DNA of 45,565 bases from a virus, in the IMG/VR virus record IMGVR_UViG_3300021197_000724, positions 1-45,565 of that record; one strand, given 5' to 3'. Position 1 is the stretch's first letter. Each line of letters starts with the position of its first letter. The notes beneath the pieces are model-generated. The model made no database searches, had not been told where the DNA came from, and was given only the letters and a program-made list of their open reading frames with translations. A program made the translations under genes and the position numbers. Shown here in pieces: positions 1 through 45,565 of the stretch.

Positions 1-99
1 TTGAGTGTGTTCATCTTCGTACTTTGCATACTCCAAACCAAACAAGGCATTAAGCCCCGGCAGGAGTTCTTTAAGCATTTGCGCTCTTGAAATTGCCAT
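1..99 (-). CDS. Major capsid protein, N-terminal fragment (cut by window edge)
   Basis: The first 33 codons of a leftward gene, starting MAISRAQMLKELLPGLNALF and running off the left edge in frame. This opening resembles the start of major capsid proteins of marine podovirus-like phages, and its place directly after scaffold and decoration genes fits. The gene ends outside the window, so length and fold cannot be judged. The call rests on the short N-terminus and on gene order. Confidence 0.6.
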   Translation of the reverse strand, partial: MAISRAQMLKELLPGLNALFGLEYAKYEDEHTQ

Positions 100-112
100 T
101 GCCTAGTTACTC

Positions 113-691
113 CTATACGCCGGTTGTATTTCGGTATGCATGACCAACGTTAAAAATAAACAGTGCATCGGTGAATGCATCACCAATAGTACTGCTTGGG
201 CCATCATAAAAATCATAGATTCTTAGTGGCAACGTATTAGTCGTAGCAGTTGAATCAGCATCAACAGCATTTTTGCTGTTACCGATGCTTGTGGTTCCAG
301 CAGTTTGGATCACATCAAAGTTTGATCCGAGTGCTGTTTGTGCAATAGCACCATCAGCTTGCATCAAAAAAACCACATCTGGGTCAGTCAATACATAAGC
401 CTCAATATCATCAGCAGCCGTAGATGCTGGATAGTATTGATTAAACGTTAACTGACCAGTAGTAGGATCGGTGTATTTAACACCCATGAAGATACCAATG
501 GTAGTAAGCGTTGCAGTTCCTGTGTCCTTTTCAATAACACCAGCCGCAACCATCTTGACAAAATCACCATTGAAAATAGCAGTAGCATAACCGCTGGCAA
601 TTTTAAGATGCTGGACTTTACCATTGAAAGAACCACTAGCACTTGTCGTGCTTACGGGTCTTGCTCCAAATGGAGCGGCTGTAGTAGCCAT
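113..691 (-). CDS. Capsid decoration-like structural protein
   Basis: A 192-residue protein rich in Thr, Ala, Ser and Gly, with few charged residues and many short beta-prone stretches, and no catalytic motif. It lies between the scaffold-region genes and the capsid gene (14-nt gap), the usual place of head decoration or head-stabilising proteins. The N-terminus (MATTAAPFGARPVSTTSAS) looks flexible. A stabiliser on the capsid surface is inferred; a minor head protein is possible. Confidence 0.5.
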   Translation of the reverse strand: MATTAAPFGARPVSTTSASGSFNGKVQHLKIASGYATAIFNGDFVKMVAAGVIEKDTGTATLTTIGIFMGVKYTDPTTGQLTFNQYYPASTAADDIEAYVLTDPDVVFLMQADGAIAQTALGSNFDVIQTAGTTSIGNSKNAVDADSTATTNTLPLRIYDFYDGPSSTIGDAFTDALFIFNVGHAYRNTTGV

Positions 692-720
692 AATAGTTTC
701 CTTAACAAATCAAAAGAATT

Positions 721-1170
721 TTACCATCCACTCTTACTTACGCGAGTTGTTCGATCTGGTCGAAGCATAGGCATTCGAGGATCGTTCTCACGCATATATG
801 AATGATCGACACTTTCCATTTGTTGCGCTGCAATTCCTTCGTAATGACGCTGGCGAGCATCCGCAACTTCTTGTGGAGCTTTACACAAAAGCTGGCCGCC
901 GATTTCTACACATCCGGGGAATTGGCTATTGTGATCTGGCATCACTTCTAACTCTGGATGGTCTTCCAGTTTTACTGGCTCCCATCCTTCCCTAAAGCGC
1001 ATTGAAACATTGGTTGCATCCGACTGACCTACCATAGATGTCCTCACCCAACGAAAAGCCCATCCGGGCTGTGGAATTGGATCTGGTAGCAGGGTAGGCG
1101 GTTGCCACGCTGTTTCTCTCGACGTTTCACTTCTTGTTTCAAGTTCCCTTGGTTCTCGGCTATCTGTCAT
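721..1170 (-). CDS. Conserved head-module protein of unknown function
   Basis: A 149-residue protein with a charged N-terminus (about residues 1-25), a middle part rich in Trp and Pro (PGWAFRWVRTSMVGQSDATN) and a Cys-containing segment near GCVEIGGQLLCKAP. Its start overlaps the scaffold stop in an ATGA, so the two are probably translationally coupled. I recognise it as the sort of protein found beside scaffold genes in marine phages, but no function is known to me. It may be a virion or assembly factor. Confidence 0.45.
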   Translation of the reverse strand: MTDSREPRELETRSETSRETAWQPPTLLPDPIPQPGWAFRWVRTSMVGQSDATNVSMRFREGWEPVKLEDHPELEVMPDHNSQFPGCVEIGGQLLCKAPQEVADARQRHYEGIAAQQMESVDHSYMRENDPRMPMLRPDRTTRVSKSGW

Positions 1171-2102
1171 TGTCCCATCCTTCTTTTTGATAATGCGTAC
1201 TGTTCAGGTGTAAGACCTAGTCTTTTACTCAATTGAATCTCGCTGCTACTCAATTTCACCTGACGCTTTCCGGCATTCCCACGCTGCGCTGGCGCAACTA
1301 CCGTTGAGCTTTTTGTTTGTGTTCGTTCCGCCTGCTGCGGCTCAATACCAAACGCTCTGGGAAATGACTCCCTAAGTGCTTGATCTACTGCTGAAAAATA
1401 CTCAGGTGTGTTTCTTTGCACACCTCGTTTAATCAACATTTCATCAAGCCCATAAGTAAAGCCAGTTAGAGCTTCGTTTCCGGGCGCTCCAAACCAACTA
1501 TTACGAGACAACCAGTTCTGCAATTGCGGATCTAGCTGCTCTTGTTGCGGTGGCTGTTCCACCTGCACATTTGCCTGAGCCTGTTGCTCTGGCTGATTCT
1601 GTTGCATCTGAGACTTATAATTATCTATATAAGCTCTGTCTGCCTGTATCCGCGCAAGCTGTTCTTGCGCGTCAACCATTTTCTGTGTATCGCCCTCTTC
1701 GTGGGCTTTTGTGTACTCCTGCCTTAATGAAGCTAGTTCAGCCTCAGTGCGCGTCTGTACACTTTGCAACAACGCTTGTTCGCTTTGCCCCACCAACCCT
1801 TGAAGTCTTTGAACTTCTCCTTGGGTATTTTGAGCAAACTGAACAGCCTCATCGCGCAATCTTTGTGCAGCTTCTTTTTCTCTGCGTTGCTGATGATACT
1901 CGTATTTTAGTCTGTTTAAACGCTTTTTAACACGATCATCCGCAATGTCAATCTCTTCGTCAATGTTAAATGGCTCAACATCATCTCTTACAGGCCGACG
2001 ATCTTCTTCTGGAGTATCATCTACCTCTACGACTTCTATTTCATCAACATCGAAATTACTTCCGACGCTTTCATTTGGCTCTGGAAAATTAACTTCAGAC
2101 AC
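1167..2102 (-). CDS. Scaffolding protein
   Basis: A 311-residue protein with a very acidic N-terminal third (DEIEVVEVDDTPEEDRR), then a long Gln/Glu/Arg-rich helical stretch (about residues 60-175) expected to form coiled coil, and a basic C-terminus with RRMGQ at the end. An acidic, helical, low-complexity protein with a basic tail just before the capsid gene is typical of phage scaffolds, where the C-terminus binds coat protein. The call is from composition and gene order. It overlaps its upstream neighbour by 8 nt. Confidence 0.7.
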   Translation of the reverse strand: MSEVNFPEPNESVGSNFDVDEIEVVEVDDTPEEDRRPVRDDVEPFNIDEEIDIADDRVKKRLNRLKYEYHQQRREKEAAQRLRDEAVQFAQNTQGEVQRLQGLVGQSEQALLQSVQTRTEAELASLRQEYTKAHEEGDTQKMVDAQEQLARIQADRAYIDNYKSQMQQNQPEQQAQANVQVEQPPQQEQLDPQLQNWLSRNSWFGAPGNEALTGFTYGLDEMLIKRGVQRNTPEYFSAVDQALRESFPRAFGIEPQQAERTQTKSSTVVAPAQRGNAGKRQVKLSSSEIQLSKRLGLTPEQYALSKRRMGQ

Positions 2103-2523
2103 GACTTATCCCCCTTGGATCATCCACTACAGCTTCAACCGTATCGTCATTGATGATACGAAACTCTTTGCCATGAATACTGATGCGAGTACCGCTATAG
2201 GCTCGCATGATGATGAAGTCTCCTTCACTACACCAAGGCCCATTAGGAAATCGTTTTTTGTCTTGATAACAGTCTGGCCCCATTGCAATTACAAAACCAA
2301 CTACTGAGGCGGTTTCCTCAATAGATATTGTTGCTTGCGCCTTTATGATTCCACCCTCTGTCTTTTCATCGATTTCAGGTAAACCGATAAGTATGTGATA
2401 GCCCGTTGGCACTGGTAGTTGACTCGCTTTTTCAGCAGTCTCCTCTTCAGCACCAATGGCTTTCAAATCTACTTCTGCCATTTCTTTCTCACTGCAACAC
2501 TTATTGGGAAGTGTAGAACCCAT
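2095..2523 (-). CDS. GroES-like co-chaperonin (Cpn10 fold)
   Basis: A 142-residue protein matching the Cpn10 pattern in order: PTGYHILIGLPE (first strand), EKTEGGIIKAQ (the mobile-loop entry with its GGI), VVGFVIAMGPD (conserved G-V-V-x-x-G-P), GDFIIMRAYSGTRI and a C-terminal INDDTVEAVV that matches the family's D-D-I-L-A-V-V end. Such proteins cap GroEL and can adapt it to fold phage capsid protein, as T4 gp31 and its RB49 counterpart do. It sits between scaffold and portal genes, which supports a capsid-folding role. The start used has an AGGA four bases upstream; an internal ATG at 2481 would remove 14 residues and fits the family length better. Confidence 0.82.
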   Translation of the reverse strand: MGSTLPNKCCSEKEMAEVDLKAIGAEEETAEKASQLPVPTGYHILIGLPEIDEKTEGGIIKAQATISIEETASVVGFVIAMGPDCYQDKKRFPNGPWCSEGDFIIMRAYSGTRISIHGKEFRIINDDTVEAVVDDPRGISRV

Positions 2524-2538
2524 TGCATCCTGATGATG

Positions 2539-2745
2539 CTAATTCTCATCAACAAAAACACGCTCTGCTACCTCTCGGATTTCGCGTATTGCTGTTTGTA
2601 TTCCTTCGAGCTGTCCTCGATAGAGCTTGTACTCTTCTATCTTTTCAACTGATCCTGCGAGCAGCTTTTCTTTGTGATGACTTTCTAGTTCGTTTAAACG
2701 CGACAATAGCAAGTCAACAAACCTTGGATCAACAAAACCTGACAT
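2539..2745 (-). CDS. Small helical protein next to portal
   Basis: A 68-residue, largely helical, charged protein (begins MSGFVDPRFVDLLLSRLNE). Its ATG overlaps the portal stop in TGATG, indicating translational coupling. It contains one GTTTAAAC palindrome at 2692. The position suggests a head-assembly accessory, but I recognise no family. An upstream TTG at 2748 would add only one residue and is less likely than the coupled ATG. Confidence 0.55.
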   Translation of the reverse strand: MSGFVDPRFVDLLLSRLNELESHHKEKLLAGSVEKIEEYKLYRGQLEGIQTAIREIREVAERVFVDEN

Positions 2746-5309
2746 CAAACGTTCTTAGTTATTTGTTCGGCTATTTTTCTGCCAATGTCTGCGCCTTTCA
2801 CCGCATCATTTTGCCCTTGCCTTTGCAATCGTTCGTCGCGGTCAAAACCAGATGTCAGTGCATCTTTGGTCATATCAGCCAAGGCAAGTTTTTCTGCACT
2901 GTCTATTCTATCTTGTGCAATAGACAGGTCTTTCTGAATCTTCAATCGCTCAAGGTCATCTCGCATCTGCGCCTTTTCAGCATCAAGTGCCAGCTTCTGT
3001 TGTTGTGTCTGGACTCTCTGCTGATCTGTTTGAGCCTTCGCCATCGCTGCCTGCTCTTCAATTTGAAGCTCACGCTGCTTTAGCTGCAAGATTGGATCTT
3101 CTGCTTGTGCCTGTTGCTCTTGCTGTTGAGCCTCTTGCTGATCTTTTTGCAACAACTGCTCTGCTGCTTGAGCAACCAAAGACGATAGCTTGGCTTCGAT
3201 TTCTGGCGGTAACTGTGTATCTATTGCTGGAAGCTCAACACCAAGTTCTCGTTGGATCTCTTCTCGATACTTGAATGCTAAGTGTTCTTGTATGTGCGCT
3301 GTAACTGACGCCTGTATCGCCTGTTGATTCGGCGCTTGAGCCATAAGCTCCATAATCTTTGGATCTTGCATAGCAGCCATATGTACTCTGATATGCGCTT
3401 CGTGATCTTGATACTGGAACGCCTTGGCTGGTTCACCATTAATAAAGTCCATGTTCTCTGTAACAGGGTCTTTGGGAGATAGATCATTTTGTTCAGGCAC
3501 AAGATTTTCTGGATCTCTAATACCTAACGCCTCAAGCATTTGCCTATGAAGTGCTGGCAAGTCATAAAGCTGTGGTGCTTGTGATGCTAATTGCAACGCA
3601 GATTGATACTGCATAATGCGCTGAGACATAGTTGCCGCATTGGGATTAGCAACAGGTATCACATCTATCTGGTCATTGAAGTCAGCAACAATATCTGATG
3701 GCTCGCCATATGGTTGATACGGATATTCTGATGGGCCGAAGTCCTTCACAATACGCACCAACAGTTTAAGCTCACTCTTCATTGCCGCATAAAGTCTTGC
3801 CTGAATTGCAGACATGACTTTCATGTTCCTTTCAATAAGCGCAAGCGTTGTGCCTACTGGCGCTTGGCTATTCATATCAGCAGCCTTTACATCAGCCATT
3901 GATGCAAAGCGACGGGACTCCTCAACGATATTCTGTAATAGCTGATACAAGGTGCCACTGGGTTCTTTGTATGGCAGGAACGAAATGTTTTCTTTTATCG
4001 TGCCGCCGGGAACATCTACATCCCTAAACTCTCCCGGCATGATAGGCGTATCGTCTGCGGTAATACGCATACCGCGAGTCTTCAAGCCTCCCGGCAAGTT
4101 CGCCAATGTACCTGCATCGACAAGTTGCCGAAGTATTGATGTAGCAGATTTGACTAATCCACCGATAAGGTGAACAAGACCAAGGCCATAAAAACCAAGA
4201 CCCGGAATGTATTCGTAATGAACAAAGTGATCCCGCCTTCTCTTTAACGAGTCATCTTCAAAAAAGTTACGGCGTATGGAAAGTATTTGTGCGCTACCTT
4301 TATCTACGGTAACAACATATGGCACTGCAATACCTGTGGCTTCACCATCCTGCATATCAGGAAAGTCATCCAAATCAAGATCAACTTGTATTTCAAGAAT
4401 TGTATTGACAGTTTCGCCGGTTAAATAAGATCCGCTTGCCGATGATGTATACGACTCGCCTGTGATCTCACCATACTTTTCTTTTACGGCATCTACATAA
4501 CTATCAGAACCTAACAGTTCGATGTCTCTATAAAACCCAGAGACTTGCAGCTTGCGTATTTCATTGGATGTTTTACGCATACGATGAGTCATGCGTGTTA
4601 GTGACTTAATATCTGTTGCCCCGTTAAATACCACCATATCTTCTGCTGGTACAAACATAGAGCAAGGGCGACCCATGCTTGGATCAAAATACACTTTCTT
4701 GAATGCACTTCCTGCTAGGGGCAAAGAAAACAACATACGTTCCGTTTCACTACGAAACTCAGTCATCTCTTCTGTAAGCAAAAAGTTTAAATAGTTCTGA
4801 ACACGATTAGCCTGCTTATACATCTCTTCGGTGGCTTCACCGACGATCTTTGATTTAGCTGGGCCACCGGCTGGAAAGATTTCAGATATTGCCTGTGACT
4901 GAAAGCGGATAACTGATTCTGCTAGGAGGGGGTGATGCACACCACAGGCTCCGGGCCAAGGCTCTGTGCGGTCTTCAATCTTCAGGCCAAGAAGGTCTAA
5001 GCCTTCAATGTATGTCTCTTCCCAATCACGGCGAGAAGATAAGTCATCTTCATAAGCTGACACCAACTCAGATCCAAGAATGTTTAATTCTTGATCGCTC
5101 ATGTATTCAGCTAGGTTTGCATCAAATGGCGCATCTTCTACAGATGGGTCAGGATCGAAGTCAATAATCATCCCACCGTCTTCTGTTTCAATAGCAACAG
5201 AATCTGGATTCTCTATTTCAATAATCATCTCAGACTGCTCGTCCGCATCTGCTAGACGATTTTGTATATCCGCCATCTGAAGTGAATCAAGCGACTTTTC
5301 TACAGCCAT
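2745..5309 (-). CDS. Portal protein
   Basis: An 854-residue protein directly downstream of the large terminase. Features typical of large podovirus portals: an acidic N-terminus, a central core with aromatic and Gly/Pro motifs (EPWPGACGVHHPLLAES, about residue 110), a conserved YEYIPGLGFYGLGLVHLIGG segment near residue 370, and a Gln-rich helical C-terminus (about residues 690-850) suited to a barrel or crown inside the capsid. Twelve copies would form the DNA channel at one vertex and dock the terminase. The start lies 23 bp from a GTTTAAAC site at 5332. Confidence 0.85.
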   Translation of the reverse strand: MAVEKSLDSLQMADIQNRLADADEQSEMIIEIENPDSVAIETEDGGMIIDFDPDPSVEDAPFDANLAEYMSDQELNILGSELVSAYEDDLSSRRDWEETYIEGLDLLGLKIEDRTEPWPGACGVHHPLLAESVIRFQSQAISEIFPAGGPAKSKIVGEATEEMYKQANRVQNYLNFLLTEEMTEFRSETERMLFSLPLAGSAFKKVYFDPSMGRPCSMFVPAEDMVVFNGATDIKSLTRMTHRMRKTSNEIRKLQVSGFYRDIELLGSDSYVDAVKEKYGEITGESYTSSASGSYLTGETVNTILEIQVDLDLDDFPDMQDGEATGIAVPYVVTVDKGSAQILSIRRNFFEDDSLKRRRDHFVHYEYIPGLGFYGLGLVHLIGGLVKSATSILRQLVDAGTLANLPGGLKTRGMRITADDTPIMPGEFRDVDVPGGTIKENISFLPYKEPSGTLYQLLQNIVEESRRFASMADVKAADMNSQAPVGTTLALIERNMKVMSAIQARLYAAMKSELKLLVRIVKDFGPSEYPYQPYGEPSDIVADFNDQIDVIPVANPNAATMSQRIMQYQSALQLASQAPQLYDLPALHRQMLEALGIRDPENLVPEQNDLSPKDPVTENMDFINGEPAKAFQYQDHEAHIRVHMAAMQDPKIMELMAQAPNQQAIQASVTAHIQEHLAFKYREEIQRELGVELPAIDTQLPPEIEAKLSSLVAQAAEQLLQKDQQEAQQQEQQAQAEDPILQLKQRELQIEEQAAMAKAQTDQQRVQTQQQKLALDAEKAQMRDDLERLKIQKDLSIAQDRIDSAEKLALADMTKDALTSGFDRDERLQRQGQNDAVKGADIGRKIAEQITKNV

Positions 5310-5342
5310 ACAATGCTCCCGGTTGCGCGGAGTTTAAACGCA

Positions 5343-6872
5343 CTAATAATAGTTAGCAATTCGTCTTGGTGTCTGTTCTGTGTAGTCATCATGCTCTAAA
5401 GCAATGAATCCACCTTGCCTGAATCTCAACAATGCCTGAGTCGAAGAATCTACCAAGTCATCGTGATCTCCTACAGGGAAAGATGCAAACTCTTCAATCA
5501 CCTCTTCAGCCCAGCGACGAGCCGGTGCCCAGACAATACCCGATGCAAAAAAGTCAGCGACAGCATTTACACGCGATACTTTGTCATTGCCTCTTGAGGG
5601 TGTGTATTCCGTAACACTGATACCCATTGCTCTGAGTTCATAGATCAATGGCGCACCCGCTGCCTTTGCCTCCACAATAAATGCATCCGGCTCCCAATCC
5701 ATGTACATCTCATAGGCACGTTGCTTCAGTGTGGGAAACTCCATGCGTTCTTTCAAAGCATCAAGAAGGATAATGTTCGGGGCCATACGACCCTCATCGT
5801 TATCCATATAGAAAACGCCCCATGTAGTGCAAGCAGAATAGTCTGCTCGCTCGTGCTTCATAAAGGCGGTATCCCAAGACTGAATTACAAACGATACCTT
5901 GGGTGGATCACGCTCTTCCCAAACTTGCCACCAATCCCGCTTGATAATGGCAGACTCTTCAGATGTGGGCTGCTGTTGGTACTGGGCCTCCCACTTCGAG
6001 ATGGGTAGTTCTGCCTTGAGCTTCTCTAGCTCCTCTACAGGCCAGTATTCAGGCCAAAGAGACCTACCTGATGGTAGTATTGCGGGTAGCTCTAAAACCT
6101 CCCATTCGTCCGTACCGTCCCTCTCAACACTATCTCGCATTATTTGACCGCAAAGATCCTTTTGCGACCAGCGAGTCATCACAATAATGATTGCCCCTCC
6201 GGGCTGTAAACGCTGACGAGGCCCAGAGCTAAACCATTCATGGGTAGAATCAAATACTTTAGGATCGGCTTGTTGCCCCTGTTGTTCTGAGTGGGGGTCA
6301 TCTATAATAAGCAAATCGGCACCACGCCCTGTTACGGCACCCCCAACACCCACGGAGAAGTATTCACCTCCACCTGACACATCAAAGCGACCAGCAGCTT
6401 TAGAGTCAGCAGTTAGGGAGGTTTCGGGGAATATATCTTTGTACTCTTCACTACCAATCAAGTTACGAACCATACGACCAAAGCGAACAGCAAGCTCGGC
6501 GGTGTGGGATGCCATGATGATCTTCTTGTCAGGCATCTTGCCCATAATCCACGCAGGCAATAACCAAGAGGTCAACTGAGACTTGCCCATACGAGGAGGC
6601 ATATTAATCATTAAGCGTTTACATTCCCCACTCGCAACACGCTCAAACTTCTCAGCCATCTTCCTATGGTGCCCACCTTCAATGAAAGCAGGCCATACAG
6701 AAGCACAAAAACACAAAAACTCTTCCTGCGACTTCTCCCTTCGTACCGACATCTCTAACGCCTTCATCAAATCCATCACTTGTTTACGCTCTGAAGCGGT
6801 CATGGCTGCTATGAGATCAGGTGTCAACAACGATTCTATATCAGAAAGCTGTTTGTCAATATCAATAGTCAT
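5343..6872 (-). CDS. Terminase large subunit (packaging ATPase/nuclease)
   Basis: A 509-residue protein with both expected domains. ATPase: Walker A PPRMGKS (residues 92-98), Walker B LLIIDD (187-192) and the coupling-type motif VMTRWS (231-236). RNase H-like nuclease: Asp334 in SWDTAF, Glu401 in FIVEAKAAGAP and the Asp471/472 pair in GDHDDLVD, which together would bind the metals. The length is typical. It would pump DNA into the prohead through the portal and cut the concatemer. It lies 230 nt downstream of the small subunit and has its own promoter-like sequence. Confidence 0.95.
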   Translation of the reverse strand: MTIDIDKQLSDIESLLTPDLIAAMTASERKQVMDLMKALEMSVRREKSQEEFLCFCASVWPAFIEGGHHRKMAEKFERVASGECKRLMINMPPRMGKSQLTSWLLPAWIMGKMPDKKIIMASHTAELAVRFGRMVRNLIGSEEYKDIFPETSLTADSKAAGRFDVSGGGEYFSVGVGGAVTGRGADLLIIDDPHSEQQGQQADPKVFDSTHEWFSSGPRQRLQPGGAIIIVMTRWSQKDLCGQIMRDSVERDGTDEWEVLELPAILPSGRSLWPEYWPVEELEKLKAELPISKWEAQYQQQPTSEESAIIKRDWWQVWEERDPPKVSFVIQSWDTAFMKHERADYSACTTWGVFYMDNDEGRMAPNIILLDALKERMEFPTLKQRAYEMYMDWEPDAFIVEAKAAGAPLIYELRAMGISVTEYTPSRGNDKVSRVNAVADFFASGIVWAPARRWAEEVIEEFASFPVGDHDDLVDSSTQALLRFRQGGFIALEHDDYTEQTPRRIANYY

Positions 6873-7102
6873 GTTGTGCTCACTGTTTACAAAATGGTTT
6901 TAGTAAATATAAAATTTTACGCACTATTTTTGTCAATAATTGTTTTTGGTTTTAGGGGGTGGGTTTGTAAAGTGGGGTGATCGACTGTAGATAATTGTAT
7001 GTATGTGTATGTGCGGGACTCCTGCGCGCTGTGTGCGTGTGTGGGGGTCTGCCGGTGCGTGTAAACGCGCTATGCGTGGGACTCCTAGGCGCATTATGCG
7101 CG
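6873..7102. other. 230-bp gap between terminase genes with repeats; packaging-site candidate
   Basis: No gene is seen here. Besides the promoter, the stretch holds a GT-rich tract (7000-7060), two copies of GGGACTCCT (7014-7022 and 7078-7086) each followed by a GCGC-rich run, and a 13-bp palindrome GCGCATTATGCGC (7089-7101) just after the small terminase stop. A non-coding gap with repeats between terminase subunits is a reasonable place for the site recognised by the small subunit, but nothing proves this. Confidence 0.3.
6908..6936 (-). promoter_or_regulatory. Sigma70-like promoter for the head operon
   Basis: On the minus strand a perfect -35 TTGACA (plus positions 6931-6936) is followed after 17 nt by TTTATA (6908-6913). 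The start site would lie 25-30 nt before the large terminase ATG. The element sits in an AT-rich stretch inside an otherwise GT-rich gap and would drive the packaging and head genes. Confidence 0.65.
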
Positions 7103-7519
7103 TCAGTCCTGCGTTGCGACACGATCACGCGATAGCAATCCGTTTAAACGCTCCAAGATCACCGAAGGTGAGTCGGCATCAGCTCGCACCACTGCCTGTT
7201 GCTCCACATAAAGCCTACTGGCTTTCCCTCTGTGGTGCTCGGCTTGTATAGCAGAGCTATATTGCCCAGCATCTCTGGCCTCATCTCGCAGCGATGCCAG
7301 TGTATCGAGGTGATCCCGTAGGGAAACGGCCCGATCCTCGGCTAATTCAGCGCCCCGCTGATTAATTAAGTCTACGACTTCTGCTTTTTTAACCAACTCA
7401 CTTCCCTTTTTGTCTGGATTGCTGGTGTAACCAGCCATGCGCGCACTCTCTGCCTGTGTACGGCCTTCGGCCACATACCTAGCGAATAGGCGCTCTTTCA
7501 CGCTTACCTGCTTACCCAT
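7103..7519 (-). CDS. Terminase small subunit
   Basis: A 138-residue protein whose N-terminus (KERLFARYVAEGRTQAESAR, then MAGYT) matches the helix-turn-helix region of small terminases ('F...y...G.s...A...aGY'), followed by a helical oligomerisation part (about 55-110). It would recognise the packaging site and feed DNA to the large subunit. It is first in the leftward head module. GTTTAAAC sites lie 17 bp upstream of its start (7536) and inside it (7142). The ribosome-binding site (CAGGGA) is weak. Confidence 0.75.
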   Translation of the reverse strand: MGKQVSVKERLFARYVAEGRTQAESARMAGYTSNPDKKGSELVKKAEVVDLINQRGAELAEDRAVSLRDHLDTLASLRDEARDAGQYSSAIQAEHHRGKASRLYVEQQAVVRADADSPSVILERLNGLLSRDRVATQD

Positions 7520-7589
7520 TACGTCCCTGCAACCCGTTTAAACTCGCCAACTTAACCGAAGGTTAAAAAACCCAGTTGGAAAAAACTAG

Positions 7590-7619
7590 TTGACAGTTTA
7601 AACGAAATCTGGGCATAGT
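7590..7619 (+). promoter_or_regulatory. Early rightward promoter overlapping a GTTTAAAC site
   Basis: TTGACA at 7590-7595 and CATAGT at 7614-7619 (4 of 6 matches to TATAAT) are separated by 18 nt. The spacer begins with GTTTAAAC (7596-7603), directly against the -35 box, where a bound protein would block RNA polymerase. Transcription would start near 7626 and enter the structured leader. It lies in the divergent gap between the head genes and the early genes. Confidence 0.55.
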
Positions 7620-7625
7620 GATTTG

Positions 7626-8010
7626 GCATCGACGGATTGACCGCTCAACAGGTCAGCTTACCGTCAACCGGATGCGGGGCGGCAGCTTAATGCGACTGAA
7701 TGGGTGTAGGCCACCTCCGGTCAGGTACCGGTGTTTCGATCTCACGGCGGATCGAGACGTAGCAAGCTGGAATTGTGTGCAAGGCAATTCTGCGAAGGCT
7801 TGGGAAAAGGATGTCGGGGCGGTGGAGTCACCTCCAGATGTCGGGAGACATCTCTCTGGAGGCCAAGATCGTCAATGGCGTAAACCGGCTAGGTGTGAAC
7901 GCAGATCGGGTTGGAGTCCGTGACGCACCAGAACGATACCGAAGGTATCTGGACTAGACGATAGATTTACGAATGTTGTGCATACAACAGAGAGCATTCA
8001 ACGAATGCTT
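7626..8010 (+). ncRNA. Long structured leader RNA, family not recognised
   Basis: About 385 nt without a convincing gene, able to form a chain of strong helices when read rightward: GACGG/CCGTC (7631-7635 with 7661-7665) enclosing TGACC/GGTCA (7638-7642, 7651-7655); ACCGGA/TCCGGT (7667-7672, 7716-7721); TCGATC/GATCGA (7736-7741, 7750-7755); CAAGC/GCTTG (7763-7767, 7798-7802) enclosing GAATTG/CAATTC; CCTCCAG/CTGGAGG (7831-7837, 7856-7862) with ATGTC/GACAT inside; AGTCC/GGACT (7915-7919, 7951-7955) enclosing GATACC-GAA-GGTATC; GTTGT/ACAAC (7975-7988); AGCATTC/GAATGCT (7993-8009). It starts just after a promoter and ends before the first early gene, so it could be a regulatory leader, a processed sRNA or an antitermination element. 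The one open frame (7618-7923) has an ATT start and an Arg-rich product with no look of a real protein. Confidence 0.55.
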
Positions 8011-8038
8011 TCGATTGTGTTCACAAAGGAGAAAACAC

Positions 8039-8245
8039 ATGAGCGATCAATCAGGCAATCACGTTAATTTTTTGCAAATCAGCGACGAGCTTTACTTCGA
8101 CTCGGAGACCCGAGAGATGGTGCAGCAACTCACAGATTACATACACGATGCGATGTCGGATCGGGGCTACCTTGTAGACAAGGTAAATTGGCAGGCAACG
8201 ATAGAAGTTACCGTTACTGGCAAACATGTACATGAGTACGAGTGA
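8039..8245 (+). CDS. Small acidic early protein, unknown
   Basis: A 68-residue protein beginning MSDQSGNHVNFLQISDELYF. The start was chosen because CAAAGGAG lies 10 nt upstream of this ATG; an upstream ATG at 7973 would place 22 residues over the leader hairpins. It is the first gene after the structured RNA. I recognise no family. Confidence 0.65.
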   Translation: MSDQSGNHVNFLQISDELYFDSETREMVQQLTDYIHDAMSDRGYLVDKVNWQATIEVTVTGKHVHEYE

Positions 8246-8255
8246 CTACAACACA

Positions 8256-8277
8256 AGGACATTCGCAAGAATGTCTT
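8256..8277 (+). promoter_or_regulatory. Leader hairpin repeat (second copy)
   Basis: GACATTC-GCAA-GAATGTC (8258-8275), extendable by G-T and A-T pairs, followed by TTTGCTTGTGTTCAC. The hairpin at 7993-8009 (AGCATTC-AAC-GAATGCT) has the same layout, and the 10-nt tail TTGTGTTCAC is identical in both. Each precedes a GGAG ribosome-binding site. The loop differs while the stem is kept, which suggests a selected RNA element such as a processing or stability site. Confidence 0.5.
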
Positions 8278-8319
8278 TGCTTGTGTTCACTACATCAATC
8301 GCAACAAAGGAGAACTGCT

Positions 8320-8928
8320 ATGCAGTCATACACAACGAGAGAAGAATGGTTACAAGCTGCGCTTGTTTTACTGTTTGAGATGGTTTTTGCCAGTGCTGGT
8401 ATCTCACCCGACGCTTGGCAATCCCGGCGCTACAGAGTCACCTGCGGATTCCCTATCGGGTATCGTGGGTCGAAGACCGGCAAGGTCGTGCTAGGTCAGG
8501 CATTCGATGCAAGCGTCAGTGCCGATGGCACCATGGAGGTTTGCATCAACCCCGTCATCGATGAACCCGTCGAGGTTCTTCGAGTCCTGCTACATGAATT
8601 CATTCATGTTTGGGCCGGTATCGAATGCGGTCACCGAGGTGAGTTTGCCCGAATCGCCAAAGCCGTAGGCTTTACTGGCCCTATGACACAGACTCCCGCA
8701 TCGCCAGCTCTGCTGGACACACTCACCGAGATCTCCGAGGTGCTGGGGGTTTACCCCCATGCCAAGGTCGATCCATCGCTTCGTAAGAAGCAAGGCACTC
8801 GTATGCTCAAACTGCTATGCAGTGAGTGTGGCTTCACCGCCAGAGTGTCAGCCAAATGGCAATCGAAGATTACCCCCGAGTCAACATGCCCAGCATGCCA
8901 CCTCGCTGGAACGCTAGTCGCTGACTAG
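8320..8928 (+). CDS. SprT-like zinc metalloprotein
   Basis: A 202-residue protein with the SprT/Spartan layout: HEFIH (His92, Glu93, His96) with a likely third zinc ligand at His105 in GHRGEFARIA, then a C-terminal zinc ribbon of two CxxC pairs (Cys167/170 and Cys190/193). Cellular relatives include proteases that degrade DNA-crosslinked proteins. The start follows GCAACAAAGGAG; earlier in-frame starts would cross the leader hairpin. As an early gene it may clear DNA-bound host proteins, but the substrate is unknown. Confidence 0.8.
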   Translation: MQSYTTREEWLQAALVLLFEMVFASAGISPDAWQSRRYRVTCGFPIGYRGSKTGKVVLGQAFDASVSADGTMEVCINPVIDEPVEVLRVLLHEFIHVWAGIECGHRGEFARIAKAVGFTGPMTQTPASPALLDTLTEISEVLGVYPHAKVDPSLRKKQGTRMLKLLCSECGFTARVSAKWQSKITPESTCPACHLAGTLVAD

Positions 8929-8971
8929 CTTCCAACATCATCCGTTTAAACGCAACAAAGGAGAACATTTC

Positions 8972-10081
8972 ATGTTCGATCATCGTACCACACTTGATGC
9001 TTCGCATCACCAACGTCTTAACAAAATCTGCAAGGTTCTCAATGACCTACGGTCAGAGGGCGATCTTGTGACCCCAGCGCACCGCTCTAAGCTGGCGCTG
9101 CTGGCTACCATGTACCGCATGTCAGCCACGATGCCCGAAGAGGCGAAGGTCAGCCTATGGCTGTATGGCCCCAATGCTGGGGCTGCTACGCTGTCTCAGG
9201 ACGAGATCGAGTCTATGTCAGCCAAGGTGATCGAAGATCTCCGAGGCGACATCGAGGATCTCAAGGCACTGGTCGCATCAACGCAGACCATCACCCACCA
9301 GATCACCATCAACGATGGCGATCCGATCCAAATCAAAGGTCGAGTTCACGAAGTGTTTCACTCTGTCCTCGATTGGGTGGCTATGGCAGAGCCAGTGTAC
9401 ATCGTCGGCCCTGCTGGTTCTGGTAAGACCAGCATCGCAAAGCAGATAGCTGAGGCGCTGGACACTCCGTTCTACTGCTACGGCGCTATCGGTCAGGCTT
9501 TCGAGTTCCTAGGCTACAACGATGCCAACGGCAACTACGTTGAGACCGAGTTCTACAAAGCGTTTAAACATGGCGGTCTCGTCTTGATGGACGAGATGGA
9601 CGCAAGCAACCCCAACGCTTTGCTGTCTCTCAACGCTGCTCTAGCGAATGACTTCGCTAGTTTTCCCTGCGGTCTGGTCGAGCGTCACGCTGATTTCCGA
9701 ATCATTGCATCAGCCAACACCTTCGGTCACGGCGCATCGGCTCAGTATGTCGGACGCAATCCAATGGATGCCGCGACGCTTGACCGCTTCGCTTATATCC
9801 CAATGGGATACGACGAGGCGCTAGAGCGCAGCATCGCTGGCAATGATGCATGGGTTGATCTGGTACAGGCCATCAGGGCACAGGTCGAGCATCACAAGAT
9901 GCGCTTTGTGGTAAGCCCAAGGGCTTCTATCAAGGGCGCTAAAGCACTGGCTGCTGGTATGCCATGGCGCTCTGTGATGGACGCTCTGATCTTCTCCAAG
10001 GGCTGGAGCGACACCGATAAGACCAAGGTCTTAGACGGTGTTGATTTCACGATCATTGACGCACTACAGGAGGCAGCGTAA
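8972..10081 (+). CDS. MoxR/CobS-type AAA+ ATPase
   Basis: A 369-residue protein with a helical N-terminal region (1-120) and one AAA+ domain: Walker A GPAGSGKTS (about 147-155), Walker B GGLVLMDEMD (about 200-209), a sensor-1 region IIASANTFGHG (about 250) and DAATLDRF for the arginine finger. It is closest in style to the CobS/NorQ/MoxR group, ATPases that remodel a partner carrying a vWA domain. The next gene overlaps its stop in TAATG and may be that partner. The leader is GTTTAAACGCAACAAAGGAG. Confidence 0.8.
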   Translation: MFDHRTTLDASHHQRLNKICKVLNDLRSEGDLVTPAHRSKLALLATMYRMSATMPEEAKVSLWLYGPNAGAATLSQDEIESMSAKVIEDLRGDIEDLKALVASTQTITHQITINDGDPIQIKGRVHEVFHSVLDWVAMAEPVYIVGPAGSGKTSIAKQIAEALDTPFYCYGAIGQAFEFLGYNDANGNYVETEFYKAFKHGGLVLMDEMDASNPNALLSLNAALANDFASFPCGLVERHADFRIIASANTFGHGASAQYVGRNPMDAATLDRFAYIPMGYDEALERSIAGNDAWVDLVQAIRAQVEHHKMRFVVSPRASIKGAKALAAGMPWRSVMDALIFSKGWSDTDKTKVLDGVDFTIIDALQEAA

Positions 10082-10905
10082 TGACCAAGGTTATCGAGTA
10101 CAACGTAAGCTGGGACGAGTGCATGGCTGACATGCACCGCGAACCCAACGAGGGCTGGGATGGCCTAGCCAGCACCAAAAAAGAAGGACGCGATGCCAAG
10201 GAATTCTACGGCACCCGCACCTTTGGTGATGCAGTGCAGACTGCGATCAGCGGCTGGGATGAGGGGCGCGATGCTATCGGCTCCGGCGTTGAGTTTGCTA
10301 AGGCAAAGCAGGCATCGTTTAAACGACCTGACTGGGAGTACGGCGTAGCCGGTCAGCGAGCTTGTGTCCCAAGCTACTGTGCTGGTGTCCCGAATCACAT
10401 GGTCTGGATGGACGATACCAGCAACCGCAACGCTATGCCCATCGTCAAGATCTACGCAGACATCGGAGCCACATCGAGCACCGATGCCAGCGCGATGATC
10501 CGTAAAGGCTCTGCCATCGTCGCCCTGATCGACCAGATCGAGCAGTCTGGTCAGCGTGTGGAGTTGATTGCCTGCCAGCTATCCGAAACCGTGGGCTACG
10601 ATCACGACGAGCAGCGCATCTTCATCACGGTCAAACGTGCTGACGAGGTGCTAGATCTTGACCGCATCGCCTTCGCTTTGGCACATCCATCCATGTTGCG
10701 CCGAGTTTGCTTCCGCATCATGGAGTTCACCTACTCAGGATATGTGGGCGGCTATGGCAGAGTGAAGACGTTCAATGACCTGCCTGCCGATGCCATGTAC
10801 ATCCCCCCGATGTACGGCGACAAGGGCTACTACACGATGACCGAGGCGCTGGATACAGTGATGGGACATTGGAACGAATGCGCTGCCAACACCGAGGCAG
10901 CGTAA
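10081..10905 (+). CDS. Putative partner of the AAA+ ATPase with degenerate vWA-like core
   Basis: A 274-residue protein coupled to the ATPase gene by a TAATG overlap. The segment VKIYADIGATSS, followed by SAIVALIDQIEQSGQRVELI, resembles the first strand, metal-site loop, helix and second strand of a vWA domain, but the usual DxSxS is altered to D-x-G-x-T-S. Known MoxR-family ATPases pair with vWA proteins, and that context drives this reading. The N-terminus is rich in Trp, Asp and Gly. It may instead belong to a phage family without vWA kinship. Confidence 0.45.
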   Translation: MTKVIEYNVSWDECMADMHREPNEGWDGLASTKKEGRDAKEFYGTRTFGDAVQTAISGWDEGRDAIGSGVEFAKAKQASFKRPDWEYGVAGQRACVPSYCAGVPNHMVWMDDTSNRNAMPIVKIYADIGATSSTDASAMIRKGSAIVALIDQIEQSGQRVELIACQLSETVGYDHDEQRIFITVKRADEVLDLDRIAFALAHPSMLRRVCFRIMEFTYSGYVGGYGRVKTFNDLPADAMYIPPMYGDKGYYTMTEALDTVMGHWNECAANTEAA

Positions 10906-10909
10906 GAAT

Positions 10910-10925
10910 TACGCAAATATGCGTA
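10910..10925 (+). terminator. Small hairpin after the ATPase pair
   Basis: A perfect inverted repeat TACGCA-AATA-TGCGTA five bases after the stop at 10905. It has no T-tract, so it may be a weak terminator, an mRNA-protecting hairpin or a protein site. A GTTTAAAC site follows at 10928. Confidence 0.3.
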
Positions 10926-10957
10926 CTGTTTAAACGCAACAATAGGAGGCAATAGCC

Positions 10958-11083
10958 TTGAAGTATTCAAACCCGCCGCCGCCATTCACTTCACATGAAG
11001 GGCGGATCATGGGTACGGCTAATGATGTGGAGTGCGCCTTGGGAAGTCCGACCAAGGGTAAGCGACAAAGATGCGACCTGTAA
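10958..11083 (+). CDS. Small ORF with TTG start and strong ribosome-binding site
   Basis: A 41-codon reading frame starting MKYSNPPPPFTSHEGR. It is supported by the composite leader GTTTAAACGCAACAATAGGAGG seven bases upstream, which otherwise precedes real genes here. The four-proline run and basic C-terminus (KGKRQRCDL) give no family. Without this frame, 260 bases between genes would be empty behind a strong translation signal. Confidence 0.45.
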   Translation: MKYSNPPPPFTSHEGRIMGTANDVECALGSPTKGKRQRCDL

Positions 11084-11106
11084 AGCCTCGGCACTCACCA
11101 TACTTG

Positions 11107-11134
11107 TTGACAATCAACACCACCATGCTACTTT
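11107..11134 (+). promoter_or_regulatory. Early promoter, repeat family copy 1
   Basis: TTGACA, a 16-nt spacer and TACTTT, followed at once by AGTAACAC and then the leader CGCAACAAGGAG. The block TGCTACTTTAGTAACAC is identical in the promoter at 12452-12480. It would serve the gene at 11165. Confidence 0.65.
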
Positions 11135-11164
11135 AGTAACACACATCGCAACAAGGAGAAACCC

Positions 11165-11383
11165 ATGCGAAACCAATACGGCAACACCCCACAAGAGCAA
11201 GCTCGATCAGAAATACTGACCTTGCTCCATCAAATGGCGCTGACAGACGAAACCGAAAGCATTTACTTCGATTATGAAACTCCGTCGTTCATCCGCGCCA
11301 AGCGTAAGCACTTCGGCAAACTCATGCACAAACTGGCTAACGAGTGGGGCCACGATGTGGGAGGGAAGATACTCGACGTTTAG
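11165..11383 (+). CDS. Small early protein, unknown
   Basis: A 72-residue, mostly helical and charged protein starting MRNQYGNTPQEQARSEIL. It has the leader CGCAACAAGGAG and a promoter of the repeated type 30 nt upstream of the leader. I recognise no family. Confidence 0.65.
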   Translation: MRNQYGNTPQEQARSEILTLLHQMALTDETESIYFDYETPSFIRAKRKHFGKLMHKLANEWGHDVGGKILDV

Positions 11384-11388
11384 TCGAA

Positions 11389-11403
11389 ACCGCCTATGGC
11401 GGT
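11389..11403 (+). terminator. Hairpin between small early genes
   Basis: ACCGCC-TAT-GGCGGT, six perfect pairs with a three-base loop, six bases after the stop of the preceding gene and followed by CTGTGT. The U-tract is poor, so it may only slow polymerase or protect the mRNA end. Confidence 0.35.
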
Positions 11404-11480
11404 CTGTGTCGGTTGGCTACCGGCGCACTGATGAGACAAGCCGTTTAAACGCAACAAGGATATATAATTTAGGAGATGCG

Positions 11481-11714
11481 ATGACAATTTACGATCACTA
11501 TTTGAAGAATCCTCCGATCAGCGACTTGGGGTATCCCGACAGAGGCTCGACTGCGCGTCATGCTTTCTGGAACGGCTACGCCGGTAGCCCTGCTCAGGGA
11601 TGCCCTAACAGTTCTGCTCGACTCGCTTGGAGAGCTGGTAAAAAAGCACACAAAGACAACAATCAAGAATGTCTTTCCGCTTTCAACAAACATCTGAACG
11701 CAACTAGGAGATAG
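11481..11714 (+). CDS. Rmf/CrpP-like small protein
   Basis: A 77-residue protein whose middle part, AFWNGYAGSPAQGCPNS followed by ARLAWRAGKKAH, matches the pattern of ribosome modulation factor and CrpP-type proteins: aromatic-x-x-Gly ... Gly ... Cys-Pro ... Trp-x-x-Gly. Rmf dimerises and silences ribosomes. A phage copy might act on host translation, but relatives in phages are untested as far as I know. The start follows TTTAGGAGATGCG; the frame has no other good start nearby. Confidence 0.5.
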   Translation: MTIYDHYLKNPPISDLGYPDRGSTARHAFWNGYAGSPAQGCPNSSARLAWRAGKKAHKDNNQECLSAFNKHLNATRR

Positions 11715-11718
11715 ATCT

Positions 11719-12183
11719 ATGGACATAAAAGACTGGACAAACGAGGTCAAGCTGAAGACCTTTCACCACTACCAAGCAGCTCGCACTTGGGCAAAGCAAA
11801 GCAGATTTCTCGCTGATGATTTGCATCGCAAACACGGCGATGCCCACCTGACCGGACAGCACCCGCTGTCTGATTTCCTGTACCCCAACGTGCGGAACGC
11901 AATCCTTGAGGCGGAGCAGATCTCAATGAGCACCCAAGGGCATGGTTTAAACGCTAAAAAGCGATTTCAGTTGGCGGTTTTCGTGGGCCACATCTCCGAT
12001 GCTGTTGCACACCTTACGTTTGTGGAGAACAGCATTGGTCGGCGCGAGGGTAAAGACCTGATCCAATACTTGGATAAATGGCGCGAAGCAGAAATCCATC
12101 TCATAGATGAGATACTTGTGGCGATTGAGCAACGTATCACTGACAAGTCCCCTCACGTGACAACCTTGTATCTTAGTTTTTAG
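11719..12183 (+). CDS. Early protein, unknown, helical
   Basis: A 154-residue protein with leader CGCAACTAGGAG. It looks all-helical with many His, Lys and Glu residues; an internal FVGHISDAVAHLTFVEN segment may be buried. It contains a GTTTAAAC site at 11945, read as Gly-Leu-Asn. I recognise no family. Confidence 0.6.
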   Translation: MDIKDWTNEVKLKTFHHYQAARTWAKQSRFLADDLHRKHGDAHLTGQHPLSDFLYPNVRNAILEAEQISMSTQGHGLNAKKRFQLAVFVGHISDAVAHLTFVENSIGRREGKDLIQYLDKWREAEIHLIDEILVAIEQRITDKSPHVTTLYLSF

Positions 12184-12196
12184 TGGAGGTAGAGAG

Positions 12197-12418
12197 ATGA
12201 GTTTATTTTGGGAAACATTAGCTGCGGTGCTCCGCATAATCAGCTACCTGCTGATGACAATCACGTTCTTATGGGCAGGGATCTACCTCACCCACGGATA
12301 CTACACCGGCCTGCCAAACATACACTGGTCGTTCAGCTTCATCGGCCCACTGCTGATTGTGAACTCATTCGGCTGGGTGGCGGTGATGCTGCTGGACTTC
12401 AAGATGTTGAGACCCTGA
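12197..12418 (+). CDS. Small two-helix membrane protein
   Basis: A 73-residue hydrophobic protein with two likely transmembrane helices (about residues 8-30 and 46-66) and few charges, ending KMLRP. The ribosome-binding site is GGAGGT. It is an inner-membrane protein of unknown role in an early gene block, possibly acting on host membrane functions. Confidence 0.55.
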   Translation: MSLFWETLAAVLRIISYLLMTITFLWAGIYLTHGYYTGLPNIHWSFSFIGPLLIVNSFGWVAVMLLDFKMLRP

Positions 12419-12451
12419 CGCACTACGTCAACAACATGATTGCACTGGGGG

Positions 12452-12480
12452 TTGACAACACAATCCCAGTGTGCTACTTT
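12452..12480 (+). promoter_or_regulatory. Early promoter, repeat family copy 2
   Basis: TTGACA, 17-nt spacer, TACTTT, then AGTAACAC and CGCAACAAGGAG. It shares TGCTACTTTAGTAACAC exactly with the copy at 11107. It reads into the 62-residue protein and the larger gene after it. Confidence 0.65.
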
Positions 12481-12509
12481 AGTAACACTCGCAACAAGGA
12501 GATAGAGTG

Positions 12510-12698
12510 ATGAGATATGTAGATTTAACCGGCCCCGATGGAAACGCATTCGCATTGATCGGCATGGTGTATGAGATCTGCGAAGAGATAGATCGCAACC
12601 CTAACCGCATCGTGAGAGACATGAAATCAGGTGACTATGAGAACTTGGTTGAGGTGTTTAAACGAGAGCTTGAAGGTCATGTTGAGGTGGAGGATTAG
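12510..12698 (+). CDS. Small acidic early protein, unknown
   Basis: A 62-residue protein starting MRYVDLTGPDGNAFALIG, rich in Glu and Asp. The leader CGCAACAAGGAG fixes the start; a GTG one codon upstream is an alternative. Similar short proteins with a 'dl.gp.GNaf.i' opening occur in many phages, function unknown. GTTTAAAC occurs at 12656 as Val-Phe-Lys-Arg. Confidence 0.6.
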   Translation: MRYVDLTGPDGNAFALIGMVYEICEEIDRNPNRIVRDMKSGDYENLVEVFKRELEGHVEVED

Positions 12699-12700
12699 GC

Positions 12701-13216
12701 ATGGAGGTGTACACAGACAAGGACTTCATCTTTGAAGAGGTGCCTATGCCAAGGCGCACCGTCGAGCAGATGATACCGATCATCGAGAAGAATGCCCCCG
12801 CCGTTTGGTCTGATGCCCACATCAGGCAAAACGCCGAGGTGTTGGCGCAGGAGGATGCTGAGTCCAAGTGCTACCTGTCACCCATGTTCCAAGTAGTGCG
12901 GCGCGTCCTGTGGGATGAGCAGCATGGCTTTGAGGGCAACACCCCAACCTACCTATCATTCAAACGCATAGACCGCGAGCCGCTTGGCGATTGGAGGGCC
13001 AAGCAACGCATCAAGAATGCCGTCCTAGGCGATCACTGGGAGGGCGTTGAGTTATATCCAGCAGAGGAGCGGCTGGTGGATACAAGCAATCAGTATCATA
13101 TGTTCGCATGGGAAGGGATCTTCCCCATATACCTGTTCAACAGCCGCGAGGTTTACTCCAAAGAGTACGCCGAGGAGTTGAACAAAGAGCTTGGAATGAA
13201 AACCAAGCAACGATAA
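12701..13216 (+). CDS. Conserved phage protein (DUF7694-like), unknown function
   Basis: A 171-residue protein in which DWRAKQRIKNAVLGDHWEGV is followed by ELYPAEERLVDTSNQYHMF, a pattern I associate with the DUF7694 group of phage proteins. No catalytic motif is evident. It follows the previous stop by only 2 nt. The family name is from memory and unverified. Confidence 0.55.
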   Translation: MEVYTDKDFIFEEVPMPRRTVEQMIPIIEKNAPAVWSDAHIRQNAEVLAQEDAESKCYLSPMFQVVRRVLWDEQHGFEGNTPTYLSFKRIDREPLGDWRAKQRIKNAVLGDHWEGVELYPAEERLVDTSNQYHMFAWEGIFPIYLFNSREVYSKEYAEELNKELGMKTKQR

Positions 13217-13225
13217 CCACCTACA

Positions 13226-13263
13226 GCCGTGTTATGTGTACCAGTGGTGATGCATGACACGGC
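13226..13263 (+). terminator. Long imperfect hairpin in intergenic gap
   Basis: GCCGTGT (13226-13232) pairs with ACACGGC (13257-13263); after one mismatch ATG pairs with CAT, closing a loop of about 13 nt. It lies in the 82-nt gap before the next gene, whose leader starts with GTTTAAAC at 13275. No T-tract follows, so the role may be a terminator, an operator or an mRNA end. Confidence 0.35.
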
Positions 13264-13298
13264 AATTGGAAACTGTTTAAACGCAACAAGGAGCTGCT

Positions 13299-13706
13299 AT
13301 GCAGACAGAGATAACGATACTTCCATCCAACGTGATGCTTTCGTGGACATTTGATCCAAACGGAGCATACACCTACATGGACAAGCACGGAATGGTGCTT
13401 TCCGCAGGGTTCATACCCGACTTCTTCCTCGCAGGTATTGAGGAAGGAACTGATCTGGACAGTGTGTCCAAGATCATGGACGAGAACTACGGGTTCGGGG
13501 GGTTCAACGAATACCCTTGGCCCAGCACCATAGGGCCGCAGAGCCGCCTCATAAGCTCGTATGAGGAAGACCCCGACCTAGACCCTATCCTCATCATGAG
13601 GGCGCGCAGTCAGTCCGACATGGATCTGGAGTGCATCGTGTACGAGGCAGGGGTCATCGCCCTTCGGGACGAAGAAGGTAACTCAAAAGTAGCGAGGTTC
13701 GACTAA
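13299..13706 (+). CDS. Early protein, unknown
   Basis: A 135-residue acidic protein with alternating beta-prone and helical stretches. Its leader is the fused element GTTTAAACGCAACAAGGAG. The stop overlaps the next start (TAATG). No family is recognised. Confidence 0.6.
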   Translation: MQTEITILPSNVMLSWTFDPNGAYTYMDKHGMVLSAGFIPDFFLAGIEEGTDLDSVSKIMDENYGFGGFNEYPWPSTIGPQSRLISSYEEDPDLDPILIMRARSQSDMDLECIVYEAGVIALRDEEGNSKVARFD

Positions 13707-14077
13707 TGAATGGCATCGAAGAAAAAATCGTGAGCAGGTTTGTCCGAGGCTGGGATGGCAAGCTGGCGAACACGGAGTCGCATGACAACACGCTGTACCT
13801 GCATGGCAATGCCATCGCTTGGCGCAACGACGAGACAGGTGAGGTGTGGATCACCAACGCTGGATGGCACACCAAAACAACACAGTCTCGTTTAAACGCA
13901 GTGCTGCAATCACTAGGTGTTGAGGGCCGAGTCTTCACAAAGAAGGGTCGGCAATACCTAGAAAGACGGGAGGATGATGAGATGGTCACCCACCCGATGA
14001 CACAATGGATAGAGGTGCGCTCGCACCAGCTATCCGAAACTTTGGCGCAACTACAGGAGAAGGTATCTCATGGATGA
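13706..14077 (+). CDS. Conserved small phage protein, unknown
   Basis: A 123-residue protein with the segment LYLHGNAIAWRNDETGEVWI followed by TNAGWHTKTTQSRLNA. A 'hGN.Ia......I...GW.T.TT..RLN' pattern recurs in phage hypothetical proteins I have seen, always without a function. The Arg-Leu-Asn codons carry a GTTTAAAC site at 13890. The gene is coupled on both sides by overlaps. Confidence 0.6.
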   Translation: MNGIEEKIVSRFVRGWDGKLANTESHDNTLYLHGNAIAWRNDETGEVWITNAGWHTKTTQSRLNAVLQSLGVEGRVFTKKGRQYLERREDDEMVTHPMTQWIEVRSHQLSETLAQLQEKVSHG

Positions 14078-14351
14078 GATCACAGAACAAATACACCGCA
14101 TGGTCAAAGAGACTGAACGACACGCACAAGACTTACTTGCCGATGTGAAAGACCCGCATGTCATGCTTCATGCAGTCTACGGACACATCTCCCGCGAGAT
14201 CGTTAAGACCGTGAGAGACATGGACATTCCGCTCGATCTTCAGACAAAGATCATGTGGTCTTTGATTTTGGTGCTAGAACGAGAGGTCACGAGACATGAG
14301 ATCAACATTGTCATGGACAGCGACAAGCAGATGGAGACGATCAAGCACTGA
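14070..14351 (+). CDS. Helical early protein, unknown
   Basis: A 93-residue protein rich in His, Glu and Asp and probably all-helical, overlapping the previous gene by 8 nt. The GGAG in ACAGGAGAAGG lies 12 nt upstream. It shows a hydrophobic segment IMWSLILVLE near residue 70, but is not clearly membrane-bound. Confidence 0.55.
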   Translation: MDEITEQIHRMVKETERHAQDLLADVKDPHVMLHAVYGHISREIVKTVRDMDIPLDLQTKIMWSLILVLEREVTRHEINIVMDSDKQMETIKH

Positions 14352-14352
14352 A

Positions 14353-14393
14353 GGTACGTCTTGCGCCCAAAAGGGTACGTCTTGCGCCCAAAA
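14353..14393 (+). repeat. 21-bp tandem duplication
   Basis: GGTACGTCTTGCGCCCAAAA occurs twice, at 14353-14372 and 14374-14393, with one base between. It lies in the non-coding start of the 14352-14406 gap. The identity of the two copies suggests a recent duplication or a tandem protein-binding site. Confidence 0.85.
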
Positions 14394-14406
14394 TTGTAAG
14401 ACAGGT

Positions 14407-14517
14407 GTGTTAGTCGCGCTGCTTGTTGCGGCGTTTGGGTTGGCACATGAGATTGATTTTCGAGAGCAGTGCGGGAGAGATCCCGCCTGTGCCTCACAGC
14501 ATTTGGAGACACAATGA
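14407..14517 (+). CDS. Possible 36-residue signal-peptide-like protein
   Basis: A GTG-started frame with a hydrophobic N-terminus (LVALLVAAFGLAHEIDF) and two cysteines in a short polar tail. Its TGA overlaps the next ATG as ATGA, the coupling style used across this window. The ribosome-binding site is weak. It could be a small exported or membrane peptide, or chance. Confidence 0.35.
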   Translation: MLVALLVAAFGLAHEIDFREQCGRDPACASQHLETQ

Positions 14518-14684
14518 AACTCAAAGAGTTATCAAAGATTGCCAAGGATCTTGGCGAAGAGAAGATCATAAAGATGATCGAGAAAGAAACAGCGAAGCTG
14601 AGAAAGCGTAACGATGGGATGGTCAAGGTCGCAGACCTAGCAGACAATCTCATCGCTGAGATAAGGAGCAGAGACAATGGGTGA
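14514..14684 (+). CDS. Small charged helical protein
   Basis: A 56-residue Lys/Glu-rich helical protein starting MKLKELSKIAKDLGEEKI. The start has TTGGAGA upstream and overlaps the previous frame by ATGA. Its stop overlaps the next gene (ATGGGTGA). No family is recognised. Confidence 0.55.
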   Translation: MKLKELSKIAKDLGEEKIIKMIEKETAKLRKRNDGMVKVADLADNLIAEIRSRDNG

Positions 14685-15090
14685 TGTAGTAGATATGCAG
14701 GGAAACACCTTACGCGAGAGCGTGACGCAAGAACCCATGCGAGATCCTGATCGAGTGCTGATGCAACCACACTCAGATGTGTTCGCAAGGCTTGAACAAT
14801 TTGCGCTCACTGCTAACTGCGAAAGCCACCTGATCGAATACTTCAGGGACAAATCTTGTTTAAACGGCTATGTCACTGGTTGTCTCAGGCGGTTTGCCGA
14901 GGCTGATTACGGGACGCTGAACGAAGAAGACATACGGGAGAACGAAGAGAACCTGCGCTCTGGTCAGATGATGATCGGGGTGTACCCCTTCGATGAGAAC
15001 CCGCAGGCAGGCAACCTAGATCTGCGTACCTATCTGATCCTCGATGCTGGTCACGAAACCCTGACCATGCTGATGCCGGAGGACTACTGA
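14677..15090 (+). CDS. Early protein, unknown
   Basis: A 137-residue acidic protein with AAGGAG upstream, overlapping the preceding gene by 8 nt and the next by one base (TGATG). It contains a GTTTAAAC at 14858, read as Cys-Leu-Asn-Gly. The C-terminus (TYLILDAGHETLTMLMPEDY) is beta-prone. No family is recognised. Confidence 0.6.
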   Translation: MGDVVDMQGNTLRESVTQEPMRDPDRVLMQPHSDVFARLEQFALTANCESHLIEYFRDKSCLNGYVTGCLRRFAEADYGTLNEEDIRENEENLRSGQMMIGVYPFDENPQAGNLDLRTYLILDAGHETLTMLMPEDY

Positions 15091-15515
15091 TGGACAAGCC
15101 TTGGATAGATGCAGCCATGCACATGCGTGAGCAAGGCAAGAAGCTGCAAGACATCGCAGATGTTGTGGGCGTGGCCCCGTCCACAGTACGCAACGAGCTT
15201 CGCTCTCACATGGGTGTCAGCAAGTACGATGAAGTGAAGCGGTATGTTGTTGATTTCAATAAGTCAGAGCGTACCAAGCGAATCAAAGAATCACTGCGTT
15301 TAAACGAGAAACCTGCACAGATCGCTGATCGAGAAGGAGTTAGTAGGCAGTACGTCTACTTCCTCAAGTGGAAGATCAACGAGGAAGTTATCAAGGCAGT
15401 CGATCACCTTGGCGACAAGGACTACATCGACGATAAGGTCGGCATCTTGCAGACACAGGAGCAGCGCAACGAAACGATCCGTGAGATCGAGGAGATGCTG
15501 GGCCAGAAAATATAG
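15090..15515 (+). CDS. Protein with two helix-turn-helix units
   Basis: A 141-residue basic protein with two HTH-like stretches: KKLQDIADVVGVAPSTVRNE (about residues 18-37) and KPAQIADREGVSRQYVYF (about 74-91). Both show the 'I A...gvs...V' spacing of HTH recognition helices. It is likely a DNA-binding regulator or DNA-organising protein. Two DNA-binding units suit recognition of inverted repeats, so it is one candidate reader of the GTTTAAAC sites. Confidence 0.65.
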   Translation: MDKPWIDAAMHMREQGKKLQDIADVVGVAPSTVRNELRSHMGVSKYDEVKRYVVDFNKSERTKRIKESLRLNEKPAQIADREGVSRQYVYFLKWKINEEVIKAVDHLGDKDYIDDKVGILQTQEQRNETIREIEEMLGQKI

Positions 15516-15543
15516 TTGACATTCCTGTCAGCTATGGTATGTT
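15516..15543 (+). promoter_or_regulatory. Early promoter, repeat family copy 3
   Basis: TTGACA, 16-nt spacer, TATGTT, then AGTAACAC and CGCAACAAAGGAG. It is the third member of the family seen at 11107 and 12452, with a different -10 but the same AGTAACAC start region. Confidence 0.65.
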
Positions 15544-15571
15544 AGTAACACGCAACAAAGGAGAGCGTAAA

Positions 15572-15772
15572 GTGAAATCAATAGACAAACAAATCAACGA
15601 ACTGAGGCAGGCTTTAGCGGCTGCTACAACGCATTGTTCAGCCCTAAAGATGGTTGAAGCAAACATCAAGGCAGAAAACATTGGTGGTATTAAAGAATCA
15701 TATGAGCTAACCATCGGGCTGGAAGAAAGCCTTAATCGCGCACTGGATATACTCAACGGAGAAGACGTATGA
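15572..15772 (+). CDS. Small helical protein, unknown
   Basis: A 66-residue helical protein. The GTG start at 15572 was chosen because CGCAACAAAGGAG ends 10 nt upstream; an upstream ATG at 15539 would lie inside the promoter. It overlaps the next gene by ATGA. No family is recognised. Confidence 0.55.
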   Translation: MKSIDKQINELRQALAAATTHCSALKMVEANIKAENIGGIKESYELTIGLEESLNRALDILNGEDV

Positions 15773-15960
15773 CTTTGAAAGAAGTTACCTACAAAACCGC
15801 AGCCGACGGCAAACCAGTGGATCGCAGCGTGAAAAATATTGCACTGACCGATCAGGAGATACTGCTGATTCTCAACACGTTTCGGCGAATACCTTTTGAT
15901 TTAGAACAGGAGCTTGAACACGCTCTCAACGAACATCCCGACACGATCTTTGAAATCTAA
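15769..15960 (+). CDS. Small protein, last of the rightward early block
   Basis: A 63-residue protein starting MTLKEVTYKTAADGKPVDR. It is coupled to the previous gene by ATGA, and a strong hairpin follows its stop. No family is recognised. Confidence 0.55.
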   Translation: MTLKEVTYKTAADGKPVDRSVKNIALTDQEILLILNTFRRIPFDLEQELEHALNEHPDTIFEI

Positions 15961-15966
15961 ATTAAC

Positions 15967-15982
15967 GGGGGCTACGGCCCCC
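15967..15982. terminator. GC-rich hairpin between converging operons
   Basis: GGGGGC-TACG-GCCCCC, six perfect pairs with a four-base loop, sits in the 28-nt gap between the ends of two converging genes. The symmetry suits a bidirectional terminator, although neither side has a long U-tract. Confidence 0.6.
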
Positions 15983-15988
15983 ATCAAC

Positions 15989-17695
15989 CTACCCGCTCAT
16001 CTTCACAGGTGAGCGGTAAGTCCCATCGGTATAGTTGTATTTCAATTCAACACAACCAACCCTCCCGCTCTGTTTAAACCTAATCTTCTTCACATGAATC
16101 CGAATGTCATCGGAACCCTCCGTGAAATCCCTTTCCACAATCAAAATGTTATCCGCTTTGTTATAGAAGTTTGCTGATCCAGCAATGTCGTATGGCTCTG
16201 GCACAGGGAACGAACCGTCTTGGTTCCTTCTCAGCTTCGCAGGGTGCGCCACAAGGAAGATCGCGCACTCGTTGGCTGCTGCCCACCGCTTTAATGTTGC
16301 GAGCATCTGGGACACATACTCGGTCTCTGTCCACCCGCTTGGTCTGCGATGCTCGAACTCGTTGTACGGATCGAGGATCAACCCGCGCACGTTTGGATAT
16401 CGCTGCACACAAGCAGTCGCATTCTCCAGACACCAATCCACAGTGGGTGCCTCATCGTCTGAGCGTATCCAGTAGTAGTGGCTACCGATAAATCCTACCG
16501 CCTTGCCCCACTCCTCATGGCTCATCTTCTGCCCAGACTGCGTATCCCACGCAGGTTTGCGTATGTACTTAGCAGCCAACTTGTTGATGTGCTCATCAAC
16601 TGGATTCTCAAACGAGCAAACCGCGAATCTCCAGCCATGCTCTGACGCAAGGTTTAAACAGATCTGATCCATGAATTCTGATTTGCCAACGCCCGGAGCG
16701 CCGGAGATTATGTTTAGCTCACCAGCCCTCACCTTGTAATTCCAATCCATCGCAGTAATCCCTGTCGAGATTCCTGTCTTCACCTCACCATTCAATAGAG
16801 CAAACGCATCATCGGCGTAGGCTTTCGTTTCATGCAATGCCTTCAAGGGCCACGGCTCTGCCGTTTCGACCAACTCTCGCAGGCGTTCCTTCCCGTACCC
16901 AATCAGCACATCATTCGGATCTTTGCATCCCTCGTCCCACTCAACCCGCCAACACCTGTGCCTGCCTAGCCTACGCGCAAGCTCATTGCGCATAGCTATG
17001 CCCACGGAATCCCCGTCCGTGAGAAGCACGATCCTCTTAAAACCATTTAGATCACCGTTCAACTCGTCAATCCAACTGAGCTTCTTGTCGCTCGCACCAT
17101 CAGGTACGCTGATGACGTTGCTCAGTCCCGCCTCTAGGCAGGTCAACGCATCTACCTCACCTTCCGTGATAATCAGATGTGGTTGATCGGTATCCACCAT
17201 GTTCCAGAGATACGGCAAGCGGTGCCCGTCCTTGATCTGGCTGAACTCCTTGTCTTGTGTGCGAAATTTCACATTGATGGTCTTGCCATCCTTGTCTCTA
17301 TGCACAAACGCGATTGCTTTCTTCGTCTCCCCACCTATGAATGCCTCGCCGGTCTCTACCCCAGCCATGTCCAGCGTGGCCTCGGAGATCCCTCGATTGG
17401 CAAACCACTTCACTACCCCTTCGCTCAACTCATTCAGATCAGGGATCTTTGGAACCTTCTTTTCCGCCTTCTGTTTAAACGGACTTTGCATTGTATTTCT
17501 CCAGACGTTGCCCTCCCAATCACAGTGATGGCAGCGCCACTGCGCCCCCTCCCCATCGATGGACATGCTCAGGCATTTTTCGTGTTTGTTTTTTGCGCGT
17601 GTATCGCTGCATGACGGGCACAGAATCTTGCTCTGACCCTCGCGCAGATCGCGGGAGGCAAACCCTAGGGTTGCCAACTCATCGTAGAAGCCCAC
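15989..17695 (-). CDS. DNA primase-helicase (T7 gp4 type)
   Basis: A 568-residue protein with all parts of a fused primase-helicase. N-terminal zinc finger: Cys26/Cys29 (CPSC) and Cys55/Cys58 (CHHC). TOPRIM: Glu178/Glu180 in ITEGEVDAL and Asp227/Asp229 in LLTDGDS. RecA-like helicase: Walker A GAPGVGKS (332-339), a Walker B-like RGLILDPYNEF and the conserved HPAK stretch near residue 490. It would unwind DNA and lay primers at the phage fork. It ends a leftward operon with two nuclease-type genes upstream. Confidence 0.93.
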   Translation of the reverse strand: MGFYDELATLGFASRDLREGQSKILCPSCSDTRAKNKHEKCLSMSIDGEGAQWRCHHCDWEGNVWRNTMQSPFKQKAEKKVPKIPDLNELSEGVVKWFANRGISEATLDMAGVETGEAFIGGETKKAIAFVHRDKDGKTINVKFRTQDKEFSQIKDGHRLPYLWNMVDTDQPHLIITEGEVDALTCLEAGLSNVISVPDGASDKKLSWIDELNGDLNGFKRIVLLTDGDSVGIAMRNELARRLGRHRCWRVEWDEGCKDPNDVLIGYGKERLRELVETAEPWPLKALHETKAYADDAFALLNGEVKTGISTGITAMDWNYKVRAGELNIISGAPGVGKSEFMDQICLNLASEHGWRFAVCSFENPVDEHINKLAAKYIRKPAWDTQSGQKMSHEEWGKAVGFIGSHYYWIRSDDEAPTVDWCLENATACVQRYPNVRGLILDPYNEFEHRRPSGWTETEYVSQMLATLKRWAAANECAIFLVAHPAKLRRNQDGSFPVPEPYDIAGSANFYNKADNILIVERDFTEGSDDIRIHVKKIRFKQSGRVGCVELKYNYTDGTYRSPVKMSG

Positions 17696-17696
17696 C

Positions 17697-17981
17697 TTAC
17701 GGGGCCGTTTTGAATCGAACCGTGCCGTCAGGATTCACCTTACGACCACTCAGATCTCTCTTGTTTTCCAGCGCAGCCTTCTTGTCTTGGCTTGCCAGAT
17801 ATGCGGAAGTACTCAAGAACCAACGCTGTTGCGTCTTGATCTCAGCATCATACGTCAGCCAATCATCTCGGCTTTGTAGAACTGCATCTAGGTTCGGTAT
17901 GTTTTTGAAGGCTTTGATCCACCGATCATAATCGGCTTGCTTGAGTTTGATTGTGTTCCCGTCGAAAGCGTATTCGCTCAT
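17697..17981 (-). CDS. Small protein of the replication operon, unknown
   Basis: A 94-residue protein starting MSEYAFDGNTIKLKQADYDR, one base upstream of the primase-helicase start and overlapping the preceding gene by ATGA. It is basic at the C-terminus and rich in Trp and Tyr. Tight linkage suggests a replication accessory. I recognise no family. Confidence 0.55.
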   Translation of the reverse strand: MSEYAFDGNTIKLKQADYDRWIKAFKNIPNLDAVLQSRDDWLTYDAEIKTQQRWFLSTSAYLASQDKKAALENKRDLSGRKVNPDGTVRFKTAP

Positions 17982-18418
17982 GTTTGGTTTCCTGTTGTTG
18001 CGATTGTGAAATCATCCAAGTCGTAATGATTGACAGGCTCCATGTCCTGACCATCACCCCGATCCTTCCGTCCACCCCACTCAACCTTTGTTGGTGTTGT
18101 GTCCAGATCCAACGTCGCAATGGTTCCACAACTCCATTGCACGATTAAAATTACACGCTTACCCGTCGCACTGGCAAGTGCTTTTGCATCCGCGACCTTA
18201 TGAACTGACAAAATGTATGTTGGAAAGGTTCCAAATTTGTGTGTGCGGACTTTCATTTCACCAAACCCCTCGACCTCTCCCTTGCTATTTACAAAGCAGT
18301 AATCGATGGGATACATCTTTGGATTTTCTTTTGCGTCAACCTGCCATCTTTTGGCTACGACACTTGCTAACTTGCGCTCTCGCTCTTTGTCAGCATTACT
18401 CTCGTATACTGGTCTCAC
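17978..18418 (-). CDS. PD-(D/E)XK-like nuclease fold protein
   Basis: A 146-residue protein with Asp39 in YPIDYCFV and the Glu54-x-Lys56 of GFGEMKVR, the spacing of a PD-(D/E)XK site on two strands, followed by a helix and the strand KRVILIVQW. Small phage members act as resolvases or replication nucleases. The GTG start is backed by AGCAACAAGGA. The catalytic role is inferred from these residues only. Confidence 0.55.
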   Translation of the reverse strand: MRPVYESNADKERERKLASVVAKRWQVDAKENPKMYPIDYCFVNSKGEVEGFGEMKVRTHKFGTFPTYILSVHKVADAKALASATGKRVILIVQWSCGTIATLDLDTTPTKVEWGGRKDRGDGQDMEPVNHYDLDDFTIATTGNQT

Positions 18419-18451
18419 GATATTTCCTTGTTGCTTAGGTACATCACTGCA

Positions 18452-18469
18452 TATAGATACATATCTATA
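18452..18469. promoter_or_regulatory. Dyad operator candidate upstream of replication operon
   Basis: TATAGATA and TATCTATA are perfect 8-bp arms with two bases between, about 35 nt upstream of the GTG start at 18418. An outer ATCAC (18443-18447) and GTGAT (18472-18476) extend the symmetry. The AT-rich core overlaps where a minus-strand -10 box would lie, so a bound dimer could control the operon. Confidence 0.5.
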
Positions 18470-18613
18470 ATGTGATACTTAACACATCGGATGGAAAGAG
18501 AAGGACGCTCCCCCCAAACCCCCCTCATTTCGAGGATGGTGGAGAGAGAGAGTCACATCGGACGGAGCCGAGCATGGACATTACCGCTAATTTATTACGC
18601 GCCAGATGCGGTC
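18470..18613. other. Non-coding stretch with repeated CACATCGGAYGGA
   Basis: No gene is seen. CACATCGGATGGA (18484-18496) and CACATCGGACGGA (18553-18565) are near-identical direct repeats about 69 bp apart, flanking a run of C and a purine-rich GGTGGAGAGAGAGAG. Repeats plus an adjacent AT-rich dyad beside the primase gene make this a possible replication origin or regulator site. Confidence 0.35.
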
Positions 18614-18685
18614 TTACCCCCTTGCGCGATTCCTTGCTTTCTTAAAAAAGCACAGGTCTAATTCGTCTGTCAACTCTATCTCCAT
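18614..18685 (-). CDS. Possible 23-residue micro-ORF
   Basis: A short minus-strand frame starting MEIELTDELDLCFFKK and ending in a basic tail. Its main support is the leader CGCAACAAAGGAG eight bases upstream, identical to that of proven-looking genes. It could be a leader peptide for the operon at 18418 or a real microprotein. A CTTTTTTAAG run inside it is slippery. Confidence 0.4.
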   Translation of the reverse strand: MEIELTDELDLCFFKKARNRARG

Positions 18686-18712
18686 AGAAATGACTCCTTT
18701 GTTGCGAAGGAC

Positions 18713-18748
18713 GGCCCACCTCCATCACCCGTCGCTTGGGGGTGGGCC
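18713..18748. terminator. GC-rich hairpin at end of RusA gene
   Basis: GGCCCACC (18713-18720) and GGTGGGCC (18741-18748) form eight perfect pairs around a 20-nt loop that spans the RusA stop codon region. No U-tract follows on the minus strand. It could end the RusA message partly before the micro-ORF. Confidence 0.45.
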
Positions 18749-19117
18749 ACTCTCGTCGTGATCTATTTCCTTGATCCATATCTCTGACCTCGGATTCTCT
18801 TTGTCCAGATACCTGCAACTACTTATCTGTTTAAACTGCCGATCATTGGCGTAGATCAAACCCTGTAACGCATCAAGCAGGATACTGGGATCGAGATCCT
18901 GCCTGCGGCTGGGATAGTAGATGTCGGCGTGGAACGACAGGTCTCCCTCAAGCATCTCATCCATTGGCTGCACTTGCGCCTTTACATCTTTCTCAAACTG
19001 CAAAGCAGGCTTGCTCTTGATGATGCGCGGTCTACCACCAAACGTGACCAATCGCCTGCTGTTTGCTTTGGATTGTGCAGATCCAAAAATAATTAGCTTG
19101 ACTTGTTTTCTATCCAT
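18725..19117 (-). CDS. RusA-type Holliday junction resolvase
   Basis: A 130-residue protein whose core RRQDLDPSILLDALQGLIYA followed by NDRQF gives the RusA signature of spaced aspartates (Asp74, Asp76, Asp82, Asp92) with the 'D.D....llDaL.g....D' pattern. RusA dimers cut four-way junctions during recombination or before packaging. The length fits the family. A GTTTAAAC site lies inside at 18829. The C-terminal GPPPSDG tail is extra. Confidence 0.85.
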   Translation of the reverse strand: MDRKQVKLIIFGSAQSKANSRRLVTFGGRPRIIKSKPALQFEKDVKAQVQPMDEMLEGDLSFHADIYYPSRRQDLDPSILLDALQGLIYANDRQFKQISSCRYLDKENPRSEIWIKEIDHDESGPPPSDG

Positions 19118-19160
19118 GTGTTCTTATCGTCACACAACCTTCGCAACAGGGTAACACATG
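19098..19160. promoter_or_regulatory. Compact divergent control region with inverted start codons
   Basis: Two divergent genes start 40 nt apart. CATGTGTT (19115-19122) and AACACATG (19153-19160) are perfect inverted copies containing the two start codons. A rightward TTGACT (19098-19103), 18-nt spacer and TCTTAT (19122-19127) could be a weak promoter. The leader CGCAACAGGG precedes the rightward gene. Paired start sites allow shared control at RNA or DNA level. Confidence 0.4.
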
Positions 19161-20027
19161 AACTACACCAACGAGCTTGGTCTGCCTGCTCCTTTAGCGG
19201 CAGCACTTACTAAAGACTCCTACAGTCGAGGCGATGCTTCGTACTCAGCCACAGGTCTTTTGCGCCCACCGCGCATGGCTGCACTCTTCGATGATCCTGA
19301 CAACATCATGTTCCGTGATGTGTCCGAGAACCTCTGGACGCTGTTCGGCACCGCCGTGCATTCCATTCTCGAAGACTCCAAGCACCCCGACTTCATCACT
19401 GAGGAGCGCCTGTACTGCTCTGTAAGCGGCATAAAACTATCAGGTGCCATAGACGTACAGCATGTGCAGTCGGATGGCACACGGGTCTTACAGGATTACA
19501 AGACGCGCAAAGCGTATGGCGTGATGAACAATGATAGCGATGAGAAGCAACTCAACATCTACGCATACATCGCACACAAGAACGGCATCAAGGTAAGCGG
19601 CCTTCAGATCATAAACTTCGTCAAGGATTGGAGTAAGCATGAAGCTGCTCGAAAGCCTGACTACCCACCACAAGACATTTTTATCCAGAACATCCCACTC
19701 TGGCCCATCGAGCAGACCGAAGCGTTTGTGATGGAGCGTATCGCTGCACATGAAGAGGCTAGGGCTGGCAATCTACCTGACTGCACCGACGAAGAACGTT
19801 GGTTGCGTGATGACAAGTTTGCCGTGATGAAGGAGAAGCGGGTACGCGCAGTGCGTGTATTCGATTCGCAAGAGGAAGCGGAGACATTCATCGCCGCTCA
19901 GAAAGACGCAGACAAACACACAATAGATCACCGTAGAGGACAACCTTTACGATGCGAGCAGTTCTGTGATGTGTCTGATTACTGCGACCAATTCGCAACG
20001 TTTAAACAGGAGACCAGCAATGGGTGA
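19158..20027 (+). CDS. RecB/Cas4-like PD-(D/E)XK exonuclease
   Basis: A 289-residue protein with the RecB-family motifs in order: GTAVHSILE (His68), LSGAIDV (Asp99) and LQDYKTRK (Asp113, Lys115), then a QxxxY-like KQLNIYAYI. A C-terminal cluster CEQFCDVSDYC (about residues 265-276) recalls the cysteines of Cas4-like iron-sulphur nucleases, though an N-terminal cysteine partner is not evident. It probably supplies 3' single strands for the ERF protein encoded next, which overlaps it by 8 nt. Confidence 0.8.
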   Translation: MNYTNELGLPAPLAAALTKDSYSRGDASYSATGLLRPPRMAALFDDPDNIMFRDVSENLWTLFGTAVHSILEDSKHPDFITEERLYCSVSGIKLSGAIDVQHVQSDGTRVLQDYKTRKAYGVMNNDSDEKQLNIYAYIAHKNGIKVSGLQIINFVKDWSKHEAARKPDYPPQDIFIQNIPLWPIEQTEAFVMERIAAHEEARAGNLPDCTDEERWLRDDKFAVMKEKRVRAVRVFDSQEEAETFIAAQKDADKHTIDHRRGQPLRCEQFCDVSDYCDQFATFKQETSNG

Positions 20028-20691
20028 GAAGACACTCGTAGAGGCATTGGCTAAGGCCCAGTCTGAGATGGATGCCCCCGTCAAAGACAAGGTGAATCCA
20101 CAATTTAAATCACAGTATGCATCGCTTGGCAGCATCATCACTGCGGTCAAGCCTGCACTAAACAATAATGGCATTGCCTATGTGCAGCGGTCAGTGCCTG
20201 CCGAAGATGGCATATCCATCGAGACAATCTTTTACGGTCTGGGCGACAAGATCGAGACCGGCCCTGTCACTGTGCCTGCACCAAAGATTACGGCTCAAGG
20301 GTTTGGCTCTGCGATGACATACGCGAAGCGGTATTCGCTCGCAATGGCATGTGGCGTGGACGCTGATGAGGACGATGACGGTAACGCAGCCGAGGAGGAA
20401 ACACCCAAGGATGCGAAAGCACCAGCACCGAAAGCAAAGAAGACTGCCAAGACAAATGTTGTGCCCACATCGGAGGACTTCTTCAAGCAAAATACAGATG
20501 TTCTGATTGATGAGCTTGCATCAGTGGAGACAACGGAGGAGGCGAAGGCTGTCATGGGTCAGCACTTCCCCTCACTCAAGAAGGAGTACGAAGGGCACCC
20601 TGATTGGAATGCATTCGCTAACAAGATCAAGGGGCGACTAGCACAACTGGCAACGAAACCAACAACAGAAGAAGAGGACTTACCATTCTAA
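20020..20691 (+). CDS. ERF-family single-strand annealing protein
   Basis: A 223-residue protein starting MGEKTLVEALAKAQSEM. The ERF core is clear: VKDKVNPQFKSQYASLGSII, then VKPALNNNGIAYVQ and GSAMTYAKRYSLAMACGVDADEDDD. An Ala/Lys/Pro linker (about 128-150) joins it to a C-terminal part ending EEEDLPF, much like the acidic tip of bacterial SSB (DDDIPF). The start follows AGGAG and a GTTTAAAC at 20000; longer frames would overlap the nuclease gene needlessly. Confidence 0.85.
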   Translation: MGEKTLVEALAKAQSEMDAPVKDKVNPQFKSQYASLGSIITAVKPALNNNGIAYVQRSVPAEDGISIETIFYGLGDKIETGPVTVPAPKITAQGFGSAMTYAKRYSLAMACGVDADEDDDGNAAEEETPKDAKAPAPKAKKTAKTNVVPTSEDFFKQNTDVLIDELASVETTEEAKAVMGQHFPSLKKEYEGHPDWNAFANKIKGRLAQLATKPTTEEEDLPF

Positions 20692-20939
20692 TGGAATACG
20701 ATAACGAAAAATCTGGCGCATTGTTTAAGAACAAGGACAAGAAAGAAGATTGGCACGCAGATATGCAGGGCGACATCAAAGTAGAAGGCGTTGAGTATTA
20801 TTTGAACGGCTACAAGAAAGTGTCTGCAAAGGGCCAGCCGTACATCAGAGTAACCCTCAAGGCTAAGAAGGAGTCTGCTGGTAAAGCAGCTACCGAAAAG
20901 CTGGCTGATGATGCAGACTTTTCGGACTTTGGTATGTAA
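20691..20939 (+). CDS. Small beta-rich protein with acidic tail
   Basis: An 82-residue protein with an N-terminal ALFKNKDKKEDWHADMQGDI, a YYLNGYKKVSAKGQPYIRVT core that looks like a small beta-barrel, and an acidic end DDADFSDFGM. I know this type from many phages and bacteria (DUF736-like) without a function. It is coupled to ERF (TAATG), which hints at DNA binding in recombination. Confidence 0.6.
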   Translation: MEYDNEKSGALFKNKDKKEDWHADMQGDIKVEGVEYYLNGYKKVSAKGQPYIRVTLKAKKESAGKAATEKLADDADFSDFGM

Positions 20940-20948
20940 GGAGTTCGT

Positions 20949-21215
20949 ATGAGCAAGATCAAAGCACACGTTATGGATCTGCATGAGCGGCTCAGTGAGT
21001 CGCAGATTGCAGAGCGTAACGCAAGACTGAAGCTAAACCAGATCAACGCGACAGTAGTAAAGATCCAAGAGATGCACCACATCGAAGATGAGGATTTGCT
21101 GATCGAGATCGACAAGCGGCTGGACGCTTCACTTGAACGAGTTCGTCAACTCGAAGAGCTTTACGAGATTGGCAACAAGATAGTCAAAGACTTTGAAACA
21201 AAAGACTTGGGCTAA
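20949..21215 (+). CDS. Coiled-coil protein, unknown
   Basis: An 88-residue protein, helical throughout, with heptad-like Leu and Ile spacing and many Glu, Arg and Lys residues. AAGGAG lies 7 nt upstream of the start. It overlaps the start of the HNH gene by 23 nt. No family is recognised. Confidence 0.55.
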   Translation: MSKIKAHVMDLHERLSESQIAERNARLKLNQINATVVKIQEMHHIEDEDLLIEIDKRLDASLERVRQLEELYEIGNKIVKDFETKDLG

Positions 21216-21546
21216 GAAGCTACGAAGCAGGAAGTATCTGCAACTGGTACGAGAGCATGGCTGTTTAGTTTGCTATCGCCCCGCGCAGGCGCACCACCTC
21301 ACGTTTGTTGAGGACGATGGGTTGCGAGGCATGAGGCGAAGCGGAGACCAACACGCAGTCCCGCTTTGCGATGACCACCACAGGCACCTACATGCTTATG
21401 GCAACGAGAAAAGATGGTGGGCGATGGAAGGCATTGACCCACTTACATGGATCGAAATGTTTAAACGCAACGAAGGAAAGGGATATGACCCAGAAAAAAG
21501 CACCACAGAAAGCACCGAAGAAGAAGTACTACAAGACGAAGAATGA
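21193..21546 (+). CDS. HNH-like nuclease domain protein
   Basis: A 117-residue basic protein with Cys24/Cys27 (CLVC), the pair HH in AQAHHLTF, Cys59 in VPLCDDHHRHLH and several further histidines, a zinc-binding HNH-like arrangement seen in small phage nucleases of the DUF968/recombination type. The TTG start at 21193 has a GGCAACAAG upstream. The acidic C-terminal tail overlaps the next gene by 62 nt and holds its leader. The exact family is uncertain. Confidence 0.65.
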   Translation: MKQKTWAKKLRSRKYLQLVREHGCLVCYRPAQAHHLTFVEDDGLRGMRRSGDQHAVPLCDDHHRHLHAYGNEKRWWAMEGIDPLTWIEMFKRNEGKGYDPEKSTTESTEEEVLQDEE

Positions 21547-22009
21547 TGTCATCGAAGAGCTGAAGAGCGAGCTAGAAGCCGCTGAGTTTTTGCATCGTGA
21601 GCAAATTGCAAAGATGCAAATTGAGCATCAAGAAGAGCTTGACGCTGCGCGTCAAAAAGACGAAGAAGTATTCAACCTCACTGATGATCTTTTTGAAGAG
21701 AAAGAGAAGTTGATAGACGAGCTTACGATGATTAAGCAGCGTCGATTCTCTCGTTGCAACGAAGTGACGGACGTTGTAGATCACTTGTCGCCATATGAAT
21801 TAGCAGAGCTAGTCTTTTATGCAAGCCATATGTTTCGTTTCGGCCTCGCCACACACGAAGACGAAGATGGAGACACGATTGTAAATCCATTGGAGTTTGA
21901 TCTTACGGATAAGGGCACTCCCGCCATCTGGTCGGATAATGGCAAAGCTGTATTGATACTCGCACACACTCCTTGCCCCTCCTGCGAAGATGATCGAGAG
22001 ATGCATTGA
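21485..22009 (+). CDS. Coiled-coil protein with basic N-terminus
   Basis: A 174-residue protein: Lys-rich start (MTQKKAPQKAPKKKYYKTK), a long coiled coil (about 20-85) and a C-terminal part with a CPSC pair. The start was chosen because GTTTAAACGCAACGAAGGAAAGG lies just upstream, inside the HNH gene; the longer frame from 21371 would lie wholly over HNH coding sequence. No family is recognised. Confidence 0.6.
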   Translation: MTQKKAPQKAPKKKYYKTKNDVIEELKSELEAAEFLHREQIAKMQIEHQEELDAARQKDEEVFNLTDDLFEEKEKLIDELTMIKQRRFSRCNEVTDVVDHLSPYELAELVFYASHMFRFGLATHEDEDGDTIVNPLEFDLTDKGTPAIWSDNGKAVLILAHTPCPSCEDDREMH

Positions 22010-22479
22010 TGAAAGGCGAAGATATAGCAGAGAGCTTTGAAGCAAAGAAGTATGCGTATCGGCAAACGAAGGATGGCATGGTGCTGTCCTTTGTTCTGCA
22101 TCCTGATGATGTGCCAAAGGAGATGGCTATCGCTCCCATCGGTCAACGATACATGGTTGCCTGCGCTCAGATAGATGACCATGAGAATCCAATAAGGCCA
22201 AGGGCAACCACAGATGCAGAGAAGGCTTTGGCTAGGGCCAACTTAATATGCAGAGACGAGTCGTACATCCAATGGGCAAGGATGAACTACTACCAATGGG
22301 TTAACCCCACATATCCCCATCAAATTGCGGATGAAACGCTAGAAGACGAAAAGTATGCAGCAGAGGTCATTAGATTTATCTGCGGCATCGAATCTCGATC
22401 AGAACTGAAGACCAACCCGGAAGCCAGAGAGCGTTTAAACGAGCACTTGAAGCTATTCGAGAGTGAGGTGAAAGCGTGA
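22009..22479 (+). CDS. Conserved phage protein, unknown
   Basis: A 156-residue protein with LSFVLHPDDVPKEMAIAPIG followed by QRYMVACAQID in its N-terminal third, a pattern seen in phage hypothetical proteins beside recombination genes. It starts one base inside the previous stop (TGATG) and ends overlapping the XRE gene. A GTTTAAAC at 22433 encodes Arg-Leu-Asn-Glu. Confidence 0.6.
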   Translation: MKGEDIAESFEAKKYAYRQTKDGMVLSFVLHPDDVPKEMAIAPIGQRYMVACAQIDDHENPIRPRATTDAEKALARANLICRDESYIQWARMNYYQWVNPTYPHQIADETLEDEKYAAEVIRFICGIESRSELKTNPEARERLNEHLKLFESEVKA

Positions 22480-22748
22480 AGACTTGGTACACAGAGAAGC
22501 TGCGATCCATGAGGGCAGATCAAAATCTGTCCTTGCAGGAGCTTGCGGATAAGTCAGGCATGAATCGCGGATACATCAGCCAGATAGAGTTGGGCAAGAG
22601 AAAGCCCAGCTTTGAGGCTGTAGAGACTATCGCGGGTGCCTTGGGGGCCAAGATATACATACTGCTAGAAGCGCCAGAAGCGCCTTCTTCTGCCTCTCCG
22701 CGCAACAAGAAGCCCGTATCCATAGCGAGTAGATTTTGGAAACAATGA
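22476..22748 (+). CDS. XRE-family (Cro/CI-type) regulator
   Basis: A 90-residue protein with the XRE helix-turn-helix LRSMRADQNLSLQELADKSG, MNRGYISQIELGKRKPS and a third helix FEAVETIAGALG (residues 9-60), then a short basic tail without peptidase or sensor domain, so more like Cro than CI. The GTG start overlaps the previous gene. XRE dimers bind short palindromes, so this is the first candidate to read GTTTAAAC; that link is speculative. Confidence 0.85.
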   Translation: MKTWYTEKLRSMRADQNLSLQELADKSGMNRGYISQIELGKRKPSFEAVETIAGALGAKIYILLEAPEAPSSASPRNKKPVSIASRFWKQ

Positions 22749-22930
22749 TGGAAAAAGAAACAATAGAAGAGTTCTTGGCCCGTGGCGGCAGGATACAGGA
22801 AGTCCCTTTTGGTGAGGTGAAGTACGAAGAGTCGATGCCAAAGAAGAAGTCTAATGTGTCGGGCCGCATTAACAACTCACAACGGACTGGCAATCGCCGT
22901 ATGAAATTAAGAGGCAGCAAGTTCAAATGA
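22745..22930 (+). CDS. Small basic protein following the XRE gene
   Basis: A 61-residue protein with IEEFLARGGRIQEVPFGEV and a Lys/Arg-rich end. The 'I.eFLarGG.I..vp' opening recurs in small phage proteins of unknown role. It starts within the XRE stop (ATGA overlap), so the two are translated together. Confidence 0.6.
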   Translation: MMEKETIEEFLARGGRIQEVPFGEVKYEESMPKKKSNVSGRINNSQRTGNRRMKLRGSKFK

Positions 22931-23124
22931 AGTATCACATTGTTTTGCATGAGATCACATGTAAGTACACAGAGGTCGAAGCTGACACTAGAGAAGAGGC
23001 TGAAGAGATCGCTAGAGATAATGGTGGAACGTGGCTTAGACTTCCTCTACTCCTTGAACGCAAAGTAGTACGGACGCATGGTGAAGACGAACCCCACGAA
23101 TCCCCAGCAGAGATCGCTAAGTGA
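22927..23124 (+). CDS. Small protein, unknown
   Basis: A 65-residue acidic protein starting MKYHIVLHEITCKYTEVEAD, with an alternating beta-helix pattern (EADTREEAEEIARDNGGTW). It is coupled by ATGA to the previous gene and overlapped by the next. No family is recognised. Confidence 0.55.
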   Translation: MKYHIVLHEITCKYTEVEADTREEAEEIARDNGGTWLRLPLLLERKVVRTHGEDEPHESPAEIAK

Positions 23125-23266
23125 ATGGCACTTTGTGTGTTTGGACTGCGATATGAAATCGTTTAAACATAGCTACCCTCAAAAGTGTCCCGTATGTAGT
23201 AATTCAAATTTAATAATTACTGACTTGCGTTGGCGCAAAGAAAAGTTAAATAATGATTTCGGGTAG
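23078..23266 (+). CDS. Small zinc-ribbon protein
   Basis: A 62-residue protein with two cysteine pairs, CLDC (about residues 21-24) and CPVC (about 37-40), which would bind one zinc. It overlaps the upstream gene by 47 nt; a later start is possible because the overlap is long. It is the last rightward gene. A GTTTAAAC lies at 23161. Confidence 0.55.
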   Translation: MVKTNPTNPQQRSLSEWHFVCLDCDMKSFKHSYPQKCPVCSNSNLIITDLRWRKEKLNNDFG

Positions 23267-23285
23267 CTTCATCACGTTCTCTCCT

Positions 23286-23326
23286 GCCCGTTCCCGTCCG
23301 GGTACCCAAAGGCGGGGCTTTTTAGG
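23286..23326 (+). terminator. Terminator of the rightward recombination block
   Basis: GCCCG (23286-23290) can pair with CGGGGC (23313-23318) around inner CCCG/CGGG and GGTACC elements, followed by CTTTTTAG. The hairpin with a T-run lies 20 nt after the last rightward gene, before the converging leftward genes. Confidence 0.65.
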
Positions 23327-23415
23327 TCGCGGCTGATGTCGCAAACTCGTTGTTGCATTCGATGCGGCAGAGGCTCTAGTAGCACGTTCCCGTCCGTGTG
23401 ACCGAAGGCGGGGCT
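23290..23415. repeat. Imperfect 30-bp direct repeat at the convergent junction
   Basis: The unit at 23290-23319 recurs at 23386-23415 with 26 of 30 bases identical (both begin GTTCCCGTCCG and end AAGGCGGGGCT). The second copy reaches the stop codon of the leftward gene. The repeat may be a duplicated terminator, one for each convergent operon, or a recombination scar. Confidence 0.75.
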
Positions 23416-23620
23416 ACTTCTTCTTTTTCTTCTTCACACCTGCTTCGCTTAACGCGATAGCTATGGCTTGCTTCCTGTTCTTAACCTTCTTGCCAGACCC
23501 GCCGGACTTCAGCTTGCCTGACTCAAACTCCCGCATGACCTTGCGTACCTTTGCCTGCTTCTTCTTTTTGGCGGGGCCGCTGCTGGTTTGCTTGCGTTGT
23601 TGCGCTCGACTGATAGCCAT
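23414..23620 (-). CDS. Lysine-rich small protein 1 (DUF6496-like)
   Basis: A 68-residue protein, about one third Lys or Arg, with VMREFESGKLKSGGSGKKV and NRKQAIAIALSEAG, which I associate with DUF6496 from memory, and a poly-Lys end. The charge suggests nucleic-acid binding. It is the last of four overlapping or abutting basic genes next to the lysis genes. Confidence 0.6.
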   Translation of the reverse strand: MAISRAQQRKQTSSGPAKKKKQAKVRKVMREFESGKLKSGGSGKKVKNRKQAIAIALSEAGVKKKKKK

Positions 23621-23622
23621 GA

Positions 23623-23949
23623 CTACTTACCGAACTTCTGCTTTTGGGATTTAGGCGGTGACTTCCTGCTACCACCTTTGCTCCAAAAGAGTTTGTTGGC
23701 CCAGAACGCCGCAGATGTTTTGCCCTTTTTTATGTTCTTAGCGTGACGAGCTTTGAAACTCTTACGCGCTTCGTCTGAATAATTGTGCCCCATCTTCTGA
23801 TCGCCAAAGCGAATGATCTTCATCTTGCTACCATCTCTGACAGCGACGACTCCTTTTTTGGTGGGGTGGCTAGGAGTTCTCTTAGGTTTGTTTAAACCAG
23901 TTAGCCCAACCTTCTTCAGCCTGTTCTTTTCCGCATCAGTCAAGCTCAT
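23623..23949 (-). CDS. Lysine-rich small protein 2
   Basis: A 108-residue protein with IIRFGDQKMGHNYSDEARKS then FKARHAKNIKKGKTSAAFWA, a pattern recurring in phage and large-virus hypothetical proteins ('RFGD..M......RR..F..RH.....K...YWa'). It is strongly basic. Packaging-related DNA binding is possible but not shown. A GTTTAAAC site lies at 23890. Confidence 0.6.
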   Translation of the reverse strand: MSLTDAEKNRLKKVGLTGLNKPKRTPSHPTKKGVVAVRDGSKMKIIRFGDQKMGHNYSDEARKSFKARHAKNIKKGKTSAAFWANKLFWSKGGSRKSPPKSQKQKFGK

Positions 23950-24200
23950 TTACGATGCCTCGCTGTTTTCTTGGCTATCTTCTTGGGCTGCTTGGAGAAC
24001 TGCTTGCCTTTCCTTGTGTCTGCTCTTTTTTTTCTGGAAGTGGCAGCGTACTCCTTGTCCGATAGAGCCTCTCTAGCCGCCTTCGGGAGATACCTTTCAC
24101 CTGTCGCCTTCTTGCCCTGTGTTGATTTCTTGCCTGACTTGGTGCCCCAATCCTGCTTCGTCCATTTCTTCAATGACTTCTGTGACTTCTTGAGCGGCAT
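23946..24200 (-). CDS. Lysine-rich small protein 3 (DUF5872-like)
   Basis: An 84-residue protein with KKWTKQDWGTKSGKKSTQGK and ATGERYLPKAAREALSDKEY, which I associate with DUF5872-type proteins from memory. Start and stop overlap its neighbours, so the four basic genes are translated as one unit. Extreme basicity again suggests nucleic-acid binding. Confidence 0.6.
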   Translation of the reverse strand: MPLKKSQKSLKKWTKQDWGTKSGKKSTQGKKATGERYLPKAAREALSDKEYAATSRKKRADTRKGKQFSKQPKKIAKKTARHRK

Positions 24201-24415
24201 TACTTGTACCCACCGCCTGCATCTTTATAAGCCTTCGCTAACATTTGGGCTTTACGCGCCGACCACTGCCCCGGTTTACCGCCCTTGCTTCCAGCTTTAA
24301 TCCTATTGAACTGACGCTTACGCATCTCCGGCTTGGTATAGTTACCTGCCTCGTTGACGCGAGACTTACTCTTTTTCTTTTTTACCTTGCCGCCTTTTGC
24401 GTATCGTTTAAACAT
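24200..24415 (-). CDS. Lysine-rich small protein 4
   Basis: A 71-residue protein with NRIKAGSKGGKPGQWSARKA and QMLAKAYKDAGGGYK at the end. The 'aGsKGG.pGQWSARKAq' segment is common to a group of phage and giant-virus proteins of unknown role. Its ATG overlaps a GTTTAAAC site (24406-24413, read as Met-Phe-Lys-Arg). It overlaps the lysozyme stop by 8 nt. Confidence 0.6.
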   Translation of the reverse strand: MFKRYAKGGKVKKKKSKSRVNEAGNYTKPEMRKRQFNRIKAGSKGGKPGQWSARKAQMLAKAYKDAGGGYK

Positions 24416-24830
24416 TATATTCTCCGCTGCGGATCATTTCCGTAACGCGAATCGCCCTCGTCCCAACCTGTTTTGCCCACTTACTATCCATGAATTCGTC
24501 TGCCGCAATATCAAACTGCTCACGCGACATAGCTTCTAGGGCTTTGACAAAGCCGCGCAATCTAGTGAGGCCAAGGTTAAAGCATATATCTATCATGGCA
24601 TCTTGCCGCGCCTCGTTGATGCCGTTAAACCAGAAGTAAGTATCGGATAGCTCGCCCCTTACTCGCTCTATGTCATTAGCTAGTAAATAGTCGATCTCAT
24701 CGTCAGACAATCCAAGGCCAGATTCTGAGATGTTTCGGCCCACACCTATCGTTTCATAGCCAGCAGAGCACAAGTAGCTTTTAGAACGCACACCTTCGTG
24801 TAGCTTCAGCATGTCGATTAGCTGAGTCAT
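24408..24830 (-). CDS. Endolysin, T4-type lysozyme (GH24)
   Basis: A 140-residue muramidase with the catalytic layout Glu12 (LHEG), eight residues, Cys21, five residues, Thr27 (TIGVGR). The E-8aa-D/C-5aa-T triad is known for phage lysozymes; here the middle residue is Cys rather than Asp. No signal-anchor is seen, so release by a holin is expected, and the holin gene lies directly upstream sharing one base. Confidence 0.9.
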   Translation of the reverse strand: MTQLIDMLKLHEGVRSKSYLCSAGYETIGVGRNISESGLGLSDDEIDYLLANDIERVRGELSDTYFWFNGINEARQDAMIDICFNLGLTRLRGFVKALEAMSREQFDIAADEFMDSKWAKQVGTRAIRVTEMIRSGEYNV

Positions 24831-25213
24831 TACTTCTCCCGCGCTACCTGATTGACCTTCTCGTAGCTTCTCATAGCGCCGAGACCAAGCATGCCCATCA
24901 TAACGGGCACTAGAAGCGTTGTATCTACCTCTGGCACATCCATCCAGATGCCAAGCACATTAGCAATAATAGTGTTGTACAACAGTCCTACCGCACAGAT
25001 CCAACCGATGGCAGGTCTCCACCCAGCAACAAACAAACTCTTGTGTGCCGCTTCCATCTTGTTGATTTCCAATTGGCCTTTGAGTGCCTCCTGTGCGTGG
25101 CGCTCTGACATCGTTGCGATCTCATGTGCCAGCGCATTCTTTTGATCTTTGTCCTCTATGAACTTATCCAGCAAACCTGTGACTGGGCCAATTAATTGTC
25201 CGACTAAACTCAT
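24830..25213 (-). CDS. Holin (GTA_holin_3TM-like)
   Basis: A 127-residue protein with an amphipathic N-terminus (about 1-55, polar and charged) and two clear membrane helices, GWRPAIGWICAVGLLYNTII (about 64-83) and LLVPVMMGMLGLGAM (about 99-113). The R-P-x-x-G-W segment matches the GTA-type 3TM holins. It would form the hole that frees the lysozyme. Confidence 0.8.
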   Translation of the reverse strand: MSLVGQLIGPVTGLLDKFIEDKDQKNALAHEIATMSERHAQEALKGQLEINKMEAAHKSLFVAGWRPAIGWICAVGLLYNTIIANVLGIWMDVPEVDTTLLVPVMMGMLGLGAMRSYEKVNQVAREK

Positions 25214-25246
25214 AATCTATGCCTTATATTCCAGCTATTTGCCACA

Positions 25247-28200
25247 TCACTCTTGTTGATCTTTACGCCGCAACCGTGCAGTGACTTGCTTTGTGGTTGC
25301 TGCTGCTTCGATTATCGCGCCTCTTGTAAGCCTGTATCTTTCGAGCGTTTCATAGTGTGCGTTTAATCTTCTGCGTTTTTCTGCATTTGAAAGTGTTTCA
25401 TCGCGCATTACTCTATTAATGCCCGTTCTGATCTCACTCTTTTCCCGATCCAAATACTGCAACGACAAACGTATTTGATCGGGGTCAAGGGTAATCGCGT
25501 TTAAACCAATCATTCGGAAAATGGATTGCATTAAGGTATCTGGTGCAACTCCATTTGGTTTACTGTCACCCTTCAGGGCGGTGTTAATTTTAGAAACTGC
25601 GCCGTATTCTGTGTTCAAAAACCCCGGCAACAAGTATTGATTCGCTGCCCAGAACATCGCATCGGTGATCTTGCCTCTGTTATAGAAAGGTCTTTCAATA
25701 GCGTCCTTGATGTACAGCGGATCAGTCGGATTAACGATAGGTCTTTCGGTAAACGAGTCTCTGTTTTGGCTAATGTCATACAGCGACCAGCCGGGGCCAC
25801 CGAACATGCCAAGTGTGCTTGAAATATCTTTAAGCTGAAGACCCTGCTCTAATGGTGTTCCTGCCCCAACCGCTTTCTTACCGCTAACAAAGGCACCATT
25901 GATGAGATTGGTGAACGACCCCCAAGGATATAAGTAGGATGTATCCAAGAACTGTAACCTGCCCTCGGCATCTCTAGCTGGCAACGGTATCAGGCCCGGA
26001 TTACCCCTGATGTAATCAGGCATGGATGCCTTGATCTCATCATACTCATCATCGTCTATGTCGAAAGCATTCATAAACAGTGCTGGTAGCGCATACGAGA
26101 GCGCCACATAAGGGGCAAAACGCATGGGGCTACGCAGCGCAGTCTTTGCTAGTACCGGCAGCACCTTGTATTGGAACGTCAGAAACGGAATACCCAGTGG
26201 GCTTTGCCGTAATCCCCTGACAACATCCGGCACATCACCATAGTCGAACAAGTATTCTTGTGCTTTCAAGAAGGCATCATCTGCACTGCCGCCTTGGCGA
26301 TCCATGACATCAATGGCAATGGCTGTTTTGCCCACCACCTCGATGCCTTGATAGATATTGCTCGCTTTCTGCGCCAACCGCTGCCATGTGTTGAGCTTCA
26401 ACCAGCCAAACAACCCTAGGTCTTTCGCATCTACAGACTTTAAGAAGTCGAGCATGTCATCCTGCATGGCGACAAGCTCTTGATCTGTAAACGAGGATTG
26501 CTTCACGCCTCGCGCAAGCATCTCTTGATAGTGCTTGGCGTTTGCAAAATCGCCATTGTTGTAGGCAACTATCTCTCGTGTAGCCTCGATCATGCGCGGC
26601 AGTACGCGATAAAAAGGCACACCCGATAGGTGGATGAGTATTGCGTTACTGAACGTGTTACGCGCAATCGTGGGTGGGTTGAGAGGCACCTTAATGGTCT
26701 TCCAGATAGCGGTCAGCTTCCTGCCTTTACTACCTATGTTGACGTATGACTGATCGCCAAGATTCAACATGAATCCAGATGAGATTACGTTGTCGTATAT
26801 CTCTGATCTGACAAGCCTGCCAGACAACATGCCATACTGCTTACCTCTTGGAACTCGTTTAAACGCAGCGCCATAGCCCTGAGTATCCCCGGTTACATCC
26901 CGGTTCGGCTCGTTGTAATACTCCATGATGTTGCGCTCGGTGAATGTCTTAATCACCGTTTGATCTAGCTCTTCCGCCTGCCGCCGCAAGGTTGCTGCCT
27001 TGTTTGGATCGGCTGCTTCTACCGCATCAGCTATCTGACGCAGCGTTGCCACTTGATCTAGTAAATAAAGGCCGCTTTGCTCCTGTTCGTTGCCATTAAC
27101 GTCGGTGTATTTGACCATCAGAACGTCATCTTCTACCGTCCAAGCGTTGTTACCCGCTATCGAGTTCATAAACTCTATAAACTGTAGATCTCTGATCGGT
27201 CTTTGTATGGCCTGAGAGACAAGGAATGCAGGGTCTAGCTCGTTGATGACACCCAGAGCCTCTTGATCTTCTGGCGTGAGATCCTCGTTCCTTCTCTTCA
27301 GATAGCCAAAGCGTTCTGGGTTCGGGTCTTGCAGCAAATGCTTGATGTATATTCGAGGCAGATAAGACCTACGATTCTCGTAGAATGTCTTGGGTGCCAT
27401 CAAACCATTCTGCACCATCTGCAAGCCTAGGCTTTCGATCATATCCTTGGCTTTTGCGGAGGCTTTAGCGGCCCTAGGGTCTAAGGCTTCTAGCTGCTCC
27501 AGTAACGCTTGTTCTTGTGATACGTCACCTGTGGTCATGTAATTAAAGATCGCGGTTCTCAGGGTCTCTGTAGCCCCTCTGTTCTTGTCACCCTTCCTAA
27601 ATAAAAACTGATTGCCTATCTCATCACGCAGCACAGTGCCTATCTCAGATGATGCTTGTACCACGCCAAGATACTTGGCCCTTTCTAGGTAAAACTCCCG
27701 CTTCTGTGGCAATCCCTTCAGCGTGTTGAAGAACGGCATACTGTTGATGTAATCGACTGCCTTTTGCCTAGCGTTCTTAAACACACCGCGCAGATTCTCA
27801 GTGCCGTGATTAGTTACTTCGGCTCTTTCGTTTTGTAATCTGGCGAAGTAAATATCACTAGGCTGAAGGACTTTGGGTGATGCCTCCATTTCTGGGGTCA
27901 GCGTGTAAACGCGCAAAGCGTTACGGCTGTTCGATACGGGGATCATAAATCGCTGGCTTACATCTTCCGCATCTACAGCAACATCTGGCATATCAGGGTC
28001 TACTTCTTGAGCCTGCTGACCCGCCAGCCGCATCATTTCTGGACTTTCCCCTATCGCCTGCGCTAACGCTTGACCTTCCGTTGTAAACTCATCTCCCGCG
28101 TACCTCGCTCTTTGAGACATTGATTGCACTTGGCTTGTGGGAACAATTTGAGACTCTTCTATAAGAATCTCATCAGACAGCTCGGCTGATATTTGACTAC

Positions 28201-31200
28201 CCTGCTCATCAATATCAGCAGCTAACGAGTGACCCGACCCTAGATAGAGGCGCTGACCCTCATTGTCTTGCCGTACACTTCGGCGCTTAGATTTCAATTG
28301 GCTTTTCGATGTAGAAATCAAACTAGCTAACGCAGACTCTAAAGCTCTCGGTATTTTTTCGTCGTAAACGTTATCGAAGCCACCGCCAACAGGTACATCT
28401 ATCGCGCCTGTGAATCTGTTAACCGATCTTTGAATGCTATCCACATCCATTAACTCAGCCTCAGACCTTTGATACGATGTAAGTTCGCTGTCTCCAGCGT
28501 TTAAACGTTCTTTCTGTGCTTGAGATTGTGCAATTTTGTTTTGTATAAACTGCACAAAATTTCGAGAAGCAAATTGGTCTGATACAGTTTCTGGATTTTG
28601 TAGGTCATTACGGACTAAGAGAGCAACATCTTCACCCAACCAATCATCTAGCCTTGGATTGCCCGATCTTGTAACGCCTTGGTTGCCTAGTTCGATTGTC
28701 TGTCTTTGAAAATTACCTCTAACTGTTTGACCTTGATTGTTTAAACCAACAACGGGTGTTGTGTAGGTAGCAAGCCATGACGAAGGCATATTTGGATTGG
28801 CTTTGAGCAACGCCTTCATAAATGCCAGCTTAATCGCATCTGTCTCGTCTACTTCGACTGTCTCTTGCAATGCGGCATCTGCCGCTTTTGCAGAAGCAGC
28901 CCTGAATCCTCTTAGGTTCCCTTTTTGTTGAGCGGAAGTAAGAACTGAACTTGCGAGGTTCCTTGCTCGCCTTTCTCGCTCTCCCTTAGCCTCATCTATA
29001 GCCTCTTGGTCTAGTCGTATTTCGGCTGGTGCGACCTCGCCGGTAAGTTGTTCTTGTGTAGGGAAAGAGCCAGTAAACGGGTCAGGCAATGCGGGAGCTA
29101 ATATGTCCTGCTCAATTAAAGACTCTAGCTCCATAAGAACATCTGTCTCTGATACCTCGAATGTTCCTTGCTCTGTATTAACCGCAAAAACTTTTTCCTG
29201 CCCAGCAAGAACACCAAACTCGTCAGAATCCACGCCGACATCTGCAACTTGCGTCATTACCAAACCATCAATAGCGGCCTTGTATTCACTTCGATAACGC
29301 TCTACTTGTAACTCGCTGTTGCTCACAGCGATATGGTCATATCCACCATTTATTGCCATGCGTGTAATCTGCTGCATGGCAAAAGCTATCCGCTGATTTT
29401 CATTCTTGAGAGGCAGGTTAGGAAATACCTTGCCGTACACATCATCTTTAAATTGAGAAGCAGCCTCTCTGACTAAATTCTTTTGGTCTCTACTCAAAAA
29501 CTTAAATCTGCTATCGGATATTACGCCATCTTCAAACAGCTTCTTTGCAGCCATTCGCTTCATTAGTTCTGCTGCACCCTGATGAACATCAGACTGTATT
29601 TCCTCGATTACCAATACAGACTCGCCGTTCTCTAAAATAATATCGGCAAGACGCATGTGCATTATTGGATTGCGAATGTCAGGAAAGTGACTGTGATAAG
29701 TTCCATCACCTGCCATACTTGGCGCAGCAATTATTATTTCTCTATATCCGTAGTCTTGCTGTAGATTCATCATGCGACGAGGAACATCCGCTGAGATCGC
29801 CCTGCCGCCCATTGTTGTGAATTTAAAATAAAAGTTGGGGATGTTTTCTATTTCGGTTCCGTATGCGCTACCCGTACCCGCTCCTCTCTGTAATGGCAAA
29901 TCACCATCGTCCATACTGAATCCAGCAGGAAGCATTTCACCCGCCTCCCTAGTAAACTGAAATCCGGGTTTAACGCTTGCTTCTACTAAACCAAGCCCGA
30001 AAGCCTTTTTATCCAATGAAGTCCCATCTCGTTTAAACGATTCTTGTAGTGCACTGATAAGCCTCTGCTTCTCTTGGATCGGGTCAGGCAAATCGTCAAA
30101 TGAATCATCTTGCTTTTTAAGGGCTTCTGCGTAGCTCTCTAGGGCATCGACAACATCGGGTGGATAGGCGGGATTTATATTGTCTTTGTTTGGAACCTCT
30201 TTGCGGGTTAGATTTGCTACTTGCATTGCGTTTACAACGTCTTTGCCTTTTCCAGTTCGCAAAGAAGTGATCGCATCGTTAGCTGTCGCTATGTAACCTT
30301 GGTTATTACGATCCTCTTGAATAGCAGAACGATATTTTATCTCTGAGTCTAGGTCGCTCTTAGGCCCAAGCGGAGAGCCATATACAACTATCTCAACCAC
30401 TTGCTCGATGTCGTTGAAATAATCCAGAAGCTCTTGACCGCTTACTGATTTATCTGGAGGCAAGCTGGTAAGGAATGCCTCTATGTTTGAATCGTTCCAC
30501 TCTTCTACCTTTACGCCAGACAAAGCGCCTACCACCCGATTGCCTTCGACTCTTCCCCAAGCATCAGGCAGCTTCTTCTGTCCTGTCATACCCTCTAGCT
30601 TGGTCTTCATGGCAGACTTAAATGCTGGTCTGGCGGGAACTTCACCTCTGAAGTTTTCAAAGGACGAACTAGCAGCAACTGGCCCCTGCTTGATAACGAA
30701 CAGGGGTGTCGCTGCGCTGAGACCTGTTGGATCTTCTTTGAGCATCGCCTGTTTAACGCGCTGTGTAGCCTGCGGGTCTGGCGCTCTACGACCTGTGCGG
30801 CCTTGACGGATCTGCTCAAAGACCTGCTCCACCTCCATTGGTACAAATTCACCAGTAAAGTTAGATCTAAGCTGTTTAAACAGTCTGGCAATCTTGGCAA
30901 AGATACGACGCAGCGCAGGATTAAACTCTTTTGGCACCTTGCCATCTATATCTAAGCCCCTGTTGTATAGGGCTGATCCGTAAGCAATTAGCTCGTTGAA
31001 GTTCTGGAACTCATTGCCCGACATGGCTTCGTCATATCGCTTCTGGCCTAGATGTTCGAGGACGATCTGCTCTAGCCTTGGGATGTTAGCGATGAGCGAC
31101 TTCATCTCTGGTTCTGTTATGAAGCCATTGTTGACAAGGAAGTGAGTAGCTTCGTGATAAGCCCTGTTCTCTGGATCTATCAGGCCATCTGGCGCTACGG

Positions 31201-34200
31201 ACACACCAACGATGTTGCCCATCTGGAGGCCGAGAGCTTGCTCGTAGTTAACTTCATTGCCGTTGATGACATATTGCAGATCGCCATCTCTATCGACCAC
31301 TTGACCATATAGCTGGCTGGCTACAACAAGCTCTGATGTGGGCGCTACATCGTTAACAATCTTCCTGATTCGACGGATTGTGTTGATGTCAATCGGTGGC
31401 CCTTTCTTTTGAACCAACATGCCCGGAACGCCGGGGGCCGTTTCACTGCCAGCGATTCCGACCACCGGCCCCGGAGATACTTGCTCTGCACCCTGCTCTC
31501 TACGGGCAAAGTCTAAAGCAGCGTCTTGAAAGTCTGGATCTTGTGCAAACGCATCTAATGCTTCTTCGTGGCTCTCACCCTGATCTCGACGGCGTTGATA
31601 TGCTTCGGTTCCTAGCTTTATTGCTTTCGCGTTATCGCCAGCCATCACGCCTATGGCTTCTCTCAGATCTGCCTTTTCTTTCGGAGTTGCAACAACCTGT
31701 TCTGTCTTGGGGAGTGTGGGCTTTACAGGCTTAGGCGCAGTAGGCTCGGTTTCAGCCGCTGGCTTTTCATAGCGGTCTAATATCCCGGACTGTAAGTCTG
31801 GAGAAGAAAGGTCAACGTCAGGCAATACCTGCTCTTGCACCTCAAAACTTGATCGTTTCGCTTCTCTCGCTATTTCTCCTTGATACTTGACATTATCTCG
31901 TACAGCCATGCCCAGCCTACGGATGTCCGCATCTTCCAAGTCGGGGGCTTTTTGCTGCAAGAACGACCTAAGCTCACCCATGACCTGTTCATCGGCTTTA
32001 GATTTGCTCTTAGGGTTGCCTACTATGTACAGGGCTTTATCAAGCAAAGAGTTAAATACGGGGGTTACATTTCTATATCGGGGCTTAGAGTCCTCAACAG
32101 TTTTAGATTGAAAGCCTACGGGCGCAGGCGCTTCTTCTACTACAGCCTCTGGCTCTGGCACTACAACTTCTGGCTGTGCAGGAGCCTCCTCAATAGTCTC
32201 TACAATCTCGTCTGCCACAGCCCCGGCTTGAGCCTCTGGGTTAGGCACAACCACTGACTCTTGTTGCGCCCTAGCTAATTCTTCGGATCGTCTTTGAATC
32301 TCTTCTTCTGTTGCAGCTTCAGCTTCTCGATCTTCTTGTGCCTTCTTTTTTGCCGCCTTTCGTTCTTTGTGCCCTGATGCTTTTTCAAGCAGAGCAACGA
32401 CTTGATCTTGATTGAGATCGCCAAACGCAGTGTCTGGGCTTGCGCCGACTTCTTCGTAGTAGGTGGCTCGGTCTTTCTTTGAGACACCCTTCATTGCTTT
32501 TTTTAAAGCATCTTCGCCTACTACCAAAGGGTCAACCGTTCCGCCAACTGTCCGACCAACAACCGTGTCTTTAAGTGATGGGCTTACCCTTGCGTTTAAA
32601 CTGGCATCTAGGTCATCACCGAACTCACCGCTATCTATATCGACCCCGGCTGCTGCCCTAGACTGTTGATCTGCTGCCTCTTCTGATAGTGAGGCGTTGA
32701 ACTCTGGATCACGGCGATTGATCTCTTGCGTGAGCGCCTTGATACGATACTTCTTATCTGGTGTTACCCTAGCGACAAGCTGCTGGTCATCCGTCTGTGC
32801 TAATTCAATAGCTTCCTTGAGACTTATCTTTCCTGCGTCCACCTCTGCTCGTAGCGCATCAGGAAGAAGCTCTTTGTTTCTAAGGTCAACGACATCAGGC
32901 AGAGTCATTGCGCCTATTTCTTTCCCGTCTACCTGAAAGCGCGGGGTAAGCAAGTCATTGTCAGATGCAAAGGAGTTGCCCGTGTCTGGGTCTGGCATCT
33001 GATTGCGAGGCAGAGTGATGAGATCATCATCAACAGATAGCGTCACAGTGTCATCATCGAACCCTACGACCTGACCACTCTGTTGATTACCTTCATCGTC
33101 ATAATACGCAATGTCTTCTTCTTTGCGCTGTATCTCAGAAAGCTCTTCTTCGGTGAGGGGTTGCAGTGCCTCTGTCTTCTGGTAATCCTCCGACAACGCC
33201 TTTTCAGTCTTGGGCAATCGGAACTTCTTGCCTAGTAATCCATCAATAATAGAGCCAGCGGCAGCGCCGTAGCCAAAGTCAGCTAACGCCGAATCACCTA
33301 TAGGTTGGTCAGGGTTATAGTTACCTTGTGCTGCAAGCTCCTGCATGATCCCTGCGACAGCTTCCTGACCGCCTTCGGCACCAGCATTGGTAATGTTTTG
33401 TGCTGCCCTTACTGCATATCTATTTGTTACGTTTTTACCCAGTGAGGCAGGTATACCTCGCAACAAGATCTCTAATGGTAGTAATTCTGTAAGACCAATA
33501 CCTAAACCGAAGGCTGTAGATAGGTTACGTTGTGCGTTAGTAACGTCATTCCCAGCCTTAGCATATGCTTCCAGCATTTGGTTCGCGGTGCCAGCACCAG
33601 TGCCGGAAGCCACAACTCCTGTCAGACCGCGCAATCCGTAGCCAAGATTCTTTAATCTTCTTGCAGCCTCTACCTTTCCAGCCGCTTGCGCTGCCAAAGC
33701 ACCTCTTGCCACTCCTGCAACACCAAGCCCCGGTATAATCAAGGTGCCCATGCTGCCTATAACTTCAGCCATCTTGCCAACAGCGCCTTCTTCATACCCA
33801 ACTATTTCTCTTGCCTCATTTAAGCCTTTGAGAAACTCGCTGGTCTCTGGGTCTATTGCATCTTCAAAGCCAGCTATATTGGTGACAGCGTCTGCGGTGG
33901 CGAACAAGCCTTGTCCTAGGGTCAATCCACTTTGCGCGAATCCACGCCCCAAACCACGGCCTACTTGCATAAAGTAGTTTTGGCTTTCTTCCTCTGGAAC
34001 ATCTATTGGCTCTGGGAGGAAGGGAGTATCTAGCCCCTGAAAGATGTCTTGGGCAGTCTGTGCCGGTGGTAGTGGTTGTTGTGCAACGGGCTGTTGTGGC
34101 GCAGATGGCGGGGGTGTCGGCTCTCCACGTAATACGGGGAACAAACTTCCGGGCTGCTCTTGAGGTATTACTACCTGCTTGGGAGTTAACTGAGAAACTA

Positions 34201-34288
34201 ACGGGGCATCAAAAGCAGAACGCAACGCGGGATCTACCCCCTGCATCCTACTTATTAGCTGCTGAAGACGCTCTTCTTGTGTAGCCAT
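25247..34288 (-). CDS. Giant polyvalent virion protein (3013 residues), likely ejected
   Basis: The largest gene here. N-terminus (1-130) is Pro/Gln-rich; residues about 150-310 are Gly/Ala-rich and hydrophobic (GTLIIPGLGVAGVARGALAA), then a long charged coiled region. A zincin site AYHEATHFLV (HExxH, about 1044-1048) is followed by FNELIAYG with a possible third ligand. A YGSPLGPKSDLDSE motif (about 1303) recalls nucleotidyltransferases. About residue 1560 lies IEEIQSDVHQ, a hallmark of phage 'large polyvalent' proteins. The last 700 residues contain hydrophobic, probably membrane-active parts (LLPALF-like stretches near 2700). By size and place among internal proteins it is probably packed in the head and injected with DNA. 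Confidence 0.7.
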   Translation of the reverse strand: MATQEERLQQLISRMQGVDPALRSAFDAPLVSQLTPKQVVIPQEQPGSLFPVLRGEPTPPPSAPQQPVAQQPLPPAQTAQDIFQGLDTPFLPEPIDVPEEESQNYFMQVGRGLGRGFAQSGLTLGQGLFATADAVTNIAGFEDAIDPETSEFLKGLNEAREIVGYEEGAVGKMAEVIGSMGTLIIPGLGVAGVARGALAAQAAGKVEAARRLKNLGYGLRGLTGVVASGTGAGTANQMLEAYAKAGNDVTNAQRNLSTAFGLGIGLTELLPLEILLRGIPASLGKNVTNRYAVRAAQNITNAGAEGGQEAVAGIMQELAAQGNYNPDQPIGDSALADFGYGAAAGSIIDGLLGKKFRLPKTEKALSEDYQKTEALQPLTEEELSEIQRKEEDIAYYDDEGNQQSGQVVGFDDDTVTLSVDDDLITLPRNQMPDPDTGNSFASDNDLLTPRFQVDGKEIGAMTLPDVVDLRNKELLPDALRAEVDAGKISLKEAIELAQTDDQQLVARVTPDKKYRIKALTQEINRRDPEFNASLSEEAADQQSRAAAGVDIDSGEFGDDLDASLNARVSPSLKDTVVGRTVGGTVDPLVVGEDALKKAMKGVSKKDRATYYEEVGASPDTAFGDLNQDQVVALLEKASGHKERKAAKKKAQEDREAEAATEEEIQRRSEELARAQQESVVVPNPEAQAGAVADEIVETIEEAPAQPEVVVPEPEAVVEEAPAPVGFQSKTVEDSKPRYRNVTPVFNSLLDKALYIVGNPKSKSKADEQVMGELRSFLQQKAPDLEDADIRRLGMAVRDNVKYQGEIAREAKRSSFEVQEQVLPDVDLSSPDLQSGILDRYEKPAAETEPTAPKPVKPTLPKTEQVVATPKEKADLREAIGVMAGDNAKAIKLGTEAYQRRRDQGESHEEALDAFAQDPDFQDAALDFARREQGAEQVSPGPVVGIAGSETAPGVPGMLVQKKGPPIDINTIRRIRKIVNDVAPTSELVVASQLYGQVVDRDGDLQYVINGNEVNYEQALGLQMGNIVGVSVAPDGLIDPENRAYHEATHFLVNNGFITEPEMKSLIANIPRLEQIVLEHLGQKRYDEAMSGNEFQNFNELIAYGSALYNRGLDIDGKVPKEFNPALRRIFAKIARLFKQLRSNFTGEFVPMEVEQVFEQIRQGRTGRRAPDPQATQRVKQAMLKEDPTGLSAATPLFVIKQGPVAASSSFENFRGEVPARPAFKSAMKTKLEGMTGQKKLPDAWGRVEGNRVVGALSGVKVEEWNDSNIEAFLTSLPPDKSVSGQELLDYFNDIEQVVEIVVYGSPLGPKSDLDSEIKYRSAIQEDRNNQGYIATANDAITSLRTGKGKDVVNAMQVANLTRKEVPNKDNINPAYPPDVVDALESYAEALKKQDDSFDDLPDPIQEKQRLISALQESFKRDGTSLDKKAFGLGLVEASVKPGFQFTREAGEMLPAGFSMDDGDLPLQRGAGTGSAYGTEIENIPNFYFKFTTMGGRAISADVPRRMMNLQQDYGYREIIIAAPSMAGDGTYHSHFPDIRNPIMHMRLADIILENGESVLVIEEIQSDVHQGAAELMKRMAAKKLFEDGVISDSRFKFLSRDQKNLVREAASQFKDDVYGKVFPNLPLKNENQRIAFAMQQITRMAINGGYDHIAVSNSELQVERYRSEYKAAIDGLVMTQVADVGVDSDEFGVLAGQEKVFAVNTEQGTFEVSETDVLMELESLIEQDILAPALPDPFTGSFPTQEQLTGEVAPAEIRLDQEAIDEAKGERERRARNLASSVLTSAQQKGNLRGFRAASAKAADAALQETVEVDETDAIKLAFMKALLKANPNMPSSWLATYTTPVVGLNNQGQTVRGNFQRQTIELGNQGVTRSGNPRLDDWLGEDVALLVRNDLQNPETVSDQFASRNFVQFIQNKIAQSQAQKERLNAGDSELTSYQRSEAELMDVDSIQRSVNRFTGAIDVPVGGGFDNVYDEKIPRALESALASLISTSKSQLKSKRRSVRQDNEGQRLYLGSGHSLAADIDEQGSQISAELSDEILIEESQIVPTSQVQSMSQRARYAGDEFTTEGQALAQAIGESPEMMRLAGQQAQEVDPDMPDVAVDAEDVSQRFMIPVSNSRNALRVYTLTPEMEASPKVLQPSDIYFARLQNERAEVTNHGTENLRGVFKNARQKAVDYINSMPFFNTLKGLPQKREFYLERAKYLGVVQASSEIGTVLRDEIGNQFLFRKGDKNRGATETLRTAIFNYMTTGDVSQEQALLEQLEALDPRAAKASAKAKDMIESLGLQMVQNGLMAPKTFYENRRSYLPRIYIKHLLQDPNPERFGYLKRRNEDLTPEDQEALGVINELDPAFLVSQAIQRPIRDLQFIEFMNSIAGNNAWTVEDDVLMVKYTDVNGNEQEQSGLYLLDQVATLRQIADAVEAADPNKAATLRRQAEELDQTVIKTFTERNIMEYYNEPNRDVTGDTQGYGAAFKRVPRGKQYGMLSGRLVRSEIYDNVISSGFMLNLGDQSYVNIGSKGRKLTAIWKTIKVPLNPPTIARNTFSNAILIHLSGVPFYRVLPRMIEATREIVAYNNGDFANAKHYQEMLARGVKQSSFTDQELVAMQDDMLDFLKSVDAKDLGLFGWLKLNTWQRLAQKASNIYQGIEVVGKTAIAIDVMDRQGGSADDAFLKAQEYLFDYGDVPDVVRGLRQSPLGIPFLTFQYKVLPVLAKTALRSPMRFAPYVALSYALPALFMNAFDIDDDEYDEIKASMPDYIRGNPGLIPLPARDAEGRLQFLDTSYLYPWGSFTNLINGAFVSGKKAVGAGTPLEQGLQLKDISSTLGMFGGPGWSLYDISQNRDSFTERPIVNPTDPLYIKDAIERPFYNRGKITDAMFWAANQYLLPGFLNTEYGAVSKINTALKGDSKPNGVAPDTLMQSIFRMIGLNAITLDPDQIRLSLQYLDREKSEIRTGINRVMRDETLSNAEKRRRLNAHYETLERYRLTRGAIIEAAATTKQVTARLRRKDQQE

Positions 34289-34291
34289 TTA

Positions 34292-36442
34292 TTACTGTAC
34301 GGTGTATGCAAGAATTTTTGGATTCAGGTGCGGATATTTGCGATAGAATGCAGCTTTCTGTTTATCGGCATCTCCACCAGAAAAAGCAAATATCTCTTCT
34401 CCGTACTTATCTAAGACTGCCTTATCGCCAATCTTATCTTCGTCAAGAAGATCACTTCTGACTTGGGCGATTGCTTGTCGCCTTCGTTCCATCTCATTAT
34501 CTATTTGACCTAGATCCTGATAAGCAGCAACGATTCTCTTGGATACCCTAGTTAGTCCGTTGTTCTCGTTAATCTGAGCGCCTTTATTGAACTGCGAAGC
34601 AAAGTCATTGCCTACATCAATATACAATTCATTCTGATCTGCATCCTTAGACCTTAATCGACTATCTATGCTGTTTACGTTATCAATCGCATTTTGACGA
34701 TTGTTGTTTACAGCGATTATATCGTCGCGGAATCTATCCATCTCCTCTGCTGCAAACTCTTGGCGTCTAATAAATGCGTCAAGGTTCGTCTTAGCTACAT
34801 CTACTTCTCGACCCATCAATGTATAGTAAGAGTCCTGCTGCATCTTTCTTCGCTGTAAATCGTTACTGGCTCGATTTGATTCCAAAGTAACTTGTGCAGT
34901 CTGAGCGGCATTAATTTGATTGAGAAGGTTTTGCTGCCTTGTATAGTCCCTATTAGCCTTCTGACTTTCTCTGTTATAATTATCGAGAGCAAATTGATAA
35001 AGTTCTTTCTGCTCTTGCCCTGTCATCTTATTCATCACACCAGCGGCACCGCCAAACCCTTGGGCCATGGCCGTCAAAAAGTCTGGGCTACCTGATCCGG
35101 CGGCATCAAAGAATGATTTTGCCATTCCAAGCCGTGTTTGCTCTTTAATGCGATCCTTAATGTTTTCTCTCGTAGGCAAATCTTTTTCTAAATCATCTAG
35201 CTTTTGCGCTCTTTCTTGCACATCTTTCGCCAAATCAGACTCTCTTTGCATTAAGCCCTGTAATCTTTCAGCGTCGAGGAGATCTCGCTTTACCCGAATA
35301 GCATCTATTGGTGCGCTGGCTATTTGGTCACGTTGAAATTGCTGGCTTTGTTCGTATGGCAGAAGAGTTGTAGTGCCTATGCTTGAAGGTGTCAGTGCAA
35401 ATGGCTGAAAGGCTGCACCAAACGCAGCGGCAGAATCTGTATCTTTTGCAGGAATAGTTGTGCCCGCTACCACGCCAAATGGCGATGAAGAGTCTGCCTG
35501 CTGGTCTCTCGACTGCTGGTTTACTGCTGGGTCTGCTGATGGGTCTGCTGATGAATCGACTGGTTGATCTACTACTGGCACTGTTGTGTTGGGTGTAACA
35601 ACAGGTGTGTCATCAGGTGCCTGACTAATCCCTAGCGCAGATTCAAATCTAGGCAACGTAGTAGGCCGCAATGTTTTCCTAAAGTCCTGTAATCTTTGTT
35701 GCGATGCATCAAATGGTTGGCGACTTGGAGTATCAAATGGGCCAGAAAAACCTAATGCCTTTCCAAGCCTAGTGTTAGCCAATGAAGAAAGCTCACGATC
35801 AACTTGTCTAGGTAGAAAAAATGCTGCATCAGTAAGAGCCGCAATAGGTGTCACAGCCATAGCCCCTAGGTCTACTAAGGCTTTTCTGTCTTCTATCTGC
35901 TGCATCACTCGTATGCGCTCGTCATTTGTTAGCCCTTCAAATTGCTCGGTTGTAAAACCTGCATCCTCAAGCTGTTGTTGCGCTAAAAACGCATCAAGCT
36001 GACCACCACCAATAGTGCCTTGTGTCCCTGTCTGGAAACGACGAATCAATCCGCCTGTGTTCATAGCAGGCACACCCATCTGCTGGGCTAACTGAGCCAT
36101 ATCAGGAGCCATCTGTGGAGGCGTTGGTTGCGGCATAGGCTGCTGCATACCCATCTGTGGGGGCATGGGCTGACCCATAGGCTCCTGCATCTGTGGGGGC
36201 ATAGCAGCGCTCATAGGGGGCATAGGCTGGCGCATTGCCATGTTGATTAGCTGATCCACTACAGGGGGCTGCGCTTGCTGCTGCATCATCTGTGCATCCT
36301 GCCGAATATCGTTTCGCGCTTTCATCTCACTAGCAGCAATAACGCTTTCGATACCACCACCAGACGCAGCAATCTGAGCTAATGCCTGATCGGGCAAGTC
36401 TTCAGTGCGCTCTGCAATCCTAAGTAGATCTTCCATTGCCAT
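34292..36442 (-). CDS. Internal virion or tail protein, Met/Pro/Gln-rich start
   Basis: A 716-residue protein. Residues about 50-120 are a low-complexity run of PMPPQM-like units; the centre is Thr/Asp/Val-rich and the C-terminal half (about 380-660) is a long helical, Gln/Arg/Asp-rich coil. It sits between the giant protein and another repeat protein, so an ejected internal protein is likely. The ATG directly follows a GTTTAAAC site (36443-36450). No enzyme motif is seen. Confidence 0.5.
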   Translation of the reverse strand: MAMEDLLRIAERTEDLPDQALAQIAASGGGIESVIAASEMKARNDIRQDAQMMQQQAQPPVVDQLINMAMRQPMPPMSAAMPPQMQEPMGQPMPPQMGMQQPMPQPTPPQMAPDMAQLAQQMGVPAMNTGGLIRRFQTGTQGTIGGGQLDAFLAQQQLEDAGFTTEQFEGLTNDERIRVMQQIEDRKALVDLGAMAVTPIAALTDAAFFLPRQVDRELSSLANTRLGKALGFSGPFDTPSRQPFDASQQRLQDFRKTLRPTTLPRFESALGISQAPDDTPVVTPNTTVPVVDQPVDSSADPSADPAVNQQSRDQQADSSSPFGVVAGTTIPAKDTDSAAAFGAAFQPFALTPSSIGTTTLLPYEQSQQFQRDQIASAPIDAIRVKRDLLDAERLQGLMQRESDLAKDVQERAQKLDDLEKDLPTRENIKDRIKEQTRLGMAKSFFDAAGSGSPDFLTAMAQGFGGAAGVMNKMTGQEQKELYQFALDNYNRESQKANRDYTRQQNLLNQINAAQTAQVTLESNRASNDLQRRKMQQDSYYTLMGREVDVAKTNLDAFIRRQEFAAEEMDRFRDDIIAVNNNRQNAIDNVNSIDSRLRSKDADQNELYIDVGNDFASQFNKGAQINENNGLTRVSKRIVAAYQDLGQIDNEMERRRQAIAQVRSDLLDEDKIGDKAVLDKYGEEIFAFSGGDADKQKAAFYRKYPHLNPKILAYTVQ

Positions 36443-36453
36443 GTTTAAACGCC

Positions 36454-38169
36454 CTAAGTCCCTAACGCTCTAGCGCCCAGTAGGAAGTTTGCTAACTGTC
36501 CTAGCTGATTCGGCCCCGGAGCGGAAGTCGTTACTTGTTCTGGGCCTCGCAGTGGGGCCACGTTTCCACGCAGAAGGTTGGAGTAGAACTGCAACTGTTC
36601 GTATGGATAGTCACGCTGTCTCTGGAAATCAGCGAATCGTTGATCGAGAATCGATTGATCTTGAGCGCGAAGATCCGCTCCCAGAGCATTAAGGGCACCA
36701 AGACGCTGTAGATCAAGCTGTTGCTCCAACCTGTCAGCTTCCATAGCTCTCACTGCTGCTTGATCGCCTCTAGCCACAGCCGCTGCGTATGCACGTTGAT
36801 TCGCAATATCCGCCTGTAGGTCTTGAGAGCCTGCTCTGGCAAGCGCCGTATCTCTCGCTATTTGCGCTTGAAGTGTCTGCGCTCCACCGGCTCTTAATGC
36901 TTGATCGCGCAACTGTTGTGCTTGCAGTGTTTGAGCGCCGCCAGCCCTTGCCGCCTGATCGCGTAATTGTTGTGCTTGAAGCGTTTGTGCCCCACCCGCT
37001 CTTAATGCGGCATCTCTGGCGATTGCAGACCGTATTGTTTGCTCGCCCTGTATTTGACGCAATCGCTCTTCAGCTTGCTGCGCTTGTAGTGACTGAGAAC
37101 CGAAAACTTGACGCGCTCGATCAGCAGCCTGTTGAGCTTGCAACTCCTGAGAGCCTGCCGCTCTGCGTGAAGCATCTGCTGCAATCTGCGCCTGAAGACT
37201 TTGCGCTCCCGCCGCTTGACCAAACTGCCCTGTGGCGATTTGAGCATCGGTAAGCATTTTTGCTCTAGCCCTTTCAGCAGTATCCGATAGTTGCTGCGTT
37301 CTTAAAATCCGATCAAGGTTTGACCCAGCCAATGTTGATGCTTTATCGAAGCCCTCTGACAAAAGCCGCGCCTCTAAGTCTCCCTGTCGTGTCAGAAAAT
37401 CATCTTCAGCGGTCAGATTTGCCAGCGTTCCTCGGCTACCGAAAGCACTTGACCCACCAACCTGTGACAGTTTCGCTTGCCTCTGCGCTTGTTGCTCTTG
37501 AAACTGCTTAGTCGCTCGATCTCTTGCTCTATTTAAAACTTGTTCTGTGTATGGGTTTTGGAATCGCTCTATGTCACTAGCAAGATCGCCTGCATCAAAT
37601 TGTCCGGGTCGATAGTCAGATCTAATGTCCGCGCCTTGGAAGGTGGGCTGGATGTCTGACCCTGTGTATCCGCTGCCAAATCTTGTGGCGCTCGGATCAT
37701 AGGCGGTTCGTATGGTTCCGGCTGTATAACCAGAGTCAAAATCACCTACACCTGTATACCCAGAGCCAAACGTGCCAGATCCCGTATACCCAGAACCAAA
37801 CGTGCCAGATCCTGTATATCCAGAGCCAAAAGTACCATCGCCTGTATATCCGCTTGTTGCTTTGAGATAATCTGGGCCTCCAGTAGAATCCGTTATTCCT
37901 TGGAAGTAATTTCTACCGGATTGAATGCCAGCAAGGTCTCTAGTGCCAACACCAGTAAGACCCTGAAAAGCCATTTGCTGTTCGGGCGTATAAGCGGCAG
38001 TCCTCTGACCTTCGTATGGAACGTAGTCTTGTTGCAGCAATGCATCCGCCATTTGCATTTGTTTCTGCAAATACGGATAAAACTCTTTGGGCAAGTCAGA
38101 CTGTGTAACGGTTGATGTTACATTCTGCGTACTACGGCTTGTGCCGCCACCACCACTACTACCGCCCAT
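36454..38169 (-). CDS. Repeat-rich virion protein
   Basis: A 571-residue protein with two repeat blocks. Block 1 (about residues 104-150): tandem 10-residue units SGYTGSGTFG. Block 2 (about 315-485): about nine copies of an 18-residue helical unit such as RAGGAQTLQAQQLRDQAA. The Ser/Gly-rich N-terminus is flexible. Regular 18-mers suggest a long helical rod or coiled coil, so a tail or internal core protein. It overlaps the GNAT-like gene by 11 nt. Confidence 0.5.
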   Translation of the reverse strand: MGGSSGGGGTSRSTQNVTSTVTQSDLPKEFYPYLQKQMQMADALLQQDYVPYEGQRTAAYTPEQQMAFQGLTGVGTRDLAGIQSGRNYFQGITDSTGGPDYLKATSGYTGDGTFGSGYTGSGTFGSGYTGSGTFGSGYTGVGDFDSGYTAGTIRTAYDPSATRFGSGYTGSDIQPTFQGADIRSDYRPGQFDAGDLASDIERFQNPYTEQVLNRARDRATKQFQEQQAQRQAKLSQVGGSSAFGSRGTLANLTAEDDFLTRQGDLEARLLSEGFDKASTLAGSNLDRILRTQQLSDTAERARAKMLTDAQIATGQFGQAAGAQSLQAQIAADASRRAAGSQELQAQQAADRARQVFGSQSLQAQQAEERLRQIQGEQTIRSAIARDAALRAGGAQTLQAQQLRDQAARAGGAQTLQAQQLRDQALRAGGAQTLQAQIARDTALARAGSQDLQADIANQRAYAAAVARGDQAAVRAMEADRLEQQLDLQRLGALNALGADLRAQDQSILDQRFADFQRQRDYPYEQLQFYSNLLRGNVAPLRGPEQVTTSAPGPNQLGQLANFLLGARALGT

Positions 38170-38671
38170 TTGCGACCTCCTTCAGAAGCTCTTCAGCATC
38201 TACTTCAAGCAATTGGCCTTGCACTGCTATCGGCTCTGCGTCTTTGTCTTCCCGTTTAAACGACTTAGTCATCGTTATAAACTCTTTCTCGAATCCAACT
38301 TCACGCCACGCTTTCTCTAATCCCGGCGCAGTGCTTGTTTCCATACCGTCTACACCTAGCCTTCTGCCAAGGTCTTCAACAACCTCTAGCGCCTGCCCCG
38401 ACCACTCTTTGAGTCTAAGGCCACTCAGCGTGTTCAAGTCTAAGTATGTCTTTCTTGGGTAGTTATTTATTCCGCAAATAAAAAACCCAATAATGTTTCC
38501 CTCTTCTCGAACCACCCAAACAAAATAAGGTAGCTCAACCAATTGATTAAAGATGTCTGCTGTCCAAAATCGACCATGACTTCTTTTCTGTAAATTCTCG
38601 GCAAGATGCTCTATCTCAGGCCAGATCTCTAATACCTCGGCTTTTTCTACAAGCTCGATGTCAAACGCCAT
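38159..38671 (-). CDS. GNAT-like acetyltransferase
   Basis: A 170-residue protein with the alpha/beta order of GNAT enzymes: an N-terminal helix region, the strand pair PYFVWVVREEGNIIGFFICG, a core LDLNTLSGLRLKEWSGQALE helix and PGLEKAWREVGFEKEFITMT near the end (the W-x-x-x-G-F-x-x-E pattern typical of motif B). The usual Q/RxxGxG/A loop is not obvious, so activity is uncertain. A C-terminal acidic tail is extra. Similar genes lie among structural genes of marine phages. Confidence 0.6.
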   Translation of the reverse strand: MAFDIELVEKAEVLEIWPEIEHLAENLQKRSHGRFWTADIFNQLVELPYFVWVVREEGNIIGFFICGINNYPRKTYLDLNTLSGLRLKEWSGQALEVVEDLGRRLGVDGMETSTAPGLEKAWREVGFEKEFITMTKSFKREDKDAEPIAVQGQLLEVDAEELLKEVANGR

Positions 38672-38673
38672 GT

Positions 38674-39051
38674 TTAAACGACCTTTTGTGGAGTCCTAAG
38701 AAACGACATTATCTCTTCTGGAGTCTCATCTAACTCTGCTGGCTGCTCTGTCGTTTGGGTCTTCTGCATACGAATGTTGTTAACCATATCGTCTAGTAGC
38801 TCACCACCCCTTGAGGTGCTCCCATCTCCAATATGGCCCACGACATCAGCAGGTATTACATACTCATCTCTTGATAACAAAACAGGCTCTACACCCTCTA
38901 CAATTGCCGGTACGACATCATCCATGCCGCCGCCAACTCCGGGCACTAATCCCTCAAACACAGAGGAGTCAACCGTCATTGGGCCACCCTCTTGGAATCT
39001 TCTTAATACGCCGCCAAACGGCTTGTCCATAGCGTCAGATGGTTTAATCAC
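38674..39051 (-). CDS. Structural-region protein, unknown
   Basis: A 125-residue protein with RRFQEGG near the start and PVLLSRDEYVIPADVVGHIG followed by GGELLDDMVNNIR. The 'l..gEyVipAdvVs.lG.Gs...Ga..L..m...vR' pattern recurs in phage structural modules. The same FQEGG segment also occurs in the next upstream protein, so the two may share a small domain. No function is assigned. Confidence 0.55.
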   Translation of the reverse strand: MIKPSDAMDKPFGGVLRRFQEGGPMTVDSSVFEGLVPGVGGGMDDVVPAIVEGVEPVLLSRDEYVIPADVVGHIGDGSTSRGGELLDDMVNNIRMQKTQTTEQPAELDETPEEIMSFLRTPQKVV

Positions 39052-39082
39052 ATTACATTCCCATACTCATGCCGCCTAAAAG

Positions 39083-41026
39083 TCACGGAGTAACTCTGAT
39101 GCCGCCGAAGTCAAAACCACCTCGGCCTCCGCGAAAATCCATCCCAGCAAGCGGATCAAACTGTGGTTGTGTTGCGACAGGCGATGCTGTGTTTACTGTC
39201 AATCCTCCAAGAAAACCTGTTCCTCTATTATCTGATTGCCCTGACGGAGGAAGTGATGATGTTCCACTAAAAAGACCACCCCCAGAAACTGGGCCAGCCT
39301 CGGCTAATGCTGCCTCATAACCGGCGTCGCCCGGATAAATTGCGTTGCCAAAAAATCCTCCCTCAATTCTTGACGACGTATTGGGAGCGCCTTGGCCTTC
39401 TATATTTAACGGAACACCAAAGTCCATTGCTGGCATTGTGGGATCGAATGATGGAGGCGCAGCCGCTTGGCCCATGTTTGGAATAAAGGGATTAAAATCA
39501 CCCCCAAACTCTGACATGAACATTTCTCCAGATCTTCCGCCAATGTTAATACCGGGGATATTGTTTAAACTATTCAAGCTGTTTATGAACTGTAAAGGAT
39601 CAAACTGAACGTCAGACTGAAATGCTGCTGGAGCATTAGCAGCCTCTTCTGCCTGCATAACCGCTAACTCCGCATCTCTTGCAGCTATCTCGTCTTCAGT
39701 CATGCGTCGAGTAACATCTCTTGTTTGCACTGGATCACCAAGCAACCTTTGATTGTAATCAACAAAATCAACATTACCTGCGCCGCGTATGTTGCTTACT
39801 GAAGTAGATGGCATTTGTTGAGCGCGAGGAGTGTAAATTTGCTCAGTAACCTGCTCGGTAATCATGTCATCGAGATTTGTACCCACCGCATTTGGGCCTC
39901 TAAAATAGTCAGGGATGTTGAATGACGGAGAATATGTATAAGCGTTGGGATTGCCAATCTGAGATGCTATTGGGCCGTACATGTCCTCAAACTCTTGAAC
40001 ATCTCTACGAAATAACTGCTGCTGTCTAGTAGATCCGCCGTAATCAGAACGTCTAGGAGCAGGCTCTTCTACCTGACCACCTTCTTGGAACTTTCTTGCA
40101 GCACCGCTAATCATGCCACCTTCTTTGACACCTACGGGGGGCAAAGGGTCAAAGCCAAATGGCTCGGAAAAATAATCAAACTCTCCAGTACCACCAATAT
40201 CAGCACCAGCAAACTGAACGCCTCGATCACGCGCCCTAACTGGAACGAAGAAGTCTTCATCATCTTCATCCAGCATCGGGCCAGAATCCATGTTCATCAT
40301 GTTAAACTGGTCAGATAATGTTTGACCCGTAAGGCCAGATATTGCGCCAGCAGTTATGTTGCCCATTGGGTCAAGCGTCCCTATTTGCTTGATCCCCGCA
40401 GCAGCGTCACCCGGAATACCACCTTGCGCTATTTGTTGGAATAAACTTGGCTTCACAGCTTCTTCTACAACGGCAGTCGCTACTTCAGGAGCCGCCGCCT
40501 GACCTATGTTAGCGGGAAGACCAGCCATGACTGGGCCAGAAGTTATTGCTTGTGTTGTTGCATCCGTAACGGTTTGCGCCGCAGCGGTCTTAGCTGCTTC
40601 TTCTGTCCCTTTGGCAGCGGCGCTAGCAACGTCACCCGCACCTTTAAATAACTGCCCTGCTGCGCCTCCTACTAACCCGCTAATCAGTCCAGCCTTTAAG
40701 CCTTCTTTCAGACTGCCTGTCTCAATAGTAGAGCCAATCGCTGTACCTAAAGCGCCAGCGCCTACAGAGCCAAGCAGTGCGCTACTACCAAGCAAGCCAG
40801 CGCCTCCAGCTAAACTACCCGCCAAGCCCAAAATCAAAGGCAAGAACGCTTCTGGTTGTCCTGTGTCAGGGTTTATGGTGAGTTGACCACCGGGGGTCAT
40901 GCGTCGAAGAACATCAACTTCCGTAGGGTTCATATGCACTAACATGCTGTCACCGAACCGGCCTTTGCTCGCAAGCATATTTGCTTGATTTTGCAATGGA
41001 GCTTTCTGGCTGAAGTCTCTATTCAT
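39083..41026 (-). CDS. Gly-rich virion protein with membrane-like N-terminal region
   Basis: A 647-residue protein. Residues about 60-135 form a Gly/Ala/Leu-rich hydrophobic region (FLPLILGLAGSLAGGAGLLG; GLISGLVGGAAGQLF) able to insert in membranes, like glycine-zipper segments of ejected proteins. The remainder is Pro/Gly/Asp-rich with few regular elements and FFVPVRARDRGVQFAGADIG in the centre. It is likely an ejected or tail-tip protein. The start lies 15 bp from GTTTAAAC at 41041. Confidence 0.5.
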   Translation of the reverse strand: MNRDFSQKAPLQNQANMLASKGRFGDSMLVHMNPTEVDVLRRMTPGGQLTINPDTGQPEAFLPLILGLAGSLAGGAGLLGSSALLGSVGAGALGTAIGSTIETGSLKEGLKAGLISGLVGGAAGQLFKGAGDVASAAAKGTEEAAKTAAAQTVTDATTQAITSGPVMAGLPANIGQAAAPEVATAVVEEAVKPSLFQQIAQGGIPGDAAAGIKQIGTLDPMGNITAGAISGLTGQTLSDQFNMMNMDSGPMLDEDDEDFFVPVRARDRGVQFAGADIGGTGEFDYFSEPFGFDPLPPVGVKEGGMISGAARKFQEGGQVEEPAPRRSDYGGSTRQQQLFRRDVQEFEDMYGPIASQIGNPNAYTYSPSFNIPDYFRGPNAVGTNLDDMITEQVTEQIYTPRAQQMPSTSVSNIRGAGNVDFVDYNQRLLGDPVQTRDVTRRMTEDEIAARDAELAVMQAEEAANAPAAFQSDVQFDPLQFINSLNSLNNIPGINIGGRSGEMFMSEFGGDFNPFIPNMGQAAAPPSFDPTMPAMDFGVPLNIEGQGAPNTSSRIEGGFFGNAIYPGDAGYEAALAEAGPVSGGGLFSGTSSLPPSGQSDNRGTGFLGGLTVNTASPVATQPQFDPLAGMDFRGGRGGFDFGGIRVTP

Positions 41027-41049
41027 ACAAACCTCTTCGCGTTTAAACG

Positions 41050-41382
41050 CTATGTTATCTCAAGTAAAGAGACAAATATATCAAAGTAATTCGCTGTCCC
41101 TGCCGTCATACGCAGCTTGTCTTTGCTTTCCAAAACAATGACTTCTCCATCCTTCAGGTATCCCTTTCGCGTTGAAGCGGCTATTGACCCTGTCTCGAAC
41201 TCAAATGTCGCGTCTGCACTACTATCAAACACATGAACCGTGAGCGTTGCCGCATTTGATCCATTGGTGTTCAACGCACTTACGGTCTTAATTATTACCG
41301 TTGATCCCTGTGGGCACTCAAACACATCCGTAATGCTTGTCCCTGTCAGAGTCGTAACGACGTTTTGATAGATAGAAGCCAT
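41050..41382 (-). CDS. Small beta-sandwich-like virion protein
   Basis: A 110-residue protein starting MASIYQNVVTTLTGTSITDV, with alternating hydrophobic and Thr/Ser residues typical of a beta-sandwich. The ATG overlaps the stop of the 58-residue gene upstream (TAATG), which decides this start over a TTG at 41397. It may decorate the tail or head. Confidence 0.55.
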   Translation of the reverse strand: MASIYQNVVTTLTGTSITDVFECPQGSTVIIKTVSALNTNGSNAATLTVHVFDSSADATFEFETGSIAASTRKGYLKDGEVIVLESKDKLRMTAGTANYFDIFVSLLEIT

Positions 41383-41558
41383 TACGACATGAACCAAGTC
41401 ATGTTAGACGCTTCACTCTCTACCTCATTCCTCGAAGGGACTAAGCCCAATATCGTCCTGATCTGACTTATCAACCTCTGAAAATACGCTTCCGAATACT
41501 CTTGTGGAGGTAACTCCAGAGGTTGCCTGAATTCTGCTCCGCTAGATGTTGTGCTCAT
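41382..41558 (-). CDS. 58-residue protein linking tail genes
   Basis: A short gene starting MSTTSSGAEFRQPLELPPQE. It fits exactly between its neighbours: its ATG overlaps the preceding stop (ATGA) and its stop overlaps the next ATG (TAATG), strong support for a real coding frame. The centre YFQRLISQIRTILGLV is an amphipathic helix. Its role is unknown; a small tail or neck component is likely. Confidence 0.7.
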   Translation of the reverse strand: MSTTSSGAEFRQPLELPPQEYSEAYFQRLISQIRTILGLVPSRNEVESEASNMTWFMS

Positions 41559-43405
41559 CTACGACCATCCACCCTGACATCTAATCTTACATCACCTAAA
41601 CGCCAGCCATTATCTGAATCAGTGCTTTCTATACGAACCCGCATCTGCCTAGCCCTTGCTCTCACATTAGCCATAGCAAAGTCTGTTGTATTTGACACAT
41701 CAACTGATGACTGTGTCGTTAATGTACCATCAGAGTTATTCCGTGACTTTAATGAATACGTCAATGTTGGATTAGTTGATGTTCCTACAAACGAAAGGTC
41801 TGGCAGCAATCTACGAATAAATGCAAACCGATCACCATCAGCTACATCAAAATCAGCAGTTTCTATAAACGCAGACAATGGCTGTCCATCATCATTAAAC
41901 CCTGTTTCATGTTCATAAAGGTATCCTGCACCAGCAGATGTTTTGACCGCAATTGGCAAATCAGCAGATGCTCCAGCATCGTCCCATGAATCCCTTGCAA
42001 GCTCCGAAATACTCCAAGCCTGCTCAACATAATTGTAAACAACCATCTTATCGCACACATTTGATCCTGTTGATGGATAAAACCAACCAACCTCGTTATA
42101 CCCAGTATTAGCAAATGCCGTAACTTGTTGCCCCTGCACATCGTTAAGATTGTCAAAAATAAATGCCCTAACTGTACATGGCAGCACCTGTGCTACGCCG
42201 GTATAAACATAAAAATTATGTCTATCCATAAAGTACATAACGTTGTTAGCAACTATCGCTGCGTTAGGGCTAATCAAACTAACGCCGTCTGTGATTAACG
42301 TTGCTCGAAATATGAATGGAGCGCCTACAAATTGAAGGCTATACAAAGCATTGTCTGTCCATACAGCGGTTTCTTGCCTTCCTCGCAATGCACCAACAAT
42401 TGTTGAGCCAACGGATAGTCTCAAATCGCCAGCCGTATTTCTTGTTGATGGTCGCCAATCAAGTACATTTTCTTGAGAGCACCAACGTATCTGCATAAGG
42501 TCAATGTTTGAAACGCCAAAAGGATTACACCCAATTGCAAGAACATGACGGTCTTGTGTAGATACAACTATTTGAAGAGCTTCAGATGGAGGATCAACAG
42601 CTCCTGCTATAGTCGAAAGCTCTTTTGCTCTTGTTGTTGGATTAGTAGCATCCCAAAAATAAATACCGCCTAATCGCGGATTCATTACAAGATCTTCACC
42701 AAAGTTATCTAATGACCATAGCCGCAGCGTATTAGTAACGTCATCACCTACAGCAGTACCCCATGTACCACTGCCCCATGTTCCAGCACCCCAGCCACCA
42801 CCGGGAACCGCAACATCTTCACCAATACTTATTTGAAAAGCTGCTACTGTGCTACTACCACCATTGCCTGAATCAGATGCATTAGCAGTAACCGTAGCAC
42901 CTGATGTGTCTTTAGCTGTTATAGTAAATGCATTGGCACTAGATATTGCTAATATCTCATATTCTTGGTTCAACACATCTGCCGTTACATTACCGCCCAA
43001 TGATGCAGCGCCACTAAACGTAACAAAATCGCCCTCAACAGCATTATGCCCTGTCTCGTTAACGGTAACGGTAGAGCTTCCATCTGATGCAGAAAATGTT
43101 GCATCCCCTGCACTTGTTGTTGCGCGTATCGGTGTAACATCTACAAATGTCGTACCTTGTATAATGTACGTTTTCTTTGTAGTCCCAAGAGCAATATATC
43201 TTGTGCCCGTTAAAGATACCCATTGCTTTATTTTTCGGCATGTTCCAACAAATGATGAAGTGTATTTTTTTACCCACCCGCCCATTTTTTCAGGAAAGCC
43301 AGATCGAAATCTTACAAAGTTAGCATCAAAAAATCGGCCTTCATTGCTATAGGCAGTCCCTTCTTTATAAATGCCGGATTTAAAATTGAATCTTTGTAAG
43401 CCCAT
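41555..43405 (-). CDS. P22 gp10-like tail/head-completion protein
   Basis: A 616-residue, beta-rich protein. The start MGLQRFNFKSGIYKEGTAYS followed by RFFDANFVRFRSGFPEKMGG matches the opening of P22-like 'stabilisation' proteins, which close the portal and carry the tail. Repeated strand motifs with Trp and Gly (WGAGTWGSGTWG near residue 205) and a propeller-like centre fit. An inserted Ig-like segment (about 95-195) is rich in Thr, Ser and Asn. Confidence 0.7.
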   Translation of the reverse strand: MGLQRFNFKSGIYKEGTAYSNEGRFFDANFVRFRSGFPEKMGGWVKKYTSSFVGTCRKIKQWVSLTGTRYIALGTTKKTYIIQGTTFVDVTPIRATTSAGDATFSASDGSSTVTVNETGHNAVEGDFVTFSGAASLGGNVTADVLNQEYEILAISSANAFTITAKDTSGATVTANASDSGNGGSSTVAAFQISIGEDVAVPGGGWGAGTWGSGTWGTAVGDDVTNTLRLWSLDNFGEDLVMNPRLGGIYFWDATNPTTRAKELSTIAGAVDPPSEALQIVVSTQDRHVLAIGCNPFGVSNIDLMQIRWCSQENVLDWRPSTRNTAGDLRLSVGSTIVGALRGRQETAVWTDNALYSLQFVGAPFIFRATLITDGVSLISPNAAIVANNVMYFMDRHNFYVYTGVAQVLPCTVRAFIFDNLNDVQGQQVTAFANTGYNEVGWFYPSTGSNVCDKMVVYNYVEQAWSISELARDSWDDAGASADLPIAVKTSAGAGYLYEHETGFNDDGQPLSAFIETADFDVADGDRFAFIRRLLPDLSFVGTSTNPTLTYSLKSRNNSDGTLTTQSSVDVSNTTDFAMANVRARARQMRVRIESTDSDNGWRLGDVRLDVRVDGRR

Positions 43406-43419
43406 AACGTTTAAACGCT

Positions 43420-43752
43420 CTATCTATTCGACCTATTTGACCACGCTTGTGCGCCAAAAAATGCAGCAAGAATGCCCGCAACACTCACAAAATAAACACT
43501 TGCCATATCGCCTAAAATGCTTGCTGCCTGCACAAGCCCAATCCAACTGCTTACCACAACAAGTGATGGATACAAAAGCATACCCCACAATGCAAACCAA
43601 CTCATAGAACGTTGTGCATCTGCTCGCTCATGCTGTAAGCGTAGCTCCTGCAACTCTTTACTCGTCTGTAACTCTTCGTCTGTGACGATACCGTCGCCAT
43701 CCGCATCGTATTCGGCGTAGTCACTACCATCCTCTAATCTTTTCGCTGCCAT
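43420..43752 (-). CDS. EF-hand-like membrane protein
   Basis: A 110-residue protein. The N-terminus carries DADGDGIVTDEEL (about residues 16-28), a canonical calcium-binding EF-hand loop pattern, followed by a charged helix and two membrane helices (MSWFALWGMLLYPSLVVVSS and VYFVSVAGILAAFFGA). Proteins of this plan recur near tail genes of marine phages. The ATG at 43752 directly follows the upstream stop; earlier in-frame starts lie inside that gene. Confidence 0.6.
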   Translation of the reverse strand: MAAKRLEDGSDYAEYDADGDGIVTDEELQTSKELQELRLQHERADAQRSMSWFALWGMLLYPSLVVVSSWIGLVQAASILGDMASVYFVSVAGILAAFFGAQAWSNRSNR

Positions 43753-43753
43753 A

Positions 43754-43969
43754 TCAGTCCCAGAACTTCGCATTAGGGTTTGCATACTTAGGTACACAGT
43801 ACGCCGTCACGTTTTGCTGTGATGATATTCGATTGTTTTGCACCATTTTGTACTGACCAGATTCGATCATGTGGGCAAAGAAGTTACAGCGATCAATCGT
43901 GCGAAAGAAAAACCGCTCTTCGATTGGCGCGTTATCGACCACAACAACGAGCAAGAACGCCATAATCAT
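43754..43969 (-). CDS. Small protein with N-terminal membrane or signal segment
   Basis: A 71-residue protein with a hydrophobic start (MIMAFLLVVVVDNA), two cysteines (one in DRCNFFAHM, one in AYCVPKY) and a polar end. The ATGA overlap with the upstream gene fixes the start. The 'cyfah.......ayCVP' pattern recurs in phage proteins near membrane-protein genes; it may be a periplasmic anchor. Confidence 0.5.
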   Translation of the reverse strand: MIMAFLLVVVVDNAPIEERFFFRTIDRCNFFAHMIESGQYKMVQNNRISSQQNVTAYCVPKYANPNAKFWD

Positions 43970-44430
43970 CCGAAGGCTTTAAGGATCAGCACGAAGATAA
44001 AAATTGCTAGGCCACCTCCAACAATCAAAGTCGTGCCGCCGACAAGGACTTGTTGAATCAATATTTGTCTTTCACGTTTTCTTTTTGCCACAAGCTTTGC
44101 GTGTGCCCTCCTGTCATGTTCCTGTTGCCTAATGGCGCGGTCATAATCCTCTAACAGCTTAGGGTCTGCGACAAGGAGCAAATCTCTCAAATCTTTTTGG
44201 TATCGCTCTTGGCTCCTGCGAAGCATTTGCAGCTTGAGGATGTCATTCTTAGAGAGGGCATTGAAAGCAGAGCTTTTGCGTTCTACCTCAAAACTATTTA
44301 GAGCCTCTCCAAAGTCAGAGACCAACGCCATTGCTTGCTGTACGTTGGCTTTACCCTCATTGACGTTTTGGATCACCGTATTGATCTGCTGAAGGAGCAT
44401 CCCGGCGGCTGCAACAGATTCAATTATCAT
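43966..44430 (-). CDS. Helical protein with C-terminal membrane anchor
   Basis: A 154-residue protein, helical and charged up to about residue 125 (basic KLVAKRKRERQILIQQ), then one strong membrane helix (VGGTTLIVGGGLAIFIFVLI). A tail-anchored protein with a large cytoplasmic helical part is expected. It stands with three other small membrane proteins, suggesting an envelope role or a lysis accessory. Confidence 0.55.
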   Translation of the reverse strand: MIIESVAAAGMLLQQINTVIQNVNEGKANVQQAMALVSDFGEALNSFEVERKSSAFNALSKNDILKLQMLRRSQERYQKDLRDLLLVADPKLLEDYDRAIRQQEHDRRAHAKLVAKRKRERQILIQQVLVGGTTLIVGGGLAIFIFVLILKAFG

Positions 44431-44433
44431 GGT

Positions 44434-44622
44434 TTACCCCATAAAAAACTGCGGCAACGCTGCCGCTGCAATCAAGGCATATAGTCCGTAAATAAGGTGT
44501 TCTAGGTGCTTAAACTTGGCGCTACCTTCTGCAAGGCGCTCTTCGATACGCTCGTAACGCAAGGCACACTCACGCTCATGCGCGTTAACTTCTATCAATG
44601 CTTTTTCACCTGCGTCACTCAT
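44434..44622 (-). CDS. XhlA-like small membrane protein
   Basis: A 62-residue protein with a charged helix (ERECALRYERIEERLAEGSA, then KFKHLEHLIYG) and a C-terminal membrane helix (YGLYALIAAAALPQFFM). This matches the XhlA/haemolysin-type plan of a coiled helix before one C-terminal membrane span. It may assist lysis, though the main holin and lysozyme are 20 kb away. It overlaps the oxygenase stop. Confidence 0.55.
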   Translation of the reverse strand: MSDAGEKALIEVNAHERECALRYERIEERLAEGSAKFKHLEHLIYGLYALIAAAALPQFFMG

Positions 44623-45332
44623 AAATGCTTATTTCCATCTTGTGATCCCTCTACAGGAAAACAATTTATGTTGGCAGCTACTGTCCTTCGCTCGCCTTCC
44701 CCTTGAAAAGGGTAGACCATATGCTGCATCCAACTAGGAAACATATATAGCCTACCCACTTGCGGCCTTACCACTACGTTCTGAGTAGGCTTCAGCCGCT
44801 CTCTATCCCATGTGCTCGACTGTCCGTAGTTAAAACACAGACAGCCATCGCTTTCGCCAGAGGCATTGTACAGCCCGTACTCTTGCGATCCCGGCCTTGG
44901 CCCCTGCACTATCTGTGGCGGCACCTTCGTCCATGTCGTACAGCTAATACCCATTACCGTCTTCGTGCCATGATCGTGGATCGGATTGTAATCACCCTCG
45001 TAGCTATGCACTGACCATAGCTCATCCATTTCGACGTTTCTGTTCCCGTCCAGCACCTGACCAGATTGGGCCATGAACTGGTTAATATACGTCACGCCCA
45101 TCTCGCACAAGAACTTAGAAAACGGTGCCAGCCTTGGATCTTCGTGATCCATAACAAGCTGCTCGCCTGTCTTGATCTGACCCACCAGCGTATGCGCCGC
45201 GCTGACCTTATCGTTTTGTGTGACTAGCTCATCAAGATAGTCGTTACACGATTCAACGAACTCTGTCGGGATGTCCAACTCCATCAGAAATACTGACGGC
45301 AGCGGGTGCATCTGAAACTGTATTTCAGCCAT
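44619..45332 (-). CDS. 2-oxoglutarate/Fe(II) oxygenase-like protein
   Basis: A 237-residue protein with the marks of the phage 2OG-Fe(II) oxygenase group: iron ligands in YNPIHDHGT (His119, His121, with Asp120 between), a distal His204 in SWMQHMVYPF and Arg215/216 for 2-oxoglutarate in GERRTVAANI. The substrate is unknown; such genes are frequent in marine phages beside structural genes. A protein or nucleotide modification is possible. Confidence 0.8.
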   Translation of the reverse strand: MAEIQFQMHPLPSVFLMELDIPTEFVESCNDYLDELVTQNDKVSAAHTLVGQIKTGEQLVMDHEDPRLAPFSKFLCEMGVTYINQFMAQSGQVLDGNRNVEMDELWSVHSYEGDYNPIHDHGTKTVMGISCTTWTKVPPQIVQGPRPGSQEYGLYNASGESDGCLCFNYGQSSTWDRERLKPTQNVVVRPQVGRLYMFPSWMQHMVYPFQGEGERRTVAANINCFPVEGSQDGNKHL

Positions 45333-45507
45333 TTACGACTTCTTCAGCCGCTTCTTCGTCTTCTTCGTCTTCTTCTGGCTCAACGAGTTGCGCGTCAGCT
45401 TGCACCTTAATCTTCATCATCAAAGGCCAAGTGCCTGACTTACTTGGCATATCGCCCAGTATCGCTAGGATTGCGTTGATCTCGTTTTCTTCTAGGTTAA
45501 TTTGCAC
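45325..45507 (-). CDS. Small acidic protein, unknown
   Basis: A 60-residue protein starting MQINLEENEINAILAILGDM, with PSKSGTWPLMMKIKVQ in the middle and a long Glu/Asp tail. GTG start, with AAGGA upstream. The 'ai..iLg.lP.ksGawPL..Ki' pattern recurs in phage small proteins. It overlaps the oxygenase start by 8 nt. Confidence 0.6.
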   Translation of the reverse strand: MQINLEENEINAILAILGDMPSKSGTWPLMMKIKVQADAQLVEPEEDEEDEEAAEEVVNG

Positions 45508-45520
45508 GGTCTATTTTTCC

Positions 45521-45565
45521 TTATGGTGTATAGGCTTTGGCTGCGGTAACGGCACTGTCTATAGC
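45521..45565 (-). CDS. C-terminal 14 residues of a gene cut by the right edge
   Basis: The last codons read AIDSAVTAAKAYTP and then stop. Gene order on a circular map would place it after the capsid gene. Too little remains to name it. Confidence 0.4.
   Translation of the reverse strand, partial: AIDSAVTAAKAYTP

Follow-up and report, generated by a model that had tools for sequence, protein, structure and literature searches.

A conserved structured RNA family directly downstream of a phage early promoter

Introduction

What occupies the interval between the early promoter of a phage and its first early gene, if no protein seems to be encoded there? In an IMG/VR virus record of 45,565 bases, analysed here over its full length (the window), an earlier note made from the letters alone had described positions 7626-8010 as a structured RNA of unrecognised type, possibly a new phage ncRNA class or a long leader acting in antitermination. 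We asked whether such an RNA is real, where it ends, whether it belongs to a described family and what it may do for the phage. Known systems offer different models. The put RNA of phage HK022, about 70 nt with two stem-loops, is transcribed just downstream of the early promoter and brings about RNA-only processive antitermination acting over 10 kb (PMC9378689), GOLLD and ROOL are large phage RNAs without known function (PMC12286853), and for phage ICP1 a noncoding transcript of ~800 nt has been reported to reach high abundance (PMC7567579).

Results

The locus and its neighbourhood

The structured RNA, present in one copy in the window, is the opening element of the rightward early block, and the leftward block beside it carries the small terminase, large terminase and portal genes (Table 1). 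The proteins most similar to the large terminase, at 52-57% identity, come from phage 023Pt_psg01, phage DSL-LC04 and the Pelagibacter phages HTVC027P and HTVC023P. Neither a match to the RNA nor a close relative of the terminase was found in the genome collection searched, and the DNA of the window region and the leaders of two relatives had no match among the annotated phages searched; the related contigs compared below are metagenomic fragments. ARAGORN detected no tRNA in the window. The late block contains a single frame of 3013 aa (25247-34288, minus strand). The SprT-like gene downstream of the RNA probably starts at 8299 or 8320.

Table 1. Positions of the features at the early operon head of the window
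Feature	Positions	Strand	Evidence
Early promoter, TTGACA-18-CATAGT	7590..7619	+	Hexamers and spacing conserved in relatives
GTTTAAAC palindrome in promoter spacer, candidate operator	7596..7603		Copy excess; present in promoter of relatives
Structured RNA body of 346 nt at the start of the early transcript	7626..7971	+	87 pairs, 31 of them with both partners changed; no reading frame conserved
5' hairpin: outer stem P1 (7631-7635/7661-7665), inner stem P2 (7636-7642/7651-7658)	7631..7665	+	Stem variants across lineages
P3 hairpin, GGGUG-UAGGC-CACCU	7702..7716	+	Nearly invariant in all lineages
P4 hairpin	7717..7731	+	CCGGU/ACCGG, CCGAU/AUCGG, CUGGU/ACCAG, CUGC/GCAG, CCCCA/UGGGG across lineages
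P5 hairpin, conserved 8-nt loop U-N-ACGGCG	7732..7759	+	Covarying stem; loop retained in distant lineages
P6 extended hairpin, lineage-specific insertion	7763..7802	+	5 pairs changed on both sides
Linker AAAGGAUGUCGG	7806..7817	+	Identical in L211-213 and L251/252/256
P7 (7818-7823/7868-7873) closing P8 (7831-7842/7847-7862), with GCCAA at 7862-7866	7818..7873	+	P7 variants
P9 domain: long closing stem, inner hairpin 7935-7949, 3' ACGAUA element	7879..7971	+	Helix covariation
Separate hairpin with weak U tail, following the RNA and preceding the first ribosome-binding site	7976..8026	+	Sequence differs by clade, hairpin kept
First early gene, 68 aa	8039..8245	+	Swapped for other genes or missing in relatives, RNA kept
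SprT-like metalloprotease-like gene	8242..8928	+	phrog_6361; SprT-annotated relatives; nearest conserved gene

Covariation reveals a conserved non-coding RNA

Compared with shuffled sequences, the folding energy was only marginally better for 7626-8010 (z -1.62) and for 7626-7971 (z -1.20), reaching z -2.71 when the extra hairpin was included (7626-8030). Energy by itself is weak support; what decides the matter is covariation, by which related marine phages preserve the fold. The RNA is retained in some 19 distinct viral contigs related to the window, and 18 distinct full-length sequences, including that of the window, share 70-94% identity across it. In the consensus fold of these sequences 87 pairs are formed, with 98.6% of cells able to pair, and 31 of the 87 pairs are changed on both sides, a count that tallies sequences and not independent events. 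Shuffling the partners left 15.9 +/- 1.5 such pairs, sliding the 3' strand 2-5, and shuffling the alignment columns at most 9. For a coding control we took SprT from these genomes, which gave 2-4 on either strand and is a fair match, its mean identity being 81-88% versus 86% for the RNA. The consensus energy was -86 kcal/mol on the plus strand, -76 on the minus strand and -50 to -65 for the coding controls. The region does contain a frame of 101 aa, but no reading frame stays open across the relatives, as indels of 1-25 nt break all of them, which agrees with the earlier view that no credible protein is encoded here.

The perfect hairpins of the region were counted as well. Seven of them (5-7 bp, loops of 3-8) lie in 7626-8010 compared with a mean of 2.3 per 385 nt, and a count of seven is reached in 6 of 452 segments of that length. 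Among the seven are the two whose loops had been noticed by eye, one with GAA (GATACC-GAA-GGTATC, 7935-7949) and one with GGGA (7836-7853). The neighbouring coding sequence around 8501-9185 has more perfect hairpins, so that this density is not peculiar to the region. The longer nested helices were upheld by the comparison. As to its extent, the RNA indeed begins at 7626, but the conserved part stops at 7971, and what follows is a separate hairpin. We conclude that 7626-7971, on the plus strand and sited where the main early promoter would start its transcript, almost certainly represents a conserved structured non-coding family, as judged from the alignment, and that this family is not in Rfam.

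Anatomy of the RNA

Across members the RNA body measures 277-362 nt and comprises about a dozen helices, and it has many conserved unpaired segments over ~200 nt. P1 and P2 were assigned, and the helices compared across lineages, by hand, this comparison being used instead of a single MAFFT alignment, which misplaces the linker around P6 in the distant lineages. P1 reads GACGG/CCGUC in the window, GGCCAAGC/GCUUGGUC in L212, ACUG/CAGU in L251 and ACAG/CUGU in L256, while P2 is GACC/GGUC or GGGC/GCCC. The loop of P5 is UNACGGCG. P6 is missing in L212 and reduced to a tiny CAGC-GAA-GCUG in L251, P7 occurs as GGCGGU/AUCGUC, GGCGUU/AGCGUC, CUCUGU/ACAGAG or ACUGG/CCAGU, and 10 pairs are changed on both sides in the closing stem and inner hairpin of P9.

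Several candidate elements were discarded. A long-range helix proposed by RNAalifold (7629-7633/7813-7817) is invariant and without support, and the local outer stem P1 is preferred. Pairing of the loop of the 5' hairpin (CAUC) with the linker (GAUG) as a pseudoknot was not supported, as the loop becomes CAAC in the window group and in L211/L213 while GAUG stays unchanged. AAAGGAUG was dropped as a start codon, the frames not being conserved.

The AAAGGAG ribosome-binding site lies 3' of the RNA and of the separate hairpin. Hairpins with a CATTC..GAATG core stand ahead of early genes in the window (7976-8026 and 8254-8279), and different but analogous hairpins precede nearly every gene in the intergenic regions of freshwater relatives (L036-L039). 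These intergenic hairpins are possible sites of RNA processing or insulation.

Homologues in distant lineages and comparison with described families

Two further sets of relatives, L211-213 and L251/252/256, whose SprT proteins are 70% and 55-57% identical, respectively, keep the core of the RNA, consisting of P3-P5 with the ACGGCG loop, the linker, P7-P8 and GCCAA. The letters of their helices are different and the pairing is preserved. A P3-P5 covariance model built without L251, L256 and L031 recovered all three at 36.6-40.7 bits (E 3.6e-07 to 3.2e-06), and among 67 loci the next best score of this model was 16.6 bits, with no other above 17. The window scores 86.6 bits with covariance model R1 which, together with its promoter-proximal position, places it in the family as we propose to define it by the P3-P4-P5 core. 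Searches with short patterns were less useful: a pattern match in L007 was a chance occurrence in coding sequence, and matches to TGCAAGGCAA-N-GAAGGC were mostly due to chance.

The covariance models of Rfam 15, including those of GOLLD, ROOL, RNase P RNA and group I introns, gave no gathering-level match in the window or in seven relatives, and with permissive filters nothing appeared at E<=10 in 7560-8060. The results support an RNA family outside all described families, with homologues in three diverged lineages, in keeping with the earlier suggestion of a new phage ncRNA class. The kind, a structured phage RNA or leader, is already known; the family itself is new. The UCGACGG string at the 5' end of the window RNA is reminiscent of the 5' region of tmRNA (SsrA), a lead only. 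It is not kept in L212 or L251, and ARAGORN and Rfam revealed no tRNA-like end, tag-peptide frame or model match. The earlier impression by eye that tmRNA, RNase P and group I introns do not fit agrees with these searches.

The promoter, its palindrome and a candidate regulator

The promoter directly ahead of the RNA had been correctly noticed. Its two hexamers, with the 18-nt spacer and an RNA start 5-9 nt further on, recur in nearly all members, the distant L212, L251 and L256 among them, and in every member with upstream sequence the RNA follows a TTGACA-18-N6 promoter at this distance on the operon strand. The GTTTAAAC palindrome, which sits in this promoter in 15 of 18 tabulated members, is the commonest 8-mer of the genome, with 40 copies in the window versus 0.67 expected and 3 for the runner-up 8-base palindrome. 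Copies occur within genes, between genes and in the RNA promoter (for example at 7142, 7536, 7596, 8944 and 43409), and relatives such as L035 and L037-L039 have them at equal density, unlike L033 and L042-L044. The pattern is reminiscent of the stoperator networks of mycobacteriophages (PMC9283540). The early promoter is probably under the control of a GTTTAAAC-binding regulator. A 90-aa helix-turn-helix regulator of phage repressor type is encoded at 22476-22748 on the plus strand and is a candidate for the binding protein.

A constant position ahead of changing genes

In the 18 tabulated members the RNA is followed by the 68-aa gene, by a gene of 70-82 aa, 49 aa or 89 aa, or directly by SprT, and it always heads the early operon. 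Since the first downstream gene varies and the RNA is constant, the RNA serves the operon or itself and not one gene. In every contig examined it kept to the early promoter and to the operon strand. In L214 and L218 (SprT identity 65% and 61%) the promoter lies 38-72 nt ahead of the SprT gene with no leader between them, thus such an operon can do without the RNA.

Other leader families, B1, B2, C and D, occupy the same site ahead of SprT in L033, L222, L225, L228, L241, L247, L255 and L039, and none of them was matched by the covariance model of the window family. B2 (16 sequences) has a consensus energy of -73 versus a minimum of -29 in 40 shuffles and 14 both-side pairs versus a maximum of 6, and D (5 sequences) has -42 versus -27 and 13 pairs versus 6. 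The energy of B1 (7 sequences) is -45 versus -29 in shuffles, where its antisense strand also exceeds the shuffles; C comprises two distinct sequences only. By these comparisons the leaders of the other relatives are unrelated to the window RNA, and at least two of them clearly covary. The terminase-SprT intervals of L032 (=L222) and L033 (=L227) are near-identical up to the promoter, carry wholly different leaders and reconverge at the hairpin, a pattern that looks like the exchange of the leader as a cassette.

Discussion

Its placement makes the RNA, very probably, the 5' leader of the early transcript. For its action we tentatively favour a cis-acting leader that would modify RNA polymerase. 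According to this model, the RNA would be transcribed as the 5' portion of the early transcript and fold behind the polymerase; contact with the elongation complex would be made by the P3-P4-P5 cluster together with the linker and the P7-P8 core, either alone or with a host Nus-like factor, and the polymerase would then pass pauses and terminators along the long early operon. A cis role is the simplest explanation because the site is fixed while the RNA sequences change, and the suggestion of a long antitermination leader in the earlier note fits the invariant site right after the early promoter. Counting against the model are the leaderless relatives and the only mild excess of terminator-like sites in 6700-16000 (16 versus 7.7 +/- 3.2, both strands). 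The put RNA, which acts through the beta' zinc-binding domain of RNA polymerase to overcome terminators, is likewise copied directly from an early phage promoter and heads an early operon, and we count its independence of any phage protein at the early promoter as common ground. However, the window RNA is about four times longer, has many more helices than two and no similarity to put, so that position alone fits, and the length range of the family against ~70 nt (PMC9378689) speaks against a put-like element. That the window RNA works like put is a hypothesis, and membership in the put family is not supported.

The main rival, which we consider possible though doubtful, is an RNA acting in trans. 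It would be cleaved or freed from the early transcript, with the hairpin at 7976-8026, which separates it from the first gene, as a possible site, and would act early as an RNP or decoy on a host machine such as the ribosome, RNA polymerase, a nuclease or a defence system. Its large size and conserved unpaired segments would suit such a role, as would its retention with any first gene and its accessory-like absence from some relatives with the same operon; yet a trans-acting gene would be expected to move, whereas this RNA keeps to the early promoter and its strand and has no terminator of its own. GOLLD and ROOL are likewise large, elaborate and covariation-supported, but they measure ~660 to >800 nt and are typically near tRNA islands, and the window contains no tRNA.

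A leader for the stability or translation of early mRNA, providing ribosome standby, RNase protection or riboswitch-like sensing, would also sit 5' of the operon with a hairpin and a ribosome-binding site next to it. We regard it as improbable given the size of the RNA, its indifference to the change or loss of the first gene and the fact that no covarying alternative fold sequestering the ribosome-binding site was seen. The distance of ~105 bp to the divergent small-terminase gene could suggest an element working at the DNA level, such as a replication origin or packaging site, or a packaging RNA like that of phi29, which is also encoded near packaging genes. This seems very unlikely: the changes keep pairing over a 346-nt multi-helix fold that is better on the plus strand, no packaging RNA model of Rfam matched, and this phage encodes an ordinary terminase with a small and a large subunit. 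Least credible of all is a missed gene, to which the 101-aa frame and a conserved AUG within AAAGGAUGUCGG might point, because the frames are broken in relatives.

Beyond the single family, one can speculate, with considerable reserve, that in a large group of aquatic phages the main early promoter is separated from the first early gene by a dedicated 'RNA slot'. The slot would either be empty or carry a large structured RNA from one of several families that are not related to each other (the window family, B1, B2, D and possibly C), and these RNAs would be exchangeable RNA-only modules specifying early transcription or host takeover. If so, this would be a new kind of RNA-based early switch, and RNA control of early phage transcription would be far more diverse than the lone example of put. 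The list of known large structured phage RNAs is short, and the best described of them are without an established function. The family presented here has a defined promoter, boundaries and a conserved core; it probably helps the phage to run or protect its early genes, and its position makes this role directly testable.
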